This document shows, piece by piece, positions 1 through 64,000 of a stretch of 64,000 bases of DNA. Every line of letters begins with the position of its first letter. Positions within the stretch are counted from its first letter, which is position 1. The stretch comes from Lunularia cruciata (taxonomy: Eukaryota > Streptophyta > Marchantiopsida > Lunulariales > Lunulariaceae). The stretch is taken from contig OX419756.1 in NCBI GenBank assembly GCA_948567375.1, positions 44,654,333 through 44,718,332 of the forward strand, given 5' to 3'. The translations under genes were made by a program, and so were the position numbers. Under the pieces are notes generated by a model. It had not been told where the DNA came from, made no database searches, and was given only the letters and a program-made list of their open reading frames with translations.

Positions 1-1678
1 CCATCAAAAGCGCGGACCCCTGTTGCTAGTTTATGATATTTTCTCATACAGTTCCCGCCGTTTGTGCAGGTGATAGATACTTCACCCATAAAAGAAGTCA
101 ACTAACTGATGGTACGCTACTAACAGAATGACATGAGTAGTACACAGAACTGTAGACCTTAACAAGTATTGTTTATGAATATACACTAGGGTATTATGAA
201 TACGACTCCTTCACGATATAGGTACGGAAAACTGCGCAGCTATGAGGTACGACTTTAGAAGCCTTGACAGACTCACATCATGGACTTCAGATTAGAGTCT
301 GGCCAAACAACTTCGGCAGCTCTCGTCGCTGAAGTGCTGTGAAGGCTTCAGGCATCAGGATCCCTGCCTATACTTAAGAAACGGAAACATTTTCTTTACC
401 AGAAGATACAGGGTATAGATAGTTTAAGTCCATAATGCACATTAGGTAGTCTTCATGGGGCACGTGGGGCGGGCTTCAATCTGGAACGTCGGAAAGAAGT
501 ATAGAAAACACAATTCTTGTATAAACCGATGGGTTCCTAATTTCCAAACCGTAAATAACTTCGTATTGACAATGGAACGCTGGTCCAAGCCAAATTGGCT
601 GCTGAGCAGTTGCTCTCGATATGGGAAGGTCTTTGCCAAACATTGAATATTCCACGAACGATTGGTACAGAAAACAGCTCTCAAGAACTGGACTAATGTC
701 TAACTTGATTTCGAAGAATCCAGAGGTGTGTGAATCCCTGTCGGACGGGAAGAGAGAAGAAAGTCTCCTAAGGAAATAAAGGAAACCATACTAATCCATG
801 CGACAGAAACCATCATCATAGACTATAAAGAACCTCCATTTCCTTTCAGACTAAAAACAGTCTGAAAGAAAACGGCAGGAGCGGAGACAAGACAAAGGAC
901 AAAATATGAAATAGAAGAGAACTTAGGAGGGAAAAGGAATATGGAAAGAAAAGGCAGAAGAAAAATGCTGGGAAATAATTAAGGACTGGGGAGAAAGGAA
1001 GAAAGGAGACAGATGCTATGGATAAAGACAAAATAGAAGAAAGACTACGCACGACAAATAAGGAAAGACTTGAGGCCAATCAGCGACATAGTATGAGGGG
1101 GCCCATCAATCTTCCACCAACCTCGAGGGATCAATCCATTTAAGCGTAGCAAGAGATATATTATGAGCACTGGTAGTCTGTACGGGTAGTTCGGTTTAAA
1201 AACTGAAAATCCTTCAACAGTAAGGTCTATGAATAGTAAGCGTTGTATCTTTAGGTGGCTTGCGATATCGTGGGCCCCATTAAATGAAGAAGATGCCCAT
1301 AATTGACAAATCTGTGTGTTTGTTTGTCTGTCAAGCTTCCACCGAGGACAAAAATCTCATTGCAATAACAGTTTAACCATCGTGTCCAGGGGAGGCATGC
1401 TTCGTGAGGAGTTTGGGTGGATTCAAGCACCACTGGTCGCATGCTTCAAGGGGATAGTTTTGGTTAAAGCATCAATGGACTAATTTATACGTTTGTCAAG
1501 GAAAGGGTAATTGTATCATGAACGAGATTCCTTTCACCTCATGACCACTTCCATCTCATATTTCCGCCAACCAGGACAAAGATTGCCTAAACAGACAATC
1601 CGAGACACCCAATGTCTGCTGCCTACTTTCTTCTCGGAGCCATCGTTCAAGCACGAAACCAAGAAAGGTTGTACTCAC
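1..1678. other. No gene resolved; intron 5 and possibly missing 3' exon of the minus-strand zinc-knuckle gene
   Basis: The stretch follows the GTGAGT donor at the end of exon 5 (intron starts at 1678 on the minus strand), so at least its high-coordinate part is intron. I looked on the minus strand for a C-terminal exon resembling the acidic, lysine-rich tail of the family and found none I could defend. The purine-rich plus strand at about 860-1075 gives long low-complexity frames that I do not regard as coding. Confidence 0.5.
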
Positions 1679-1769
1679 AAATTTTCAGCTTTTCTCGATG
1701 ACCGGCAGTCTTGGTAGGGCAGTCCTTCGCCAGATGAGTTACTCCTCCACACAGCTTACAGCATCCTCC
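1679..1769 (-). CDS. ZCCHC9: Exon 5 of the zinc-knuckle gene: knuckle 5
   Basis: Ninety-one bases encoding GGC, then C-KL-C-GGVT-H-LAKD-C and PTKTAGHREKLKI, ending in phase 1 before a GTGAGT donor at 1678. It is too short to show up as an ordinary open frame. The double Cys before the last knuckle and the GGVTHLA segment are family hallmarks. The following exon, which should carry the C-terminal tail, was not found in 1-1678. Confidence 0.88.
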
Positions 1770-4700
1770 CTGACAAGAGATAACGAATAGTAAATTTAGG
1801 AATGGGAGTGACGATTAAATATCATTTATGAAAACTTCCCTCAACGTAAATTGTGTCCTCGGAATTTTTCGATTCCTTTGCCATAACACAAACCAAACAA
1901 GTACCTCTAAAGGGCTGTACTGTTCAATACGGGAGAAGTGATAGCACGTGAATGTAGGTCACATGTATCATTGGATTCTTAGAACATAATAGGATGTACA
2001 GGCTTTAAAAACTTCGGTGGGAATAGTCTTTAGTCGAACGTACGCATTTCTGGAGAGCCATTGGCTGCAAGCATGAAGCTAGCCGCGAGCGCAAAACTTC
2101 CTTGAGGGCCGGAACCAACAGACCTCTCTTCTCTCACATTTTTGACGAGACGAGCCGTTGGCTTCACGTCAATTATGAACCAAGTATTACAACCTAGAAC
2201 TGCTCTCATTTGTTTCAGCCTATGACACCATTTCTCCCTGTATGCGCCGCTAGACATTCATAATGTTTAATGCATGCGAGCCGCTACTCCAACGGCAAAC
2301 CTTTACAAGCCACCTTCTCCGCCCACAACAGTTCTATACATGCATGTGTCTCCCACACCTCAAACATGCACCTCCTTCGTGCTACTTGATGGACTTACCT
2401 TGGGATAGATGCCATGTGGATTGCTTGGGCAATTCTTACTCAGATGTCCTTTTTGCTTGCAGACGAAACATTCAGCAAATGCCGTCCCTCCTGCCAAATT
2501 ATTATAAATTGTTACTGTGCAAAGAGATATTTCACGCAGGCGAACCCTCCGCAATCTTGAAAGGCTTTATGAACTGGTAAACTGGTAATACATTTGAGTA
2601 ATGGAATACAAATCTCGTGGTTATACAACATTAAAGCTATAAAGTGGGTAATAGACGTCAATACATAACACACCATGGAACTACTCTTGAAGGCCTCATG
2701 TTCTCGGACAAAAGAGTGTAGTGTTTAGTGTGACGAAGTAAAAGGGAAAGCAAAGGGAAATCATCGAACAAGTAGGAAGGCATAGTGAGACGGGACTACA
2801 TATTGGTAGATGAGAGCAGAAGCCGTTCTAGGAACGGGTGATCCAGAACTCATTAAATGCATATGAAAGGTAACCAAGATGTGCTCAATACAAGAATAGT
2901 GATAATCCCTAAAGTAGAATGCATCGAATGTAACCTGAAGCAAAGGCATAATTGCAGCATATCGAGAACAACATATATAACTCTATACATAAAGAACTTG
3001 CAAACAATGTGTATTCGATACCGGCTATGCAACAGAATTCGAGAAATATAAATACATTAGGCAATTGACCACCTATACGCACCGCGTGAACGAGGAAAAT
3101 AAGCTATACTCTGGAGTCGGGCAGAAACATTGGAGATCGAAAGTCAAGAATGAACCACGAAGCAGGAAAAGAGCGAGTGAAAGTAATAGGGAGGGAATTA
3201 GTTGAGGACGGGAAGAGTGGAGCAATGCGGGAGCGGAGTGGATGGTGTTTATTCTGAGACGTCTCGAAGAGTAACAGTGTAACGCAACAGGATATTAGGA
3301 GACGAGAGAGAGAAGCGAAAGTATAGGAGACTGGATATAGAGAAATGAGGACCGAAGCCGTTCGAGGAATGGGAGATTCAGAACTCATTGAATGCAAATG
3401 AGATACTAGATATTGGAGTTATGAGGACAGAAGCTGTTCGAGGAACGGGAGATTCATAACTCATTGAATGCAAATGAGATGCAAGATATTGGAGTTATGA
3501 GGACAGTTGTCGTTCGAAAAATGGGGGACCCAGAACTCATTAAATGCATATAAAATGTAGATGAAATGAAAGCAGAACTAGGAAATGTGCGAATAGGAGA
3601 TGAAATCTAAATCACAAAATGCATGTATTGTCAAGCAACGATCATATATAACTACATGCAGTTGAGAATCCGCGAACCAATGTGTACTGAGGAAACGACG
3701 AGTCATCTCATGTCAAGCTATCTCGAAGTAGGCGAATGTGAAACAATTGAGGACAACTGAATGAATGGAGAACAAATTGATTGAAACCAAACCCAGGATT
3801 TCGGGTATGAAAAGTAGTGTGGAAATCCTTCTTTGAACGATTTCCACTCTGCTTTTCTTCCCCCGTTTGGGTAGTAAAGTAGAGCATGGCCTCAGGGGAC
3901 TCGATATAGAGAAATGAGGACAGAAGTCGTTCGAGATACGGGGGATCCAGAACTCATTAAATGCAAATGAGATGCAAGATATGTAAAGTAAGCAATATGT
4001 CAATCCTCTGATCTCACGATAGCACAAATAAACCTAACATGGAAACAAATGGAGAGTAAAACCTATATACCAAAGACCTGCAATTACACAGCGGAAACAT
4101 AACCAAAGTGCAAGAAGAGAAATGAAATCACATGAAGAGCCAGAGGCGAAAGATAAATATAGACCCAAACAGAAAAGCCGTGTCGCAGCAAGTAAGATGT
4201 GAGATCGCATAGAGGACGCAGGAAGGAAAATCGACGAAGAACCATGAGACTGCCTGAACGTATGAAAAGTGGAAAAATAAATGAGCTCGTTCAGAGACCG
4301 AGGGAAGAAGGAGAGCGAAGCGTTATAGGACTGGATATCGATAATATCACAGCATGTGCTATGGCCACATAAGTCCTAAAACCAAAACCACATAGGGAAG
4401 CAGAAAGGCAGTCATAGTATGCCTCCACAACAGCATAAACGACTTCATCAACACCAAAACATAGTGCCTAAGTAGCTGGTCGAATGCCAGTACTCCTTGT
4501 ACTGAGTTTCTGTTCGAAGGCTCATGAGTGCCATAGGTAGAGTACATCAATGCATGTACTATGGACACATAAGTCCTGTCATGTTGAATATATAATATAA
4601 TAAATACAATATATAATATAATACCTTGTACTGTATACAAAATTCCCAAGATCTGATCCAATGATAATATAGATAAACACAATCTGATCGAATATAACCT

Positions 4701-7700
4701 AAGTAAACATATCAGAAGTTATACCTATATATACCAGTAACATGAATAGGAAACGCAGAAACAGAACAATAATGCATGTGGAGAAATAAAATCGACTTAA
4801 CTAAGATAAGATTCAGATGGACCGAAGTAGAAAATCAATGTAGCAACTAGGAAATCGATAGTTATGGAAGGTCTGCGAGTCAGCCCGAAAGTATGAAATC
4901 ATTCAAAGGACGAGGGAAGCATTGGAGGACTGGATGTAGATTATATCACAACATGTGCTCTGAACATATGAATCCTTAAACGTTGATATAAAGGATTGGA
5001 TATAGATATAACATTACGTGCACTATGAACGTATGAGTCCTGAAATAGCCAGAAGAAATATAAAGCAGCCATAGTAAACCTCCTTGCAAACGTATATTGA
5101 TGAAATCATGCGTGCTTTCAAGAAAATTTACTATGGGCACCTTCTGCTTCCTTTTGGTGTTTCAGGTCTCATGCGTCTATGGTACATATAATGATATATC
5201 TATATCCGATCCTCCATATTAGAGTTTATCAGTGCCAAACTTCATGCCGAAGTAGCTGAGTGAATGTCAATACCCCTCAAACTGGGCTTCTGTTTGAAAG
5301 CTCATGAGTGTAAACATGATATTTAGGACATGAGAGCAGAAGCTGTTTGAAGATCGGGGGGATCCAGAACTTAATAAGTGCGGATGAATAGTAGACATGA
5401 TATTGAGAGCATGATATAGGTAGATGAGAGCAGAACCGTTTTGGGAACGGGTGATCCAGAACTCATGAAATGCAAATGATCGGTAACCAAGGTGTACTGT
5501 ATGCACAATACTAGAATAGTGATAAATCCATAGAGTAAAATGTATCGAATGTAACCTGAAGCAAAGGAATAATTGCAACAAATTGAGAATGACATATATC
5601 TAAAGGACTAATAAACAACTTGAGATCGATAACAGCTATGCAAACGAATGTGAGAAATATAAAACGTTATGTAGTTGACCACCAGTAAGCAGTGCGTGAA
5701 CGATGAAAATCAAAACGCAAGCGGGAGTAGGAACACTGTAGATACGGGAGGTCGAACCATGAATCAGGCAAAGAGCGGAGGACAAATATTAGTGAGGGAA
5801 CTAGCTGGGGAAGGGAGGAGGACAAATATTAGGGAGTGAATTAGCTGGGGAAGGGAGAACGATGAAAATTAAAACGCAAGCTGGAGTTTGCTAGGAACTT
5901 TGTAGACACGGGAGGTTGAACCATGAATCAGGCAAAGAGCGGAGGGGAAAATATTAGGGAGGGAATTAGCTGGGGAAGGGAGGACTGGAACAATGTGAGA
6001 GCTTAGTGGATGGTGCTGCTGCAGAGACATATCGAAGTGTAACAGGGTATCGAGAGCATAGCAAAAGAGGACATAAGTATATGGCAACAAGCGCTATGGA
6101 CACTTGAGTTTGAGACACTAAACAGCAAAGGGAAGCAGACGGCGGCCATAGTAAACCTCCCGGAAACACATGCCACTTCATCAGTGCCTCACGCAGTGCT
6201 GAAGTAGCTGAGCAAGTGTCAGTACCTCTTGTACCAAGTTTCTGCTCGAAAATTCATGAGTGCCAAGGCGATCTCGGTTGCTCCCTCAAAGTGCCGCTAA
6301 TAAGTAGTGGGAATGTTGAAGAACAGAAGAACAGAAGTGGAAGTGTGGAAAGAAAAAGCAAGCAGAAGTGCAGGCAAATGAGTAATGGCAGGAGTCTCAG
6401 CCGCTTAATGAGAACCAGGCAAGAAAGAAATGATCAACATGAGTAAGAGGAGGGAAGGAAATGAGACATACCTGATGGATCCCTGAAATCACAAACATGC
6501 ATTAGTAGAGATAAAATCCAGGACACAGCAATGAGAAATTGTCAAGCAAAGGTTCGTTAGTAATACAAGAGGGGAGCAAGAAACATCAGCGTTGTCCGGG
6601 AAGGGGCGAGCCTACTCAAACCGGAAAAACAAAGGCAAAGTGTAAGAAGGAAAGGACAGAGAAGCAAAGAAAAGCATGAAAGGACATAGAGCAACGCAGG
6701 AAAGAGCAAAAAAAAGAGGCAAAATCTGCCTCGTATGAAGTGATGGACAAGGTGGGCCCACATGTCCATAAGCAAACACTCGAAGACCACATGGCAGAAA
6801 AACGTATGTCAATTAAAATCGTGATACGAGAACAGAAGCCGTTATGGGAACGGGTTATCCAGAACTCATGAAGTGCAAATGATCGATAAGCAATATGTAC
6901 ATGAATCACAATGCTAGAGTATTGTGAAATCCCTAAGGTAGAATGCATTGAATGTAACTTGCAGCAAAAGCATAATTGAAACAAATTGAGAATAACCAAT
7001 GGCGTATGGCTGGAGTCGGGTAGGAACACTGTAGACACGAGAGGGTGAAGCAGGAAGCAGGAGGCAGTCAAAGAGCGCAGGGGAAAATACTAGGGAGGGA
7101 ATTAGCTGGGGAATGGAGGAGTGGAACAAAACAAGAGTTCTCGGATGCTGTGGCTGCAGAAACGGGTTGAACAGGTAGACTGAATATATTGGTAAATGAG
7201 AGCAGAAGCCGTTCTGGGAACGGGTTATCCAGAATTCATGAAGTGCACAAGTGCACATATTCGAGAAACAACATTTACATGAATTACAGTGCTAGTGTAG
7301 TATGAAAGCTTTAGTGTAAAATGCATCGAAAATAACCTACAGCAAAAGTATAGGTGCAAAAAAGTAACCTGTAGCAAAGGCATAAGTGCAAGAAATTGAG
7401 AACACCGTACTGCTAATGGACAATAACGAACTTGAAATCGAGAGCAGCAAGGCCAACGCGAGCGTGGGTTAGAGAGCTTGATGTAAGAGTTCATCAATAA
7501 AAAATAATGAAGTCAGAGAGCAGCAATGCAACCAAAAGCGAGAGGCATAGGAAACGTGCTATGTGCTGTAAGAGCCCGCCAGGATGCAGTGCGTGGATGA
7601 AGCGAGACTGAATATATTGGTAAATGAGAGCAGAAGCCGTTCGGGAACGGGTTATCCAGAACTCATGAAGTGCACAAGTGCACATATTCGATAAACAACA

Positions 7701-10700
7701 TTTACATGAATGACAGTGCTAGTGTAGTATGAAAGCTTTAGTACAAAATGCATCGAAAATAACCTGCAGCAAAAGTATAGGTGTAAAAAAGTAACCTGTA
7801 GCAAAGGCATAAATGCAAGAAATTGAGAACACAGAACTGCTAATGGACAATAACGAACTTGAAATCGCGAGCAGCAACGCCAACTTTGAAATCGAGAGCA
7901 GCAAGGCCAACGCGAGTGCGTGGGTTAGAGAGCTGGATGTAAGAGAGCTTGATAGTAGCAAGCATTTCGCGATTATTGCAGCAGAAACGGGTAGAAATGT
8001 AAGAGTGTAACTATAGCGAAGCGTAAGAGGACAGGATAAAGTATATCACTCCCAGTGCTATGGACACTGGAGTCCGGATTCGCTAAACACTGAATATATA
8101 CATGAGAGCATGATATGTAAACATGATATTGGATGTACGAGGACAGAAGAACGGAGGAACGGGAGATCCAGAACATGATATAAAGAAATGATATGTAAAC
8201 ATGATATTGGAAATATGCGGATAGAAGCTGTTCGAGGAACGGGGGATCCAGAACTCATTAAGTGTAGATGAAATGAAAGCAGAACTGACTGTAAAATTTG
8301 CGAATAGGGGATGAAATCTAATTCATGAAAAGCATGTAATATCAAGCAACGAACATATATAACTACATCTAGAGAATCTGTGAACCAATGTGTACTGAGA
8401 AGACGAAGAGTCAAGTCATATCAAGAAATTGCAAAGTAAACAAATGTGAAACTTTCGAAAACAAATTGAATGAACCAGATGCAGATTGTAAACCGAGACT
8501 TATACAGTAATGTAAAATGACATCAAAACTTAAACACCCCTAGGGTTAACGTACAGCAAAAAATGTCAGGAGTACTAAACCTCTTGTAAACGAAGCCCGC
8601 TTAGCCAGACATTGACTTATCCTCAGTTTATGAATCGAACTCAAGTAATAAAAACAAAAAGCCGAGGAGAGGAAGGTTTATGTCTAAGAATTAATCGAAA
8701 CAATCCCTAGTTTCGGATATGAAAAAGTAGAGTGGAAATCGTTCAGAGAGCGGGGGAAGTAGAGCAAAGCGTTAGGGGACTGGATAGAGTATATCACATC
8801 ATGCGCTATGGACGCATGAGCCCTGAAATGATAAAACAGCCTGAGGAAGCAGAAGGCGGCCATAGTAAGCCTCCCCGAAAGCACATACAACTCCATCAGT
8901 GCCAAACGTAGTGCCGAAGTAGCTGAGCGAATGTCAGTACTCCTTGGACCGAGTTTCTGTTCAAAAGCTCATGAGTGTAAACATGATATTGGAGTTATGA
9001 GGACAGAAGCCGTTCCTTGAAAGAGGGATCCAGAACTCATTAAATGTAAATGAAATGTAGATGAAATGGCAATAAAACATAATATGTGCAAATCGAGATG
9101 AGTACTAAATCCGTATGTGAGATTAAGTGAATCTAACAAATCGAATGTAAACTGAAGTAAAAGCATAACAGCAACGTATCGAGAGCAAGACATGCATAGA
9201 ACTAGTAAGCATCGTGTAATCGGTAACACCTGAGCAACGAATATCGAGAAATATTATTCATCGGGTAATCGACTACCTACAAGCAAAACGTGAACGATTG
9301 AAGTAATCACAAATCGGGAGTCGGGCAGGAACCTTGAAATCGAAAGTCGTGTAAGGACCATGAAACAGGTAAACATCGAGCATAGTAATAGAAAGAGTAA
9401 TAGAAAGAGCGTAGGAATAGAAAGAGCATTAGTTGAGGATGGGTGGAGTGGAGCGAAGTGGGAGAGGAGTGGATGTTGTCTTGACTGAGTGAGAGCGCAG
9501 CGGAAGAGGACTGGATATGGAGAAATGAGGACAGAAGCTGTTCATTGAACGGGAGATCCAGAACTCACTGAATGCAAATGAGATGCAAGATATGTAATGT
9601 ATACTAGATAATGAACATCTGATCGAATGATAGCATAAATAAAACGTCACCTGGAACAATATCAAGAGTAACACTTATGTACAAGAGGACTGGATATAGA
9701 GAAATAAGGACAGAAGCCGTTTGATGAACAGGAGATCCAGAATTCATTGAATGCAAATGAGATGCAAGATACAAGATAACGAACATCTGATCGAATCAAA
9801 GCATAAGTAAACGTAACCTGGAAACATTTCAATGGAACACCTTTATACAAATAGTATGCTTCGAAAAGACGGAAACAGAACAGGAGATCCAGAATTCATT
9901 GAATGCAAATGAGATGCAAGATACAAGATAACGAACATCTGATCGAATCAAAGCATAAGTAAACGTAACCTGGAAACATTTCAATGGAACACCTTTATAC
10001 AAATAGTATGCTTCGAAAAGACGGAAACAGAACGACAGCGCATGTAGAGAGATAAAATCAACAGGAAAAACGACGACTTAACGAGCCAGACTAGAAAGAT
10101 TAAGATAAACTCGGACTGGATGTAGGTAGATGAGAGCAGAAGCCGTTCTAGGAACCGGTGATCCAGAGCTCTTTAAATGCATATGATCGGTAACCAAGAT
10201 ATACTTTATGCACAATGCGAGAATAGTGATAAATCCATAAAATATAATGCATCGAATGTAACCTGAAGCAAAGGCATAATTGCAACAAATCGAGAACAAA
10301 ATACATCTTGAGGACTAGTAAACATCTTGAAATCGATAACAGCTATTTAAACGAATTAGAGAATATTAAACATTGTGTAATTGACCACCAGTAAGCAGTG
10401 CATGAACGAAGAAAATTTAACTGTAGGCTGGAGTCGGGTAGGAACACTGGAGACAATGGAGGTCGAAAGTCAGGTATGAACCAGGAAGCAGGCAAAGAGC
10501 GAGGGAAAAATAAGAGGGAGGGAATTAGCTGGGGAAAGGAGTGGAACAAAGCGGGAGCATAGTGGATGGTGCTTCTGCAGAGACATATCGAAGTGTAACA
10601 GTGTAACAAGAGCGAAGTGAAAGAGGGCAGGTATATAGGTATATGAGGGCAGAAGCCGTTCTGGGAACGGGTTATCCAGAACTCATGAAATGCTTATGAT

Positions 10701-13700
10701 CGGTAACCAAGATGTCTGATGATGTTAAAACGTTATGTAATAGACCACCAGTAAGCAGTGCGAGAATGATGAAAATTAAAAACGTGGGCTGGAGTCAGGC
10801 AGCAACAGTATAGACGCGGGAGGTCGAACCATGAATCAGGCAAAGAGCTAAGGAAAAATAATAGGGAGGGAATTAGCTGAGGAATGGAGGAGTGGAACAA
10901 TGTGAGAGCTTATGGATGGTGTGGCTGCAGACACTTATCGAAGTGTAACAGGGTAACGAGAACAAAGCAAAAGAGGACAGGATATAAAGTATATCGCAAC
11001 AAGCGCTATGGACGCTTGTTGTCTGAGACACTATACAGCAAAGGTAAGAAGGCGGCCATAGTAAACCTCCACGAAAACACATGCGACTTCATCAGTGCTG
11101 AACTAGCTGAGCAAGTGTCAGTACCCCTCATACCAAGTTTCTGCTCAAAAACTCATGAGTGCCAAGGCAAACTCAGTTGCTCCCCCTAAGTGCTGCTCAG
11201 AAGTAGTGAGAGTGTTGAGGGGAGAACTGAACTAGGACTGGATATAGAGTATATCACATCATGCTCTATGAGCGCATGAGTCCCAAAGCACTAAACTGGA
11301 AGTAAGCAGTAAGACTGTCATCGTAAGCCTGCATGGAAGCACGCACAACTTCATTAGTGCCCCACGAAATGCCAAAGTAGCTGGGGAATGGACAGTACCC
11401 TGAGTTCCTCTTCCAATCCTCATGAGTGCCGAGGGATTGTGCAATGGAATACAGAACCTGTTGAAACAACCAGGTTCAATACACACGTCTGATTGGACTG
11501 ATTCTGACTCTGATACATGATTATAACCCAGTAAAGATCGTCATAACTATCAATTACATAGAGAGGTAAGCATGTGTAAGACGACATACACGGGTTAGCA
11601 TCAGAACAAGTAGGAAAACATAGGGTTAGTCGAAATCCAGCCCAGCCCTATAGCTGGGCTAGACTTTGACAGGAAGATATTTGACCAATGGGAGAAGCCA
11701 CTCGAAGAAAGGGGATCCATAACCCGTTGTAAGCAACCTGGTTCCATACCCGTCTGACAGGACTGACACTGACTCAGACAAATGATGGAAACCCAGTAAA
11801 GATCGTCATAACCATCAGTTACATAGAGAGATAATCATGCGCAAGTCTGCATACAGGGGTTAGCATGATGCTTGTGATGCATAGGTACCTGCAGTACATT
11901 GTCCGTGCAAGCAAGTGTAACCTTGAGAGCGGAGCGTGACTTGGCAACACCATGAGGATGTTAGTGCATAGGACATTAACTGTCCGAGTCCCAAAAATTA
12001 TGAGACATCCTTGGAGCTAGTGTATGAGAACTGGGGTTAACCCCTGCGTGTTGTGTGTCAGCATGAATCTATCAACACTACGAAACACAGTAAGGAAGAA
12101 GCAATCTTTTGATAATAAGTGTGCAAGATAACACCACAACTTCGCATTGCTCTGCAGGGCGCCAAGATAGCTGGATACAATGCCAGTCTCTCCCGTCCTG
12201 AGCTTCTGTTCTTTGGCTCATGAGTGCCAAGGCTTTTGGCAGCAACATAGTAAAGATCGTCATGACTGTCAGTTACCAAGAGGGGTAAGCTAAGCATGCG
12301 TATGCCTGCATACAGGGGTTAGTACATGATGTCTTAGATGTGATGCATAGGTACTTGCAGTACAGACTGAGTGCGAGCAAGTGTACCCTTGAGAAAAGAG
12401 AGCCTTGACATCATCATAGTACACTCAGGACACTCACATAACGCAAACCTGGTTCTGACCATAGAGGGAAATAAATAAGGGCGAGAGTAGTACCATCTTT
12501 CGTGGGTTGTTTGCATTCCGAAAGCCGATGTCCGTGTTCACCACAGTTGTAGCAAAATTTGCTGTTTCCTTCATCAGCCCCAAAATTACTAGGACAATTT
12601 TTCACAGTATGGCCCATTCTCCGGCATAGAAGACACATCTACTGAGTCGAATCACAAACACCAATAGTACTATATCAGTTGAGAATCATATTGCTCAGGA
12701 CAGTGTGCAGACAGAACAACAAAGCAGCAGAAACAGCCAGGGCACAGAGGTTTGGAGGAGACAACAGAAGCCTATCTTGTAACCCTGGAGGTCTTTATCC
12801 AGTCTGCTCAAAGGAGAAAGGAGATAAAAGATGAAAATCAAATGGCATGAGTATCGTATGTGAGTAATTGTAGCAGAAGACATTCTTGGGACGGATCATG
12901 ATGTTTCGTAATGTCCAGTAGTCAGTGACCGTGTAGGTAAGGACTGACTCTGACATTTGCCACTAACATATTTGAGAGATGGGAGCAGAATCCTTTCGGA
13001 CAACGGGAGATCCCACGTAGTAGGGAACTGATACGAATAGGGAACTGATACGAACCGAGAACATGCATATGGAACAAATGAAGTGTAGGCATGAACGTAT
13101 GCAAATTCAACTAAACGTAATCTAAGTAAGGTAATATGCAACGGATAGCGGAATGGATAGAAAGCAGGAACGGGAATTGATGCATTTCATAAGTAGCACC
13201 GGCAGTGAACTAGTACGCATCATGTAAGAGTAAAATGGCAACCTTCTGAAACAGAAACAAAGGAAGCATCTGAAATTGAATGCAGAGGAGATTTATCGAG
13301 CGAGTAGAAAGATCCACTCGGAAGCGACGGGAATGCAGAGAGCGAGTGGGCAAAGATAGCTGTGGCTGCAGTGGAGCGAAGTGTGAGAGGCGAGGATGGT
13401 ATCTTGGCTGCGTTAATCAAGAAAATATTTGAGTAATAGGAGCAGAAGCCGTTCATAGAACGGAGGATCCAGAACCCACTTAAAACTGAACCGGACACAT
13501 GCATCTGGGAGATGCAAACAAGAAGAAATGCAAGCAAGCTAGGGATGCGAAATGAAAGGAAAAGCGAGATAAGCAAGTAATGAAATGGAAACATTGCGAG
13601 ATAAGCAAGTAAATCCAGAGTAGAACATATTCTAAATCGTTAGAAAGCAGAAATGAAAATAGACACATTCCATGGAAAAGAAGCGAAGAGTGAAGTCATT

Positions 13701-16700
13701 ACTGAGTAGCATGCACATAGTGAACTTCTACGACAATCATTTGAGAAAAGAAAATGAACCCTGTCTGTGGAGTAGATACTAAGCCAATGGGAACACATCG
13801 AACAGGTTAAAAAGGAATATTTTGTAACTGAATACAGAACCCGTTGTAAACAACCCAGTCCCATACCCACGTCTGACTGGATTGACTCTGACACTGACAA
13901 GAATAATCAAGAAATAAATCGATACTTACTAGGAGAAAGATGATAAAAAGTCGGGAGAAACTTGCAAATTCTCCTACTTTCCCGACACTTTATCACAGGA
14001 TTCGCAGCGAGAACTGATGATACCTTCCCTTGTTACTTGTTATAGTCTGGTGGATTGGTGCCAATGATATAATTTCACCATCAGCGTGATAGTCACCCAA
14101 ACGTCTTGCCTTCTGGGCGAATAAATTACCATAGGAAGTGGGGGAAAGGAAATTACAAAGGGGAGAAGAAGAAGCCCCAAGTAGAGAATGTGCCAAAGTA
14201 GCTGAAAGCAGCTGATATTTGAGAAATTGGAGCAGAAGCAGTTCGACGAACGAGGGACCCAGAACCCACTGAGAATGGAACCGAGAACGTGCACATGAAA
14301 TGCATGCATGACCGTATGCAAATAGAAATGAAGTGAATCTAAGCAAATGGAATTGAAGTGAATTTGACATGACCAAAATAAGCAGAACCAAAAACATTAT
14401 TGATACATTCCATAAGTAGCAGCTACGTAGAACTAGTATACATCATGGAAGAAGAGCCAAGAGACAACAGATTAAGCATCTGAAATTGAAAGCAGAGGAC
14501 CACCTAAAAGAGAAACATCAAGCAAGCAGGAAAATACAGAGCGATAGTGGAGGATGGGTGGAGTGGGGCGAAGTGGGAGAGGAGTGGATGGGGTCTTGGC
14601 TGTGTTGGAGCGAAGCGTGAGAGAATGATATAGTATATCGCAGCATGCTCTATGAACACATGAGTCCTAAAACACTGAGGAATCAGACGGGCGGTCAAAG
14701 TAAGCCTTCACGAAAGCACTGAAACAACTGATATTTGAGAAATGGGAGCAGAAATAACTGATATGAGGACACGAGAGCAGAAGCCGTTCTTCGAGAACGG
14801 GGGATCCAGGACTCATTAAATGCATATGAAGTGCAGATGAAATGTAAACATGATATTGGATATATGAGGACAGAAGCCGGGTTAGAGGAACGGGAGATCC
14901 AGAACTCATTAAATGCATATGAAATGTAGATGAAATGGCAATAAAATGAAAGCAGAACTGACTGAAAAATACATGCGAATAGGAGATGAAATCTGATTCA
15001 CAAAAAGCATGTGAACATGATATTGAGAAATGAGGACAGAAGCCGTCCGATGAACGGGGGATCCAGAACTCATTGAATGCAAATGAGATGCATGATATGT
15101 AATGTATACAAAAAATGTGCAAGACGAAATTAGTATAAAACCGGGAAAGGAGATGAAATGGAAACAACTGATCGAATGTGAGCAAAAGCAAATGCCATCA
15201 AGAAACAATTAAAGAGCTACACTTGTATACCAATAGCATGCATCGAATAAACTGTAACAGATAAACAGCGCATGTAGAGAAAAAAGGCTCAACGGGAAAC
15301 TACGCCCTAACGAGCCAGACGAGAAAGATTAAGTCGATCTGAGGTCGGAAATCATGTAGAAGCCATGAAATCGACAATCGAGGAAGACAATTAAGTGAGA
15401 CAGATCGAGAGTATGAAATCGTTCAGAGAACAGGGAAATAGAGCGAAGCTTTAGAGGACTGGATATAGTATATCGCAGCATGTGCTATGAACACATGAGT
15501 CCTAAAACCCTAAAGCAGCTGAAGGAAGCAGAAGGCGGTAATAGTAAGCATCCTCGAAAGCACCCTCGAAAGCACATACAACTTCATCAGTGCCAAACAT
15601 AGTAACAAAGTAGCTGAGCGGATGTCAGTACCGAGTTTCTGTCTGAAAGCTCATGAGTGTCACAGCCAAGGTAAACATGATATTAGGACATGAGAGCAGA
15701 AGCTGTTCTTCGAAAGGAGGATCCAGAACTCAACAAGTGCATATGAAGTGCGGATGAAATGTAAACATGATATAGAGAAATGAGGACAGAAGCAGTTTGA
15801 TGAACGGGAGATCAGAACTCATTAAATGCAAATGAGATGCAAGATATGTAATGTATACAAGATTGCGAACATCTGATTGAATGATAGCATAAATTAACGT
15901 AACCTGGGAACAGATTAAGAGTAATTACTATATACAAGTAGCATGCATCGAAAAAGTGGAAACAGAGCAACAATGCATGTAAAGAAATAAAACCGACAGG
16001 AAAAGCGACGACTTGACGAGCCAGCCGAGAAAGATTAAGATAAATTGAAATCGAGAATCAATGCAGAAGCCTGGAAATCGAAAGTCGTGGAAGATCCATG
16101 AGTCAGCCCAAGAATATAAAATCGCTCAGAGAACGAGGGAAGTACAGCTTCGGGTCTCGTAGGAGTGACGACGATATCCGCGCTAGCGTGTGGGTCGGCG
16201 AGGGAACGAGATGCCGCTAGCGGCGCTCCTCCCTTGGCGCTCCATCTTGGAATCCTCCGTCCGTGTCCACGGGCGGCACTTTCCACGGGGAAGGTGCATC
16301 TCGGAATGTGCACGTCCCGAAAGCTTTGGAAATCTTCTCAAAAAAGGACAAGACGGAGAGGGAGGCTCAAAGCCCTCTCTCTCTCGCCCGCTGCTGCCGT
16401 GCGGGCGCAAGCCCAGAAGATTTCCACGGTGGAAGGGCGCGTTTCATGTCCGGGGCTCACGTTCCCCATGCGAGTGATGATAGATGACATCCGACTCCTT
16501 TGACCCAGCCGAGTGGCCAAGTAAACCAAGCGGATTCCTCCGGCGGTGGGCTGTGAACTCAGGTCGGCCTTCGGGCCGCTCCCGGGCAGCCCCACGGGGC
16601 TCGAGACTAAGATCTCGACGCGCCATGGGTGTAAGCGAAGTGCATCGTAAGTAGCATCGGCCTCTTTTTTGGAGCCCGGCCTGACCGAGCACTCCCCTAA

Positions 16701-19700
16701 CAGTTTCGACCTGTCGTCGGGTCCAATCAAATTGAACCTTATGATATTCAAGCCAAGGTAGACCCAGAATGATATCATAGTGTAGAGGTGCCACTACAAA
16801 CCTCATACACTCCAAATACTCCTTCCCAATCTTTAAGGTAACAAGATGTGAGGTGCGAAATGCAGAACCCTTTCTACCATCCGCCATCATCAAACTACTT
16901 CCAATCACTGGCTTGATAGGAATCCCCAATTCCTTTGCTACTTGCATAGACATGCAATTCTCTAAATTTCCAAAATCAACTAAAATCCTACAACTCCGAG
17001 CTTTCAATCCCATTGGAACAAATCAAGCTCCAAGTAGGCGGCTCAAAATCTCCTATTGGGATTCTTTGTTTCCATGATCATTCTATCGGATCGTTTCATG
17101 TCCGAGGCTCATGTTCCCCATGCGAGTGATGATAGATGACATCCGACTCCTTTGACCCAGCCCAGTGGCCAAGTAAACCAAGCGGATTCCTCCCGCGGTG
17201 GGATGTGAACTTGGGTCGGCCTTCGGGCCGCTCCCGGGCAGCCCCATGGGGCTCGAGACTAAGATCTCGACGCGCCATGGGTGTAAGCGAAGTGCATCGT
17301 AAGTAGCATCGGCCTCTTTTTTGGAGCCCGGCCCAACCAAGCACTCCCCTGACGGTTTTGACCGAGACGTTTTTGTGATGAGAGGCAGCGCTACGTTCCG
17401 AAGGGTATCGACCGGAGGAAAGCGTTATAGATTATATCGCAGCATGCTATGAACACATGAGTCCTAAAACACCAAAAACGCAGAGCGAAGCAGAAAGGAG
17501 GTCATAGTACACATCCACGAAAGCTTGTCCGACTTCATCAGTGCCGGACGAAGTGCCGAAGTAGCTGGGTGAATGCCAGTATCCCCTGTTCCAAGTTTCT
17601 GTTCGAAAGCTCATGAGTGCCAAGGCAAACTCGGTTGCTCCTTTAAGTGCCACTCAAAAGGAGTAAGAATGTTGCGGAAAGAACAAGCTTAGACTTATGT
17701 GGTGAAATGTGGACGAGAGATGGCAAGTGGAACCTATCATAAATTGTTAGCAAGTGGAAAGAAGGAGAAACCCAAAAAAAAATTCGAAATGAACCTGGCA
17801 ATAGAATGAGGACGAGCCAAGAAAAAAATTTAATCACAATGAGCACTAGAAGAGAGGTAATCGAGACGTACTTTGTGAAGCCCTGAAACAAAAACAACGA
17901 CTAGAAGAGACGCAAGCATAACGAGGTACAGTTCTCGTGCAAAAGGAGAAGCTCAATAAGAATATGAGGGTGAGATCGAATCAACACAGATGCAGGGGAA
18001 GGAGCGAACCAACTCAAAACGGGAGAAGTAAGAAGGGCAAAGAGCTAGAAGGAAAGACCAAAAACAAACGAAAACGAAAGGGCAGTATAAGAGAAAAGGG
18101 AGGCAATTTAAGCCTCAGAAGAAAAGGACCCTACAGAGGACTGGAGGACTGGATATAGAGAAATGAGGACAGAAGCTAGGTGGATCCAGAACTCATTGAA
18201 TGCAAATGCTATGCACGATATGTAATGTAAACAAGATAAAGAACATCTGGTCGAATTAAAGCATGAGTATTGTAAACTGTAAGCAATGGAATAGCAACAC
18301 CTACATCCTAGTTGTAGCAACACCTACATCCTGGTTGCATGCATCGAAAAAACAGAAACAGGACATATTGAATGAAAAGCGAAGTACATGTCACTAGGGA
18401 ACAATTTAATAGCAACACGCATATCTGAGATGTGTGTATCTAAGAAGCGGAGACAGAAAACCTGCCTGAGTTGAGAAATAAATACAACAGGAAGAAATGA
18501 GCCAAATTATAGAGATTGAGATAAACAGGAATCGAGAGACAAGTAGAAGTCTGGAAATCGCAAGTCAAGGAAGATCTGAGAGTCAGGAAACGAAAATCGT
18601 GGAAGGTGTAAGAATCAGAGCACCGGAAGTATGAAGTCGTTCTTAGAACGAGGAAAGACGAGCAAGGCGTCAAAGGACTGGATATAGTATATCGCAGCAA
18701 GCGCTATGGACGCCTGAGTCCTGAGAAACTAAAACAGCTGAGGGAAGCAGAAGGCGGCCATAGTAAGCCTCCACAAAAACACGTGCGACTGGAGGACTGG
18801 ATAGAGTATATTGCAACATGTGCTATGAACGCATCAGTGCTAAACGACTGAAACAACTGAAGGAAGCAGAAGGTGGTCATAGTAAACCTCCTTGAAAGCA
18901 CATGCAACTTCATCAGTGCCAAAGTAGCTGAGCGAACGTTGTTAGATATAATGAAGCGTTTTGTGTTTTACTTTATGTTAGTTTACTGTTAGATTACTGT
19001 TCACTATTGCTATTCACATATTACTGTTCAGACGTTAGACTACTGTAGGTAGCTAACGTGCATAAGTTACTTTAAGTCAGTTACCCTGGCACAGCTCTTG
19101 TTCCTCTCGAGCTTGCCCATGTACCTACCTATATAATCCCAGTTTCTGGGATTATCTGTGGTTCTATCGATCCCCTGTTTACATCACATTTTTCTCACAT
19201 GGTATCAGAGCAGTAAGCCTTAGAACTTTTTCTTTAGCTGCTAGGGGACGCCTTAGCACTCAATTTTGAAATTCTTAGAAGTCTGCTCTTCTTACACACT
19301 AGTGTATCTAAGCCTTAGAACTTTTTCTTTAGCTGCTAGGGGACGCCTTAGCACTCAATTTCGAAATTCTTAAAAGTCTGCTCTTCTTACACACTAGTGC
19401 ATCTGGAAAAACAAGAATCTCTTGTTACTCCTCTGAAAAGTATCTCTTCTCTCTGGGTGTTGGGAGGGAAATTCCCCACTATCCTCTATGAATCAAATCA
19501 CTATGTCTGCTGCTGGTGCTGGTGTTGGTTCTGCTGCTGGTGTTGGTGCTCTTGCTGGTGCTATGTTTGCTACTCCAATCATACGATTTGATTCCACTTT
19601 TGTCAAATTCAATGGCAATTATTTCCAATCTTGGAAACATTGTCTTGTCCTTAAACTGAAGGTGGCTTCAGTTTTCTCAATTGTTGATGGTACTGAAGTC

Positions 19701-22700
19701 AAGCCCACCTCAGCGGTTACTCTACCTGATTGGGAGCATAGGAATCTTGTTGCTCTTGAAGCAATAACTTCAGCATTAGCTCCTGAATTTATTCCTACCA
19801 TCAGCAGACACATGTTGGCAAGCGAAGCATGGATAGATTTAACTACCATGTATGAAGGTACTGATGATGTCACAATCATATACCTACTGGACACTTTGAT
19901 AAATTTGAAGATGCATGAAGGCACCAGTGTACCAAAACAAATTACCATTTTTCGTGGAGTCCTCACCCAGTTAGCTGCGGTGAACAACCCAATCGATGAC
20001 CAGCAAGCAAAGCTTCATTTGATGAGATCCATACCTCCTAGTTTCAAGTATTTTCTGCAATCATTGCGAACACAAAAAGCACTACATCTCTCTGATGTCA
20101 TTGCTCTTCTTCTTCAAGAAGAGATCAGTATGAAGCATGATGGTTTTGTAGAGCAAACAACTGCTCTAGCAATCACACAAGGCTCTACATCTTCTTACAG
20201 AAACAAAGGTTAAGGCAAGGGGAACTGGAAGAATGAATCTCATGGGTTTTCTGGTCAGAATCCTTTCAACAGATCTTCTGGTCAGAATCCTTCCCCTGAT
20301 CAGAACTCTTTCAACAGATCTTTTGGCCAGAATCCTTCCACTGGTCAGAACTCTTCCAACAGATCTTCCAATCAGAATCAGAGTTATTTCTCTACATCTT
20401 CTGGAGGAAATTCCTTCAGGCCTTCTATCATCTGTCACTACTGCTCAAAGAAGGGACATCACATCAAAGACTGTCGCAAGTGCATTGCTGATGCAAAGGA
20501 GAAAGGAGGCAAGGAACACCATCACTCCAATGCTTCTACAACTCACCTCTCTTTGTACAATATTGATGTTGTTCCCTCAGTCACTCAGGACAAGCAATGG
20601 TACATTGACACTGTTGCTTCTCAGCACATGACCTACCAACGAACCTGTTTCCTGGTCTATGAAACATATTCACCACCTAGACAAGTTTACTTGGCTGATG
20701 GTTCCAACATTGCTATTTTAGGCCATGGGACAGTTTCTGTTAAGCTTGCTTGTTCAGGGAACTCATACATGCTAGACGATGTTTTACATGTTCCTTTGCT
20801 GAACAAGAATCTCTATTCAGCACTTCAGTTGAGCAAGTCACATGGATCATTTCAGTTAAAGGAAACCAGCATTTTCCTTTATGATGATCTGCAGAATCTG
20901 ATTGCAACCTGTCCTAGATTGGATAACTTTTGGCTTCTGGGAGAGTCAATTCAGCAACCTCAAGATGCTGCAGTCTCTACATCAACTCAGTCTCAGTCAT
21001 CTCAAGCTGCTGCAATCTCTATTCCAACCAGGGATACATCTTCTGCTATTACTTCCCTATGGCATCGACGACTTGGGCACATCAGCAAGAAACGACTTCA
21101 ACTTCTACAAGACCAAGATCTGGTTGCTGGGATGGATCAGATCCATCCTAATTTGTTTCCTGTTTGCTCACCTTGTCTTCATGGCAAGCAAACTCGAAAT
21201 CCCTTACCTCAAGAAGGAGCTACCAGAGCCACTGTTCCATTGGCTCTCATTAATTCTGATGTTAGTGGACCCATCTCTTCTGCTACCTACACTGGTTACA
21301 GATATTTTGTGACCTTCATTGATGATTACACAAGGTACACATTCTTGTATCTACTCAAGTTCAAATATGAAGTTTTTACTTGTTCCAGGAATATGTAACC
21401 TATGCAGAGACTCAACTCAATCAGAAGGTCCGGGGTGCTGCGCTCAGACAACAGTGGTGAATACAACTCTGCAGATTTTCATTTATTCTGCAAAGGCAAA
21501 GAAATCATATGCCAGTTCAGCACTCCACATACTCCTCAGCAAAATGGTGTTGTTGAGAGAAAGAACAGAACAATGGTGGAAGCAGTCCGCACTATGTTAT
21601 TTGAATCTGGACTCCCCAAGCCTTACAGGGGAGAAGCACTACAAACCGCCAACTTTCTGCAAAATCGAAGTCCTACCAAAGCCATCTCTTCCAAAGTCAC
21701 ACCCGTCCAACTCTGGTTTGGTTATAAACCTAATCAACCCTTACTTCGCATTTATGGGTGCATTGCTTATGCACATGTTCCATCTTCTTCCAGACCTAAA
21801 CTCGATTCTAAGTCTTCCAAATGTATTTTCCTTGGCTATAGTCAGGATAGTAAAGCTTACAGAGTACAGAAGATATCTGATAACTCTATTTTTCTGTCAA
21901 GAGATGTTCCGTTTCAGAAACATACTTATGCTCATGAACATAAACAGTGTTCTGACACTCAGGATGTTCAACTGGATTTCATCTGTGATCCAACAATTTT
22001 CATTTCCTCACCTGCTTCTAGTTCTCAATCTACCCACAGTATATCACACCAACTCCAACTCTGTCTCAGTCAACTCCTATCCACAACCTAACAGCTCCAA
22101 CAATTCCTTCTCCATTACCTACTTCACTACAGTCATTACCTTCTAGTTCTGGTACTCCACACAGGTCCCCAGGTTCCTCTACCATTGTTTACACTAGGAG
22201 GCCGAAACCTCTACCTTCTCCAGATGCTGTTCAAACACCTTCTGTCCATCAAGGCACCAGGGTTTGCACTCAAGCTCGAAAATATGATGCACTGTTGGAG
22301 TCTGCTAATGCACTATGCGTGCATTTTTCTGCATCCGACCCTGATCCTGACACATATGAAGCTGCTATCACTAGACCTGATTCCAGTATATTAGTTTAGT
22401 TAATCTCTAGTTTAGAGATTTCTCTTGTTTTTAAGGTTTTGTTAGAATCCTCTAAAAGCCTACTAAATATCTTCTACTTAGGGTAAAGAGGGGAGCAGCC
22501 ATAATTAGGGTTAAGCAAAGCAACCCCCTAGGGTTTGCTGAAGTGTATATAAGAATGCTTTCTGCTCCTGTTTCAATTAGTTCTTCAACAAGGGTGATTC
22601 CAACAACACCTCTTCCTTGCATTCCGTGAAGTCCTGAGTTGCCTAACATCATCTCAGGATTGTCTTTTGATATCTCAGTATTAGAGGCTACTAGTGTTGC

Positions 22701-25700
22701 ATGAGAGAACCTACTTGATGCTTGTGAGCTGTGATACAAAGAGAGAGGTCTAGTATTGCAGTAGTGATGTCTGATACATCAGAGATAAGAGGGAGTGATA
22801 GACCTTCCACTTCAAAGAGTAGGAAGCATGGTTCTTATCACAGTAAAAGGTTTGAGGCTATTCAAGATGAGCTTCAGCCCATGGAGAACAATCAAACATG
22901 GGTCATCACTGAGTTACCAGCAGGTCGCAAGGCAGTCACCTGTAAGTGGATTTTAAAGAAGAAATCTGATGCACAAGGCTTGATCCAAAGGTACAAGGCT
23001 AGACTTGTTGCTCGTGGTTTCTCTCAAGTTCCAGGTATTGACTACACAGAGACCTACTCTCCTGCTGTCAAATTGACAACAATTTGCGTGCTGCTTGCTT
23101 ACTCAGCTCAGAATGATTTGGAAGTGCATGCTCTTGATGTCAAAACAACTTTTCTCAATGGCACATTGACTGAGAAAATATATATGCACATTCCTCCTGG
23201 CTTGCTGACTCCTGACCAGCACAAGCAGCAACAAGCCAATAAACAAGGGCAATTGGTTTTACAGCTCTACAAGGCTTTGTATGGTCTCAAACAATCTGCC
23301 AGACAGTAGTATCACAAGTTTGATCAGGTTTTACTAGGTTTGGGATTTGAGCGCTCTGGAGCTGATTCTAATCTCTATATCTTCCATTCTGGTTCTCATT
23401 TTGTTATCTTACCTCTTTAAGTAGATGACTGCATCCTTGCCAGCAATAATCTTTCTCTTCTCCTCTCTGTCAAAGAGTCTCTTAAACAGGGTTTTGAGAT
23501 GACTGATCTGGGAGAGATTAGTCATTGTCTTCAGTTGCAAGTCACAAGAGACAGAAAACAAAGAAAGATCAGTCTATCTCAAGAGAGATATTTAAGAGAG
23601 ATTCTTCCTCGTTTTCATATGCAAGACTGTAAACCTGTTTACAATCCTGTAGAGTCAGGAGTGAGATTAAGTCTTCAGGATTGTCCAAAAACTGATCAAG
23701 AGAGGGAGTATATGAAGACAGTACCTTACCAATCTGCAGTGGGGAGTTTGATGTGGGCTATGGTCAGCACCAGGCCTGATCTGGCTTATGCTGTCAGTTC
23801 AGTTGCCAAGTATATGGCAAATCCTGGCCTGAACCATTGGAAGGCTGCCAAAAGGATTTTCCGGTACATTCAAGGTACACTGTCACAGGGCCTAAATTAC
23901 AGTGCATCTAGTACTCCCATTCATGGGTATTCCGACTCAGATTGGGGAGGAGATCAAGACACAAGAAGATCTACAGGAGGATACTGCTTTATCTTCTGTA
24001 ATGCAGCTGTCTGTTGGTCAAGCAACAGGCAAGCTTCTGTTTCTTTATCCAGCACTGAAGCTGAATACATGGCCTTGTCAAAGGCCGTGACTGAAGCAGT
24101 ATGGCTTAAGCGCTTGTTAAGAGACATGGGTTTTCCTGGAGAAACAATGGAGCCGTACTGTGACAGCAACAGCGGAATCGATCTTGTTACTCCAACAAAG
24201 CAGCATGAGAGAACAAAGCACATAGACATCAGATTCCACTTTGTCAGAGAAAAGGTGGAAGACAAAGAGATCTCTGTCTTCCAGGTGGACACCAGAGATA
24301 ATACTGCAGACATTTTTACTAAAGGGTTGACTAGAGAACTGCATACAAAGTTTTGTCATGCACTAGGAGTTAGAGATAATAGACAATTACAAAACATCCA
24401 TTAAGAGGGAGTTTTAGATATAATGAAGCGTTTTGTGCTTTACGTTAGATTACTGTTCACTATTACTATTCACATATTACTATTCAGACGTTAGACTACT
24501 GTAGGTAGCTAACGTGCATAAGTTACTTTAAGTCAGTTACCCTGGCACAGCTCTTGTTCCTCTCGAGCTTGCCCATGCACCTACCTATATAATCCCAGTT
24601 TCTGGGATTGTTTGTGGTTCTAACGATCCCCTGTTTACATCACATTTTTCTCACAAATGTCAGCACCCCTTGTACCGAGTTTCGGTTCAAAAGCTCATGA
24701 GTGCAGTGACAATACTCGATATTAGGAGATGAGAGCAGAAGCCATTCAAGGAACGGGGCATCCAGAACTCATCAAATGCATATGAAGCGCATATGACAGG
24801 TAACCAAGATATGCTCAAACAGAGAAGAGTGATAAATCCGTAAAGTAGATGAAGTGAACGTAACAAAACGAATGTAACCTGCAGCAAAGGCATGATAGCA
24901 ACATATCGAGACAACATATATAAAGAACTAGTAAGCGACGTGTATTCGTTAAAACCGATGCAACATAAGTCGAGAAATATGATACATTTGGTAATCGACC
25001 TACCTACAAGCAACGCTTGAAGGATGAAAGTAAGCTAAAGTCTGGAGTCGGGCAGGAACCTTGAATCTCAATTACTGTTCGCTAGCAGATAATAATTGAG
25101 AGGGAATTAGTTGACGGGAGGAGTGGAGCTATGCATGAGCGGAGTGTAAATCGCAACATGATCTATGAGCGCATGAGATCCCCAATCACTAGACACTAGA
25201 AGAAAGCAGTCATGATAAGCCTGTTCGCAAGCATTCACAAGAGACATTTGAGCATTGCAAAGAGAGATATATAGGAAATGAGAAGCCGTTGGTAGAAAGA
25301 GGGATCCACACTCACTTAGGACTGAAAAAATGCTAACCGAACCAGTGCAAACCTAAACAAGTAAATTCACGCAAGACCGGATGCGAACCAAAGAATGCTG
25401 ATCTAAGCAAGTAAATGCATGCAAGTCTAAGCAAGTAGAAATTGAGAAAAACACACTATCCAAATCTATGCAAACCAGCAGCGAAGATTGATAAGGTCCA
25501 TGACCATCCTATGGCATTCACTATCTAGAGTAGTATGCAGCCTGACTTGGTGAGCAATGCGACCCGAAAAAGCAGAGGATGCAATTCAAAACAAAGGGAA
25601 ACCATCGAGCAAGTAGGAAACATAGTTTACTGGGTCGTAGATGGGTAGTAGCGAACTGTGATAGGACTGAATATGAGGATATGAGAGCAGAAGCCATTCG

Positions 25701-27376
25701 AGGAAGGGGAAATCCAGAACTCATTAAATGTATATGAAGAGCAAACGGAATGGCAATAAGATGAAAGCGAACCTGAGTGAAAAAGTACATGCAAACATGA
25801 AATGAAATGTAAATCATAACTCGTATGTAAACATTATATCGAGAACAACATGCATAAAGAACCAGTAAGGAGCGTATATTCGGTAACAGCTATCAGAGAA
25901 ATATAACACATTGGATAAGCGGCCACCTACAAGCAACGCTTGTACGATGAAAGCAAGCTAAAGTCTGGAGTCGGGCAGGAACCTTGACATTGAAAGTCGT
26001 GTACGAACCATGAAACAGGCAGATAGCGACCGAATAGTGATAGAGAGGGATAGTTGAGGACGGGAGGAGTGGAGCGATGCGGGAGCAGAGTGGATGTTAT
26101 CTTGCCTGAGACGGAACGAAGCGTATAACGCAACTAAATATTAGGAGAAGAGGGCGAAGCGACTGTGTGTGTGACAGGACTGGATATAGAGAAATGAGGA
26201 CAGAAGCCGTTCGAGGAACGGGAGATCCAGTACTCATTGAATGTAAATGAGATGCACGACATGGAATGTATACAAACATGTGCTAGTCGAAACTAGTATA
26301 AATCCGGGAAAGGAGATGAAATGGAAACAACTGATCCAATGTAAGCAGAAGGAAACGCAACCTAGAAACATTTAAAGAGCAACACCTCTATACAAGTAGC
26401 ACGTGTGACAAGACTGGATATTGTATATCACAATATGCTCCATGAACGCATCAGACTGAAAACACTAAAGGAAGCAGACACAAAGTGAATATGTTCCGGG
26501 TATTAGAAATTCATGCCTTGTCTACGTTCAGTAATTTTGACAAGAACCACTCACTTTCTTCCGATCCGCTGCGCTTTTCGTTGGGCAGAATTTTGCGATG
26601 TGATCGGTACCCTTGCAAAGAAAGCAGCCCTCACCCGGTCGCATCCCTGCTACCCGAAGCGGATGTTTAGTTCCGGGAGCTTTCTTCGATGTCTTGTGAT
26701 CTTTGGCCACCGATAGAGCGTCGCCATTTCCCTGGGTGAAACATCATATATAATGAATCGTTCAATCTAACTAGTTAAAACAGTCAGTCAGCAGAATTTC
26801 CGACATCATTCTGCTATATCCTAGTGTTATTTTCCAACTCAGTGTACATCAGTTCGTTGAGTTGAAGGAAGAGGCAACTATTTGAAGTCAGCAATCATTC
26901 CTAGGATAGTACTTGACGACAAATTCGATGCATTGCAAAAAGTGTGATCCTTATGTTCGTTTGTTAAAATTTAAAGGAGAAAATTATTCAGGTAATCATT
27001 ACATGAAAGCGAATTTGGCTGTCATCGGAATGCATCTGGATGACATTTGATAAAATTGTCAAACGTCTAGACAGCAGATTCCAGCTTCACGAAGAGTCGA
27101 ATATCAGGTTGTGCTCACCTTCGAACTACGGCTAGACTCGAGGTTTTCAACAACATTCAAACCATTTTGAACGACCTCTCCATCATGCTGGCCGACGATC
27201 CGTGCTCCCTCCTCTCGCTTTCGTTTCTTCTGTCCATTGTCTTTCTTAGACTTCTTCTTCACACTTTCTGCTCCACCTTTCTCTGCGGGCACCTTTTTCG
27301 TCACTCCTTGAGCCTCACTAGCACCACCAACAGGACAAAATTTCCTTCGCGCAGCTCTCTGCCGGGAATTTCCCAT
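1679..27376 (-). CDS. ZCCHC9: Split gene for a five-zinc-knuckle (CCHC) protein, plant ZCCHC9-type; 5 exons found, 3' end missing
   Basis: The spliced coding sequence joins 27376-27119, 26731-26555, 12638-12494, 2490-2399 and 1769-1679 on the minus strand, giving 254 codons plus one base. All introns are GT-AG and phases agree (0, 0, 1, 0). The product has a basic N terminus (residues 1-86, starting MGNSRQRAARRKF, with a KKKSKKDNGQKKRKREE stretch like a nucleolar signal) and five CX2CX4HX4C knuckles: C122/C125/H130/C135, C147/C150/H155/C160, C174/C177/H182/C187, C201/C204/H209/C214 and C228/C231/H236/C241. Knuckle order and spacers match the plant zinc-knuckle family related to animal ZCCHC9, which binds nucleic acid and is nuclear or nucleolar. 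Its molecular role in plants is not well established. The gene spans at least 25.7 kb, mostly repeat-filled introns. The start is the second of two adjacent ATGs because the family begins with a short basic motif; the first ATG (27379) is equally possible. Confidence 0.9.
1770..2398 (-). other. Intron 4 of the zinc-knuckle gene (629 bp)
   Basis: Donor GTAAGT at 2398 and acceptor ending TCTTGTCAG at 1770, phase 0. An open minus-strand frame at about 2030-2257 lies wholly inside and has no recognisable similarity. Confidence 0.85.
2399..2490 (-). CDS. ZCCHC9: Exon 4 of the zinc-knuckle gene: knuckle 4
   Basis: Ninety-two bases completing a Gly codon and encoding GTAFAE, then C-FV-C-KQKG-H-LSKN-C and PSNPHGIYPK. 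The GHLSKNCP and HGIYPK segments are strongly conserved in the family. It ends AAG|GTAAGT (donor at 2398, phase 0), a perfect consensus. Confidence 0.92.
3350..3545 (+). repeat. Three near-tandem copies of hairpin unit A, period about 75 bp
   Basis: Copies starting near 3350, 3425 and 3500 follow one another with the same short linker (AGATATTGGAGTTATGAGGA type). This local tandem state suggests that unit A spread partly by tandem duplication. Confidence 0.7.
8770..8980 (+). repeat. Representative of linked units C and B (about 200 bp), recurring about ten times
   Basis: Unit C reads roughly GGACTGGATAGAGTATATC, then a CATG-GCTATG-CATGAG segment and GGCGGCCATAGTAA. Unit B follows with AGTAGCTGAGCGAATGTCAG and AAAGCTCATGAGTG. 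Further full or partial copies lie near 4340-4540, 5200-5310, 6070-6290, 10980-11200, 11240-11430, 12160-12240, 15460-15660, 17420-17660 and 18680-18935 continuing at 24656. All share the plus orientation. No coding capacity is evident. Confidence 0.7.
9728..10033 (+). repeat. Perfect 152-bp tandem duplication
   Basis: The segment beginning GGAGATCCAGAATTC at 9731 recurs at 9883, and as far as I can compare by eye the two copies are identical through GGAAACAGAAC. It contains part of unit A. Identity contrasts with the divergence of the other repeats, so this is a recent local duplication, or an assembly artefact. Confidence 0.85.
11470..12400 (+). repeat. Three diverged copies of another unit (E), about 130-190 bp
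   Basis: Copies at about 11480-11600, 11726-11920 and 12240-12395 share CAGTAAAGATCGTCATAAC, then a CAGTTAC / GAGAGGTAAGCATG segment and a CATACAGGGGTTAG core. The last two also share TGATGCATAGGTAC and a GCAAGTGTA tail. They are non-coding and lie in intron 3 just downstream of exon 3 in gene sense. Confidence 0.7.
12494..12638 (-). CDS. ZCCHC9: Exon 3 of the zinc-knuckle gene: knuckles 2 and 3
   Basis: One hundred and forty-five bases (48 codons plus one base) start with ATG, which here is an internal Met, and encode C-LL-C-RRMG-H-TVKN-C and C-YN-C-GEHG-H-RLSE-C, then KQPTKD. The donor is GATG|GTACTA at 12493, phase 1, weaker than the others but giving the Gly-Gly expected by the family when joined to exon 4. 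The conserved FCYNCG between the knuckles supports the assignment. Confidence 0.9.
16440..16711. repeat. GC-rich direct repeat, copy 1 (about 270 bp)
   Basis: About 95% identical by eye to 17092-17363 and in the same orientation. Inside each copy is a 256-bp TG...CA-like interval (16447-16702 here), which makes a short LTR one reading. It is much GC-richer than the surrounding intron. No 5-bp duplication was found outside the pair. Confidence 0.75.
16712..17015 (-). pseudogene. Retropepsin fragment of a Ty3/gypsy-type polyprotein between the direct repeats
   Basis: The minus strand encodes a stretch with ILVDFGN where an aspartic protease would have D-S/T-G, then KELGIPIKPVIGSSLMMADG and DIILGLPWLEYHKVQFDW. 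The DIILGLPWL and W-terminal pattern is typical of gypsy retropepsins and the segment before reverse transcriptase. The frame then runs straight into repeat copy 1 with no reverse transcriptase. It could be a captured fragment inside a non-autonomous LTR element, or a remnant left by internal deletion. Confidence 0.7.
17092..17363. repeat. GC-rich direct repeat, copy 2 (about 270 bp)
   Basis: Partner of 16440-16711; the comparable TG...interval is 17099-17354. It differs at roughly a dozen positions, many C/T or G/A. Both copies are preceded by GTTTCA and followed by GTTTYGACC, so the duplicated block is slightly longer than the putative LTR. Confidence 0.75.
18940..19199 (+). repeat. Copia 5' LTR (260 bp)
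   Basis: Starts TGTTAGATATAATG and ends TTCTCACA. It contains a TATATAAT promoter-like box near 19129. Against the 3' LTR it has an extra segment of about 16 bp near 18970 and about eight or nine substitutions by eye, so the insertion is not very recent. Confidence 0.95.
19200..19213 (+). other. Copia primer binding site (initiator Met tRNA)
   Basis: TGGTATCAGAGC directly abuts the 5' LTR, the usual complement of the initiator methionine tRNA 3' end in plant copia elements. Confidence 0.92.
19214..19403 (+). repeat. 95-bp tandem duplication in the copia leader
   Basis: TAAGCCTTAGAACTTTTTC starts at 19214 and again at 19309, each copy running to ACACACTAGTG. Only a few bases differ. It lies between the PBS and the gag start and is non-coding. 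Confidence 0.85.
19488..20213 (+). pseudogene. Copia gag, N-terminal part, ended by a premature TAA
   Basis: Encodes an Ala/Gly-rich start followed by the copia gag core: a KFNGNYFQSWK segment, LLQEEI and an acidic-basic C-terminal region. The frame stops at TAA 20211-20213. The reading frame stays open after the stop through a QNP/NRSS-rich linker to a zinc knuckle C-HY-C-SKKG-H-HIKD-C at 20433-20474. The break is therefore a single internal stop, not the natural end. Confidence 0.85.
20214..21398 (+). pseudogene. Copia zinc knuckle, protease and integrase N-terminal region
   Basis: In the same frame as gag. After the knuckle, the protease signature reads IDTVASQHMT at 20604-20633, where the active-site motif should be D-S/T-G-A, so the glycine is replaced by Val. 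The integrase zinc-binding region follows (LWHRRLGHISKKR and CSPCLHGKQ, about 21058-21190), then the first catalytic Asp in NSDVSGP and IDDYTRYTF. The frame fails at 21398 because of a one-base loss near 21385, which a one-base gain near 21430 brings back into frame. Confidence 0.85.
21402..22398 (+). pseudogene. Copia integrase core and C-terminal linker
   Basis: Contains LRSDNSGEYNSADF with the second catalytic Asp, and PHTPQQNGVVERKNRTM with the catalytic Glu. FLGYSQDSKAYRV follows. Around 22030 the open frame shifts, and a Ser/Pro/Thr-rich linker runs in another frame to a stop near 22398. The linker ends in ITRPDSS, the residues that normally sit just before the reverse transcriptase domain. 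Confidence 0.85.
22385..22855 (+). mobile_element. Foreign insert of about 450 bp between integrase and reverse transcriptase
   Basis: The polyprotein reads ITRPDSS before the insert and EAIQDELQPMENN after it, which are adjacent in copia elements. The inserted DNA is non-coding at first, has a TATATAAG box at 22544, then an ATG at 22768 opening MSDTSEIRGSDRPSTSK, which looks like the start of a different copia gag. It may be a fragment (LTR end, leader and gag start) of another element joined by template switching or nested insertion. Exact ends are uncertain. Confidence 0.6.
22856..24404 (+). pseudogene. Copia reverse transcriptase and RNase H
   Basis: One continuous frame with two stops. 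Reverse transcriptase landmarks: KARLVARGFSQVPGIDY, AVKLTT, DVKTTFLNG and LYGLKQSARQ. TAG 23307-23309 replaces a residue after SARQ. TAA 23418-23420 replaces the Tyr of the catalytic YVDD box, whose VDD remains. RNase H landmarks: SDSDWGGDQDTRRSTGG, SSTEAEYMAL, CDSNSG, HERTKHIDIRFHFVRE and ADIFTKGL. RNase H is intact to its natural stop at 24404. Confidence 0.92.
24401..24411 (+). other. Copia polypurine tract
   Basis: TTAAGAGGGAG immediately precedes the 3' LTR, the expected place and composition for the plus-strand primer. Confidence 0.85.
24412..24655 (+). repeat. Copia 3' LTR (244 bp)
   Basis: Begins TTTTAGATATAATG (the terminal TG has become TT) and ends TTCTCACA. It shares nearly the whole sequence of the 5' LTR, including the TATATAAT box. 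Confidence 0.93.
24656..26440 (+). repeat. Continuation of the dispersed repeats on the far side of the copia insertion
   Basis: The right flank of the copia element picks up directly in unit B (AATGTCAGC...) where the left flank stops. Copies of the hairpin unit follow near 24735, 25685 and 26200 in the same orientation. This shows the copia element inserted into a pre-existing repeat field. Confidence 0.8.
26555..26731 (-). CDS. ZCCHC9: Exon 2 of the zinc-knuckle gene: first CCHC knuckle
   Basis: Fifty-nine codons that open GNGDALSVAKD, pass through KHPLRVAGMRPGE and reach the first knuckle, C-FL-C-KGTD-H-IAKF-C. The segment before the knuckle is the most family-specific piece: plant members carry a near-identical basic linker followed by a PGE-containing turn. 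It ends in DRKK with the donor AAA|GTGAGT at 26554 (phase 0). It lies between a 387-bp intron and a 13.9-kb intron. Confidence 0.9.
26732..27118 (-). other. Intron 1 of the zinc-knuckle gene (387 bp)
   Basis: Bounded by the donor AAG|GTGAGC at 27118 and an acceptor ending TTTCACCCAG at 26732. It is phase 0 and AT-rich, with no repeat or gene seen inside. Confidence 0.85.
27119..27376 (-). CDS. ZCCHC9: Exon 1 of the zinc-knuckle gene: start and basic N terminus
   Basis: Eighty-six codons starting MGNSRQRAARRKF, a motif that resembles the short basic start of plant members of this family. It is rich in Lys, Arg and Glu, with a KKKSKKDNGQKKRKREE cluster. The exon ends at an AAG lysine codon followed by GTGAGC, a strong phase-0 donor at 27118. 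An ATG directly upstream (27379) would add one Met. The bases just before the ATGs read CACAG, so a 5'UTR intron ending there cannot be excluded. Confidence 0.85.
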
Positions 27377-28189
27377 CACATCTGTGACTGGTAATGACTA
27401 AATCCACGAGAGTGCACAAGAGACAGGACGATCGCTGCACGAAATTTTAGCAAACCCCACCTTCAACACTCCCGCGGGCTTCTAGGGTTTTAGTTTGCTT
27501 CCGTATGTACGGTAAGTTTCTTGTATTGCTGGTAAGGTAAAATGTACTTGCAGTAGTTTCTAGCTTGACGGAGATAGATGAAGTCTGACGGCGGTCGTTG
27601 ACTGGAATACCTACCCTGTGGCTTTCCTCCTCAGGAAAAGTCAATTTGCTTTCTGCATCAATTCAATCCCTCCTCACTTTAGCCTGTAATTGCATAATTT
27701 GTCCAGATCATCAAATTCCTATCTACCAACAAATGTGATATAGAAATATTTGACCATCTTGTGAAGATCTTTATAGATATCAGCTTCATAAAACCCATAA
27801 TCAAATTAAGTCCAAATTTGTGATTCTTTTCACCAAAACCACAGTGTCCATGGTCGGTGTGACTTCATAGATAGTGTCACCCAGGTCAAGACTTTTTACA
27901 TGAACTTCACAACTTTCCCGTTGATTTCTTTTGATATTTCTAATATGACCCAAGATATATATATGCTTAACCCGTACAAGTACTTGCTGTATAGTACTCT
28001 TTTATCTTTCAATCCACCGATTCGTTTGTAGTTAGTTCTGACTTTCATGTTCAATTCCTCAAGTCGATTCCGCATGAATGCAAACTCAATCTTTCTTTAT
28101 CTGGTTTGAGGTCCAGACTTTTCTTGTGTGTGTTTGAAGTTCAATCGTATGGGTGGGAGAGATGTCATTTTGACCATGCACAGAAGAAT

Positions 28190-28301
28190 CGCCAAAGAAA
28201 TATGGTTGGCACATCTACAGTGCTTAACTACTCAACAGTGTCTATGCACAAAGCAATCGCTAAAAAACTTATTGTTGGCACATCTACAGTGCTTAACTAC
28301 C
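28190..28301 (+). repeat. Tandem duplication of about 70 bp
   Basis: GTTGGCACATCTACAGTGC followed by TTAACTAC occurs at 28206-28232 and 28275-28301, preceded in both cases by an ATCGC-AAA-rich segment. Period is 69 bp. Confidence 0.8.
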
Positions 28302-28602
28302 AAGAGAAGGTTTTACTCAACGGTGTCCAAAAGTCTGAAAGTATAAATCTGAGTTTCGTGAGCTCAGTGGGGGCCATGATAGATAGACGACAATATTTGG
28401 CACTTCGGGTTAAGGAGGTGGGGCACCAGTCCTATGTGGCAATGGATTCCACAAACACGTTGGATTGTTTCTACAATGGTCAGTATAATATACAGTTCTC
28501 AATCTATCTAAATTAGTCCATACCAAAAGAATACAACTTAGCGTTGGTTGCCAGCACGAACTAAGTTAATGCCAACTAAGGCCACGGAAGTCATATGTTG
28601 GT

Positions 28603-28611
28603 ACACGTGGC
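28603..28611. promoter_or_regulatory. G-box / ABRE-like site (ACACGTGGC)
   Basis: CACGTG core at 28604-28609 with the flanks preferred by plant bZIP and bHLH factors. It lies about 1.4 kb upstream of the SKP1-like start and 1.2 kb upstream of the zinc-knuckle start. Confidence 0.5.
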
Positions 28612-28811
28612 ACTTGGGGGCTCGATTAAGTCTTTTTGCCATCTTGGCGATCGGTTAAGTGGAAGTGCCCAATATGGGTCGGTTCAGTCTTTCTCTGTGA
28701 TAATTGAACAAAAGAGAAGTCGGAGTGATGAGCGACGAAGAAACGGAATATTCGATTATCCGAGGGAGAGTAATAGCGATTCGAAGAACGGGGTGTGTTG
28801 TGAACAAGACG

Positions 28812-28822
28812 GACACGTGGCA
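28812..28822. promoter_or_regulatory. G-box / ABRE-like site (GACACGTGGCA)
   Basis: CACGTG core at 28814-28819. It is the second ACACGTGGC within about 210 bp and in the same orientation; such pairs are common in light- or ABA-responsive plant promoters. Confidence 0.5.
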
Positions 28823-28914
28823 TCGCAAGAATGGAAGAGCAGAAACGGGAGCGAAGCCAAAGGTTTGTGCGGAGAAATGTGTGAGTGTTGGTTGCCCTAG
28901 CTAGTATAGGAAAG

Positions 28915-29830
28915 CTATTCTCAGGAAGGAAGGAAGGAGGGGAGACGGATAGGAAGGAGGAAGGAGAAGAGAAGTGGTGAAAGAGAGAGTTAATTTATGA
29001 TCCGGTGCTGCTGCCTCGTCGTCAGAGATGATGATGAAGATGATGATGATGGGATGATGCACGATCAGCGCTGCTGCTGCTCTTGTTCGTATGTTTGGTA
29101 AGCAGCAAGCTGCTCCTCCTCCTGTTGTGGTGGTCCTTGGAAGTACGGAGCGGAGGAAGGAAGCGAAGAATATCCGAGACTGAAGCGGAGAGGAGAGCAG
29201 AGAAGAGAAGAGAAGGAAAGAAGAGGAGACTGCAGGGTTGGGAACGGAAGAGTTGGGGTAATGGCAGAGGAGCAGCAGAGGAGGCAGAGAACATCGATAG
29301 CGGCGACGACGACGACGGAGGAGGAAGGAGGCAGAGCATCAGCAGAGGCATCGACAAGGGGACAAGAGGAGGAAGGAGGGGATGTTGGCTGGTGGTGCTT
29401 CTGGGAAGGAAAAGGACTGTTGTCGCGCATCGGAGAGGAATCAAATAGACTAAGCGATTAGTTGCGGAAGGGTTCAGGAATGCTTTTATGGTGGTAAAGG
29501 AGAAGGAGGAGGAGGCGTTGAATGGGAATGTGTATGGGTGGTCTGTAAAGCGCCGGGGGTAAAGCGCGAGGAAAAACACGAAGAGTAGGAGGATGAGGAG
29601 TACGAGGCTGGCTCGATGGTGATGTGAAAGAGGTTTCTTGTTCTAGAGGAGGGAGGAGGACGAGGAGTGTTAGGGTTTGAGGTGGAAGTGGACAAGGAAC
29701 GATATATACAGATCGAGAGGGAGTGTTTGTTTGTTGTATCGGAAAGAAGAGGGGATGTATTTAAGGAGAAGGGATTTGAGTGAGCCGGGTTTGTGGTGGT
29801 TTGTGTTTGAACGAGGAAGTTGTGCAGTTT
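28915..29830 (+). promoter_or_regulatory. Purine-rich (GA) tract, probable promoter/5'UTR of the SKP1-like gene
   Basis: The plus strand is dominated by GGA, GAA and GAG runs for about 900 bp (for example AGGAAGGAAGGAGGGGAGAC near 28926), turning to GGTGGT near the gene. Long GA/CT tracts are common in plant 5' leaders and core promoters. The apparent proteins on either strand here are runs of one or two residues. Confidence 0.45.
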
Positions 29831-29976
29831 GAGTTTTGAGGATACCGAGCAAGTGGTGGTGGTGGAGAGAAAGAGGAGTGTTGATTTTCGGAGCCGTGGA
29901 TGAGTTGAGAAAGCCGTTACGGAGGCGGAGAAGATATCACTGTAGGCAGGTTTGTACGCTTAGCGGAGCTACATTT

Positions 29977-31281
29977 ATGGCCGTCATAAAGCCAGAGGAA
30001 GAGGCTGATTCTCTGGCAGTCCCAATAGTTGCTAAAAGCACAATGCCGACGGGCACGTCATTACCCCTAATTCAATCGCTCATTTGGTTAGAAACATTCG
30101 ATGGAGCTGTGCATGGAGTCGAGCGTGAGATTACCATGCTATGCCCACTTCTTCATAGAGAAGTTTTGCAAAACAGTCAGGGGATCTCTAAGAGATCCGC
30201 CATCGTTCTTCCTAGTCAAGTTGGACCTAGCATTCTTAAACTTATTCTTGAATACTGTCGCTTCCATCAAGTCCCAGGTCGTTCGGATAAAGAACGTAAA
30301 ATGTTTGATGAGAAATTCATCAGGCTCGACACCAGAAGGTTATGTGAGCTAGCTTCAGCTGCAAAAAGCCTCGATATGAATCCTCTGGTAGATTTGGCAT
30401 GCCGAGCCCTTGCGAGAATGATTGAGGGAATGACCCCCGAGGAGATGCGTGAGACCTTCCATCTACCCGACGATCTCACAGAAGAAGAAAAGTTAGAGCC
30501 TGTCAAAATCACAACTGACGATCCGCGTATTAGATTGCTTAACCAGCTCTATGCGAGAAAGCGGAGAGCATTGCAAGAAAAGAAACGGCGGAAGGACGAA
30601 GGAGCGTCCGCGGGTCAGAGTAGCGCAACAGATGATGGGCACAGGGACGAAAGGTCTGTAGATGATCTTCTATCATTTATTGACGGTAGTGGTCGAGATG
30701 GAAAGGGAAGTAGGAGAGGCAAATCAAAGAAGAAAAGGAACAGGAGGAAGAAGGAACAGGCTAAGGACGCTAACTTGGTTGAAATTCCTGAAAATAGGAC
30801 ACAGAGTACGCATTCTACAAATGATACTCGACAGTCAGCTGATGATTCCAGGGACTGCCAAGGAGCTAAGGTTATTGGGGAAACAGAAATTGCCACAGAC
30901 GGAGGGTTGGGATATGATTCTGCTGAATTTGACGACGAAGAGGACGACGGCTTGGATCCCGAAATGAAAGAGAAACTTGACAGGGAAGTGGAAGATTTTG
31001 CTAGACGGCTCAACTCTGGTTGGCCTGATCGAATACAAGAGATCCTTGCGCTTGCTTCGTCTAGCCAAGAAAGGAGTCGTAACAATTCCCCACAGTCATC
31101 CAAGTTGGCTTCGGGACGCGAGTCTGATTCATGTTGTCGCGAGCCTGTCAACATTAGGGATGAATGTTCTCGAGAATCTACGGTTCATAATGGGGTTAGT
31201 GAGGAGACCCAGAGGAGTACTCCAGAGGCACAAGCATCACAATGTAAGTTTAGGCTCACTGAGGCCCCCTCACAAAAATAA
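29977..31281 (+). CDS. ASK21: SKP1-like protein, ASK20/21 type with long C-terminal extension
   Basis: SKP1 proteins link F-box proteins to cullin-1 in SCF ubiquitin ligases. This 434-residue product begins MAVIKPEEEADS. It has a SKP1 BTB/POZ region at about 36-100 (IWLETFDGAVHGVE, LKLILEYCRFHQVPG) and a SKP1 dimerisation region at about 118-178 (PLVDLACRALARMIEG, FHLPDDLTEEEKLEP). Classical SKP1 ends soon after that point in WAFE. Here instead comes the plant ASK20/21-type extension: DPRIRLLNQLYARKRRA, RSVDDLLSFIDG (226-237), a basic KSKKKRNRRKKE patch (249-260) and the conserved DREVEDFARRLN (335-346). The start at 29977 is preferred over the in-frame 29836 ATG because the 47 extra residues are Trp/Arg-rich translation of the purine tract. 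The coding region has no intron. The last 13 codons may be intronic (see the donor at 31244). Confidence 0.93.
   Translation: MAVIKPEEEADSLAVPIVAKSTMPTGTSLPLIQSLIWLETFDGAVHGVEREITMLCPLLHREVLQNSQGISKRSAIVLPSQVGPSILKLILEYCRFHQVPGRSDKERKMFDEKFIRLDTRRLCELASAAKSLDMNPLVDLACRALARMIEGMTPEEMRETFHLPDDLTEEEKLEPVKITTDDPRIRLLNQLYARKRRALQEKKRRKDEGASAGQSSATDDGHRDERSVDDLLSFIDGSGRDGKGSRRGKSKKKRNRRKKEQAKDANLVEIPENRTQSTHSTNDTRQSADDSRDCQGAKVIGETEIATDGGLGYDSAEFDDEEDDGLDPEMKEKLDREVEDFARRLNSGWPDRIQEILALASSSQERSRNNSPQSSKLASGRESDSCCREPVNIRDECSRESTVHNGVSEETQRSTPEAQASQCKFRLTEAPSQK
31244..31249 (+). other. Candidate splice donor near the end of the SKP1-like reading frame
   Basis: CAAT|GTAAGT is a perfect +1 to +6 donor 38 bases before the stop. 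A possible acceptor TTGAAGCAG ends at about 31556. Splicing would replace the last 13 codons with a two-residue ending and a stop. Transcript evidence would decide. Confidence 0.4.
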
Positions 31282-34200
31282 AGGTTTGCAATAGGGTTCT
31301 TACAAACCCTTGGGCATTGGCAATTCCTGTCTTATTGGTTCAGATCAGTTTGCGGTTCTTGAAGGGAAAGTGGATGGCAAGTTTTTGGTGCTCTTTTTCC
31401 ATGTAGAGAATTACTTAGCAACCCTGTACAATTTCATAATTTTGGGAAAATTTAGATACGTGGAATTCCATTTGTAAGGGACATTGCATGTGATTGTGGT
31501 ACTTTTACTCACATTGTCACACATACAAAATCTATTCTCTCTTTGTTGTTGAAGCAGTGTTCTGATTATTATGTAGTGCTAAAAAGGATGATTCTCCTAG
31601 TAAGAATGCTAGAGAAACAAGAAAGAAAGAATCTTGAACAATAGGTTGTCAATGCATGGTTCAATATTCTGCGGTGCAAGTGAAGGCTTGATTGAGTACT
31701 TTCTGTCAAGTGAGATGTAGTGACGGTTTCGCTGGGTAGGTCGGAGCTTTAGCTTCGTATCCTACTATTATGTGGTCATTACGTCTACAGAGGAATTATG
31801 GATGAAGGCCCTTGTGTCTGAAGTTTGTTCGTGTTGTATTTTTCTGCGTTAGCCTCTTCTCGAGGTTTGTTGTACCTAATCATGATGCGCGAAGTCTCCA
31901 ACGTGGTGGGTATAACATCTCTATATCCTCTACAATCCGTAGAGGATACTAACCATTTGTATGTAAGCACGGGGATGGAAAACAGTGACACTTGCACTTC
32001 GTTGATGTCGATATACGAGCCGATAACTGTGGCTAAGCCTTGTAGGTACCTTCGAAATGCTCATGTTAAGGAAGAGGCGTTAACTTTTGGTAATATTTTC
32101 TGGAAGAGTTTTGTACTACTATCTATGCAGTTTCTGAACGTCGTGGTTAATCAGCATGAGTCTTGTCTGCCAGTCGTTGACAGGCATCACCCAGTATGTG
32201 CGTTACGTAAATGTACGACATTGAGTACCCTGTGACAACATGAACCTGTTTTGTCCATCGCGCACACCTCGACTTAACCTACCAGATAGTGCCCTGTCCT
32301 GTTTCTGCTCGAAGAGGGCGTTGTTATTTAACACTGCTTGCAAGGCTTGTGGCTGTCAGTTTTATCAGATGTTTTACCGCTAAGGTTTTCTTTTATGTGG
32401 CCAAAGCAGACTGCGGTAAGAAGCTGATCGACATTCTATGTATGGGACATGATTTTATTTCGTCTGGTTACTCATGATTGCGACCTGTTCGGAAATATTC
32501 GACTCAGGTAGTCCATGTTCTCTCGCGCCTGTGCTTGATTCCCGGATTTTTGTCTTTTGTCCCTTAAACTATCACACTACTCGCTCTATTCAGTCTTTGT
32601 TTTGAATGATGAAGTTCTAGTAACAAACTCAGTGACGCTACGGAATATACATGTAGAGGTGAGACACACTTACAAGGAAAAAACCTTTTATGTAGAGATA
32701 CAGTGGAGTTTATCCAATTTGCAGTCCTACCCAACGATATGAGTTTGCCAAGGCGAGTTTCCAGAAAAACAAAGTGAGAGAAGAGACAAAAGACAAGATA
32801 AGATACTACTTTTTGTGTCTTGTGCTGTCTCTTGTGTGGGTATATTGGCTGCGGTACTAGACTTTCCATATCCCCTGTCGGTGAAGCTAGTCAATATAGG
32901 TATGTGGTAGTGTCTACTAAGGTCTCAGTGATGCAGCTAATGGGGTTTAGCCTTGACGTGGATGATCATGGAATGGTTCGGTTGCTGTGTTGAAAACGAC
33001 TTTGTGTTAACTTCACGGTTGATCACGCTTGTAATCAAAATAAATCATGCCTCCTTTACTCTCATCTGAAGGCGTTCCACTACATGAGTCCTTCCTCTTA
33101 CGTCGCTCAGAGTTTTACGATACTGTAAAGCCATATTGCAACATCTACCGATCACTTCACCTAAGGCTTCAGGGACATAGTTTGAAGTTTCTCAGTTAGG
33201 CTAAAATTTTAGCTACGCCTCTATGGCACTTAACCTCGTGATTTATGTGTTTCCATGCATACTTTCAGTTGCATTTGATGATATTGTGGACGATGGCTTG
33301 CCCGTTTTAGTTTATAAGTTGAGCGTAGTATACTACTCCTACCTCGTAAGACATGTTCATATTTTTTGTAAAGTGAGTATAATTCATTCGTTATCCTTCT
33401 TAGATGCTTTGCTCTATCTTGTTTCGTCATGTGCTCCTCCTCGTTAGGATTTTAATATCGTTGGTTTTATATGGTTCATTATATCTATTACATGCTCCGC
33501 ACATTAAGTAGTTAATATTTCTACAACCTGGTTGAATTCCTTTCCTGGAGCTATGTTGCTAGTCCTGTAGTTATCTTTCTTGTGTCCGCAAATGCATGTG
33601 TGACAACATCTGGACTCCAGACTATCAACTAGAGGGGTGAAGTTTTACTACTTCTAGATTGGAGCGTTCTAAACAGCCATTTAAAGAGCGTGTTGCAGCT
33701 AGGTACTACTGTATCCAACAGAAGGATTGAGTATCAACTGGTTGTCACATCCAGATTTCTAAGTCGGAACTTGTTTCCGATCTGGACGTCAGTCTGGCAG
33801 TGCCCAATGCAGGACTACATCCTCTATTTGGACCACTGGGAGCCCCGATGATAGGCCACTGGCTGGTAGCCTTCCTGTTGTCGTCAAGGGTTTATTTTAC
33901 GACGTTCATCTCGTCTCCTCAAAGTATGGCTGTACGATTCTTTTAGTCATGGGCAGGATTCATCTCTTCATTACTTTCCAAATGGTCGTTTACCACATTT
34001 CTCATGATCATGAAAAGGTGGTTTCCTGACTGGCTCTCAACCCCTTTCAGGATAGGAAACGAGGGAAGGAAAGTGTAGGACTGGTCTTTGTCCTCGTTTG
34101 CTTTAAATCATCCACCTGCTCTTTTCGTGGTCTTTCGAAGTGGGGACTTTGAATAGTTAGAACTAGCCAAATTGGGGTCGGAGTTGGACTCTTACTTCCT

Positions 34201-34300
34201 AGATTAGTTTCTTTTGTGTGTATGTCGTGATCTGTACTTACCAATAAAACCACAGGGGTTCTCAAATTTTGAACATGAGTTTGATGTTCGACTCCAAAAG
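31282..34300. other. 3' flank of the SKP1-like gene; no gene recognised
   Basis: Probably 3'UTR, possible intron sequence and intergenic DNA. AATAAA-like signals occur just after the stop (31277) and near 33040. The longest open frame (31825-32235, plus) shows no domain, motif or family resemblance. Confidence 0.5.
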
Positions 34301-37300
34301 AACTGCATAGTGAAAATAATGAGTAAACTATCTGTAAAGAACTAAAGCAAACACCGCCGATGTGCTCTGCATCCTAGACAAATTCAAAGCTTTGACATAG
34401 CTCTCGTCTATGTTGGATGATGAGAATTATTTGACCGGAGATGGCGTGTTCCTTGAAGCACACATTGCCCGCCGCTCTATCTATGTGCCCTGATTCCTAC
34501 CAAGTTGGCACACCTCATGGAATAGTTGTCATCATGTTGGCGGGAGAAACCGAGTCGTCTATCCCAGCCTCAAACCATGAGTTGTTTACCTACATTGATT
34601 TTTGCTGATATGCATTAGACAACCGTAGTTTCGACTGCCTACTTAAACAACGAATCTTCAGCCATCTCACTTTCAAGTAATGCTTTGATATTACCCCAAA
34701 ACTAGCCAATTCTTCTCCAGGCTTCAAAACCCGGCGTGCTACTGTATCCTGGCAAAGGAGTTATTACACGCATGGCTTTACGTACTCCCTTAGATTGACC
34801 AATCTCCATTCTACAACACTGGAATCTTTTACTTTCAAGTTCAAGTGCATGATCTGGAGTCGGTGGAAAGGTCCAGGTCTATGGTGGGAATCTGCACGAG
34901 TCCTGTTTTGTCCAAATCAGATCTGATAGCAACAACTTCACCATACAAAATAGGCGGCTACATTGTAATGACAACGCTAGGTAGTTGACTTCCTCGACTC
35001 TCAGACAGTTGATGCAATCAACAAAGCAACTAGTTCTGTATAGTCAACTATCCGGACGTCTACACACTCCAGTGGCACATCCCATGCCTCTCCGTCTTTC
35101 AAGTCACAGAAGGCAAAGCTCCACAGTATTGGGGATGCCTTTTCCGTACGGTAAAAAGACACAATTTCATTCATGCTTGCTGCTCTGTGCTAATACAGTA
35201 CTATACAGTGCTATTTCCTCGCTCAACTCAGGCAAGGATAAGGGTTGGTAGATCCTACCCTACTAGTATCTGATGCACTTCCCGAGAGATATCTCCGTGA
35301 ATCTAAACGCAGATATGTTTGTCCAGTCCAATACTGTTTTCAATGGCATATATTATAGGATGATTAAGGGTAGAGGTGGTAAGTTCCAAGACAACATTCA
35401 GGGAGATATATCTCTCTAGCTCACTATGGGTGTTTAGTGGCATGCACTATGGGATGACTAAGGGTGAAGAGTCATTTCAGTAAGAAAACCTTCTTGAGTA
35501 GCACAAAAACTGGTAGAGATTAATAGTTTGGTGCCTATTTCTATATGGGTGGAGGTTTAAGGTAAACATACCTATTCTTTTGGTGCATCTGGATAAATTT
35601 AGGTTGAAATTTGTGTAATCTACTTTGTTTGGATAAGGCATTTGATTTTTGTGATGGTAATTGATGGTGTGCATTGAACGACGTCGGTAGGCATTGGTAT
35701 GTTCACTGTTCTCATTGGTATACATTGGGCTCCGTTGCTTCTTGCTAGTTTATGCTCATTCACCTAACTGTGGATATCAATTTTGTAAGTAAAGATAAAA
35801 TAAGTTTTCATACGTAAGTGGAAATGAACAGTGTAAAATATATCAAGAAAATATTGTCCATAATAGTTTATTGAGGGGAATCATCTCCTCTAGCCGCCTG
35901 TGCTCTTTAGAAGCCTTATGAAAATGCTTTGAAGTAAAATCGTGTTGCAGCCATAATAAAAGAGTTTATATTGGGCTCTAAGCCCACATGATAAATTGGT
36001 CCTCAAGATACATTGGTATGTCCTAAAACATGTTAACCCTCCCAACAATTTTTGCAATAAAACCATACCGGTGCCGTAAACAAAGACCCCCACCTCCCAA
36101 GTATCAACGTAGATCTTTTTCACTCTTCTTCTAGAAAAGAATTGAATGTTCTAGTCATGTTACAAAAATATGAGATGTTTGAAGAATTTATTCTAGCTGT
36201 ATTCTCTTTTTTTTTCCCCCACCTATATGACCCTCTAACTTCTTTTATCTTAGTTTAGCTTTACTACTCAAGAAATAAGATGTACCAGTACTAATTTTTC
36301 AAATGTATTTAATCTACATGCTATAATGCTATATCTTGATAAAAAAATTTGACCCATAATTAATCCAATATTACAATATCAAATTTATTAGGAAAAATAT
36401 GATCTGTTCAATTTTTTACTTTCCATCTTTAAGAAGCAAATAATATAGATCCTCCGTTGACCATTCCACCTCCTCAAGAAAAGCATGCTAAATCAAATCA
36501 ATACTCACTTTAGAGAATAATTAAGTATAGTTAGAATAAATTCTTGTAGCTCTAGACCTAATAGACTAAAACATAATATATTCAACCCAGAATTGTATTA
36601 GAGAACTATCATAAAAGCTAAGCAACTCAAATGGAAATAATATTTGTCCATTATCTCTCAAGAGCATTGAGATTCTTAAGGTACTACAATTATGCATATG
36701 ATTTGTTCCTCTTTTCTAGAAACAAAAAGATGCTCTATATATTAGTAATGCAACTAAAATATGAGAATTTTAATAACTTGTACTATATCTCTTTCCTTCA
36801 CATTATATAACTCTTTAAATTCTTTAATCCTTAGCTTAATTATACTACTAGAGATGTTTTGGAATAATACACAATGTCATTATGATTGCATGTAACTAAC
36901 CAACTAACTAACTATATACAATAGTAACTAGAAGCTTCCAAAAGATAATCCAAGAAGCTACTAGGAAATTTTATAAAAAAGATTATTAAGAAGATACCGA
37001 GGAAAATTCCTAGATATTGAGTAGGGTACTGAGGTATTAGAGAACCTTCTCGGAATGTAAAGTATTGAAGAAACTTCATAAGGATTGAGTAACATAGCTT
37101 GCAAGTTAATTTCAAAAGAAAGCAAGCTTGTGCTCCCTCAAGAATAAACAATAGTGCCTTCTACAATCTCCAATATCTTCAAATTCAACTCAATTGTTTT
37201 TCTATAATATCATTTTATCTTGTAAAATCATTAAAATTCATCTTTTATTAGTCAAAACTAAAATTAGGAATTGCACATAGTCAAAGATGGGCTAGTAAAC

Positions 37301-38784
37301 TAGTTTGTGAATGAAGATGAGTATATACCTTTAGGTGAATTCAAGACTAACACTAGTGAACTTAAGCCTAATTGATCAAGACTTGTGGGTGAAATCTTTG
37401 ACCAATATGTTTGTTGTATTTTCTTGTATACCACCTCATCAGTTGTTATGAGGGATGATGATTTGCCTTTGTAATAGTGATTAAGTATATAAAGAAGAAG
37501 AAACAATTATCCTTAGTGTATCTTAACTTTGAAATTCATTCTAGAGAAGTCTTTATGTGCACTCAAGTTACAATTGTATAAGGCAGAGTTCATTTTTCTA
37601 TAAGTAGATCACCCCTCTTGGAAAAGTGAGGAAGTGATATACCTTGAAAGTTGAATAACATAAAGAGGCTTGCTATAGAGGTTTGTAATGTGCATAGGCT
37701 ACAAGTAGAGCAAGGTGAAGGAGTGTATCAAAGAGTAAGTGAGTGTTAAGTGAGATTTCAACTCTTATGTTTGTGTTGAAACTTCAAAAGACATACAATG
37801 GGATGAACTAGAATGGCCTATGAGTAGTGTTTCTTAATGTCAACTTTATCCTATAAAATTTTCACATTTCTATTTGTGGATAATTAGGTCCAAAGTTAAC
37901 ATTTGGTACACATGTTCAGCATGAACTTCACAACTTGAGTGATGGAGTCTCAACATGGTGGTGCTTCCAATGGTTACTTATATTGATCATTGAATTTGTA
38001 ATAGTTATATTCAATTATGTGCAATGAATCTTGACAAATAACCATTTGTATATTTCAACACCCAAGTTTATAATTTTTTATCATTATGGGTGAAAATAAC
38101 ATGGAAGGACTGGATTGTTGAAATTTTTGTGAAAAGAAGCATCAAGATATTTTTTAGTTCACATTTGCTTTTAGTATTGTTAGAAATCTCATACAAAGGT
38201 ATAGCAACTATAATATAATGTTGCACTAGTTTGAACCAAAAAAGGAAAAAGTGTCCAATTTGACCATACAAAGCTTATTCAAACAAAAAAAGGAGATGAA
38301 TTAGCTTTGGAAAATAGTAGAGCTAACACCAAGTAACTAAAAAAAGAGCCTTAATGCCAAATTTTTTTATTTTCTTTTCTTTCATTTTCTAACTAATATG
38401 AGGATAATTGGTATCAAGACTCAAGAATTTTGGGTAAAAGTAGTGACTTCACCATCAAATGTTAAGAAAAATCAAGAAATAGATAATGGGATATATGTGC
38501 AATGAAATGCACTATGCTTGCTGAAAATTTCAAATATGACAAAGGAATACAAAGTTGAAAGATACCAAGGAGCCAAATAGGTAGAGTATGGCTATGTTGC
38601 ATAAAGATCCACACATCTTACTTTGATGATTTTTATTATGATCCTTACATGTTTGATAATTTGATAGTGCTATATTATGGTTCTAACGTTATTAAAGGTT
38701 TTTGATTTTACAAGGTCAATAGTTTCTCTAAAGTCTAATGAAATAAGGTTTGATTAGCAATTTCAAAGTTGTGTGCTTACTTGA
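34301..38784. other. No gene recognised; AT-rich decayed repeat sequence
   Basis: From about 35.5 kb the sequence becomes markedly AT-rich. The stretch at 37320-37500 resembles 49520-49700 (shared CAAGACTTG, CATCATC and AAGTATATAAA-like segments), so part of it is probably the end of a gypsy-type remnant. A short open minus-strand stretch near 34.6-34.75 kb has no recognisable family. Confidence 0.5.
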
Positions 38785-38789
38785 GGTAG

Positions 38790-39130
38790 TGTAATACTCC
38801 GAGGACAAGAGAACTCTCCAAGAGAGATATGAGAGAGAAAACATAGTTTCACACTCAATACTCTGATGCCCCAAAGGAGCACCTTCTCTTTATTATATAG
38901 CAAAGAGGATCCCCTCAAAGGAAGCTCCACCCTTCGATCAGATACATGGATTGGTGACCTGTCAACAAGCTCCATCCTTGGATTAGTTGTTTGGATGGGT
39001 GACTTGTCAATCCTTGTCCTTTTGGTGATACCTTTTTCTGATATTACTAGCCTGTTGTACACAACATACTTCTAGATGTTACCAAGCTAATTTTCACCTC
39101 CAGATAATATGTCTAGCTACTTGTATTATA
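38790..39130 (-). repeat. Gypsy 3' LTR (341 bp, internally deleted)
   Basis: Begins TGTAATACTCCGAGG on the plus strand and ends TTGTATTATA. Compared with the other LTR it lacks about 200 bp after CTTGTCC. The lost terminal CA is now TA. Confidence 0.9.
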
Positions 39131-39146
39131 GACCTCCCCCTTTTAA
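39131..39146 (-). other. Gypsy polypurine tract
   Basis: On the minus strand TTAAAAGGGGGAGGTC directly abuts the 3' LTR, a textbook PPT. Confidence 0.9.
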
Positions 39147-39618
39147 GATGCAATGTCTTTGTTGCAAAGTTGTTGCTCAAAAGATTGAACTAATATTGGT
39201 ATGTTGGTCAAGTTGGCTATTGGCTCCTATGTTGCTTCATATATTGGGTACCCTTTCCAATGGACCAGATATTCCACATGCGGTTGGCGAGTACTACGGA
39301 TGCATTTTCTAGAGAATGTGTTTGACCTCATACTCCTTTGCCTCATCAACAAGTGTTGGACAAGGTCAACTTTCTTGGATGGAAGAGAAGTGCAGGGAGC
39401 ATATCAATTGTATAAGGAAACATGAAACACCGGGTGGATCTTCATATGTAGCGGTAGCTTGAGGTGATAGGCTATGGTATCAATGCAAAAAAGGATTGAG
39501 AAGGTCCAATAAAATGAGGTCTAAGCTTATGAGGACCAACTAACTTGAAGTTGGTGGTTGACAGCTAGACTTGATCTCCCACATTGAACTCCATGTGTTG
39601 GCGGTGTGCATCTACATA

Positions 39619-40330
39619 CTACTTTTGCTGATTTTGGGTGATCCACAATTTGTGCTTGGTGTTCTCCACACCTTGTTGGTATCTAGAAACAAAAGTGTTG
39701 GCAATGTCAACCTTGGTAGCCACCAAATGGACCTTCATCAAGCTTGCAGGTGTGAAAGGATGCTCTTCATACATGAGGAAGAACGGTGTGACTTGTGTGG
39801 AGGCATTTACTGAATTGTTGTAAGCAAATTCCACCAATGGGAGTAAGGTGTCCCGACTCTCTTGCTCATCCAAATTAAAGCCCCAAAGCATGTCCTCAAT
39901 AGTGCAATTCACCCTCTCTATTTTTCCATTGGTCTATGAATGGTAAGCTATGGACATGGCCAATTTGGTTTTGAAGAACCCAAAGAGTGTTCTCTAAAAC
40001 AAACTAGTGAATTGAGTGCCTCTATTTGTGATGAGCACTCAAGACAAGCCGTGATGAGAAAAGACTACATCTAAGTACAATTGAGCTAGTTGCAAGGCAG
40101 CTACATCCTTGGTGGTAGGATGCACATGAATCATTTTGCTAAGTCGGTTGACAAAGACTACAATGGAGTCAAATCCAGAGGTGGTCTTGGGCAATTCAGA
40201 AATCAGATCCATGCTTACTTGTTCCCAACGTTGTGTAAGAGTGGGGAGAGTTGGGGGAGTCCTATGGAAGCTTGATTAGAAGCCTCATTTTGTTGACAAA
40301 GTAGGCACCTCCAAACATATTCCATCACAT
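39619..40330 (-). pseudogene. Gypsy integrase (decayed)
   Basis: Read on the minus strand: a zinc-finger remnant with CLLCQQNEAS near 40310, then the core with SMDLISELPKT (first Asp). Next comes LITNRGTQFTS, where the second catalytic Asp has become Asn, and TNGKIERVN with the Glu. The C-terminal part reads LPLVEFAYNNSVNASTQ and FLMYEEHPFTP. Stops within the core are TGA and TAG. The Asp-to-Asn change is what a C-to-T change on the opposite strand would produce. Confidence 0.85.
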
Positions 40331-40527
40331 CATTGCTCATCTTGGGCCAATAATAATGGTGTTTGACCGCATCCAAGGTCTTGTCCACTCCAACATGACC
40401 TACAATGGCAGAATCATGACATTATGCTAGGATGGTGGTTTGTAAATCCGTGTCATCCAAGATCCATAACCTGCCTCATGGAAGGTGAGTCCTTGGGTGC
40501 TAATGATGCCTTTGGATGATTGAGCAC

Positions 40528-42780
40528 CTACAATTTGTGGATTAGTTTTTTAGCAGCAAGAATCTTGGGCCAGAATTTAGGGTTCATCTTGACTTCCATG
40601 ACCAAATTTTTTGCCATCAGCATTTGGCTGAATGCATCTACAAGTTGCTTCTTGCCTTCCACATATTTGATTGTCATGTTGAATTGTTGTCTCCACTTTG
40701 CACACCAAATTGACAAGAAAGATCTTTCTATGTCTTGAGGTAGACTAGATGTTTGTGGTCTATCTCCACCACAAATGCCTTCTCACTCAGATAATGCTTC
40801 AAATGCTTGGTTACAAGGACAATGGCAAGCTCTTCTTGTTTGATGGTGTGATAGTTGCATTATGTCAGTAAAAACTCACTAGAGACATATGCAATTGGGT
40901 GCAATCCATCCTGCCATTCTTGTTGTAGGCTGCTCCTTGTAATGTTCCAAGGTTAATAGAGAGACACAGAAGAGAAAACACACAAGTTTCACACTCAGAG
41001 CTCCAATGCCCCAAAGGAGCACCTTCTCTTTATTATATAGCCAAAGAGGATCTACTCCAAGGAAGCTCCACCCTTGGATCAGATACATGGATTGGTGACC
41101 TATCAGCGAGTTCCACCTTTAGATTAGTTGCTTGGATGAGTGATATGTTGGTCCTTGTTGTATCTGACTGGTCAAACATGTTTTGACCAAAGGGAATCTT
41201 TAGGGAATCTTCTTGTAGGAATCTCATAATCATGTGGGTGAGGTACCATTGGAAAGCTCCCATTGAGACAAGCTTGGGGAAGGAAGGCTAGCTTTTCCTC
41301 TATTGGGAGGAATCTGCACATTTTTTAGGCCTAATTCATTTGTTTAGGCTTCCAAAATTGCCTAAGGCATATTTTGGCTTTTTCCCTATTAGTCAAAGTA
41401 CTCTTTTGGTGATACTTCTATCTGATCTACTTATTCCATCATGTGTAATATCCTTCCAAATGTTACCAAACCAAATTTCACCTCTAGATCATATGTTTAG
41501 CTATTGGTTCTAAGGTTTTCAAGCATATTTTGGTTTCTACCCTATTTGTAGAAGTAACCTTTTGGTGATAGCTCTATCTGATCTATTTAGTACATCATGT
41601 ATAACATCCTTTCAGATATTACCAAACCAAATTTCACCTTTAGATCATATGTCTAGCTATTGGTATTACACTCCTCTTGCTACACTTGATGCATTTATAG
41701 CCATCTTGATTGGATGTTTTGGGTCATACCCTTGCAAGATTGGTGCATGTAGTAATGAGTCTTTCAACTCTTGAAAGGCCAATTCCTATATGGTTCTCCA
41801 TATCCACTTCTTCCCCTTGCCCAATAGTGTTGTTAGAGGCTATGCAATCTTGGAGAAGTCCTTGACAAATCAACAATAAAACCACATCAATCCCGAGAAA
41901 CCCTTGAGTTGAGTCTGATCTTCTAGAGCATTACATTTGATAATGACCTCTACTTTATCTGTTAAAACTTGGATACCTTTTGCACTTACTCTATGCCCTA
42001 AGTAGTCTACTTCAGATTTGCAAAACTTGCACTTTGAGATTTTTGCATACAATTGATTTTGTCATAGAATCTAGAGGACTTCTTGCAAATGTTGCTTGTG
42101 CTCTATTAGTGTCCTACTATAGACTAGGATGTCATCAAGAAAAATGATAATAGATTTATCCAAGTATGGATGAAATAGGTCATTCATCAAACTTATGAAA
42201 GTGGTTGGAGTGTTGGTGAGGCCAAATGACATCACCAAATACTCAAAGTAACCACATATTGTTCGAAAGGCTGTTTTGTGTATGTCTTCTTCTGCAATTC
42301 TAATTTGGTTGTAATTGCTCCGCAAATCAAGTTTGGTGAAGTGCATTTCCCCATTAAGTTGATCAAACAAGTCATCCATGCAAGGTAATGGATGACTTGA
42401 TATTTTTTCTTCACTGTTTGTTGATTTAGTCCCCTGTAGTCAATGCACATGCACATTATTCCGTCCTTCTTCTTCACAAACAATACGAGAGCCCCATATG
42501 GTGATACGTTAGGTTGGATAAACCCCTTTTGCAACATATCCTCAATTTGAGCCTTACACTCCTCCAACTCATGAGGTGATAGTCAATATAGGGCCTTACA
42601 AGGAGATGTCTTCCTAGGAAGTATCTCAATTTTATGATCTACTCTTCTTTTTGGTGGTAAACCTACAAGTAATCCATCCAAAAAGACATCTTGGAACTCA
42701 TTGACCACATCTTTCAATTTCTCAAGAATTTGTCTATTGTGTTGGGCACTCTGGACTTCTCTTAGTGACCCATGAAACAT
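40528..42780 (-). pseudogene. Gypsy reverse transcriptase and RNase H (decayed)
   Basis: On the minus strand: LPPKRRVDHKIEILP, then [35 protein letters not shown] and CIDYRGLN. A frameshift lies near 42385; then [30 protein letters not shown] and the catalytic FLDDILVYS at about 42120-42150. YLGHRVSAKGIQV follows near 42010. RNase H (KMAINASS) is split by the solo LTR and its end reads KYVEGKKQLVDAFS. Catalytic DD is preserved but the frame is broken several times. Confidence 0.9.
40939..41670 (-). mobile_element. Nested solo LTR (732 bp) inside the gypsy RNase H
   Basis: Termini TGTAATGTTCC...GGTATTACA match the host element's LTR family. It is flanked by a perfect 5-bp duplication CTCCT (40934-40938 and 41671-41675). 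An internal block (TTTTGGTGATA...CTATTGGT) is present twice in tandem, roughly 41405-41510 and 41570-41665. RNase H coding sequence resumes on both sides of it. A solo LTR arises when two LTRs of an inserted element recombine. Confidence 0.93.
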
Positions 42781-43499
42781 CTATCTATCTTACCAATAGA
42801 TGTGGTCCTTATGACATACAGAGGCAACTCTTGCCTTTGTGATCTTCCATTAACCCCAAAGATTTTCCATTGACTAGTTTTCAATACTTTCTTTCTTTAA
42901 TCCACCCATGGCATACCTAAGATTGCATCATAATGAGCTAGTTGTATCACTCGCCACTCAATTGCCTCTTGATACACTCCTATAGAGAGTATTACCTTTC
43001 TAGGTAATCACTCAATCCTCTCTATTTGACCATTAGGTAAGTCTACTTGGTCCTTCTCATCCTTCTCTAGTTCCATCTCCAACCTTATTGCAATAGAGCA
43101 CGTTATTTGTTGCCTTAAGGTCTATCAACACTCTCACCGGATTGCCTTCCAGCACTTCATTGACAAAAATTAATTATATATTTATCTTCTTCCATCTTTT
43201 GCACACTCATCCTCTTCCTTCCCCCGCTTTTACTCTTCTTCATTGAGCTAATAAGGCCGCAAGGTACATTTACTTGTGATCTTTGTTTTCTGATGTTGTT
43301 TCCATATCCTCCTCTTTAATTCATCTCTCCATGTGGTTCAAGGGTTGCTTGTATGGAGACCGAGGGCCTCCAAGATGACAACAATTGATTGTTATGTACT
43401 CAATTTGGCCACAATTGTAACATCATCATTGTTTTCCTCAAGCCCCTTCTCCCCGTGGGACTCCTTCTCTCCTTTCTTTGACTCGTCCATGTTCTCCTT
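42781..43499 (-). pseudogene. Gypsy protease/linker region, too decayed to read
   Basis: Lies between gag and reverse transcriptase where the protease should be. Many stops in all minus-strand frames; I could not place the active-site Asp. Confidence 0.45.
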
Positions 43500-44358
43500 G
43501 GAGAGGTCTTGCTCCTTGGTCTCAAAACCAAATGTTGCCCAATTCCATAGGAACTGGTCCACCAAAATGGTGTGTCTCAGCCCAATAATTTTGCATCAAT
43601 GTTATCACTTCACCTTCTTCAAGCACCCTTGCTATTCTTTGAGTACAAACAATGGCTTCAAAAACCATATGAGGATTTTGCATTATTATTTCTTGGCAAA
43701 TCCGCTCTTTCAATCCTCTCTTGAAATTATCAAAAGTCTTGGCTGGACTCAAATTGGTTATTGCAACTTGTAGATTTAGAAATGCCTCCATGTACTCTTG
43801 TATGTTATTCTTCTGCTTCAACCTCCAAAGTCTGGTTCGGGCTATTTGCATGGAATCCACAGATTGGAAATTCTTGAGCAGCCTTTCTTGCATGGCTGTC
43901 CAAGTGACCTCTCTTCTTTCTACCAGCAATGATCATTCCCAAGTGTCATACCATGTGAGGGCTTTATCGGTCAAGTACCCACATGCAAACACACCTGTAG
44001 AATGATCAGTGATCTCCATTATAAACAATCAAAGGTATCAATTCATTCTTGAAATCCAATTTTCTACTTCTCCCATGGAATATTGTCCCTTGTAAGGCTA
44101 GATATTGCACATTTTTTTCATTTGTAATAACAGTGTGGCTTGGTTATTGATTGGAATCGGTGTCATCAGCATGCATAACTCTCTAAGTACTTTGATTATT
44201 GGTGTTGGTTGTTGAAATGAATCTCCTTCTTGCATTACTTGATCATTTTTGACAATATATATTTGATTTTGCAATTCCTTCATGGTCATCTTGATTTCTT
44301 GAAACTCGCTCAACATCCCTTGCATTCCTTGCATCAACTCTTGCAATTGAGGATCCAT
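43500..44358 (-). pseudogene. Gypsy gag (decayed)
   Basis: Starts MDPQLQELMQGMQGML at 44358 with a coiled-coil-like N terminus. Retrotransposon gag landmarks are EVENWISRMN, DKALTWYDTWE, EVTWTAMQERLLKNF and a C-terminal region ending VPMELGN. The frame is constant, but stops (one TAG, three TGA) interrupt 43915-44097. No zinc knuckle was recognised after it. Confidence 0.85.
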
Positions 44359-44940
44359 GATTCCTACACACAACCAATGTTCCTACTTCAATAGAGGGTT
44401 ACAATGATCACTTGGGAGGGAGCATGAACTATAGGGACTACCATTGGAACCTCAAAGGCTATCACTCATTGATAATATTTGTCACCAAAATTGTGGACTA
44501 CAAAATCCCTAAACATCACTTCTGGTCTAACTACATAACATTACTTGCATGTTGAAAGGGTGAGGATTTGGTACATTCAAATCCATAACATCATAATAAA
44601 ATATAGATTATCAAATCCCACTCATTGTCGTATACCACCATAGGTAGAATCACATAGTTTGGTGAATTCATCATTATATTCATGAATTTTGCTCCAAAAT
44701 GATAAACAAGAGATAATCTCATTTCCTCATGTTGGATGTACATAATCTTGATGTAGAATGGATTCACAAATGGGAAGCTAGGTGTAGGAAATTGTCATCT
44801 TGGTGCCTCCATCCCATCTGCTCTCTAAAACACTTCCCAAGTCTAGCAATTGCATTATGTTTTCTCCCCTCAAATTACTTAGTTTTTGTAGCTTGTGTTC
44901 TTCCAAGAAGGGTGATCCATTTTATTGGATTACAACACCT

Positions 44941-44952
44941 ACTTTGATACCA
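44941..44952 (-). other. Gypsy primer binding site
   Basis: On the minus strand TGGTATCAAAGT starts one base after the 5' LTR, matching the initiator Met tRNA with a few changes. Confidence 0.85.
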
Positions 44953-44953
44953 T

Positions 44954-45501
44954 TGTAATATTCCAAGGACAAGAGAACTCTCCAAGAGAGATACAAGAGA
45001 AAACACAATTTCACACTCAATACTCAGTTGCCCCAAAGGAGCACCTTCTCTTTATTATATAACAAAGAGGATCCCCTCAAAGGAAGCTCCACCCTTGGAT
45101 CAGATACATGGATTGGGTGACCTATCAATCCTTGTCCTATCTAGTTGGTCAAATAGGTTTGACCCAAGGGAATCTTTAGGGAATCCTCCTATATGGAGCT
45201 CAAAATTACATGGGTGAGGTACCATTGGAAAGCTCTCAATGAGACATATCATATGAGGAGAAAGCAAGCACATTTCTTGTGAGGGAGGATCTTTCTATTT
45301 TCAAGGCCTAATTCATCCGTTTAGGCCTCCAAAATTGGCTCTTAAGTTTTCAAGCTATTTTGGGCTTCTACCCTATAAGTAAAAGTATTCTTTAGGTGAC
45401 ATATCTGTCTGATCTTCCTAGCCCATTGTACACAACATCCTTCTAGATATTACCAAGCCAATTTTCACCTCCAGATAATATGTCTAACTACTTGTATTAC
45501 A
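44954..45501 (-). repeat. Gypsy 5' LTR (548 bp)
   Basis: TGTAATATTCC...TTGTATTACA on the plus strand. It contains TTATTATATAAC (a possible TATA region when read on the minus strand). It is the full-length reference for this LTR family in the window. Confidence 0.93.
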
Positions 45502-45506
45502 GGTAG

Positions 45507-47699
45507 CCCAAATAAAGCTATGTGACTTAGTTCAAATGGAGATGATCCATTGTACATTGAATAATTTTATAATCTTAAAACCCAAATTTTGCATGAGTGA
45601 AGCAAAAGCAGTTACTATTCTCAAAAGAAGATTGTAGAACTAAATCCAAGAAGAGATACTAATAAGAGAAGCAAGGTTTATCATTAATTACTATTGTATC
45701 AGCTCAAACAATATAAAATTTCTTATCTATAAGGAAGAAAACTATAGACAATTTAAAATTAATGGACCTTTATCTATGGAGCTGGAGAATATTTCACACC
45801 AACAATAAACCTTACTATCATATAAAAAAATAAGAAATATCAAAATGCATATTAACAAGATATCATAAGAAAGATGTACTTATTGCACAAGGTTCATAAG
45901 GAATAAGCTATGATACCTAAGAAGGATAATTTATTCATAAGGTTATTAAGGAATAAGATATGACACCTAGGAGAGATGAGCATATTGCACAAGGTAATAG
46001 AGGATTAGCACCGGTAGAAATTAGGAGAAACTACATGTATTGAAGATTTGTGCTCTTGGCAAATATGATGTGTTGGTTTTATTGGTTGTGGTAATACAAA
46101 CAGCACCTACCTCTTGGAAATATGCATGAAGTTGGAGATTGAAAAATAAAAAATAGCATTGATAATCTATGGAGATAGATTAAGGTCACATAGTTAAATC
46201 CTACCTTTGTTTGAAGGCAAGAAAAATGCAATTGAGATGTGTTTCCTAGTGTTAATAAGAGATGTAATTAACACCAAGAAAGGTTAAGGTCCCATTAAAG
46301 AATTGAGATATGTGATAGAAAGTTACTATCAATATTCTAAGATGATTGTCTATAACACCTTAATAATATTTAGGTGGTTTTGAGCTAGCATAGCTAATTA
46401 ATTTTAGTAGTAACTAAGTTAGAGGTATCTTTGACTAAGTTAGTATAACTAAATAAAAAGAAAGATCAAATATTTAATCTTTCTATTGGATACACATTTG
46501 AATCCTAGTGAATTTTCAAATTATAATATATTTGAGTGGGAATTTTTAAGTGGAATTTATATCAATGTGGGATCTTTTAGTGAATCTTATGTTAGATTAT
46601 ATCGGAGTGGAATCTCCATCTTAGACATTGCATGTTCAAATTAACTTGGTGATATTAGAGATGTCTAAATTTTATTGATTTGACCAAGTTAGATGAATTT
46701 CATAATAGAAGTAGCCAAGGTAGGTAGATTTGATTTGACCATATAAGATATCAAGATTTATTATTTTGACCATGTTAGATAAACCTTGATAATAGAGGTA
46801 GCCAAGGTAAGTAGATATGACTTGATCTTGAAATACATTGTAATATTTAATTTAGAGAAGATACTAAATTTATAAAGAATATGCTTGGAAGCTCCCAAAG
46901 GGAAGCATGTGAGGCCAAAATCAACATGAAGTTCCATTCATATACAATTAAGGAAAAGTATGGATTCTATTGAGTTATAAAGGCACTTTCAATAATGAAA
47001 TTGTTGAGTATATAAGAGGGCTAAGAATATAAAGATATTCCTTCTTCTATGAGCATGTGATGTAGAGTGAGTATGGAGAATGAAGCTTTGTTAGTATACC
47101 TATATTTGATAAGTAAAAAGTGAGATTTCCTCCTTAAGAGTGTTATAATTATAGTTGTTGAGCTTGGAGGAACCTCTAACTCTAGAGGACTTCTTTTGTG
47201 GGTGTGAGTGAAGGAAATTCTATGCTGATATTGATTAAGTTTTTCCTTATGAGCCATTTTGGAGGAACTTTGGGGTAAGAGAGTGAATTAGAGATTGGAG
47301 CAAAAGAGAAAGACTTTCTATTGCAATGCTATCCTCGATGTTTCTTCATATAAACTTCCTTCTATCGCATGTTGCATTTAAAAATTATCACTAAAGGTAT
47401 CCCTTGATGGGAGATAAGCTCTGCACTATTTTTGTTTGTAAGTCTACAAACAACACAAAGGATTGATCATACATAGGATTGAGGTTCTTGCAAGCAATAT
47501 GCCACCTTGCAAAGCTCTATATATGTTAGGTTCCATTGAGCTAGAGGAATCCAAATCACAAGAAGAAGAATTGTTGGAGAAATGATTATTCCAACCAAGT
47601 TTGTTCTCATATAGAACACGAGTCTTATTTGTGAAGAAAAAAGATAGAAGTATCAAGATGTATATTGATAACCATATGCTAAATCAAAAAATCATCTAG
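45507..47699. other. No gene recognised; AT-rich decayed sequence
   Basis: No open frame of note. A box AGTATATAAGAGGG near 47006 looks like the promoter of an old LTR, but I could not pair it with a second copy. Confidence 0.45.
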
Positions 47700-49520
47700 A
47701 ACAAGGATTCTTTCACTAGAATGGATAACCTATTTGATTAACTTTACAATGTAGATATAATTAATCTATATTATAAATATTCCAAAGATAGTGTTTTTAC
47801 ATCAAGTACAACTATTTTGATTATATGATGATGATGCTTGGTCTCATTAATCACCCAATCCATTCATTTATGGAATTGATTTATAATACTTTAAATTCAA
47901 CTTGGATGAATGTGTCATTGTACACCTAGATAATATTTTGGTCTAGAGTCAAACCTTAAAGGATTATAAAAATTATCTTGGACAGATCCTTTAGGTTCTA
48001 AAAGAAAATATGCAAGAGCTTCAAACTATGAGTTTTATAGACCTAAGGTTGATTACTTAAGCCATAAAGTTAGTGCAAAAGGCATTCAAGTTATAAATGA
48101 ACAGATGAAAATGATCCAAAACTAGAGTAGAAGTAAAGATCAAACTCAATTTAAGAGTTTTTTAGGCCTCATTGGATTCTCTTGTGAAATTGAGAAACCC
48201 TTTACTAGGCATGCACAACAAGAAGATCAACATTGGAATTAGAAAAACCATAAGGTCTACCTTCCAAGCTTTGAGGATGTATTATTAAAGGTAATTATCT
48301 TGAAGTGGTGTGATTTGAGTAAGCTAATCAAGCCTGTTAGATATATTTGGATGAATAATCAATCAGGTTCTTCAAGAAGGTTAGAAGGATGGATTGCATC
48401 AAAGTACTTTTTTCTCTTGAAATTTATTACAAATGGAGAATAATTACTATACAACCAAGAGGGAGTAGATTGTATTGGCCATTGAGCACTAGAAGCATTA
48501 CTTGGATGATAAGAAGTTTTTGGTCAAAATTAACTACTTCAGAGACAAACATGACATATCCAACAAAAAAAAACCAATGGATTTTTCCAGAATAAAAAGA
48601 TATTTAGCAGTATCAAAGTTGAAGGGTGGTAATAATTAAACATGAATATTGTGTATGTAGAGAATAAAAAACAACTTGTGGATGCCTTGCTCTCCATCAC
48701 AAAAAAGATATATTATCTATAAAGTGATTATTCATTCTACATGGAAGTAGACATTAACATAAGTAGCAAAAGAGGATGAAGCACTTAATGAAGTATTGCA
48801 ACCATCCTAATCACTAAAATTCATCACTTTTTTTCAAGGAAGGAAGAATTTAAATCCCAAAATGATTTAAAGCTACATAAGACAATATTAAGTGAATGTC
48901 ATAGGTGAAACCTTGCTGGTCATGTTGGGGCAAAGAAAACCCTAGAGTCACTAAGGTGGATTCACTCTTAGCCAAGGATACAAGAAGCGGTAGCCGTCTA
49001 TGTGACAATTGGTTTGTCATATTAATAAAACAAAGCTAGAAATTGTAAGCTTGCAAGTAGAAAACCTCTCCCTATCTCTAAACAACAATGGGAATAAGTA
49101 AGTATGAATTGAATGTGAGTTATCCTACATATTTACCACGTTGATTCCATAGAAGTCTTTGTAAATGAAATTTGTAAGAGGATTTGTATTAGGCCTATAA
49201 ACAAGGACGTTACTACATCAAATTTAACTCATATCTATATAGATGTTATCTTTCTTGCAAGATGGTCTTTCTAGAGTACTCATCACCAATAGTGGAACTC
49301 AAAGGTTTTGGAAAAATTTTATCTAGAATTTTTAGAACATATCTATTACTTAAAATCCTCAAGGTGATTAGCAAAAAAAGAAAATTTAGCTCAATAAAGT
49401 AGTTTGTAGATTTCTCTTGAGGTAGTATGAGCCTTATGCATTACAATTTACAAATAAATATCAACCAACATCCTTATTTCAATGGAAGGAAGACCATGAA
49501 GAGATTTAACCCTAAACCAT
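47700..49520 (+). pseudogene. Decayed gypsy pol remnant (reverse transcriptase, RNase H, integrase traces)
   Basis: Plus strand, read through many stops: MDNLFD near 47720, YLSHKVSAKGIQV near 48055-48095 (the YLGH motif after reverse transcriptase) and FLGLIGF. ENKKQLVDAL near 48660-48690 is the RNase H end, and GLSRVLITNSGTQ near 49270-49300 is the integrase core. The order is that of gypsy pol. It is more degraded than the element at 38.8-45.5 kb. Confidence 0.75.
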
Positions 49521-50636
49521 GAATTTTAAGAATAATTGGTCAAGACTTGCAAGTTAAGCCTTTGAATAATATTTTGGTTGTTTTATTTGTCTTATAATCC
49601 ACATCATCATTTTAATTTGGAGGATGATAATGGGTTTTTGTTATAGTGATTTGGTATATAAAAAAGGAAGAGTGACTTTTAGAATTATCTAGGCACCACA
49701 CCATATTTTATTTTTTAGAAGTCTTTGTATAAATACAAGGTACATCCTCACTACTTTTTGTCTTAAGATTTTGCCTTCTACTTTGATATAAAAGCATAAA
49801 AGGGATGGATGTAGTGTATTGTAATGTTTAACATTTACCTCCAAATAATTGGGATCTTTCCATTTGTCATTATATTATTATGATAGTTGTATTATTTTGA
49901 TTCTTTCAAGTCCAACCTTTTCATAATAGTATTGTCTTATAATATTAAGATTAAAGAGTAACTATAACTCTTGGTGTGAAAATGTAATAATATGGAGTTA
50001 TCAAAGTTTAATAAGTTAAGTGAAATAAGCCATATATAACTAAGAACTCTATAAATATTTTAGAAGCATCTAGGAAGCTTCTTGATAGAATAATATAGAA
50101 ACACATAAGAAACTTCTTGGTGTGAAGCTTCTAAGTGCCTTCCAAAGATTGAGTAACTTTCATATCAAGTTACTTGTATGCCAAGTAGATGGCCACTAGA
50201 ATGAAGCATCCTTATAAGCTTCTTGGGTATCTTAGCTTGCATTCAAAGAAGGTGGTTTTGAGAAGAAAGCTTCTTGGGAAGCTTCTCAACGGCACTTGTA
50301 TTGTTTCACTATAAATACCAAAGCCTAAACTCATATTACATATTTGGAGTTTCCTTCATTAGAGCATTTCCAATGTTACTTCTTTTCTCTTATTCTCTCT
50401 TGTCTTTTGCCATATATTAGTGCAATATTCCAATATGAGAAACCTAACTTTTATATGATGGACAACAGATAAGTGATATAATAGACTTTAATTGTTTACT
50501 TAAAGAGAGTGAAGATATAAGAAGACCAATGTTATGTAGATGTGGTTATTATTGGTTGTAAAAAATATTTATATACCTTAGTTGCATGATTTCAAATATA
50601 GATATTTAAAGTAAGGATATTTTATGTCATGCTATT
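49521..50636 (+). repeat. Probable LTR-end remnant with promoter-like box
   Basis: Follows the pol remnant where its 3' LTR would be. It contains several AAGCTTC-rich repeats (for example GAAGCTTCTTGG) and ACTATAAATACC at about 50310, like an LTR promoter. The part at 49520-49700 resembles 37320-37500. No coding sequence seen. Confidence 0.4.
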
Positions 50637-52467
50637 TGTAGTGTCGCATCTAAATTGCTCAGACATTGGAGTTGCAATGATGGTAGTTAGATGTATTTTA
50701 GCAGTTTCCCATAGACTACTTTCCGACGGTCAGATTTTTTGTTTGGGGTACTAACTTCACGGTGGAGCCCACCGTCACTTTGCACCGTTTGCACCATCAA
50801 GTGTGCCATCAGCGGGACTATTAGGGTTCCAGACCTAGCTCAAGTCCAAGGTATACTTTTGAAGTGCAGCACCATAGAGCTCACTTCTCTAATGTTGAGC
50901 CTTTGAGTTCTTGGCTATGGTGGATAGAGGCCGACAAGCATCACCTAAATTCTCTTAGCTAGAGTGGATGTGGCTTGACTGTAATCAATACCCAGTTGTT
51001 GGCAATTTATAGAGTGAAAAATCAAGTGCTGATCTGAGTTGAGTTGATTTGAGAGTAATAAACAATCTGATTACATCAAAGAAGTGAAGTTAGGGAGAAA
51101 TTGGGTGTAAGAACTTTGAGTGTTGGTGGTATCTCCAAGCTCAGTGGATCGTTGGTAGGTCGATTGAAGTTCATTTTTCCTTGGTGTGCAGGAACTCGTT
51201 GCTTGATGTAGATTTGGTAGTAAGATAGTCAATGTGCAGAAGCGTTGGCCAATTTTTGAGCAAAAAAGAAGTAATTCTTGAGCAGTGGTTGTGATTTTGA
51301 GCTCATGAGGTGAAGGTAGGACCAATTTGTTGCAAGTTGTGCTCAAAAAGTGAAATTGAAGGTGAAGTTGAGAACACACCTTTGTGAATTTGTGATTTGG
51401 AGAGACCTATTTTTTCAATTTGGCTCAAGTGAAGAGTTAGCAGAGGATTTGGTGGTCAGCCAACTTTAGGATTTACATCAAGTTTTACGTCAAGGTTTTG
51501 CTGGAGTTTATGTTAGATTTTGGCCAGATTTAGAGGAGTTGTGCTATTTTGGAAGAGTTTCGTAAGTTTGGAGGAGGTTCAAAATGGCAAGAGGAAAGGC
51601 CTCATTTGGCTGAATTTTGGTGTTTAGAGGCTTCAAGGCATAGAGCTGTGAGCTATGAGAGGCTACGAAGGCCTATAAGGGCCAGCAAGGCAGCTTGCTA
51701 GCATGAGGCTAGCTAGTTTAGAGTAGATCTTGGTCATTGTGTGGCAAAATCTGCCCATCTTGCTTGTGTGCAACAAGGTTTGACCTCTAGATTTCTTGTT
51801 CCTAGATTGGTGCCTTAGCCAACTGGTCCACCCTCACTTGTTGTCCTAGTGATTGTGCCACTATTATGTACACACTTGTAGCTTTGGTTAGGAGATGCAA
51901 TTTGATCCCATTCTTGGTGATCCTGGTAGCTTAAGACATAGATACAAACTCCTCTTATGTCAAATGCCAAATGGTGGTAGAGCCAGTCCCACGTTGCTTT
52001 GTGAGATAGAAGGTTTTGTTTAGATTTCTTGTGATTGGACCTCCTCCATTCTATGCTTCCTGTTTGTGCACCATGATTGTGTGAGGTGCCCTGACTTTTG
52101 AGCGTTGGTGCTTTGGTGTGCTCTTGGTAGTGAGGTTGGAGTGATGACCAATCAGACTACCTTTGTTTCTCTCCTGTGAAGCAAGAAGTGAATACATACC
52201 ATGAGAGTGCGTGTTGTGATGCCAGGTTACAAGCTGCCTATTCCCCTAGTGTAGTTATCTCAGTTAGAGTTACATTAGTGGGTGGTATTCCATGGTATTA
52301 GCACTTGGTGGTGCTCAATTGGTGTTGGCATTTGGTGGAGTACTTGCACTTGCAATTTGCTGTTACAATTTGTGGTTGCAATTGCGGTTACTTTGTCACA
52401 ACAGAGTTCTTATGGGATTCTAGAGGAGCTAGCCTTGTAGTAAATAGTGGGTTTACTCAAAGTGGCA
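50637..52467 (+). repeat. Long 5' LTR (about 1.83 kb) of the methyltransferase element
   Basis: Begins TGTAGTGTCGCATC and ends GGCA two bases before the PBS. The same sequence, at perhaps 70-80% identity by eye, recurs inverted at about 62133-59360. The ends are inferred from TG...CA and the PBS, since no second LTR in the same orientation is present. Confidence 0.65.
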
Positions 52468-52469
52468 CT

Positions 52470-52479
52470 TGGTATCAGC
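52470..52479 (+). other. Primer binding site of the methyltransferase element
   Basis: TGGTATCAGC matches the start of the initiator Met tRNA complement. The same motif sits at the equivalent place in the inverted copy (59353-59344, minus). Confidence 0.75.
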
Positions 52480-52483
52480 TTTA

Positions 52484-53830
52484 TCTCAAGTCCTAGTGAG
52501 GGAGGAGATTGACTTTGAGTTGGAGTTCGACACAAGAGTTGATTCAGTTGAGAGTACACTTGGCATGTTTGCACCGTTATTGTGGGATATGGACAAGATT
52601 TATGGGGCCTCCAAAGGCCCTATGTGTTACTTTGGTAAAATGGGTACCATTGAGTTGGATGACTTCATCCATGAGTTTGATAGTTGGTGTGATCTATAAC
52701 AGATGTGGAACCTGACTTTGTTTCCACCCTTCATGGCATGGAAGGGGTTGTTTAGCATTTGGAGGGTCCGCCGATGGACAACTACTATGAGTTCAAGAGA
52801 GCTTGTTTGGAAGATATTGAGTTATGGAGACAATATTGGTCTGTGAACTATGTCTCTATCACTTTAGGCTTGGTTGCCATGAGTAGATTGGCTATACTCA
52901 CGAGCTCTAGCTTGAGTAGTGTTGGTGGAGCTAGTGGAGGTGCACTAGCTGGAGATAGTGCTACCACAAGTGGAGGTACCACTGTAGGAGGTGGTGTGGT
53001 ACAACATTTTAACCCCATGGTGGAGTTCTTCCAGTGTTTGAGGCAGAACTACTAGGGAGTGCGGATTGACAAGCTGAGGAGCTTGTAGGAGTTCAAGCGG
53101 AAGGCTAGAGAGAGCCTATGCGAGGCATACACTTGCATGAGGCGATTGATCAGTTTCACTCAAGGAGTAACTAAGGGCCAAGCATCCCAATTTTGGTATG
53201 GGATACTAGATAAGGAGTTATGACATAGAGTTCATGATGCTATGTTGTTACAAGCTACTTCATCCACTTTGGCAATGGTCTTTGGTTTGGCTTAGCGTAT
53301 TGAGCTCAACATGGTGGAGGAGAGGGTACTGACATCTAGATTTGGTAGGAAGACCTCATCCACAACTGTTACTTCTTCTAGAGTGCAGTAGAGTGCACCA
53401 CACCTAATTGGTTTTTGAGGACAAGGTGGACAGCCCAGATCCTATGGAGCAAGTGGAGGGCCTAGTGGAGCTAGACCCTTACCTTCATTTTCAAGTAAGA
53501 AATAGCCAATGAGTGGTGGTGTTGCTTGTTGGACTTGTGGTGGACCTTATCATAGGAGAGAGTGTACTCAAGATAACAGACCTAATACCTCTGGTGCATC
53601 ACAGCCAACACAAAGACATTGTGAGCATTATCACGGATTTGGTCACACTAGTGACTAGTGCTTTGACCTACACTCGGAGTTATGGAGTGGTAGAGCTACT
53701 ATGGAAGGTAGTAGAGGAGCTCCATTTCATGGAGGACAAGATGGTAGAGGTGGTGGTAGAGGATCTATACCTAGTAGAGGTGCGGTGCGGTACCTGCCCT
53801 TACTTCTGATACAGCTATGGCTACTCAGAT
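52484..53830 (+). pseudogene. gag of the methyltransferase element, with two zinc-knuckle-like motifs
   Basis: Recognisable stretches are MGTIELDDFIHEFDSWC (52648-52698), then, after a frameshift near 52720, EGPPMDNYYEFKRACLED. From 52759 one frame continues to about 53810 with eight stops, each TAG or TGA. It covers FKRKARESLCEAYTCMRRLI and QFWYGILDKEL, as in retrotransposon gag, and a knuckle C-WT-C-GGPY-H-RRE-C (53527-53565, one residue shorter than canonical). A second motif C-EHYHGFG-H-TSD follows near 53620-53660. The tail is Gly/Arg-rich, like an RNA-binding gag end. Confidence 0.75.
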
Positions 53831-54212
53831 TGAGCAGTTGGAATAGAGATTGGCTAGTATGGTTATTGCTCAGAGGAGATCAAATTCGGGTGTTGAGGCT
53901 TCCACCTCATATGTTGGTGATAGAGATGCTTTGGACTTCATGTGTAGAGCAGCACAGGTGGATGCATTTGTAGTAGTGACTAGGAGTGCATTACATGCTC
54001 CAGAGCCTAGAGGAGCATCAATGGAGTTGGACCCACAAAGAGGAAAGGTTGGGAGACAGGTCAAACTTCCCTAGTCTTTCATACTATCTATGGCGTCGTA
54101 GATGACATCCATGGCTCCTAGACGTCCCAATGCAAGTGTGGTAGGTGGTGATGGAGTGCATGATAGACTACCTATTAGTCAGCTACCTACTACTATATAG
54201 ACTGAGTCTAGC

Positions 54213-55180
54213 ATGATGTTGGAGGCGGCTCAACTGATTACGCGGTGCCCTTTGTTTTTAGCCAGTGACATGTTTACATTGGGAGTTGACCCAACCTTAG
54301 TGTTCCAGTTGGCTGCCATGCTTTGTGAGAGTAAGGATGATGCGGTTCCTACTACTAGAGCAGAGGTGGTTGATATTGGAGTTGACTTGGTTGAGGAGTA
54401 TGGGATCTGTTCAGTGACCAATAGTTTATGGCAAGCAGTAGTCGCTAGACTGGATGAGTTGCCAACTAGACCGACATTTGAGAGGCATGGTTCACACCTA
54501 GTGTTGTCCTATTGGATAACCAAAGGGGGGTTTTCTGTTTGGTGGGACCTTTAGGGAAGGTCTATACACCACATAGAGTCTTGTTCGACTTTGGTGCATA
54601 GCCTCTTATGTTGGGAGAGGCTGCAGTAGTCAATATGGAGTTACAGAAGACCAATGTAGAGAGGTGTTGATTTCAAATCCAAACATCTCTAGGTGGTGGT
54701 TTGACACAATACATCACACATGGGGAGCTTGTTGTCTAAGTTCAACTTGGTCATCCGATTGATAGCTTGGTGGTGAGAGGTCAGGCTATTGTGACAATAG
54801 CTAAGTCATATGATGTGCTAGTTGGGGGAGCAATGTTATACCCTATGGGTTTCAACATTGACTATTGGGAGGAGAAAACCTCCTATAGACTAGGTTGGCA
54901 ATTTGGTGAAGGACGGGTATGTTGCCTACCAGTATGCTTTAGTAGTGGTAGTCTTGGCTCACTACAGTCCGAGACCATGGAATCATTAGTTTTAGCTTTC
55001 TGTGGTGCAGTTACTTGGCCTGGTGACTTGTTGGAGTGGAATGCACATGTAGAAGATACTCCAGTACTAGAAGAGATCACTCAAATTTGGAGTACAAGTG
55101 AGATTGTTCCATCCACCTTGGATATTCCATTGTGGAGTTCAGAGGAAGCATTGCCGCACCATGCAGATCAGTTGGTGCAA
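54213..55180 (+). pseudogene. Retropepsin-like region of the methyltransferase element
   Basis: A helical linker (LEAAQLITRCPLFLASDMFTL) precedes a segment in which RVLFDFGA (near 54575-54600) occupies the place of an active-site LxDxGA motif. The usual Ser/Thr is replaced by Phe, and LMLGEAAVVNMELQKT follows in frame-shifted sequence. The region then reads AKSYDVLVGGAMLYPMGF (54800-54853), resembling the C-terminal part of a retropepsin. Stops and frameshifts are present at 54540-54770. The inverted copy preserves the same segments. Confidence 0.6.
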
Positions 55181-55249
55181 TAAGCTTGGAGTGGAGCCTT
55201 CATACCATCAAGAGATGAGTGTGAGGATGAGCCTCTAGAGTCGATTACT

Positions 55250-56228
55250 TTGACACCTTTGGATACCACACTCATTGCTTGGCAGTATCTAGTAGAGGAG
55301 ATATGTCTATTGGAGTTGTTCAGTGGGATTAGCACCAAACTACCTACATTATTATATGCAGGTATACAAATACAGAGGTACTTGTATGTGGAGAGAGATG
55401 AGAATGCTAAACGAGCCTCTCTACATCATGTGGCACACTTGGCCTATCGGTATCCTAAGTTATTACCAATATCAGCAGTCAGAGGTTACCAAAAAGCCCT
55501 ACCAACAGATATTTCCTTACTAGGGGTGCATGATCTAGAGAGATATGGGTCTATTCACTTGGTGATTTTTGGATGGCCATGTTAGGGACATACACGTGCT
55601 GGCTGAGGTTTGGGTCTTCAAGATCCTTGTTCTAGTGTGTTTTGGGAGATGTTACGGATACTACAATATCTCTAGGTTTATCAGTCCATTTGTCCATCTT
55701 ACATTTTGGAGAACGTTCCTTTGATGGGTGGTTCTTGTACCTCAAGTGGTGGAGAGTACACATTAGGTCCATTCTTAGATAAGACCTATTGTTTTGTTAG
55801 ATGCAGTGAGAGTGGGATCACAAGCTCATTGTCTTCATCTTTGGTGGACAAACCTCTTACTCAAAGAGGTTTTATAGTGTGCTTATGATGGGATTCAATG
55901 ACTTGACCACATCCTTGTTGATGATATCTTGGATGTTGGGCGTCAATCTTAGATAGTGGTAGTGGCTAATAGGTCACCTATGGTAGTGGTGAACCTTGTT
56001 GGACAGCCTAGAGCCACTTTTCCCACACTTATGAGTTTCACAAGCTCCCATGCTTTTTGAGAGGGAGGTCCTAGACTGGTTTGGGACTCACAGTTATAGT
56101 AGTTGGTGGAGTCCAATGCCGATGAGAGAGAGCAAGCAATGGGTTTTTGCATCAGTATTACCACTATTCCAGCAGTGTCAACCAAGAGTCAAGTGTTAGA
56201 TCAGGCTATGGACTTGAACTTTTTGACC
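55250..56228 (+). pseudogene. Cytosine-5 DNA methyltransferase domain carried by the retroelement (broken)
   Basis: Motif order is that of C5 methyltransferases, which methylate cytosine in DNA using S-adenosylmethionine. Motif I is LLELFSGIST (55307-55336); motif II is YVERDENAKRAS (55385-55420). Motif IV is VIFGWPC (55562-55582), followed by TAG where the Gln of PCQ belongs, then GHTRAG, TGA, GLGLQDP. Motif VI is LENVP (55706-55720). After a frameshift between about 55741 and 55800, motif VIII is VGSQAHCLHLWWTN (about 55815-55856) with His/Cys where QxRxR arginines belong. Motifs IX-X are DEREQAMGF (56121-56147) and DQAMDLN (56199-56219). Length, about 310 codons, fits a catalytic domain. 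In-frame stops (TAG 55583, TGA 55604, TAG 55673, TAG 55875 and others) are all TAG or TGA. It is dead in this copy. No target-recognition specificity can be read. Confidence 0.88.
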
Positions 56229-56632
56229 TGAATTGTGAGCCTTGGCTTGGCAGAGCAACGGAGGATATGCTTATTAGGTATCACCACTTGGACACTTGTG
56301 AGTTTTGTGCCTATCAAGATGATTCAGGCACATATTGGGAGTGATGGTCTAAGTGGACATGGTATTCATGGGACATAGCCAATAGCTACTAGGGAGAGTG
56401 GTCTTACTTGGAGTCCATCCAAGTGAGCATGGGCTACTTAGATTACACCCTTGGTCCACTTGGGATGCAGCTAGAGGACATGTGGAGCTTGCAGCCAGAG
56501 TGGAGGGAGTTTTTTACACCCAACCTCTAGTGGTCGGGAGCAAGACACAACTGCTCCCAAAGGTCTAGTGTAGCAGCCAGTCAGTATGTCTTCTACTCCT
56601 ACAATAGTTATAGAGGATACTTGGGAGCCAAT
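56229..56632 (+). pseudogene. Polyprotein segment after the methyltransferase, unknown
   Basis: Continues the methyltransferase reading direction with stops of the same TAG/TGA kind. Visible pieces are HHLDTCEFCAYQDDSG and MGYLDYTLGPLGMQLEDMW. I do not recognise it. Reverse transcriptase would be expected later but is cut off by the junction near 56632. Confidence 0.5.
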
Positions 56633-57280
56633 TGCTACAATGCCTCCTCAAAACTCCACAATGGAACATCCAAGGTGGATAGAACAATCCCACTCATACT
56701 CCAAATCCAAGTGATCTCCATTGGTATTAGGGTTAGTGATCTCTATTGGTATTGATATGAGTGTTCCACTCCAATAAGTCACCAAGCTAAGTAACAAAAC
56801 TGCTAAAAGCTAAAAGTGATGCCATGGTCCTTGATTGTAATGAGCAAAGATTACTAATACTAAAGCACATTAATAGGCAACATATACTCATCCCTCACTT
56901 GACTACCAACCTGCCTATAGGAAGTTAACTCCTCCCAATAGTCAATATTGAAACCCATGGGGTATAACACTACTCTACCAACTAGCACCTCATATGACTC
57001 TACTATTGTTGTAATGGCTTCAGTTCTCACCATAGAGCTATCAATTGGATGATTGGGCTGAATTTGAACAATGAGCTCTCCACATGTGATGTATTGTGTA
57101 GAAGTAAAATCTTAAAGATGTTTGGATTTGAAATAGACACCACTCCGCATCAATTTTTCATAGCCCAAGATCACCAACTACGACCTTCCCCAACATAAGA
57201 AGCTTCACATTAAAGTCTAATAAGACCTTTTGTGGTGTATAGACCTTCCCCAAAGGTCCTACCAAACAAAAAATCCCACT

Positions 57281-57707
57281 CTAGTTGTCCAATATGACAA
57301 CTCCAAATGTGGACCAAGCTTGCTCAAAGGTAGGTCTAGTTGGTAACTCCTCCAACCTAGCTATTGTTAATTGCCATAAACCATTGGTCATTGAATAAAT
57401 CCCATGCTCCTCAACCAAGTCATCTCCATTATCAACCACCTTTTCTCTAGAAATAAGAATCACCTCATCCCTACTCTCACAAAGTGTGGCAACCAACCGG
57501 AACACTAGAGTTAGGCCGACTTCCAATATAAACAACCATGTCATTGGCTAAGAACAAAGGGAAATGCATAATCAATTGAGCCGCTCCTAACATCATGCTA
57601 GACTCAAGTTGTGTAATAGCTAGTGGTTGATTAGGATCTAATCCATCATGTGCTCCATCACTATCTACCACATTTATATTATGACATCTAGGAACCATAG
57701 ATGTCAT
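57281..57707 (-). pseudogene. Inverted copy: linker and retropepsin-proximal segment
   Basis: The minus strand encodes SSMMLGAAQLIMHFPLFLA, then a frameshift near 57545 and FRLVATLCESRDE, LVEEHGIYSMTNGLW and LEELPTRPTFEQ. These match the plus-strand copy at 54213-54490 residue for residue in many places. Confidence 0.75.
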
Positions 57708-57719
57708 TTACAATGCCTT

Positions 57720-59340
57720 AGAGATTGTGAAAGACTAGGGAAGTCTAACTTGTCTATATGTCTCTCTTCTTTGTGGATCTAACTCCACTAATGCTCCTCT
57801 AGGCCCTAGAGCACATATTTCACTCTTAGTCATTATGGCAATGCATCTACATGTGTTTGCACATAAATTCTAGGACATCTCTATCACCAATATAAGAGGT
57901 GGAAGCCTTAACTACAAATCTGATTTCCTCTAAACTATGGCCATGTTAGCCAATCTTTGCTCCAATTGCTCAATCCAAGTAGCCATGGTTGTATTAGAAG
58001 AAAAGGTAGGTAATAGGCTCCTACCAAGTGTAGGTCTTCTACCACCACCTCATCCTCCATGACCTAGAGCTCTTCTACCACCTACCATAGCAACCCTACT
58101 ACTTTGTAATTCCAATTGAAGGTCAAAGCATTGATCACTAGTTAGTGCAACCAAATCTATGGCAATGGTCACACCGTCTTTATGCTTGTTGTGATTCACA
58201 AGAGGTATTATGCCCACTGCCGTGAGTGCACTCTCTCTTGTAGTGAGGTATACCACAAGTCTAACAAGCAACAACACCATTCATTGGCTATTATGGACCC
58301 AAAAATGAAGGAAAAGGTTTAGCTACACTAGGCTCTCCACTTGCTCCATAAGATCTAGGTTTTCCACTCTACCCTTGGAAGCCAACACAATGTGGTGCAC
58401 TCTACTACACTCTAGAAGAGGTAACAACTATACATGAGGTCTCCCTACCAAATCCAAATGTCACCATTCTCTCCTCCACTATGTTGAGCTCAATGCACTC
58501 AACCAAACTAAACCATGTTATGTTGCTGGATATCCTAAGGTAGCCTACAAAAACATAGCATGTACTCTAAGTTGCAACTCATTATTTAGGATCCCATACC
58601 AAAATTAGACTACCTGGGCATTATTTACTCCCTAAATGAAATTGATTAGTTATCTCATGCAAGTGTATACCTTGTGTATGCTCTCTAGCCTTCCATTAGA
58701 ACTCCTACAAGCTCCTTAGCTTGTCAACCCATACTCTTTGGTAGTTCTACCTCAAACACTAAATGAACTCCACCATGGGGTTAAACCCTAGTACTATACC
58801 ATCTCTTCTAGTGACACCTCCACTTATACTAGCACCATCTCTAATTATTGCACCTCCAATAAAACTACTAGTGCTAGAACTCATGAGCTACATCACCAAT
58901 GCTACTAGAGCTAGAACTTGTGAATATTTTTTATCTACCTTTAGAAACCAAGCTTGAAGTGATAGAGATGTAGTGTAGAGACCAATATTGTCTCCACAAC
59001 TCAATCTCTTCCAAGTAAACTCTCCTAAACTCATGGTAATCATCCATCAACAGACCCTCCAAGTGTTGGAACAACCTATTCTATGCTATGAAAGGTATAA
59101 ACAAAGTTAGGTTTTGCATCTATTGAAGATCATGCCAACTATCAAACTCTTGAATGAAGTCATCCAACTCAATGGAACCCATTGTATCAAAGTAGCATAT
59201 GGGGCCTTTGAACGTCCCATAAATCTTATCCATATCTCACAACAATAGTGCATACACACCAAGTGCACTCTTAACTAAATCAACACCTATATCAAACTCT
59301 ATATTAGAGTCAATCTCCTCCCTCATTGAGACTTAAGATA
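57720..59340 (-). pseudogene. Inverted copy: gag remnant
   Basis: The minus strand retains pieces matching the plus-strand gag (for example the MGSIELDDFIQEFDSWHDLQ-like segment near 59110-59180 and the poly-Gly/Ser/Thr segment near 58770-58890). Stops and frameshifts are more frequent than in the plus copy. Confidence 0.7.
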
Positions 59341-59359
59341 CAAGCTGATACCACCACTA

Positions 59360-62133
59360 TGTGTAAATCCACTATGTACTATAGCAATATCTCCTTTGGA
59401 ATCTACAAAGAACTCTGTTGTGACAATGTATAACTCAAACCACAACCATAACCATCACAAGTACTCCACCAAGGATCACCACCAAGTGCTTCCACCAACT
59501 AAACACCACTCACTAATAAAACTCTAATTGTGAAATGACACTAAGGGAAAAAGGAACATGTAACCTACCATCATAACATGCACTCCACAATCTGTAGGTC
59601 ATCACTTCTTGTCTCACTAGAGAGAAAGATAAGTAGTTTGATTGGTCATCACTACCAAGAGCACACCAAAGCATTAATGCTCTAAAGTCAAGGTACCTCA
59701 CACAAACATGGAACACAAACAATAAGTAGAGAATGGAGGGGATCCAATCACAAGAAGTCTAAACAAAAACTGTTTGTCTCATAAATCAACACTCTATTAC
59801 CATTTGATATTTGATATAATAAAAATATCTATCTATCCCTAAGTTACTAAGATCACCAAGAGATCAAACTACCTCTCCTAGCTAAAGCTACATGTGTATA
59901 AGTATTACTTGACTAGTCATTAGGACGAGTGAAGATAGATGAGTTTGCTAGTGTAATACAATTAGCTAGACATATTATCTGGAGGTGAAAATTGGCTTGG
60001 TAACATCTAGAAGGATTTTTTTTACCATGGGCTAGGAAAATTGGACAGAGGTGTTACCAAAATAGTACTTTTACTAATAGTGCAAAAGCCAAAAATAGCC
60101 AAAACAACTTTAGAGCCAATTTTGGAGGCCTAAACGGATGAATTAGGCCTCCAAAAATAGAAGGATTCTTCCTCCCCTTGTAAATATATTAGGCTTGCCT
60201 TCTCCTCCTTATGATTTTTCTTATCAAGAGCTTTCCAATGGTACCTCACCCATGCAATTCTAAGCTCCTTACAAGAAGATTCTCTAAAGATTCCCTTTGG
60301 TCAAACTTGTTTGACTAACTAGATAGGACAAGGATTGACATGTCACCCATGCAAACAACTAATCCAAGGATGGAGCTCGCTGACAAGTCACCAATCCATG
60401 TATTTGATCCAAGGGTGGAGCTTCCTTTGAAGGGATCCTCTTTGCTATATAATAAAGAGAAGGTGCTCCTTTGGAGCATCGGAGTATTGAGTGTGAAACT
60501 TGCATTTTCTCTCTTGTATCTCTCTTGGAGAGTTCTCTTGTCCATGGAGTATTACAATTATGCACTAATCTACAATCCAAAGATTTTGGGTTCAAACCTT
60601 GCTGCACACAATCTAGAAAGGTGTGTGGATTTTGCCAAACAATGACCAAAAGCTCATCTAAATTGGCTAGCCTTTTGCTAGCCTTTTGCTAGCATTTCTA
60701 GCTCTTTGTAGCCTCTTTAGCTCATAATCCTATGCCTTGAAGCCTTTAAACACAAAATTTTAGCCAAATGAGGCCTTTCTTCTTGCCAATTTGAACCTTC
60801 TCCAAATCTATCCAAGCTTCATCAACTCAAGCACTAGCTAGGACAATTCATGAAACCTCTAACTCTAGATAACCTTTGCCAACATGACCTCTAAATCTTG
60901 ATAACCTTTGCTAATCTGACACACCTCTTCTATAGTTGGTTGATCACCAAATCCTCTGCTAATTATCAACTTGTGCTTAATTGAAAGGATAGGGATCTCC
61001 AAATTCCTATTTTGAGGAGATGGGTTTCCCAAATATTTCCCAAATATTTCCCAAATCTACCTCCAATTTTGCTTCTCAATTTTATTTGCAACACCAAGGC
61101 TTTTGATTTTACTCTCTTGCACTCAAATTAACATCTATTGATTCAAAATTGACCTCAATTTTGAGAAATGTGTGCAATGCTTCCACGCATTGTTTACCTC
61201 ACTACCAAATATGCATCAACTCAAGCAAGGCTTCCGCACATGATCACTCTCAAGGAAATCTAGAATCACAATCAAATATACCAACAATCCACCAAGCTTA
61301 GAGATACCACAAATGCCTTCTATTCCTTGCTACTATCAACTTGGGCTGAATTGAGGAGATGGAAATATCTAAATGTTTAATTCAAGGAGATAAGTTCCCA
61401 AATCCACCTCCAATTTTTCTTCTCAAGTCCAATTCATAACAGCAAGGCCTCCCTCTAGTTTCACTCTCTTGCCTTCAAATTGACATCCACTAACCCAAAA
61501 TTGATTTCAATTTTGAGAAATTTATGCCACACTCATGCACATTGTTTGCTCCATTGCCAAATCTGCATCAACTGAAAAATTGCTTTTGCACATGATTAAT
61601 CTCATAGAAATCAAGAACTAGAATTGAATATACAATGATCCGCTAAACCTAGAGATACCACCAACATCCTTAGTTCTTGTATCCAATTCTCCTTCACTCT
61701 CATGTCTTTGATGTAATGAATCCACTCTTCCACTCAAATCACACTTGAATTGGATTTAAACTTGATCCTCCACTCAACATCTGCCAATAATTATGCACTA
61801 ATTTCAATCAAGCTATACTCACTCTAGCAAAGAGATTCCAAGTGATGTTTATTGGCTTTTGTCTACCATAACTAAGAACTCAAAGGCTCAACATCAAAGA
61901 ATTAAGCTTTCTAGATATACACTTCAAAATAGTACCCCTTTGCTCAACTTAAATCACCAACCCTAATGGCATTATTGATGATGAGACTGTGCAATTGACA
62001 ATGGGTCCTACCGTATGATCAATAGCCTTAACATGAAATTTGGTATCAAGTAGTCCATGAGCAACTACCACAATAACTATGACTACCAACACTACCACTC
62101 CAATGTCCAAGAAAATTAGCTTTGGTGTTGTAA
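59360..62133 (-). repeat. LTR of the inverted copy (with an LTR inserted in it)
   Basis: Shares GTTGAGCCTTTGAGTTCTT (near 61890), GGCCTCATTTGGCT (near 60765) and CTTGTGATTGGA (near 59745) with the plus-strand LTR at matching distances once the 605-bp insertion is removed. The outer end is placed by comparison with 50637. Confidence 0.7.
59952..60556 (+). mobile_element. Solo LTR (605 bp) of the gypsy family, inserted in the inverted copy's LTR
   Basis: TGTAATACAATTAGC...GGAGTATTACA. It is the same LTR family as 44954-45501 but in the opposite genomic orientation. The host LTR sequence continues on both sides (CTAGCAAACTC and ATTATGCAC). I did not find a matching 5-bp duplication, so it may have eroded. 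Confidence 0.85.
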
Positions 62134-62299
62134 ATATCATGATAAATTCCTACTCACAAAGCAATGTAGAAGGTCATCTTGAGTTAGGATAAGGACTCCA
62201 TGCTAGAAAACAAAGAGCTAGTGAATATGCCCAAAACAAAGAGACCACTATGAAATTAACTAGGACATGATGGCAATTCTCTCCTTGGTTAATGATAAC

Positions 62300-63070
62300 C
62301 TATACAATCCATACGGTGACACCAATGATGGAGGCATTAGAGAGATTGTGCCATTGTACTAAAAGTTGGACCAATAATAAAGGAACTAATGGCTCTTGTG
62401 CACCGCTTGCATCAACTAGTTCAATCTAAGATAAATGAAAGAGCCAAAGAAAGTGATGAGTGTCTAGAAGAGTTCCAAAAAGAGTAACTATAAATGTAGG
62501 AGCAATAAAAAATGCTAATCCAAGGGTTGAAAAAGGAGGTTGATTATTATAGTCAACAAATCTTCCAACAATGAAAGCAACACAAAGATGAGATTTGTAA
62601 TTGGGATGATGAACTCCCTACCCTATAAAATAAACTAGAAATAGTCTACATAAAGGAAATGGAAACAAGATATGATAATTTTCATCTCAAAATTTTCCAC
62701 CAACTTGAAATTGTTACAAGAAAAGGTGTTGGAACAAGAAAAGAGAATTTGTATGGAGATGAAGACAAGTTGAATAACAAACAAGCCAATCCTAAAAACA
62801 AATAGTATGGTTTCTCACAAATATTGAGCATACAACCACAAAACTACTCATCCAATTAGAGCAAATAGCTAACAAAACCTCCCAACACACAAAGGCAAAG
62901 GATTTTCATACTAAGATTGATGCATTGGAAAGGAAGGCATACACAAACAAGCAACTTGAGATGTTGTCTACTAAGCTGCTTGGCCACACTAATACCAAGT
63001 TTGAGAAAGTACAAAAGAACTTTGTATTAATTATAGATGGGTATAAAAAGGAGCTCATGGAACTTGTTTA
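62300..63070 (+). pseudogene. Decayed coiled-coil-like coding remnant, unknown
   Basis: Plus-strand stretch rich in Lys, Glu, Gln and Leu. Readable pieces are NERAKESDECLEEFQKE near 62440, LKKEVDYYSQQIFQQ near 62530 and a 91-codon open run at 62796-63068 including TKLLIQLEQIANKTSQ and TKIDALERKAYTNKQLE. It has no start codon or recognised family. It may be a retroelement accessory frame or a dead host gene fragment. Confidence 0.35.
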
Positions 63071-64000
63071 AATATGCAAAGGAGTTGAGTTTTTCCCAAA
63101 TAGTATCATCTTACAAAAACAACAATTATCATTTTTGTTCCCAAATGATGAGACTCATTTCATTGTTGAGGTTTTAGTTTTATAGATTTAGGAGTTTCAT
63201 GGATGTAGATACTTTGTATATACATATTAAGAATGATATGGAAGTTAGTGTTAGTTAGTTAGAAGTAAATAATGACCATTTGAGATGCTTGTAGTCCATG
63301 GCTAACTAACTTTAGGTTTAGGGTTAAGTAATAAGATGTGATCAACATTGAGCAACTTAGATGCAATTAGAAAATTTACATCTATTGTAGCCACTGGATC
63401 TTTTTGTAGCCACATAGGAAATATATAAAAGGCTTAGGCTTGATGTTCATTGGGTCCATTTGTTGAATCCTTCTTTTGCAATAAATACGAAGTTTATATC
63501 ATCAAGACCCTTGAGTCAATGTATGTGTATTAGTCAGCAATTTGGATTCATTATGGCATGCTTAGTAAAAGTAGGAGTGAGGAACTTTGAGGTACAAGCT
63601 GAAGCACTAGAGTGCATGGTCGCATTCCTATGAAACTACAATGTATAACTCTAGGAGCTCTACCAAAGTCAAGAACAATATAGGAATAGATTTTTGCAAG
63701 CTTAATGTCTTGTTGAGTAACACTCTTATGTATGAATGAGTATTGCAAATCATTTCATATTTGTGTGACATTGCACCTTTTGGGTAAAATGGTATATTAT
63801 AGTTGTAGTCTTTAGAATGATGGAACTTTTGGAAGCTCTTAGTCTGTTTTAGTTCACAAAGCCCTATGACATAATTCATGAAAGTTTGTAGGATGATAGA
63901 TCTTGTGTACCCCATTCGTGGGAGTTATACACAAATAGTAATTCTTACAAACAACACCATGGTAGCTTGAAGCTTGATTGGACAATAGGGAAAATGAGCA
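63071..64000. other. No gene recognised; AT-rich
   Basis: A run GAAATATATAAAAGGC near 63420 looks like an LTR or gene promoter box. Minus-strand frames at 63551-63915 have no recognisable similarity. Confidence 0.45.

Follow-up and report, generated by a model that had tools for sequence, protein, structure and literature searches.

A dead Ty3/Gypsy-type retrotransposon copy with a DNMT3-class methyltransferase, and its young relatives in a liverwort genome

The window analysed here, a 64,000-nucleotide stretch of Lunularia cruciata DNA, very probably contains a dead copy of a Ty3/Gypsy-type family, Gypsy-Dnmt3, that carries a DNMT3-class cytosine-5 methyltransferase (MTase) and has young copies in the same genome, a reading in which we include the mechanism proposed below. 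The family is abundant and has been recently active in the source genome. The features of the window copy and of its older neighbour are as follows.

50625-56630, plus strand: Gypsy-Dnmt3 copy, 5′ part only (A1 repeat, leader, gag, retropepsin (PR), MTase and the first codons of the RT frame), with 85% DNA identity to positions 67-6097 of family copy L016
50625-51073, plus strand: terminal repeat A1, starting with TGTC, 85% identical to the 449-bp A repeat of the family
50881-50894, plus strand: predicted self-priming site within A, which complements the primer site at 12 of 14 nt, placed by its offset from the start of A1
51074-51087, plus strand: predicted self-primer binding site directly after A1, based on complementarity to A
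52344-53730, plus strand: gag region, matched by tblastn to pieces of ORF1 of copy L009, with a decayed CCHC-type knuckle at about 53620-53661 (the knuckle is present in L009)
54336-55177, plus strand: retropepsin region, matched by tblastn; the family DSGA, as in L009, reads DFGA at 54587-54598
55292-56264, plus strand: decayed DNMT3-type C5 methyltransferase, from the Pfam frame match, tblastn and stop count
55310-55336, plus strand: motif I (LELFSGIST), read in the sequence
55571-55585, plus strand: motif IV GWPC, with a stop codon directly after the catalytic Cys, read in the sequence
55709-55720, plus strand: motif VI ENVP, read in the sequence
55800-55847, plus strand: motif VIII (DAVRVGSQAHCLHLWW), read in the sequence
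56109-56144, plus strand: motif X (ESNADEREQAMG), read in the sequence
56571-56579, plus strand: in-frame TAG CAG CCA, a stop predicted to be leaky that divides gag-PR-MTase from RT-IN-PHD, from comparison of copies
56633-62111, minus strand: older inverted family copy, tail to tail with the plus-strand copy, 75% identical to L016 1282-4614 plus 5′ parts, with its A repeat at 61760-62111

In line with the initial annotation, the C5 methyltransferase lies downstream of gag and a retropepsin on the same strand, and motifs that we take to be I, IV, VI, VIII and X follow one another in that order. The profile matches proposed for its two pieces were obtained for one of them: the N-terminal frame (55184-55804, stops read as X) matched PF00145 (DNA_methylase) with E=5.1e-4 and 20 bits, just below the Pfam cut-off of 22 bits, and the C-terminal piece (55795-56232) had no Pfam match. 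The short undisrupted ORFs of the domain, taken singly, likewise gave no Pfam match; NCBIfam returned dcm matches only, all far under cut-off, and another match of the MTase query (E=0.09) is noise. As a control, the domain queries were run against 200 first-order Markov resamplings of 50001-57000 and yielded two matches at E<=1, the best at 27.7 bits. A tblastn comparison with the MTase of a second copy in the source genome gave an alignment to the window at E=4e-133, over 55292-55741 (76.7% identity, three stops) and 55743-56264 (75.0%, nine stops), two pieces that stand in different frames. With 12 stops and one frame change in all, the window copy is inactive, as had been stated from the outset.

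The plus-strand copy has no RT or integrase because it is cut at 56630 against the older inverted copy. That older copy gave no MTase match, and at the meeting point each of the two is interrupted at a different position of the element. The CpG observed/expected ratio is 0.21 in the plus-strand copy and 0.08 in the older one, compared with 0.46 for the corresponding region of a young copy and 0.69 close to a host gene; the low values in the window copies would fit prolonged methylation and deamination. Elsewhere in the window, several copies of a dispersed repeat, reaching about 600 bp in length, lie at 38790-39136, 40937-41676, 44952-45502 and 59950-60558, one of them inside the older inverted copy. 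A Ty1/Copia relic (19437-24404, plus strand) retains pieces of gag, integrase and RT, spread over separate open frames, and other retroelement fragments at 16444-17019 and 43522-43929 (both minus strand) comprise an aspartic protease and a Ty3-type gag. Diverged direct repeats are dense across more than 20 kb at 2800-26400, and an ORF at 29833-31281 (plus strand) that combines a Skp1 dimerisation domain with a long, charged tail is a probable host gene.

We then searched the source genome (566 Mb in 74 contigs, about 558 Mb of it in eight contigs of 60-85 Mb) for relatives, the copy numbers being lower bounds. PF00145 gave 123 scored places among 2161 candidates, with open frames of up to 1428 aa, and the window's own frame gave at least 150 scored places among 13285 candidates. 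Twenty long stretches were fetched and, because they were chosen for long open frames, are biased towards good copies; 18 of these 20 loci carry the order gag, PR, MTase, RT, RNase H, integrase and PHD finger, the exceptions being a stretch that begins at the MTase (L014) and a locus without a matched gag (L017). All nine further loci, taken from rows 2-4, 5, 20, 35, 50, 65 and 80 of the window-frame search, show gag, PR, MTase and RT in this order. RT lies downstream of the MTase on the same strand in 24/24 loci and PR upstream in 23/24, the last stretch being cut at the MTase; together with the nine further loci, this places the MTase inside the element, as initially proposed, and not in a host gene fragment. 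A full MTase row was obtained from 21 of the 24 loci, 11 of them without a stop. Since a PF00145 match and linked relatives were both found, the results run counter to the two outcomes named as fatal to the proposal: the absence of any profile match, or an MTase that never adjoins gag and PR.

Pfam matches in the family ORFs comprise the MTase, RT, RNase H, the rve integrase core and the H2C2 finger, and a PHD finger closes the ORF in L009 and L013. The PHD finger was matched in 20/20 long loci, and its best PDB matches (best 60 of 106) include CHD4, PHF12, KMT2D, KDM5, KAT6A, ATXR5 and UHRF1. The element is about 9.93 kb long. The succession of gag, retropepsin, RT, RNase H and then a DDE integrase that marks Ty3/Gypsy elements is present in family copies, this assignment being based on Pfam matches and domain order; in the window copy, everything from RT on is missing. 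At one place (L016 with L029), an element has inserted into the 3′ portion of a second member of the family, flanked by the duplication TCTT.

A PDB sequence search identified the MTase with the DNMT3 class: the first 29 of 54 matches were DNMT3A/B/C (E 1.1e-9 to 5.1e-4), followed by HaeIII MTase (8e-4) and then DRM2 (0.015). An AlphaFold2 model of relative P0054 (pLDDT 85.2, pTM 0.87) retrieved, among the best 50 of 220 Foldseek matches at E<=0.001, only DNMT3 entries, some of them DNMT3A-DNMT3L complexes. Motifs I to X of the element MTase are unrearranged, and so it lacks the order that defines DRM, with motifs VI-X before I-IV, which is present in the host DRM gene L002. By sequence and predicted fold the enzyme is thus of DNMT3 class, with a predicted activity. 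The catalytic Cys is found in 42 of 45 proteins (the other three have gaps) and the EN of motif VI in all 45, while the motif IV Pro is replaced by Glu in 16/45; among 21 copies from the source genome itself, PC and EN are each present in 21/21.

Fifteen repeat pairs diverge by 1.8% on average (88 transitions, 11 transversions), and one pair is identical over 285 bp. For young copies retained for their absence of stops, pooled pN/pS was 0.40 for MTase, 0.35 for RT, 0.47 for PR, 0.46 for gag, 0.53 for integrase and 0.23 for PHD, against simulated neutral means of 0.70 (MTase), 0.56 (RT), 0.72 (PR), 0.76 (gag) and 0.63 (integrase) and neutral 5% points of 0.43 (MTase) and 0.34 (RT). These figures suggest modest selection on the MTase among young copies; a claim of strong purifying selection was weakened by the neutral simulation. 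Conservation across hosts appears to be the stronger argument: liverwort, Sphagnum and environmental elements, at 31-73% identity, retain both the domain and its catalytic residues.

Two protein searches, each with about 8000 candidates scored, found at least 50 relatives in one case and 795 in the other (best 120 listed), most of them environmental proteins without an organism name. The named hosts are Marchantia polymorpha, M. paleacea, Riccia sorocarpa, Calypogeia fissa, Sphagnum fallax, S. troendelagicum and S. tenellum, and among named proteins those of Marchantia are closest to the element. Every named relative listed is a liverwort or Sphagnum protein, which bears out the suggestion of an LTR-type MTase element in a land plant. 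No vascular plant was among the named relatives listed, and no relative named as Klebsormidium was found (50 matches in one search, best 120 of 795 in the other), most matches being without an organism name. IMG/VR and bacterial and archaeal genomes gave 12 and 14 pattern stretches, respectively, none confirmed as relatives.

Among 50 mapped relatives, 22 (all named ones and seven unnamed) have PR followed by MTase without RT before it, and 13 have the order RT, RNase H, MTase, integrase and PHD; the others show partial or odd orders, two with MTase before RT. In a tree of 43 chosen rows, several of them typed from partial proteins and three of the four host rows filling less than half of the columns, all 39 MTases from elements fall into a single clade (support 100/100) that excludes host DNMT3, DRM and human DNMT3A, and the PR-MTase-RT type forms one side of a branch (86/84) among other element types. 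The source genome also holds host-like DNMT3 genes in exon pieces (L001, L004) and a rearranged DRM gene (L002). Because other elements carry the MTase between RNase H and integrase, the domain seems to have moved within the element, and a move towards the Gag position seems the simplest reading of the sequences if the root on the host rows is right. RT and MTase distances are correlated (Mantel r = 0.85 for n=22, 0.78 for n=16, and 0.63 for n=14 with two long rows dropped; 0/999 permutations each), and the deep branches of the two trees differ in part, P0048 and P0024 being placed elsewhere.

The two ORFs of the family are divided by one in-frame stop after the MTase. This stop reads TAG in 33/34 copies, the window (56571) among them, and TAA in the remaining one. 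It stands in the context TAG CAR YYA in 32/34 copies, and the frame beyond it is open for 129 codons in the three copies read. TAG CARYYA is described as the type I leaky stop of tobamoviruses and plant viruses in the portions of PMC5382211 and PMC2754532 consulted; UAG, CARYYA and an open frame being found together here, the family stop is predicted to be of this type I (TMV-type) kind. Proteins from Marchantia (P0002, P0007) and Calypogeia (P0056) and an environmental one (P0008) end at the matching place, as judged from the proteins alone. Marchantia models P0005, P0009, P0010 and P0012, by contrast, continue from MTase into RT with the region around the stop missing, perhaps as predicted introns. 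Since the leaky stop follows the MTase, the enzyme is predicted at the Gag level: the majority of ribosomes would end at the TAG, with Gag-PR-MTase as the major product and the RT-IN-PHD extension as the minor one.

The repeats have an unusual layout, A1(449)-body-purine tract-B1(106)-nn-A2-B2, with ends TGTC...GACA. In place of the two matching full terminal direct repeats of Ty3/Gypsy elements, A stands at the 5′ end and B-A-B at the 3′ end; the full A...B-A-B layout was recovered in 14/20 loci, four of the rest being cut by the stretch and two disrupted. An interpretation as simple 449-bp LTRs was rejected, as the two repeats precede different conserved sequence. A1 is directly followed by 14 nt that complement A 257-270 exactly in 15 of the 16 loci showing both sites, at 13/14 positions in L021 and at 12/14 in the window. 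A tRNA primer site, TGGTATCAGC near window position 52468, was also rejected, being absent from family copy L016. Target duplications of 4 bp, a fixed short length as in Ty3/Gypsy elements, flank 12 of 15 copies and are absent in L012, L019 and L020. The B1/A2 spacer is 2 nt in all 14 junctions that fit the pattern (13/20 loci; GC in ten, AC in three, GT in one) and longer in L012. The A2/B2 joint is clean in 16/17; that of L020 carries CATCA, 5 nt from the start of the primer site, as expected if it represents a joined cDNA end.

The split repeats and the 4-bp duplications suggest that the integrase opens a joined cDNA at the internal GACA-GC-TGTC palindrome, a circle-opening step read from the repeat layout itself. 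We propose that the element RNA would prime its own reverse transcription and, by retroviral logic, give a BA-body-BA cDNA, whose ends would be joined A to B and reopened by the integrase at GACA-GC-TGTC to give the integrated form. It is far less probable, in our estimate, that a tyrosine recombinase produced the split repeats as in DIRS, even though the layout is the same and a figure legend in PMC5890265 says likewise for KnitGypsy-Dnmt3; the scanned family ORFs contain the rve core and H2C2 finger and no match to phage integrase, setting them apart from DIRS, and 12/15 copies have 4-bp duplications. Packed with Gag, the MTase would methylate the element's own cDNA before or during integration, and the PHD finger may read histone H3 tails and thereby direct insertion. 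Copies methylated beforehand might then arrive silent or disguised, so that the host is spared or sensors of unmethylated DNA are avoided.

Methylation of the element's own cDNA is the likely role of the MTase. It seems unlikely, if by no means fanciful, that the enzyme instead targets the host genome or RNA: element copies are numerous, and DNMT3 enzymes act on chromatin, yet fusion to Gag-PR would locate the MTase to the particle. For dinoflagellates, the text of PMC5890265 (de Mendoza 2018) discusses consequences for the host methylome, and it also considers RNA methylation by LINE versions; against this, the same source reports a land-plant-like methylome in Klebsormidium, which has such elements. 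We regard it as improbable that the MTase currently has no role and is a passenger retained only through recent amplification; young copies show a modest selection signal, but conservation of the domain and catalytic residues across liverwort, Sphagnum and environmental elements argues against it. Scarcely credible is a chance juxtaposition of a host DNMT3 or DRM gene fragment with an unrelated gag/PR relic. Host-like genes of both kinds exist in the source genome (L001, L004; L002), but many copies have the MTase between PR and RT, the element MTases form their own fully supported clade, and they are unrearranged, unlike the host DRM.

Beyond own-cDNA methylation, we offer as a tentative proposal, somewhat less likely to be right than wrong as a whole, that land plants have long hosted a lineage in which a Gag-level DNMT3 marks the element's own cDNA, a chromatin-reading PHD finger sits on the integrase, a leaky stop sets the dose, priming is by the element itself, and a DDE integrase reopens end-joined cDNA at an internal palindrome to give DIRS-like split repeats, the MTase having moved from the Pol to the Gag level. 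An architecture like that of the Klebsormidium elements, abundant and young in the source genome, is also seen in Marchantia polymorpha proteins, and why a transposon would methylate DNA thus becomes testable in a genetically tractable plant. In addition, DNMT3 counts in bryophyte genomes need separating from transposon copies, and the repeat layout and leaky stop provide concrete, checkable replication features of such elements.

MTase-carrying retroelements have already been described from algae, and the occurrence in a land plant appears undescribed within the literature searched: titles and the beginnings of abstracts, a scope exclusive of subscription papers and supplements, gave no land-plant description of the Gypsy-Dnmt3 family. 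Nor did the parts of the literature examined contain an earlier description of the leaky stop after the MTase, the MTase move, the 14-nt self-priming complement or the A...B-A-B split repeats with 4-bp duplications. A passage of PMC12344493, citing de Mendoza, mentions LTR and DIRS elements with DNMT3 members in streptophytes and dinoflagellates, and an independent acquisition of Dnmt3 by Gypsy elements was inferred for the Klebsormidium lineage (de Mendoza 2018, in the text of PMC5890265).

Tf1-type self-priming Gypsy elements have a primer site complementary to their own repeat, as in Gypsy-Dnmt3, but differ in having no MTase and ordinary LTRs. Host-like DNMT3 and DRM genes (L001, L004, L002) encode C5 MTases of the DNMT3/DRM kind that fall in a clade separate from the element MTases, the DRM being rearranged. 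Environmental Gypsy-Dnmt3 elements (e.g. P0024-P0046) share RT, RNase H, DDE integrase, PHD finger and MTase clade with the liverwort family; their MTase, however, lies between RNase H and integrase in a single protein. The dinoflagellate SymbioDIRS-Dnmt3 and SymbioLINE-Dnmt are likewise retroelements with a cytosine DNMT, that of SymbioDIRS-Dnmt3 being active in yeast, but they are tyrosine recombinase or LINE elements, unlike the Gypsy family (PMC5890265, text as available). The closest published relative, compared here by its description in that source, is KnitGypsy-Dnmt3 of Klebsormidium nitens, for which a yeast test of the DNMT is reported in which methylation was not observed and from which the authors drew no conclusion (PMC5890265); the words ‘PHD’ and ‘Marchantia’ are absent from the main text of that paper. 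According to the same description, KnitGypsy-Dnmt3 and the liverwort family have in common the LTR Gypsy domain set, an intronless, unrearranged Dnmt3-class domain in the coding region and DIRS-like repeats, whereas the DNMT lies in the Pol polyprotein ORF of the former and in the Gag-PR ORF, before the leaky stop, of the latter (PMC5890265), and the host is an alga in one case and a land plant in the other.
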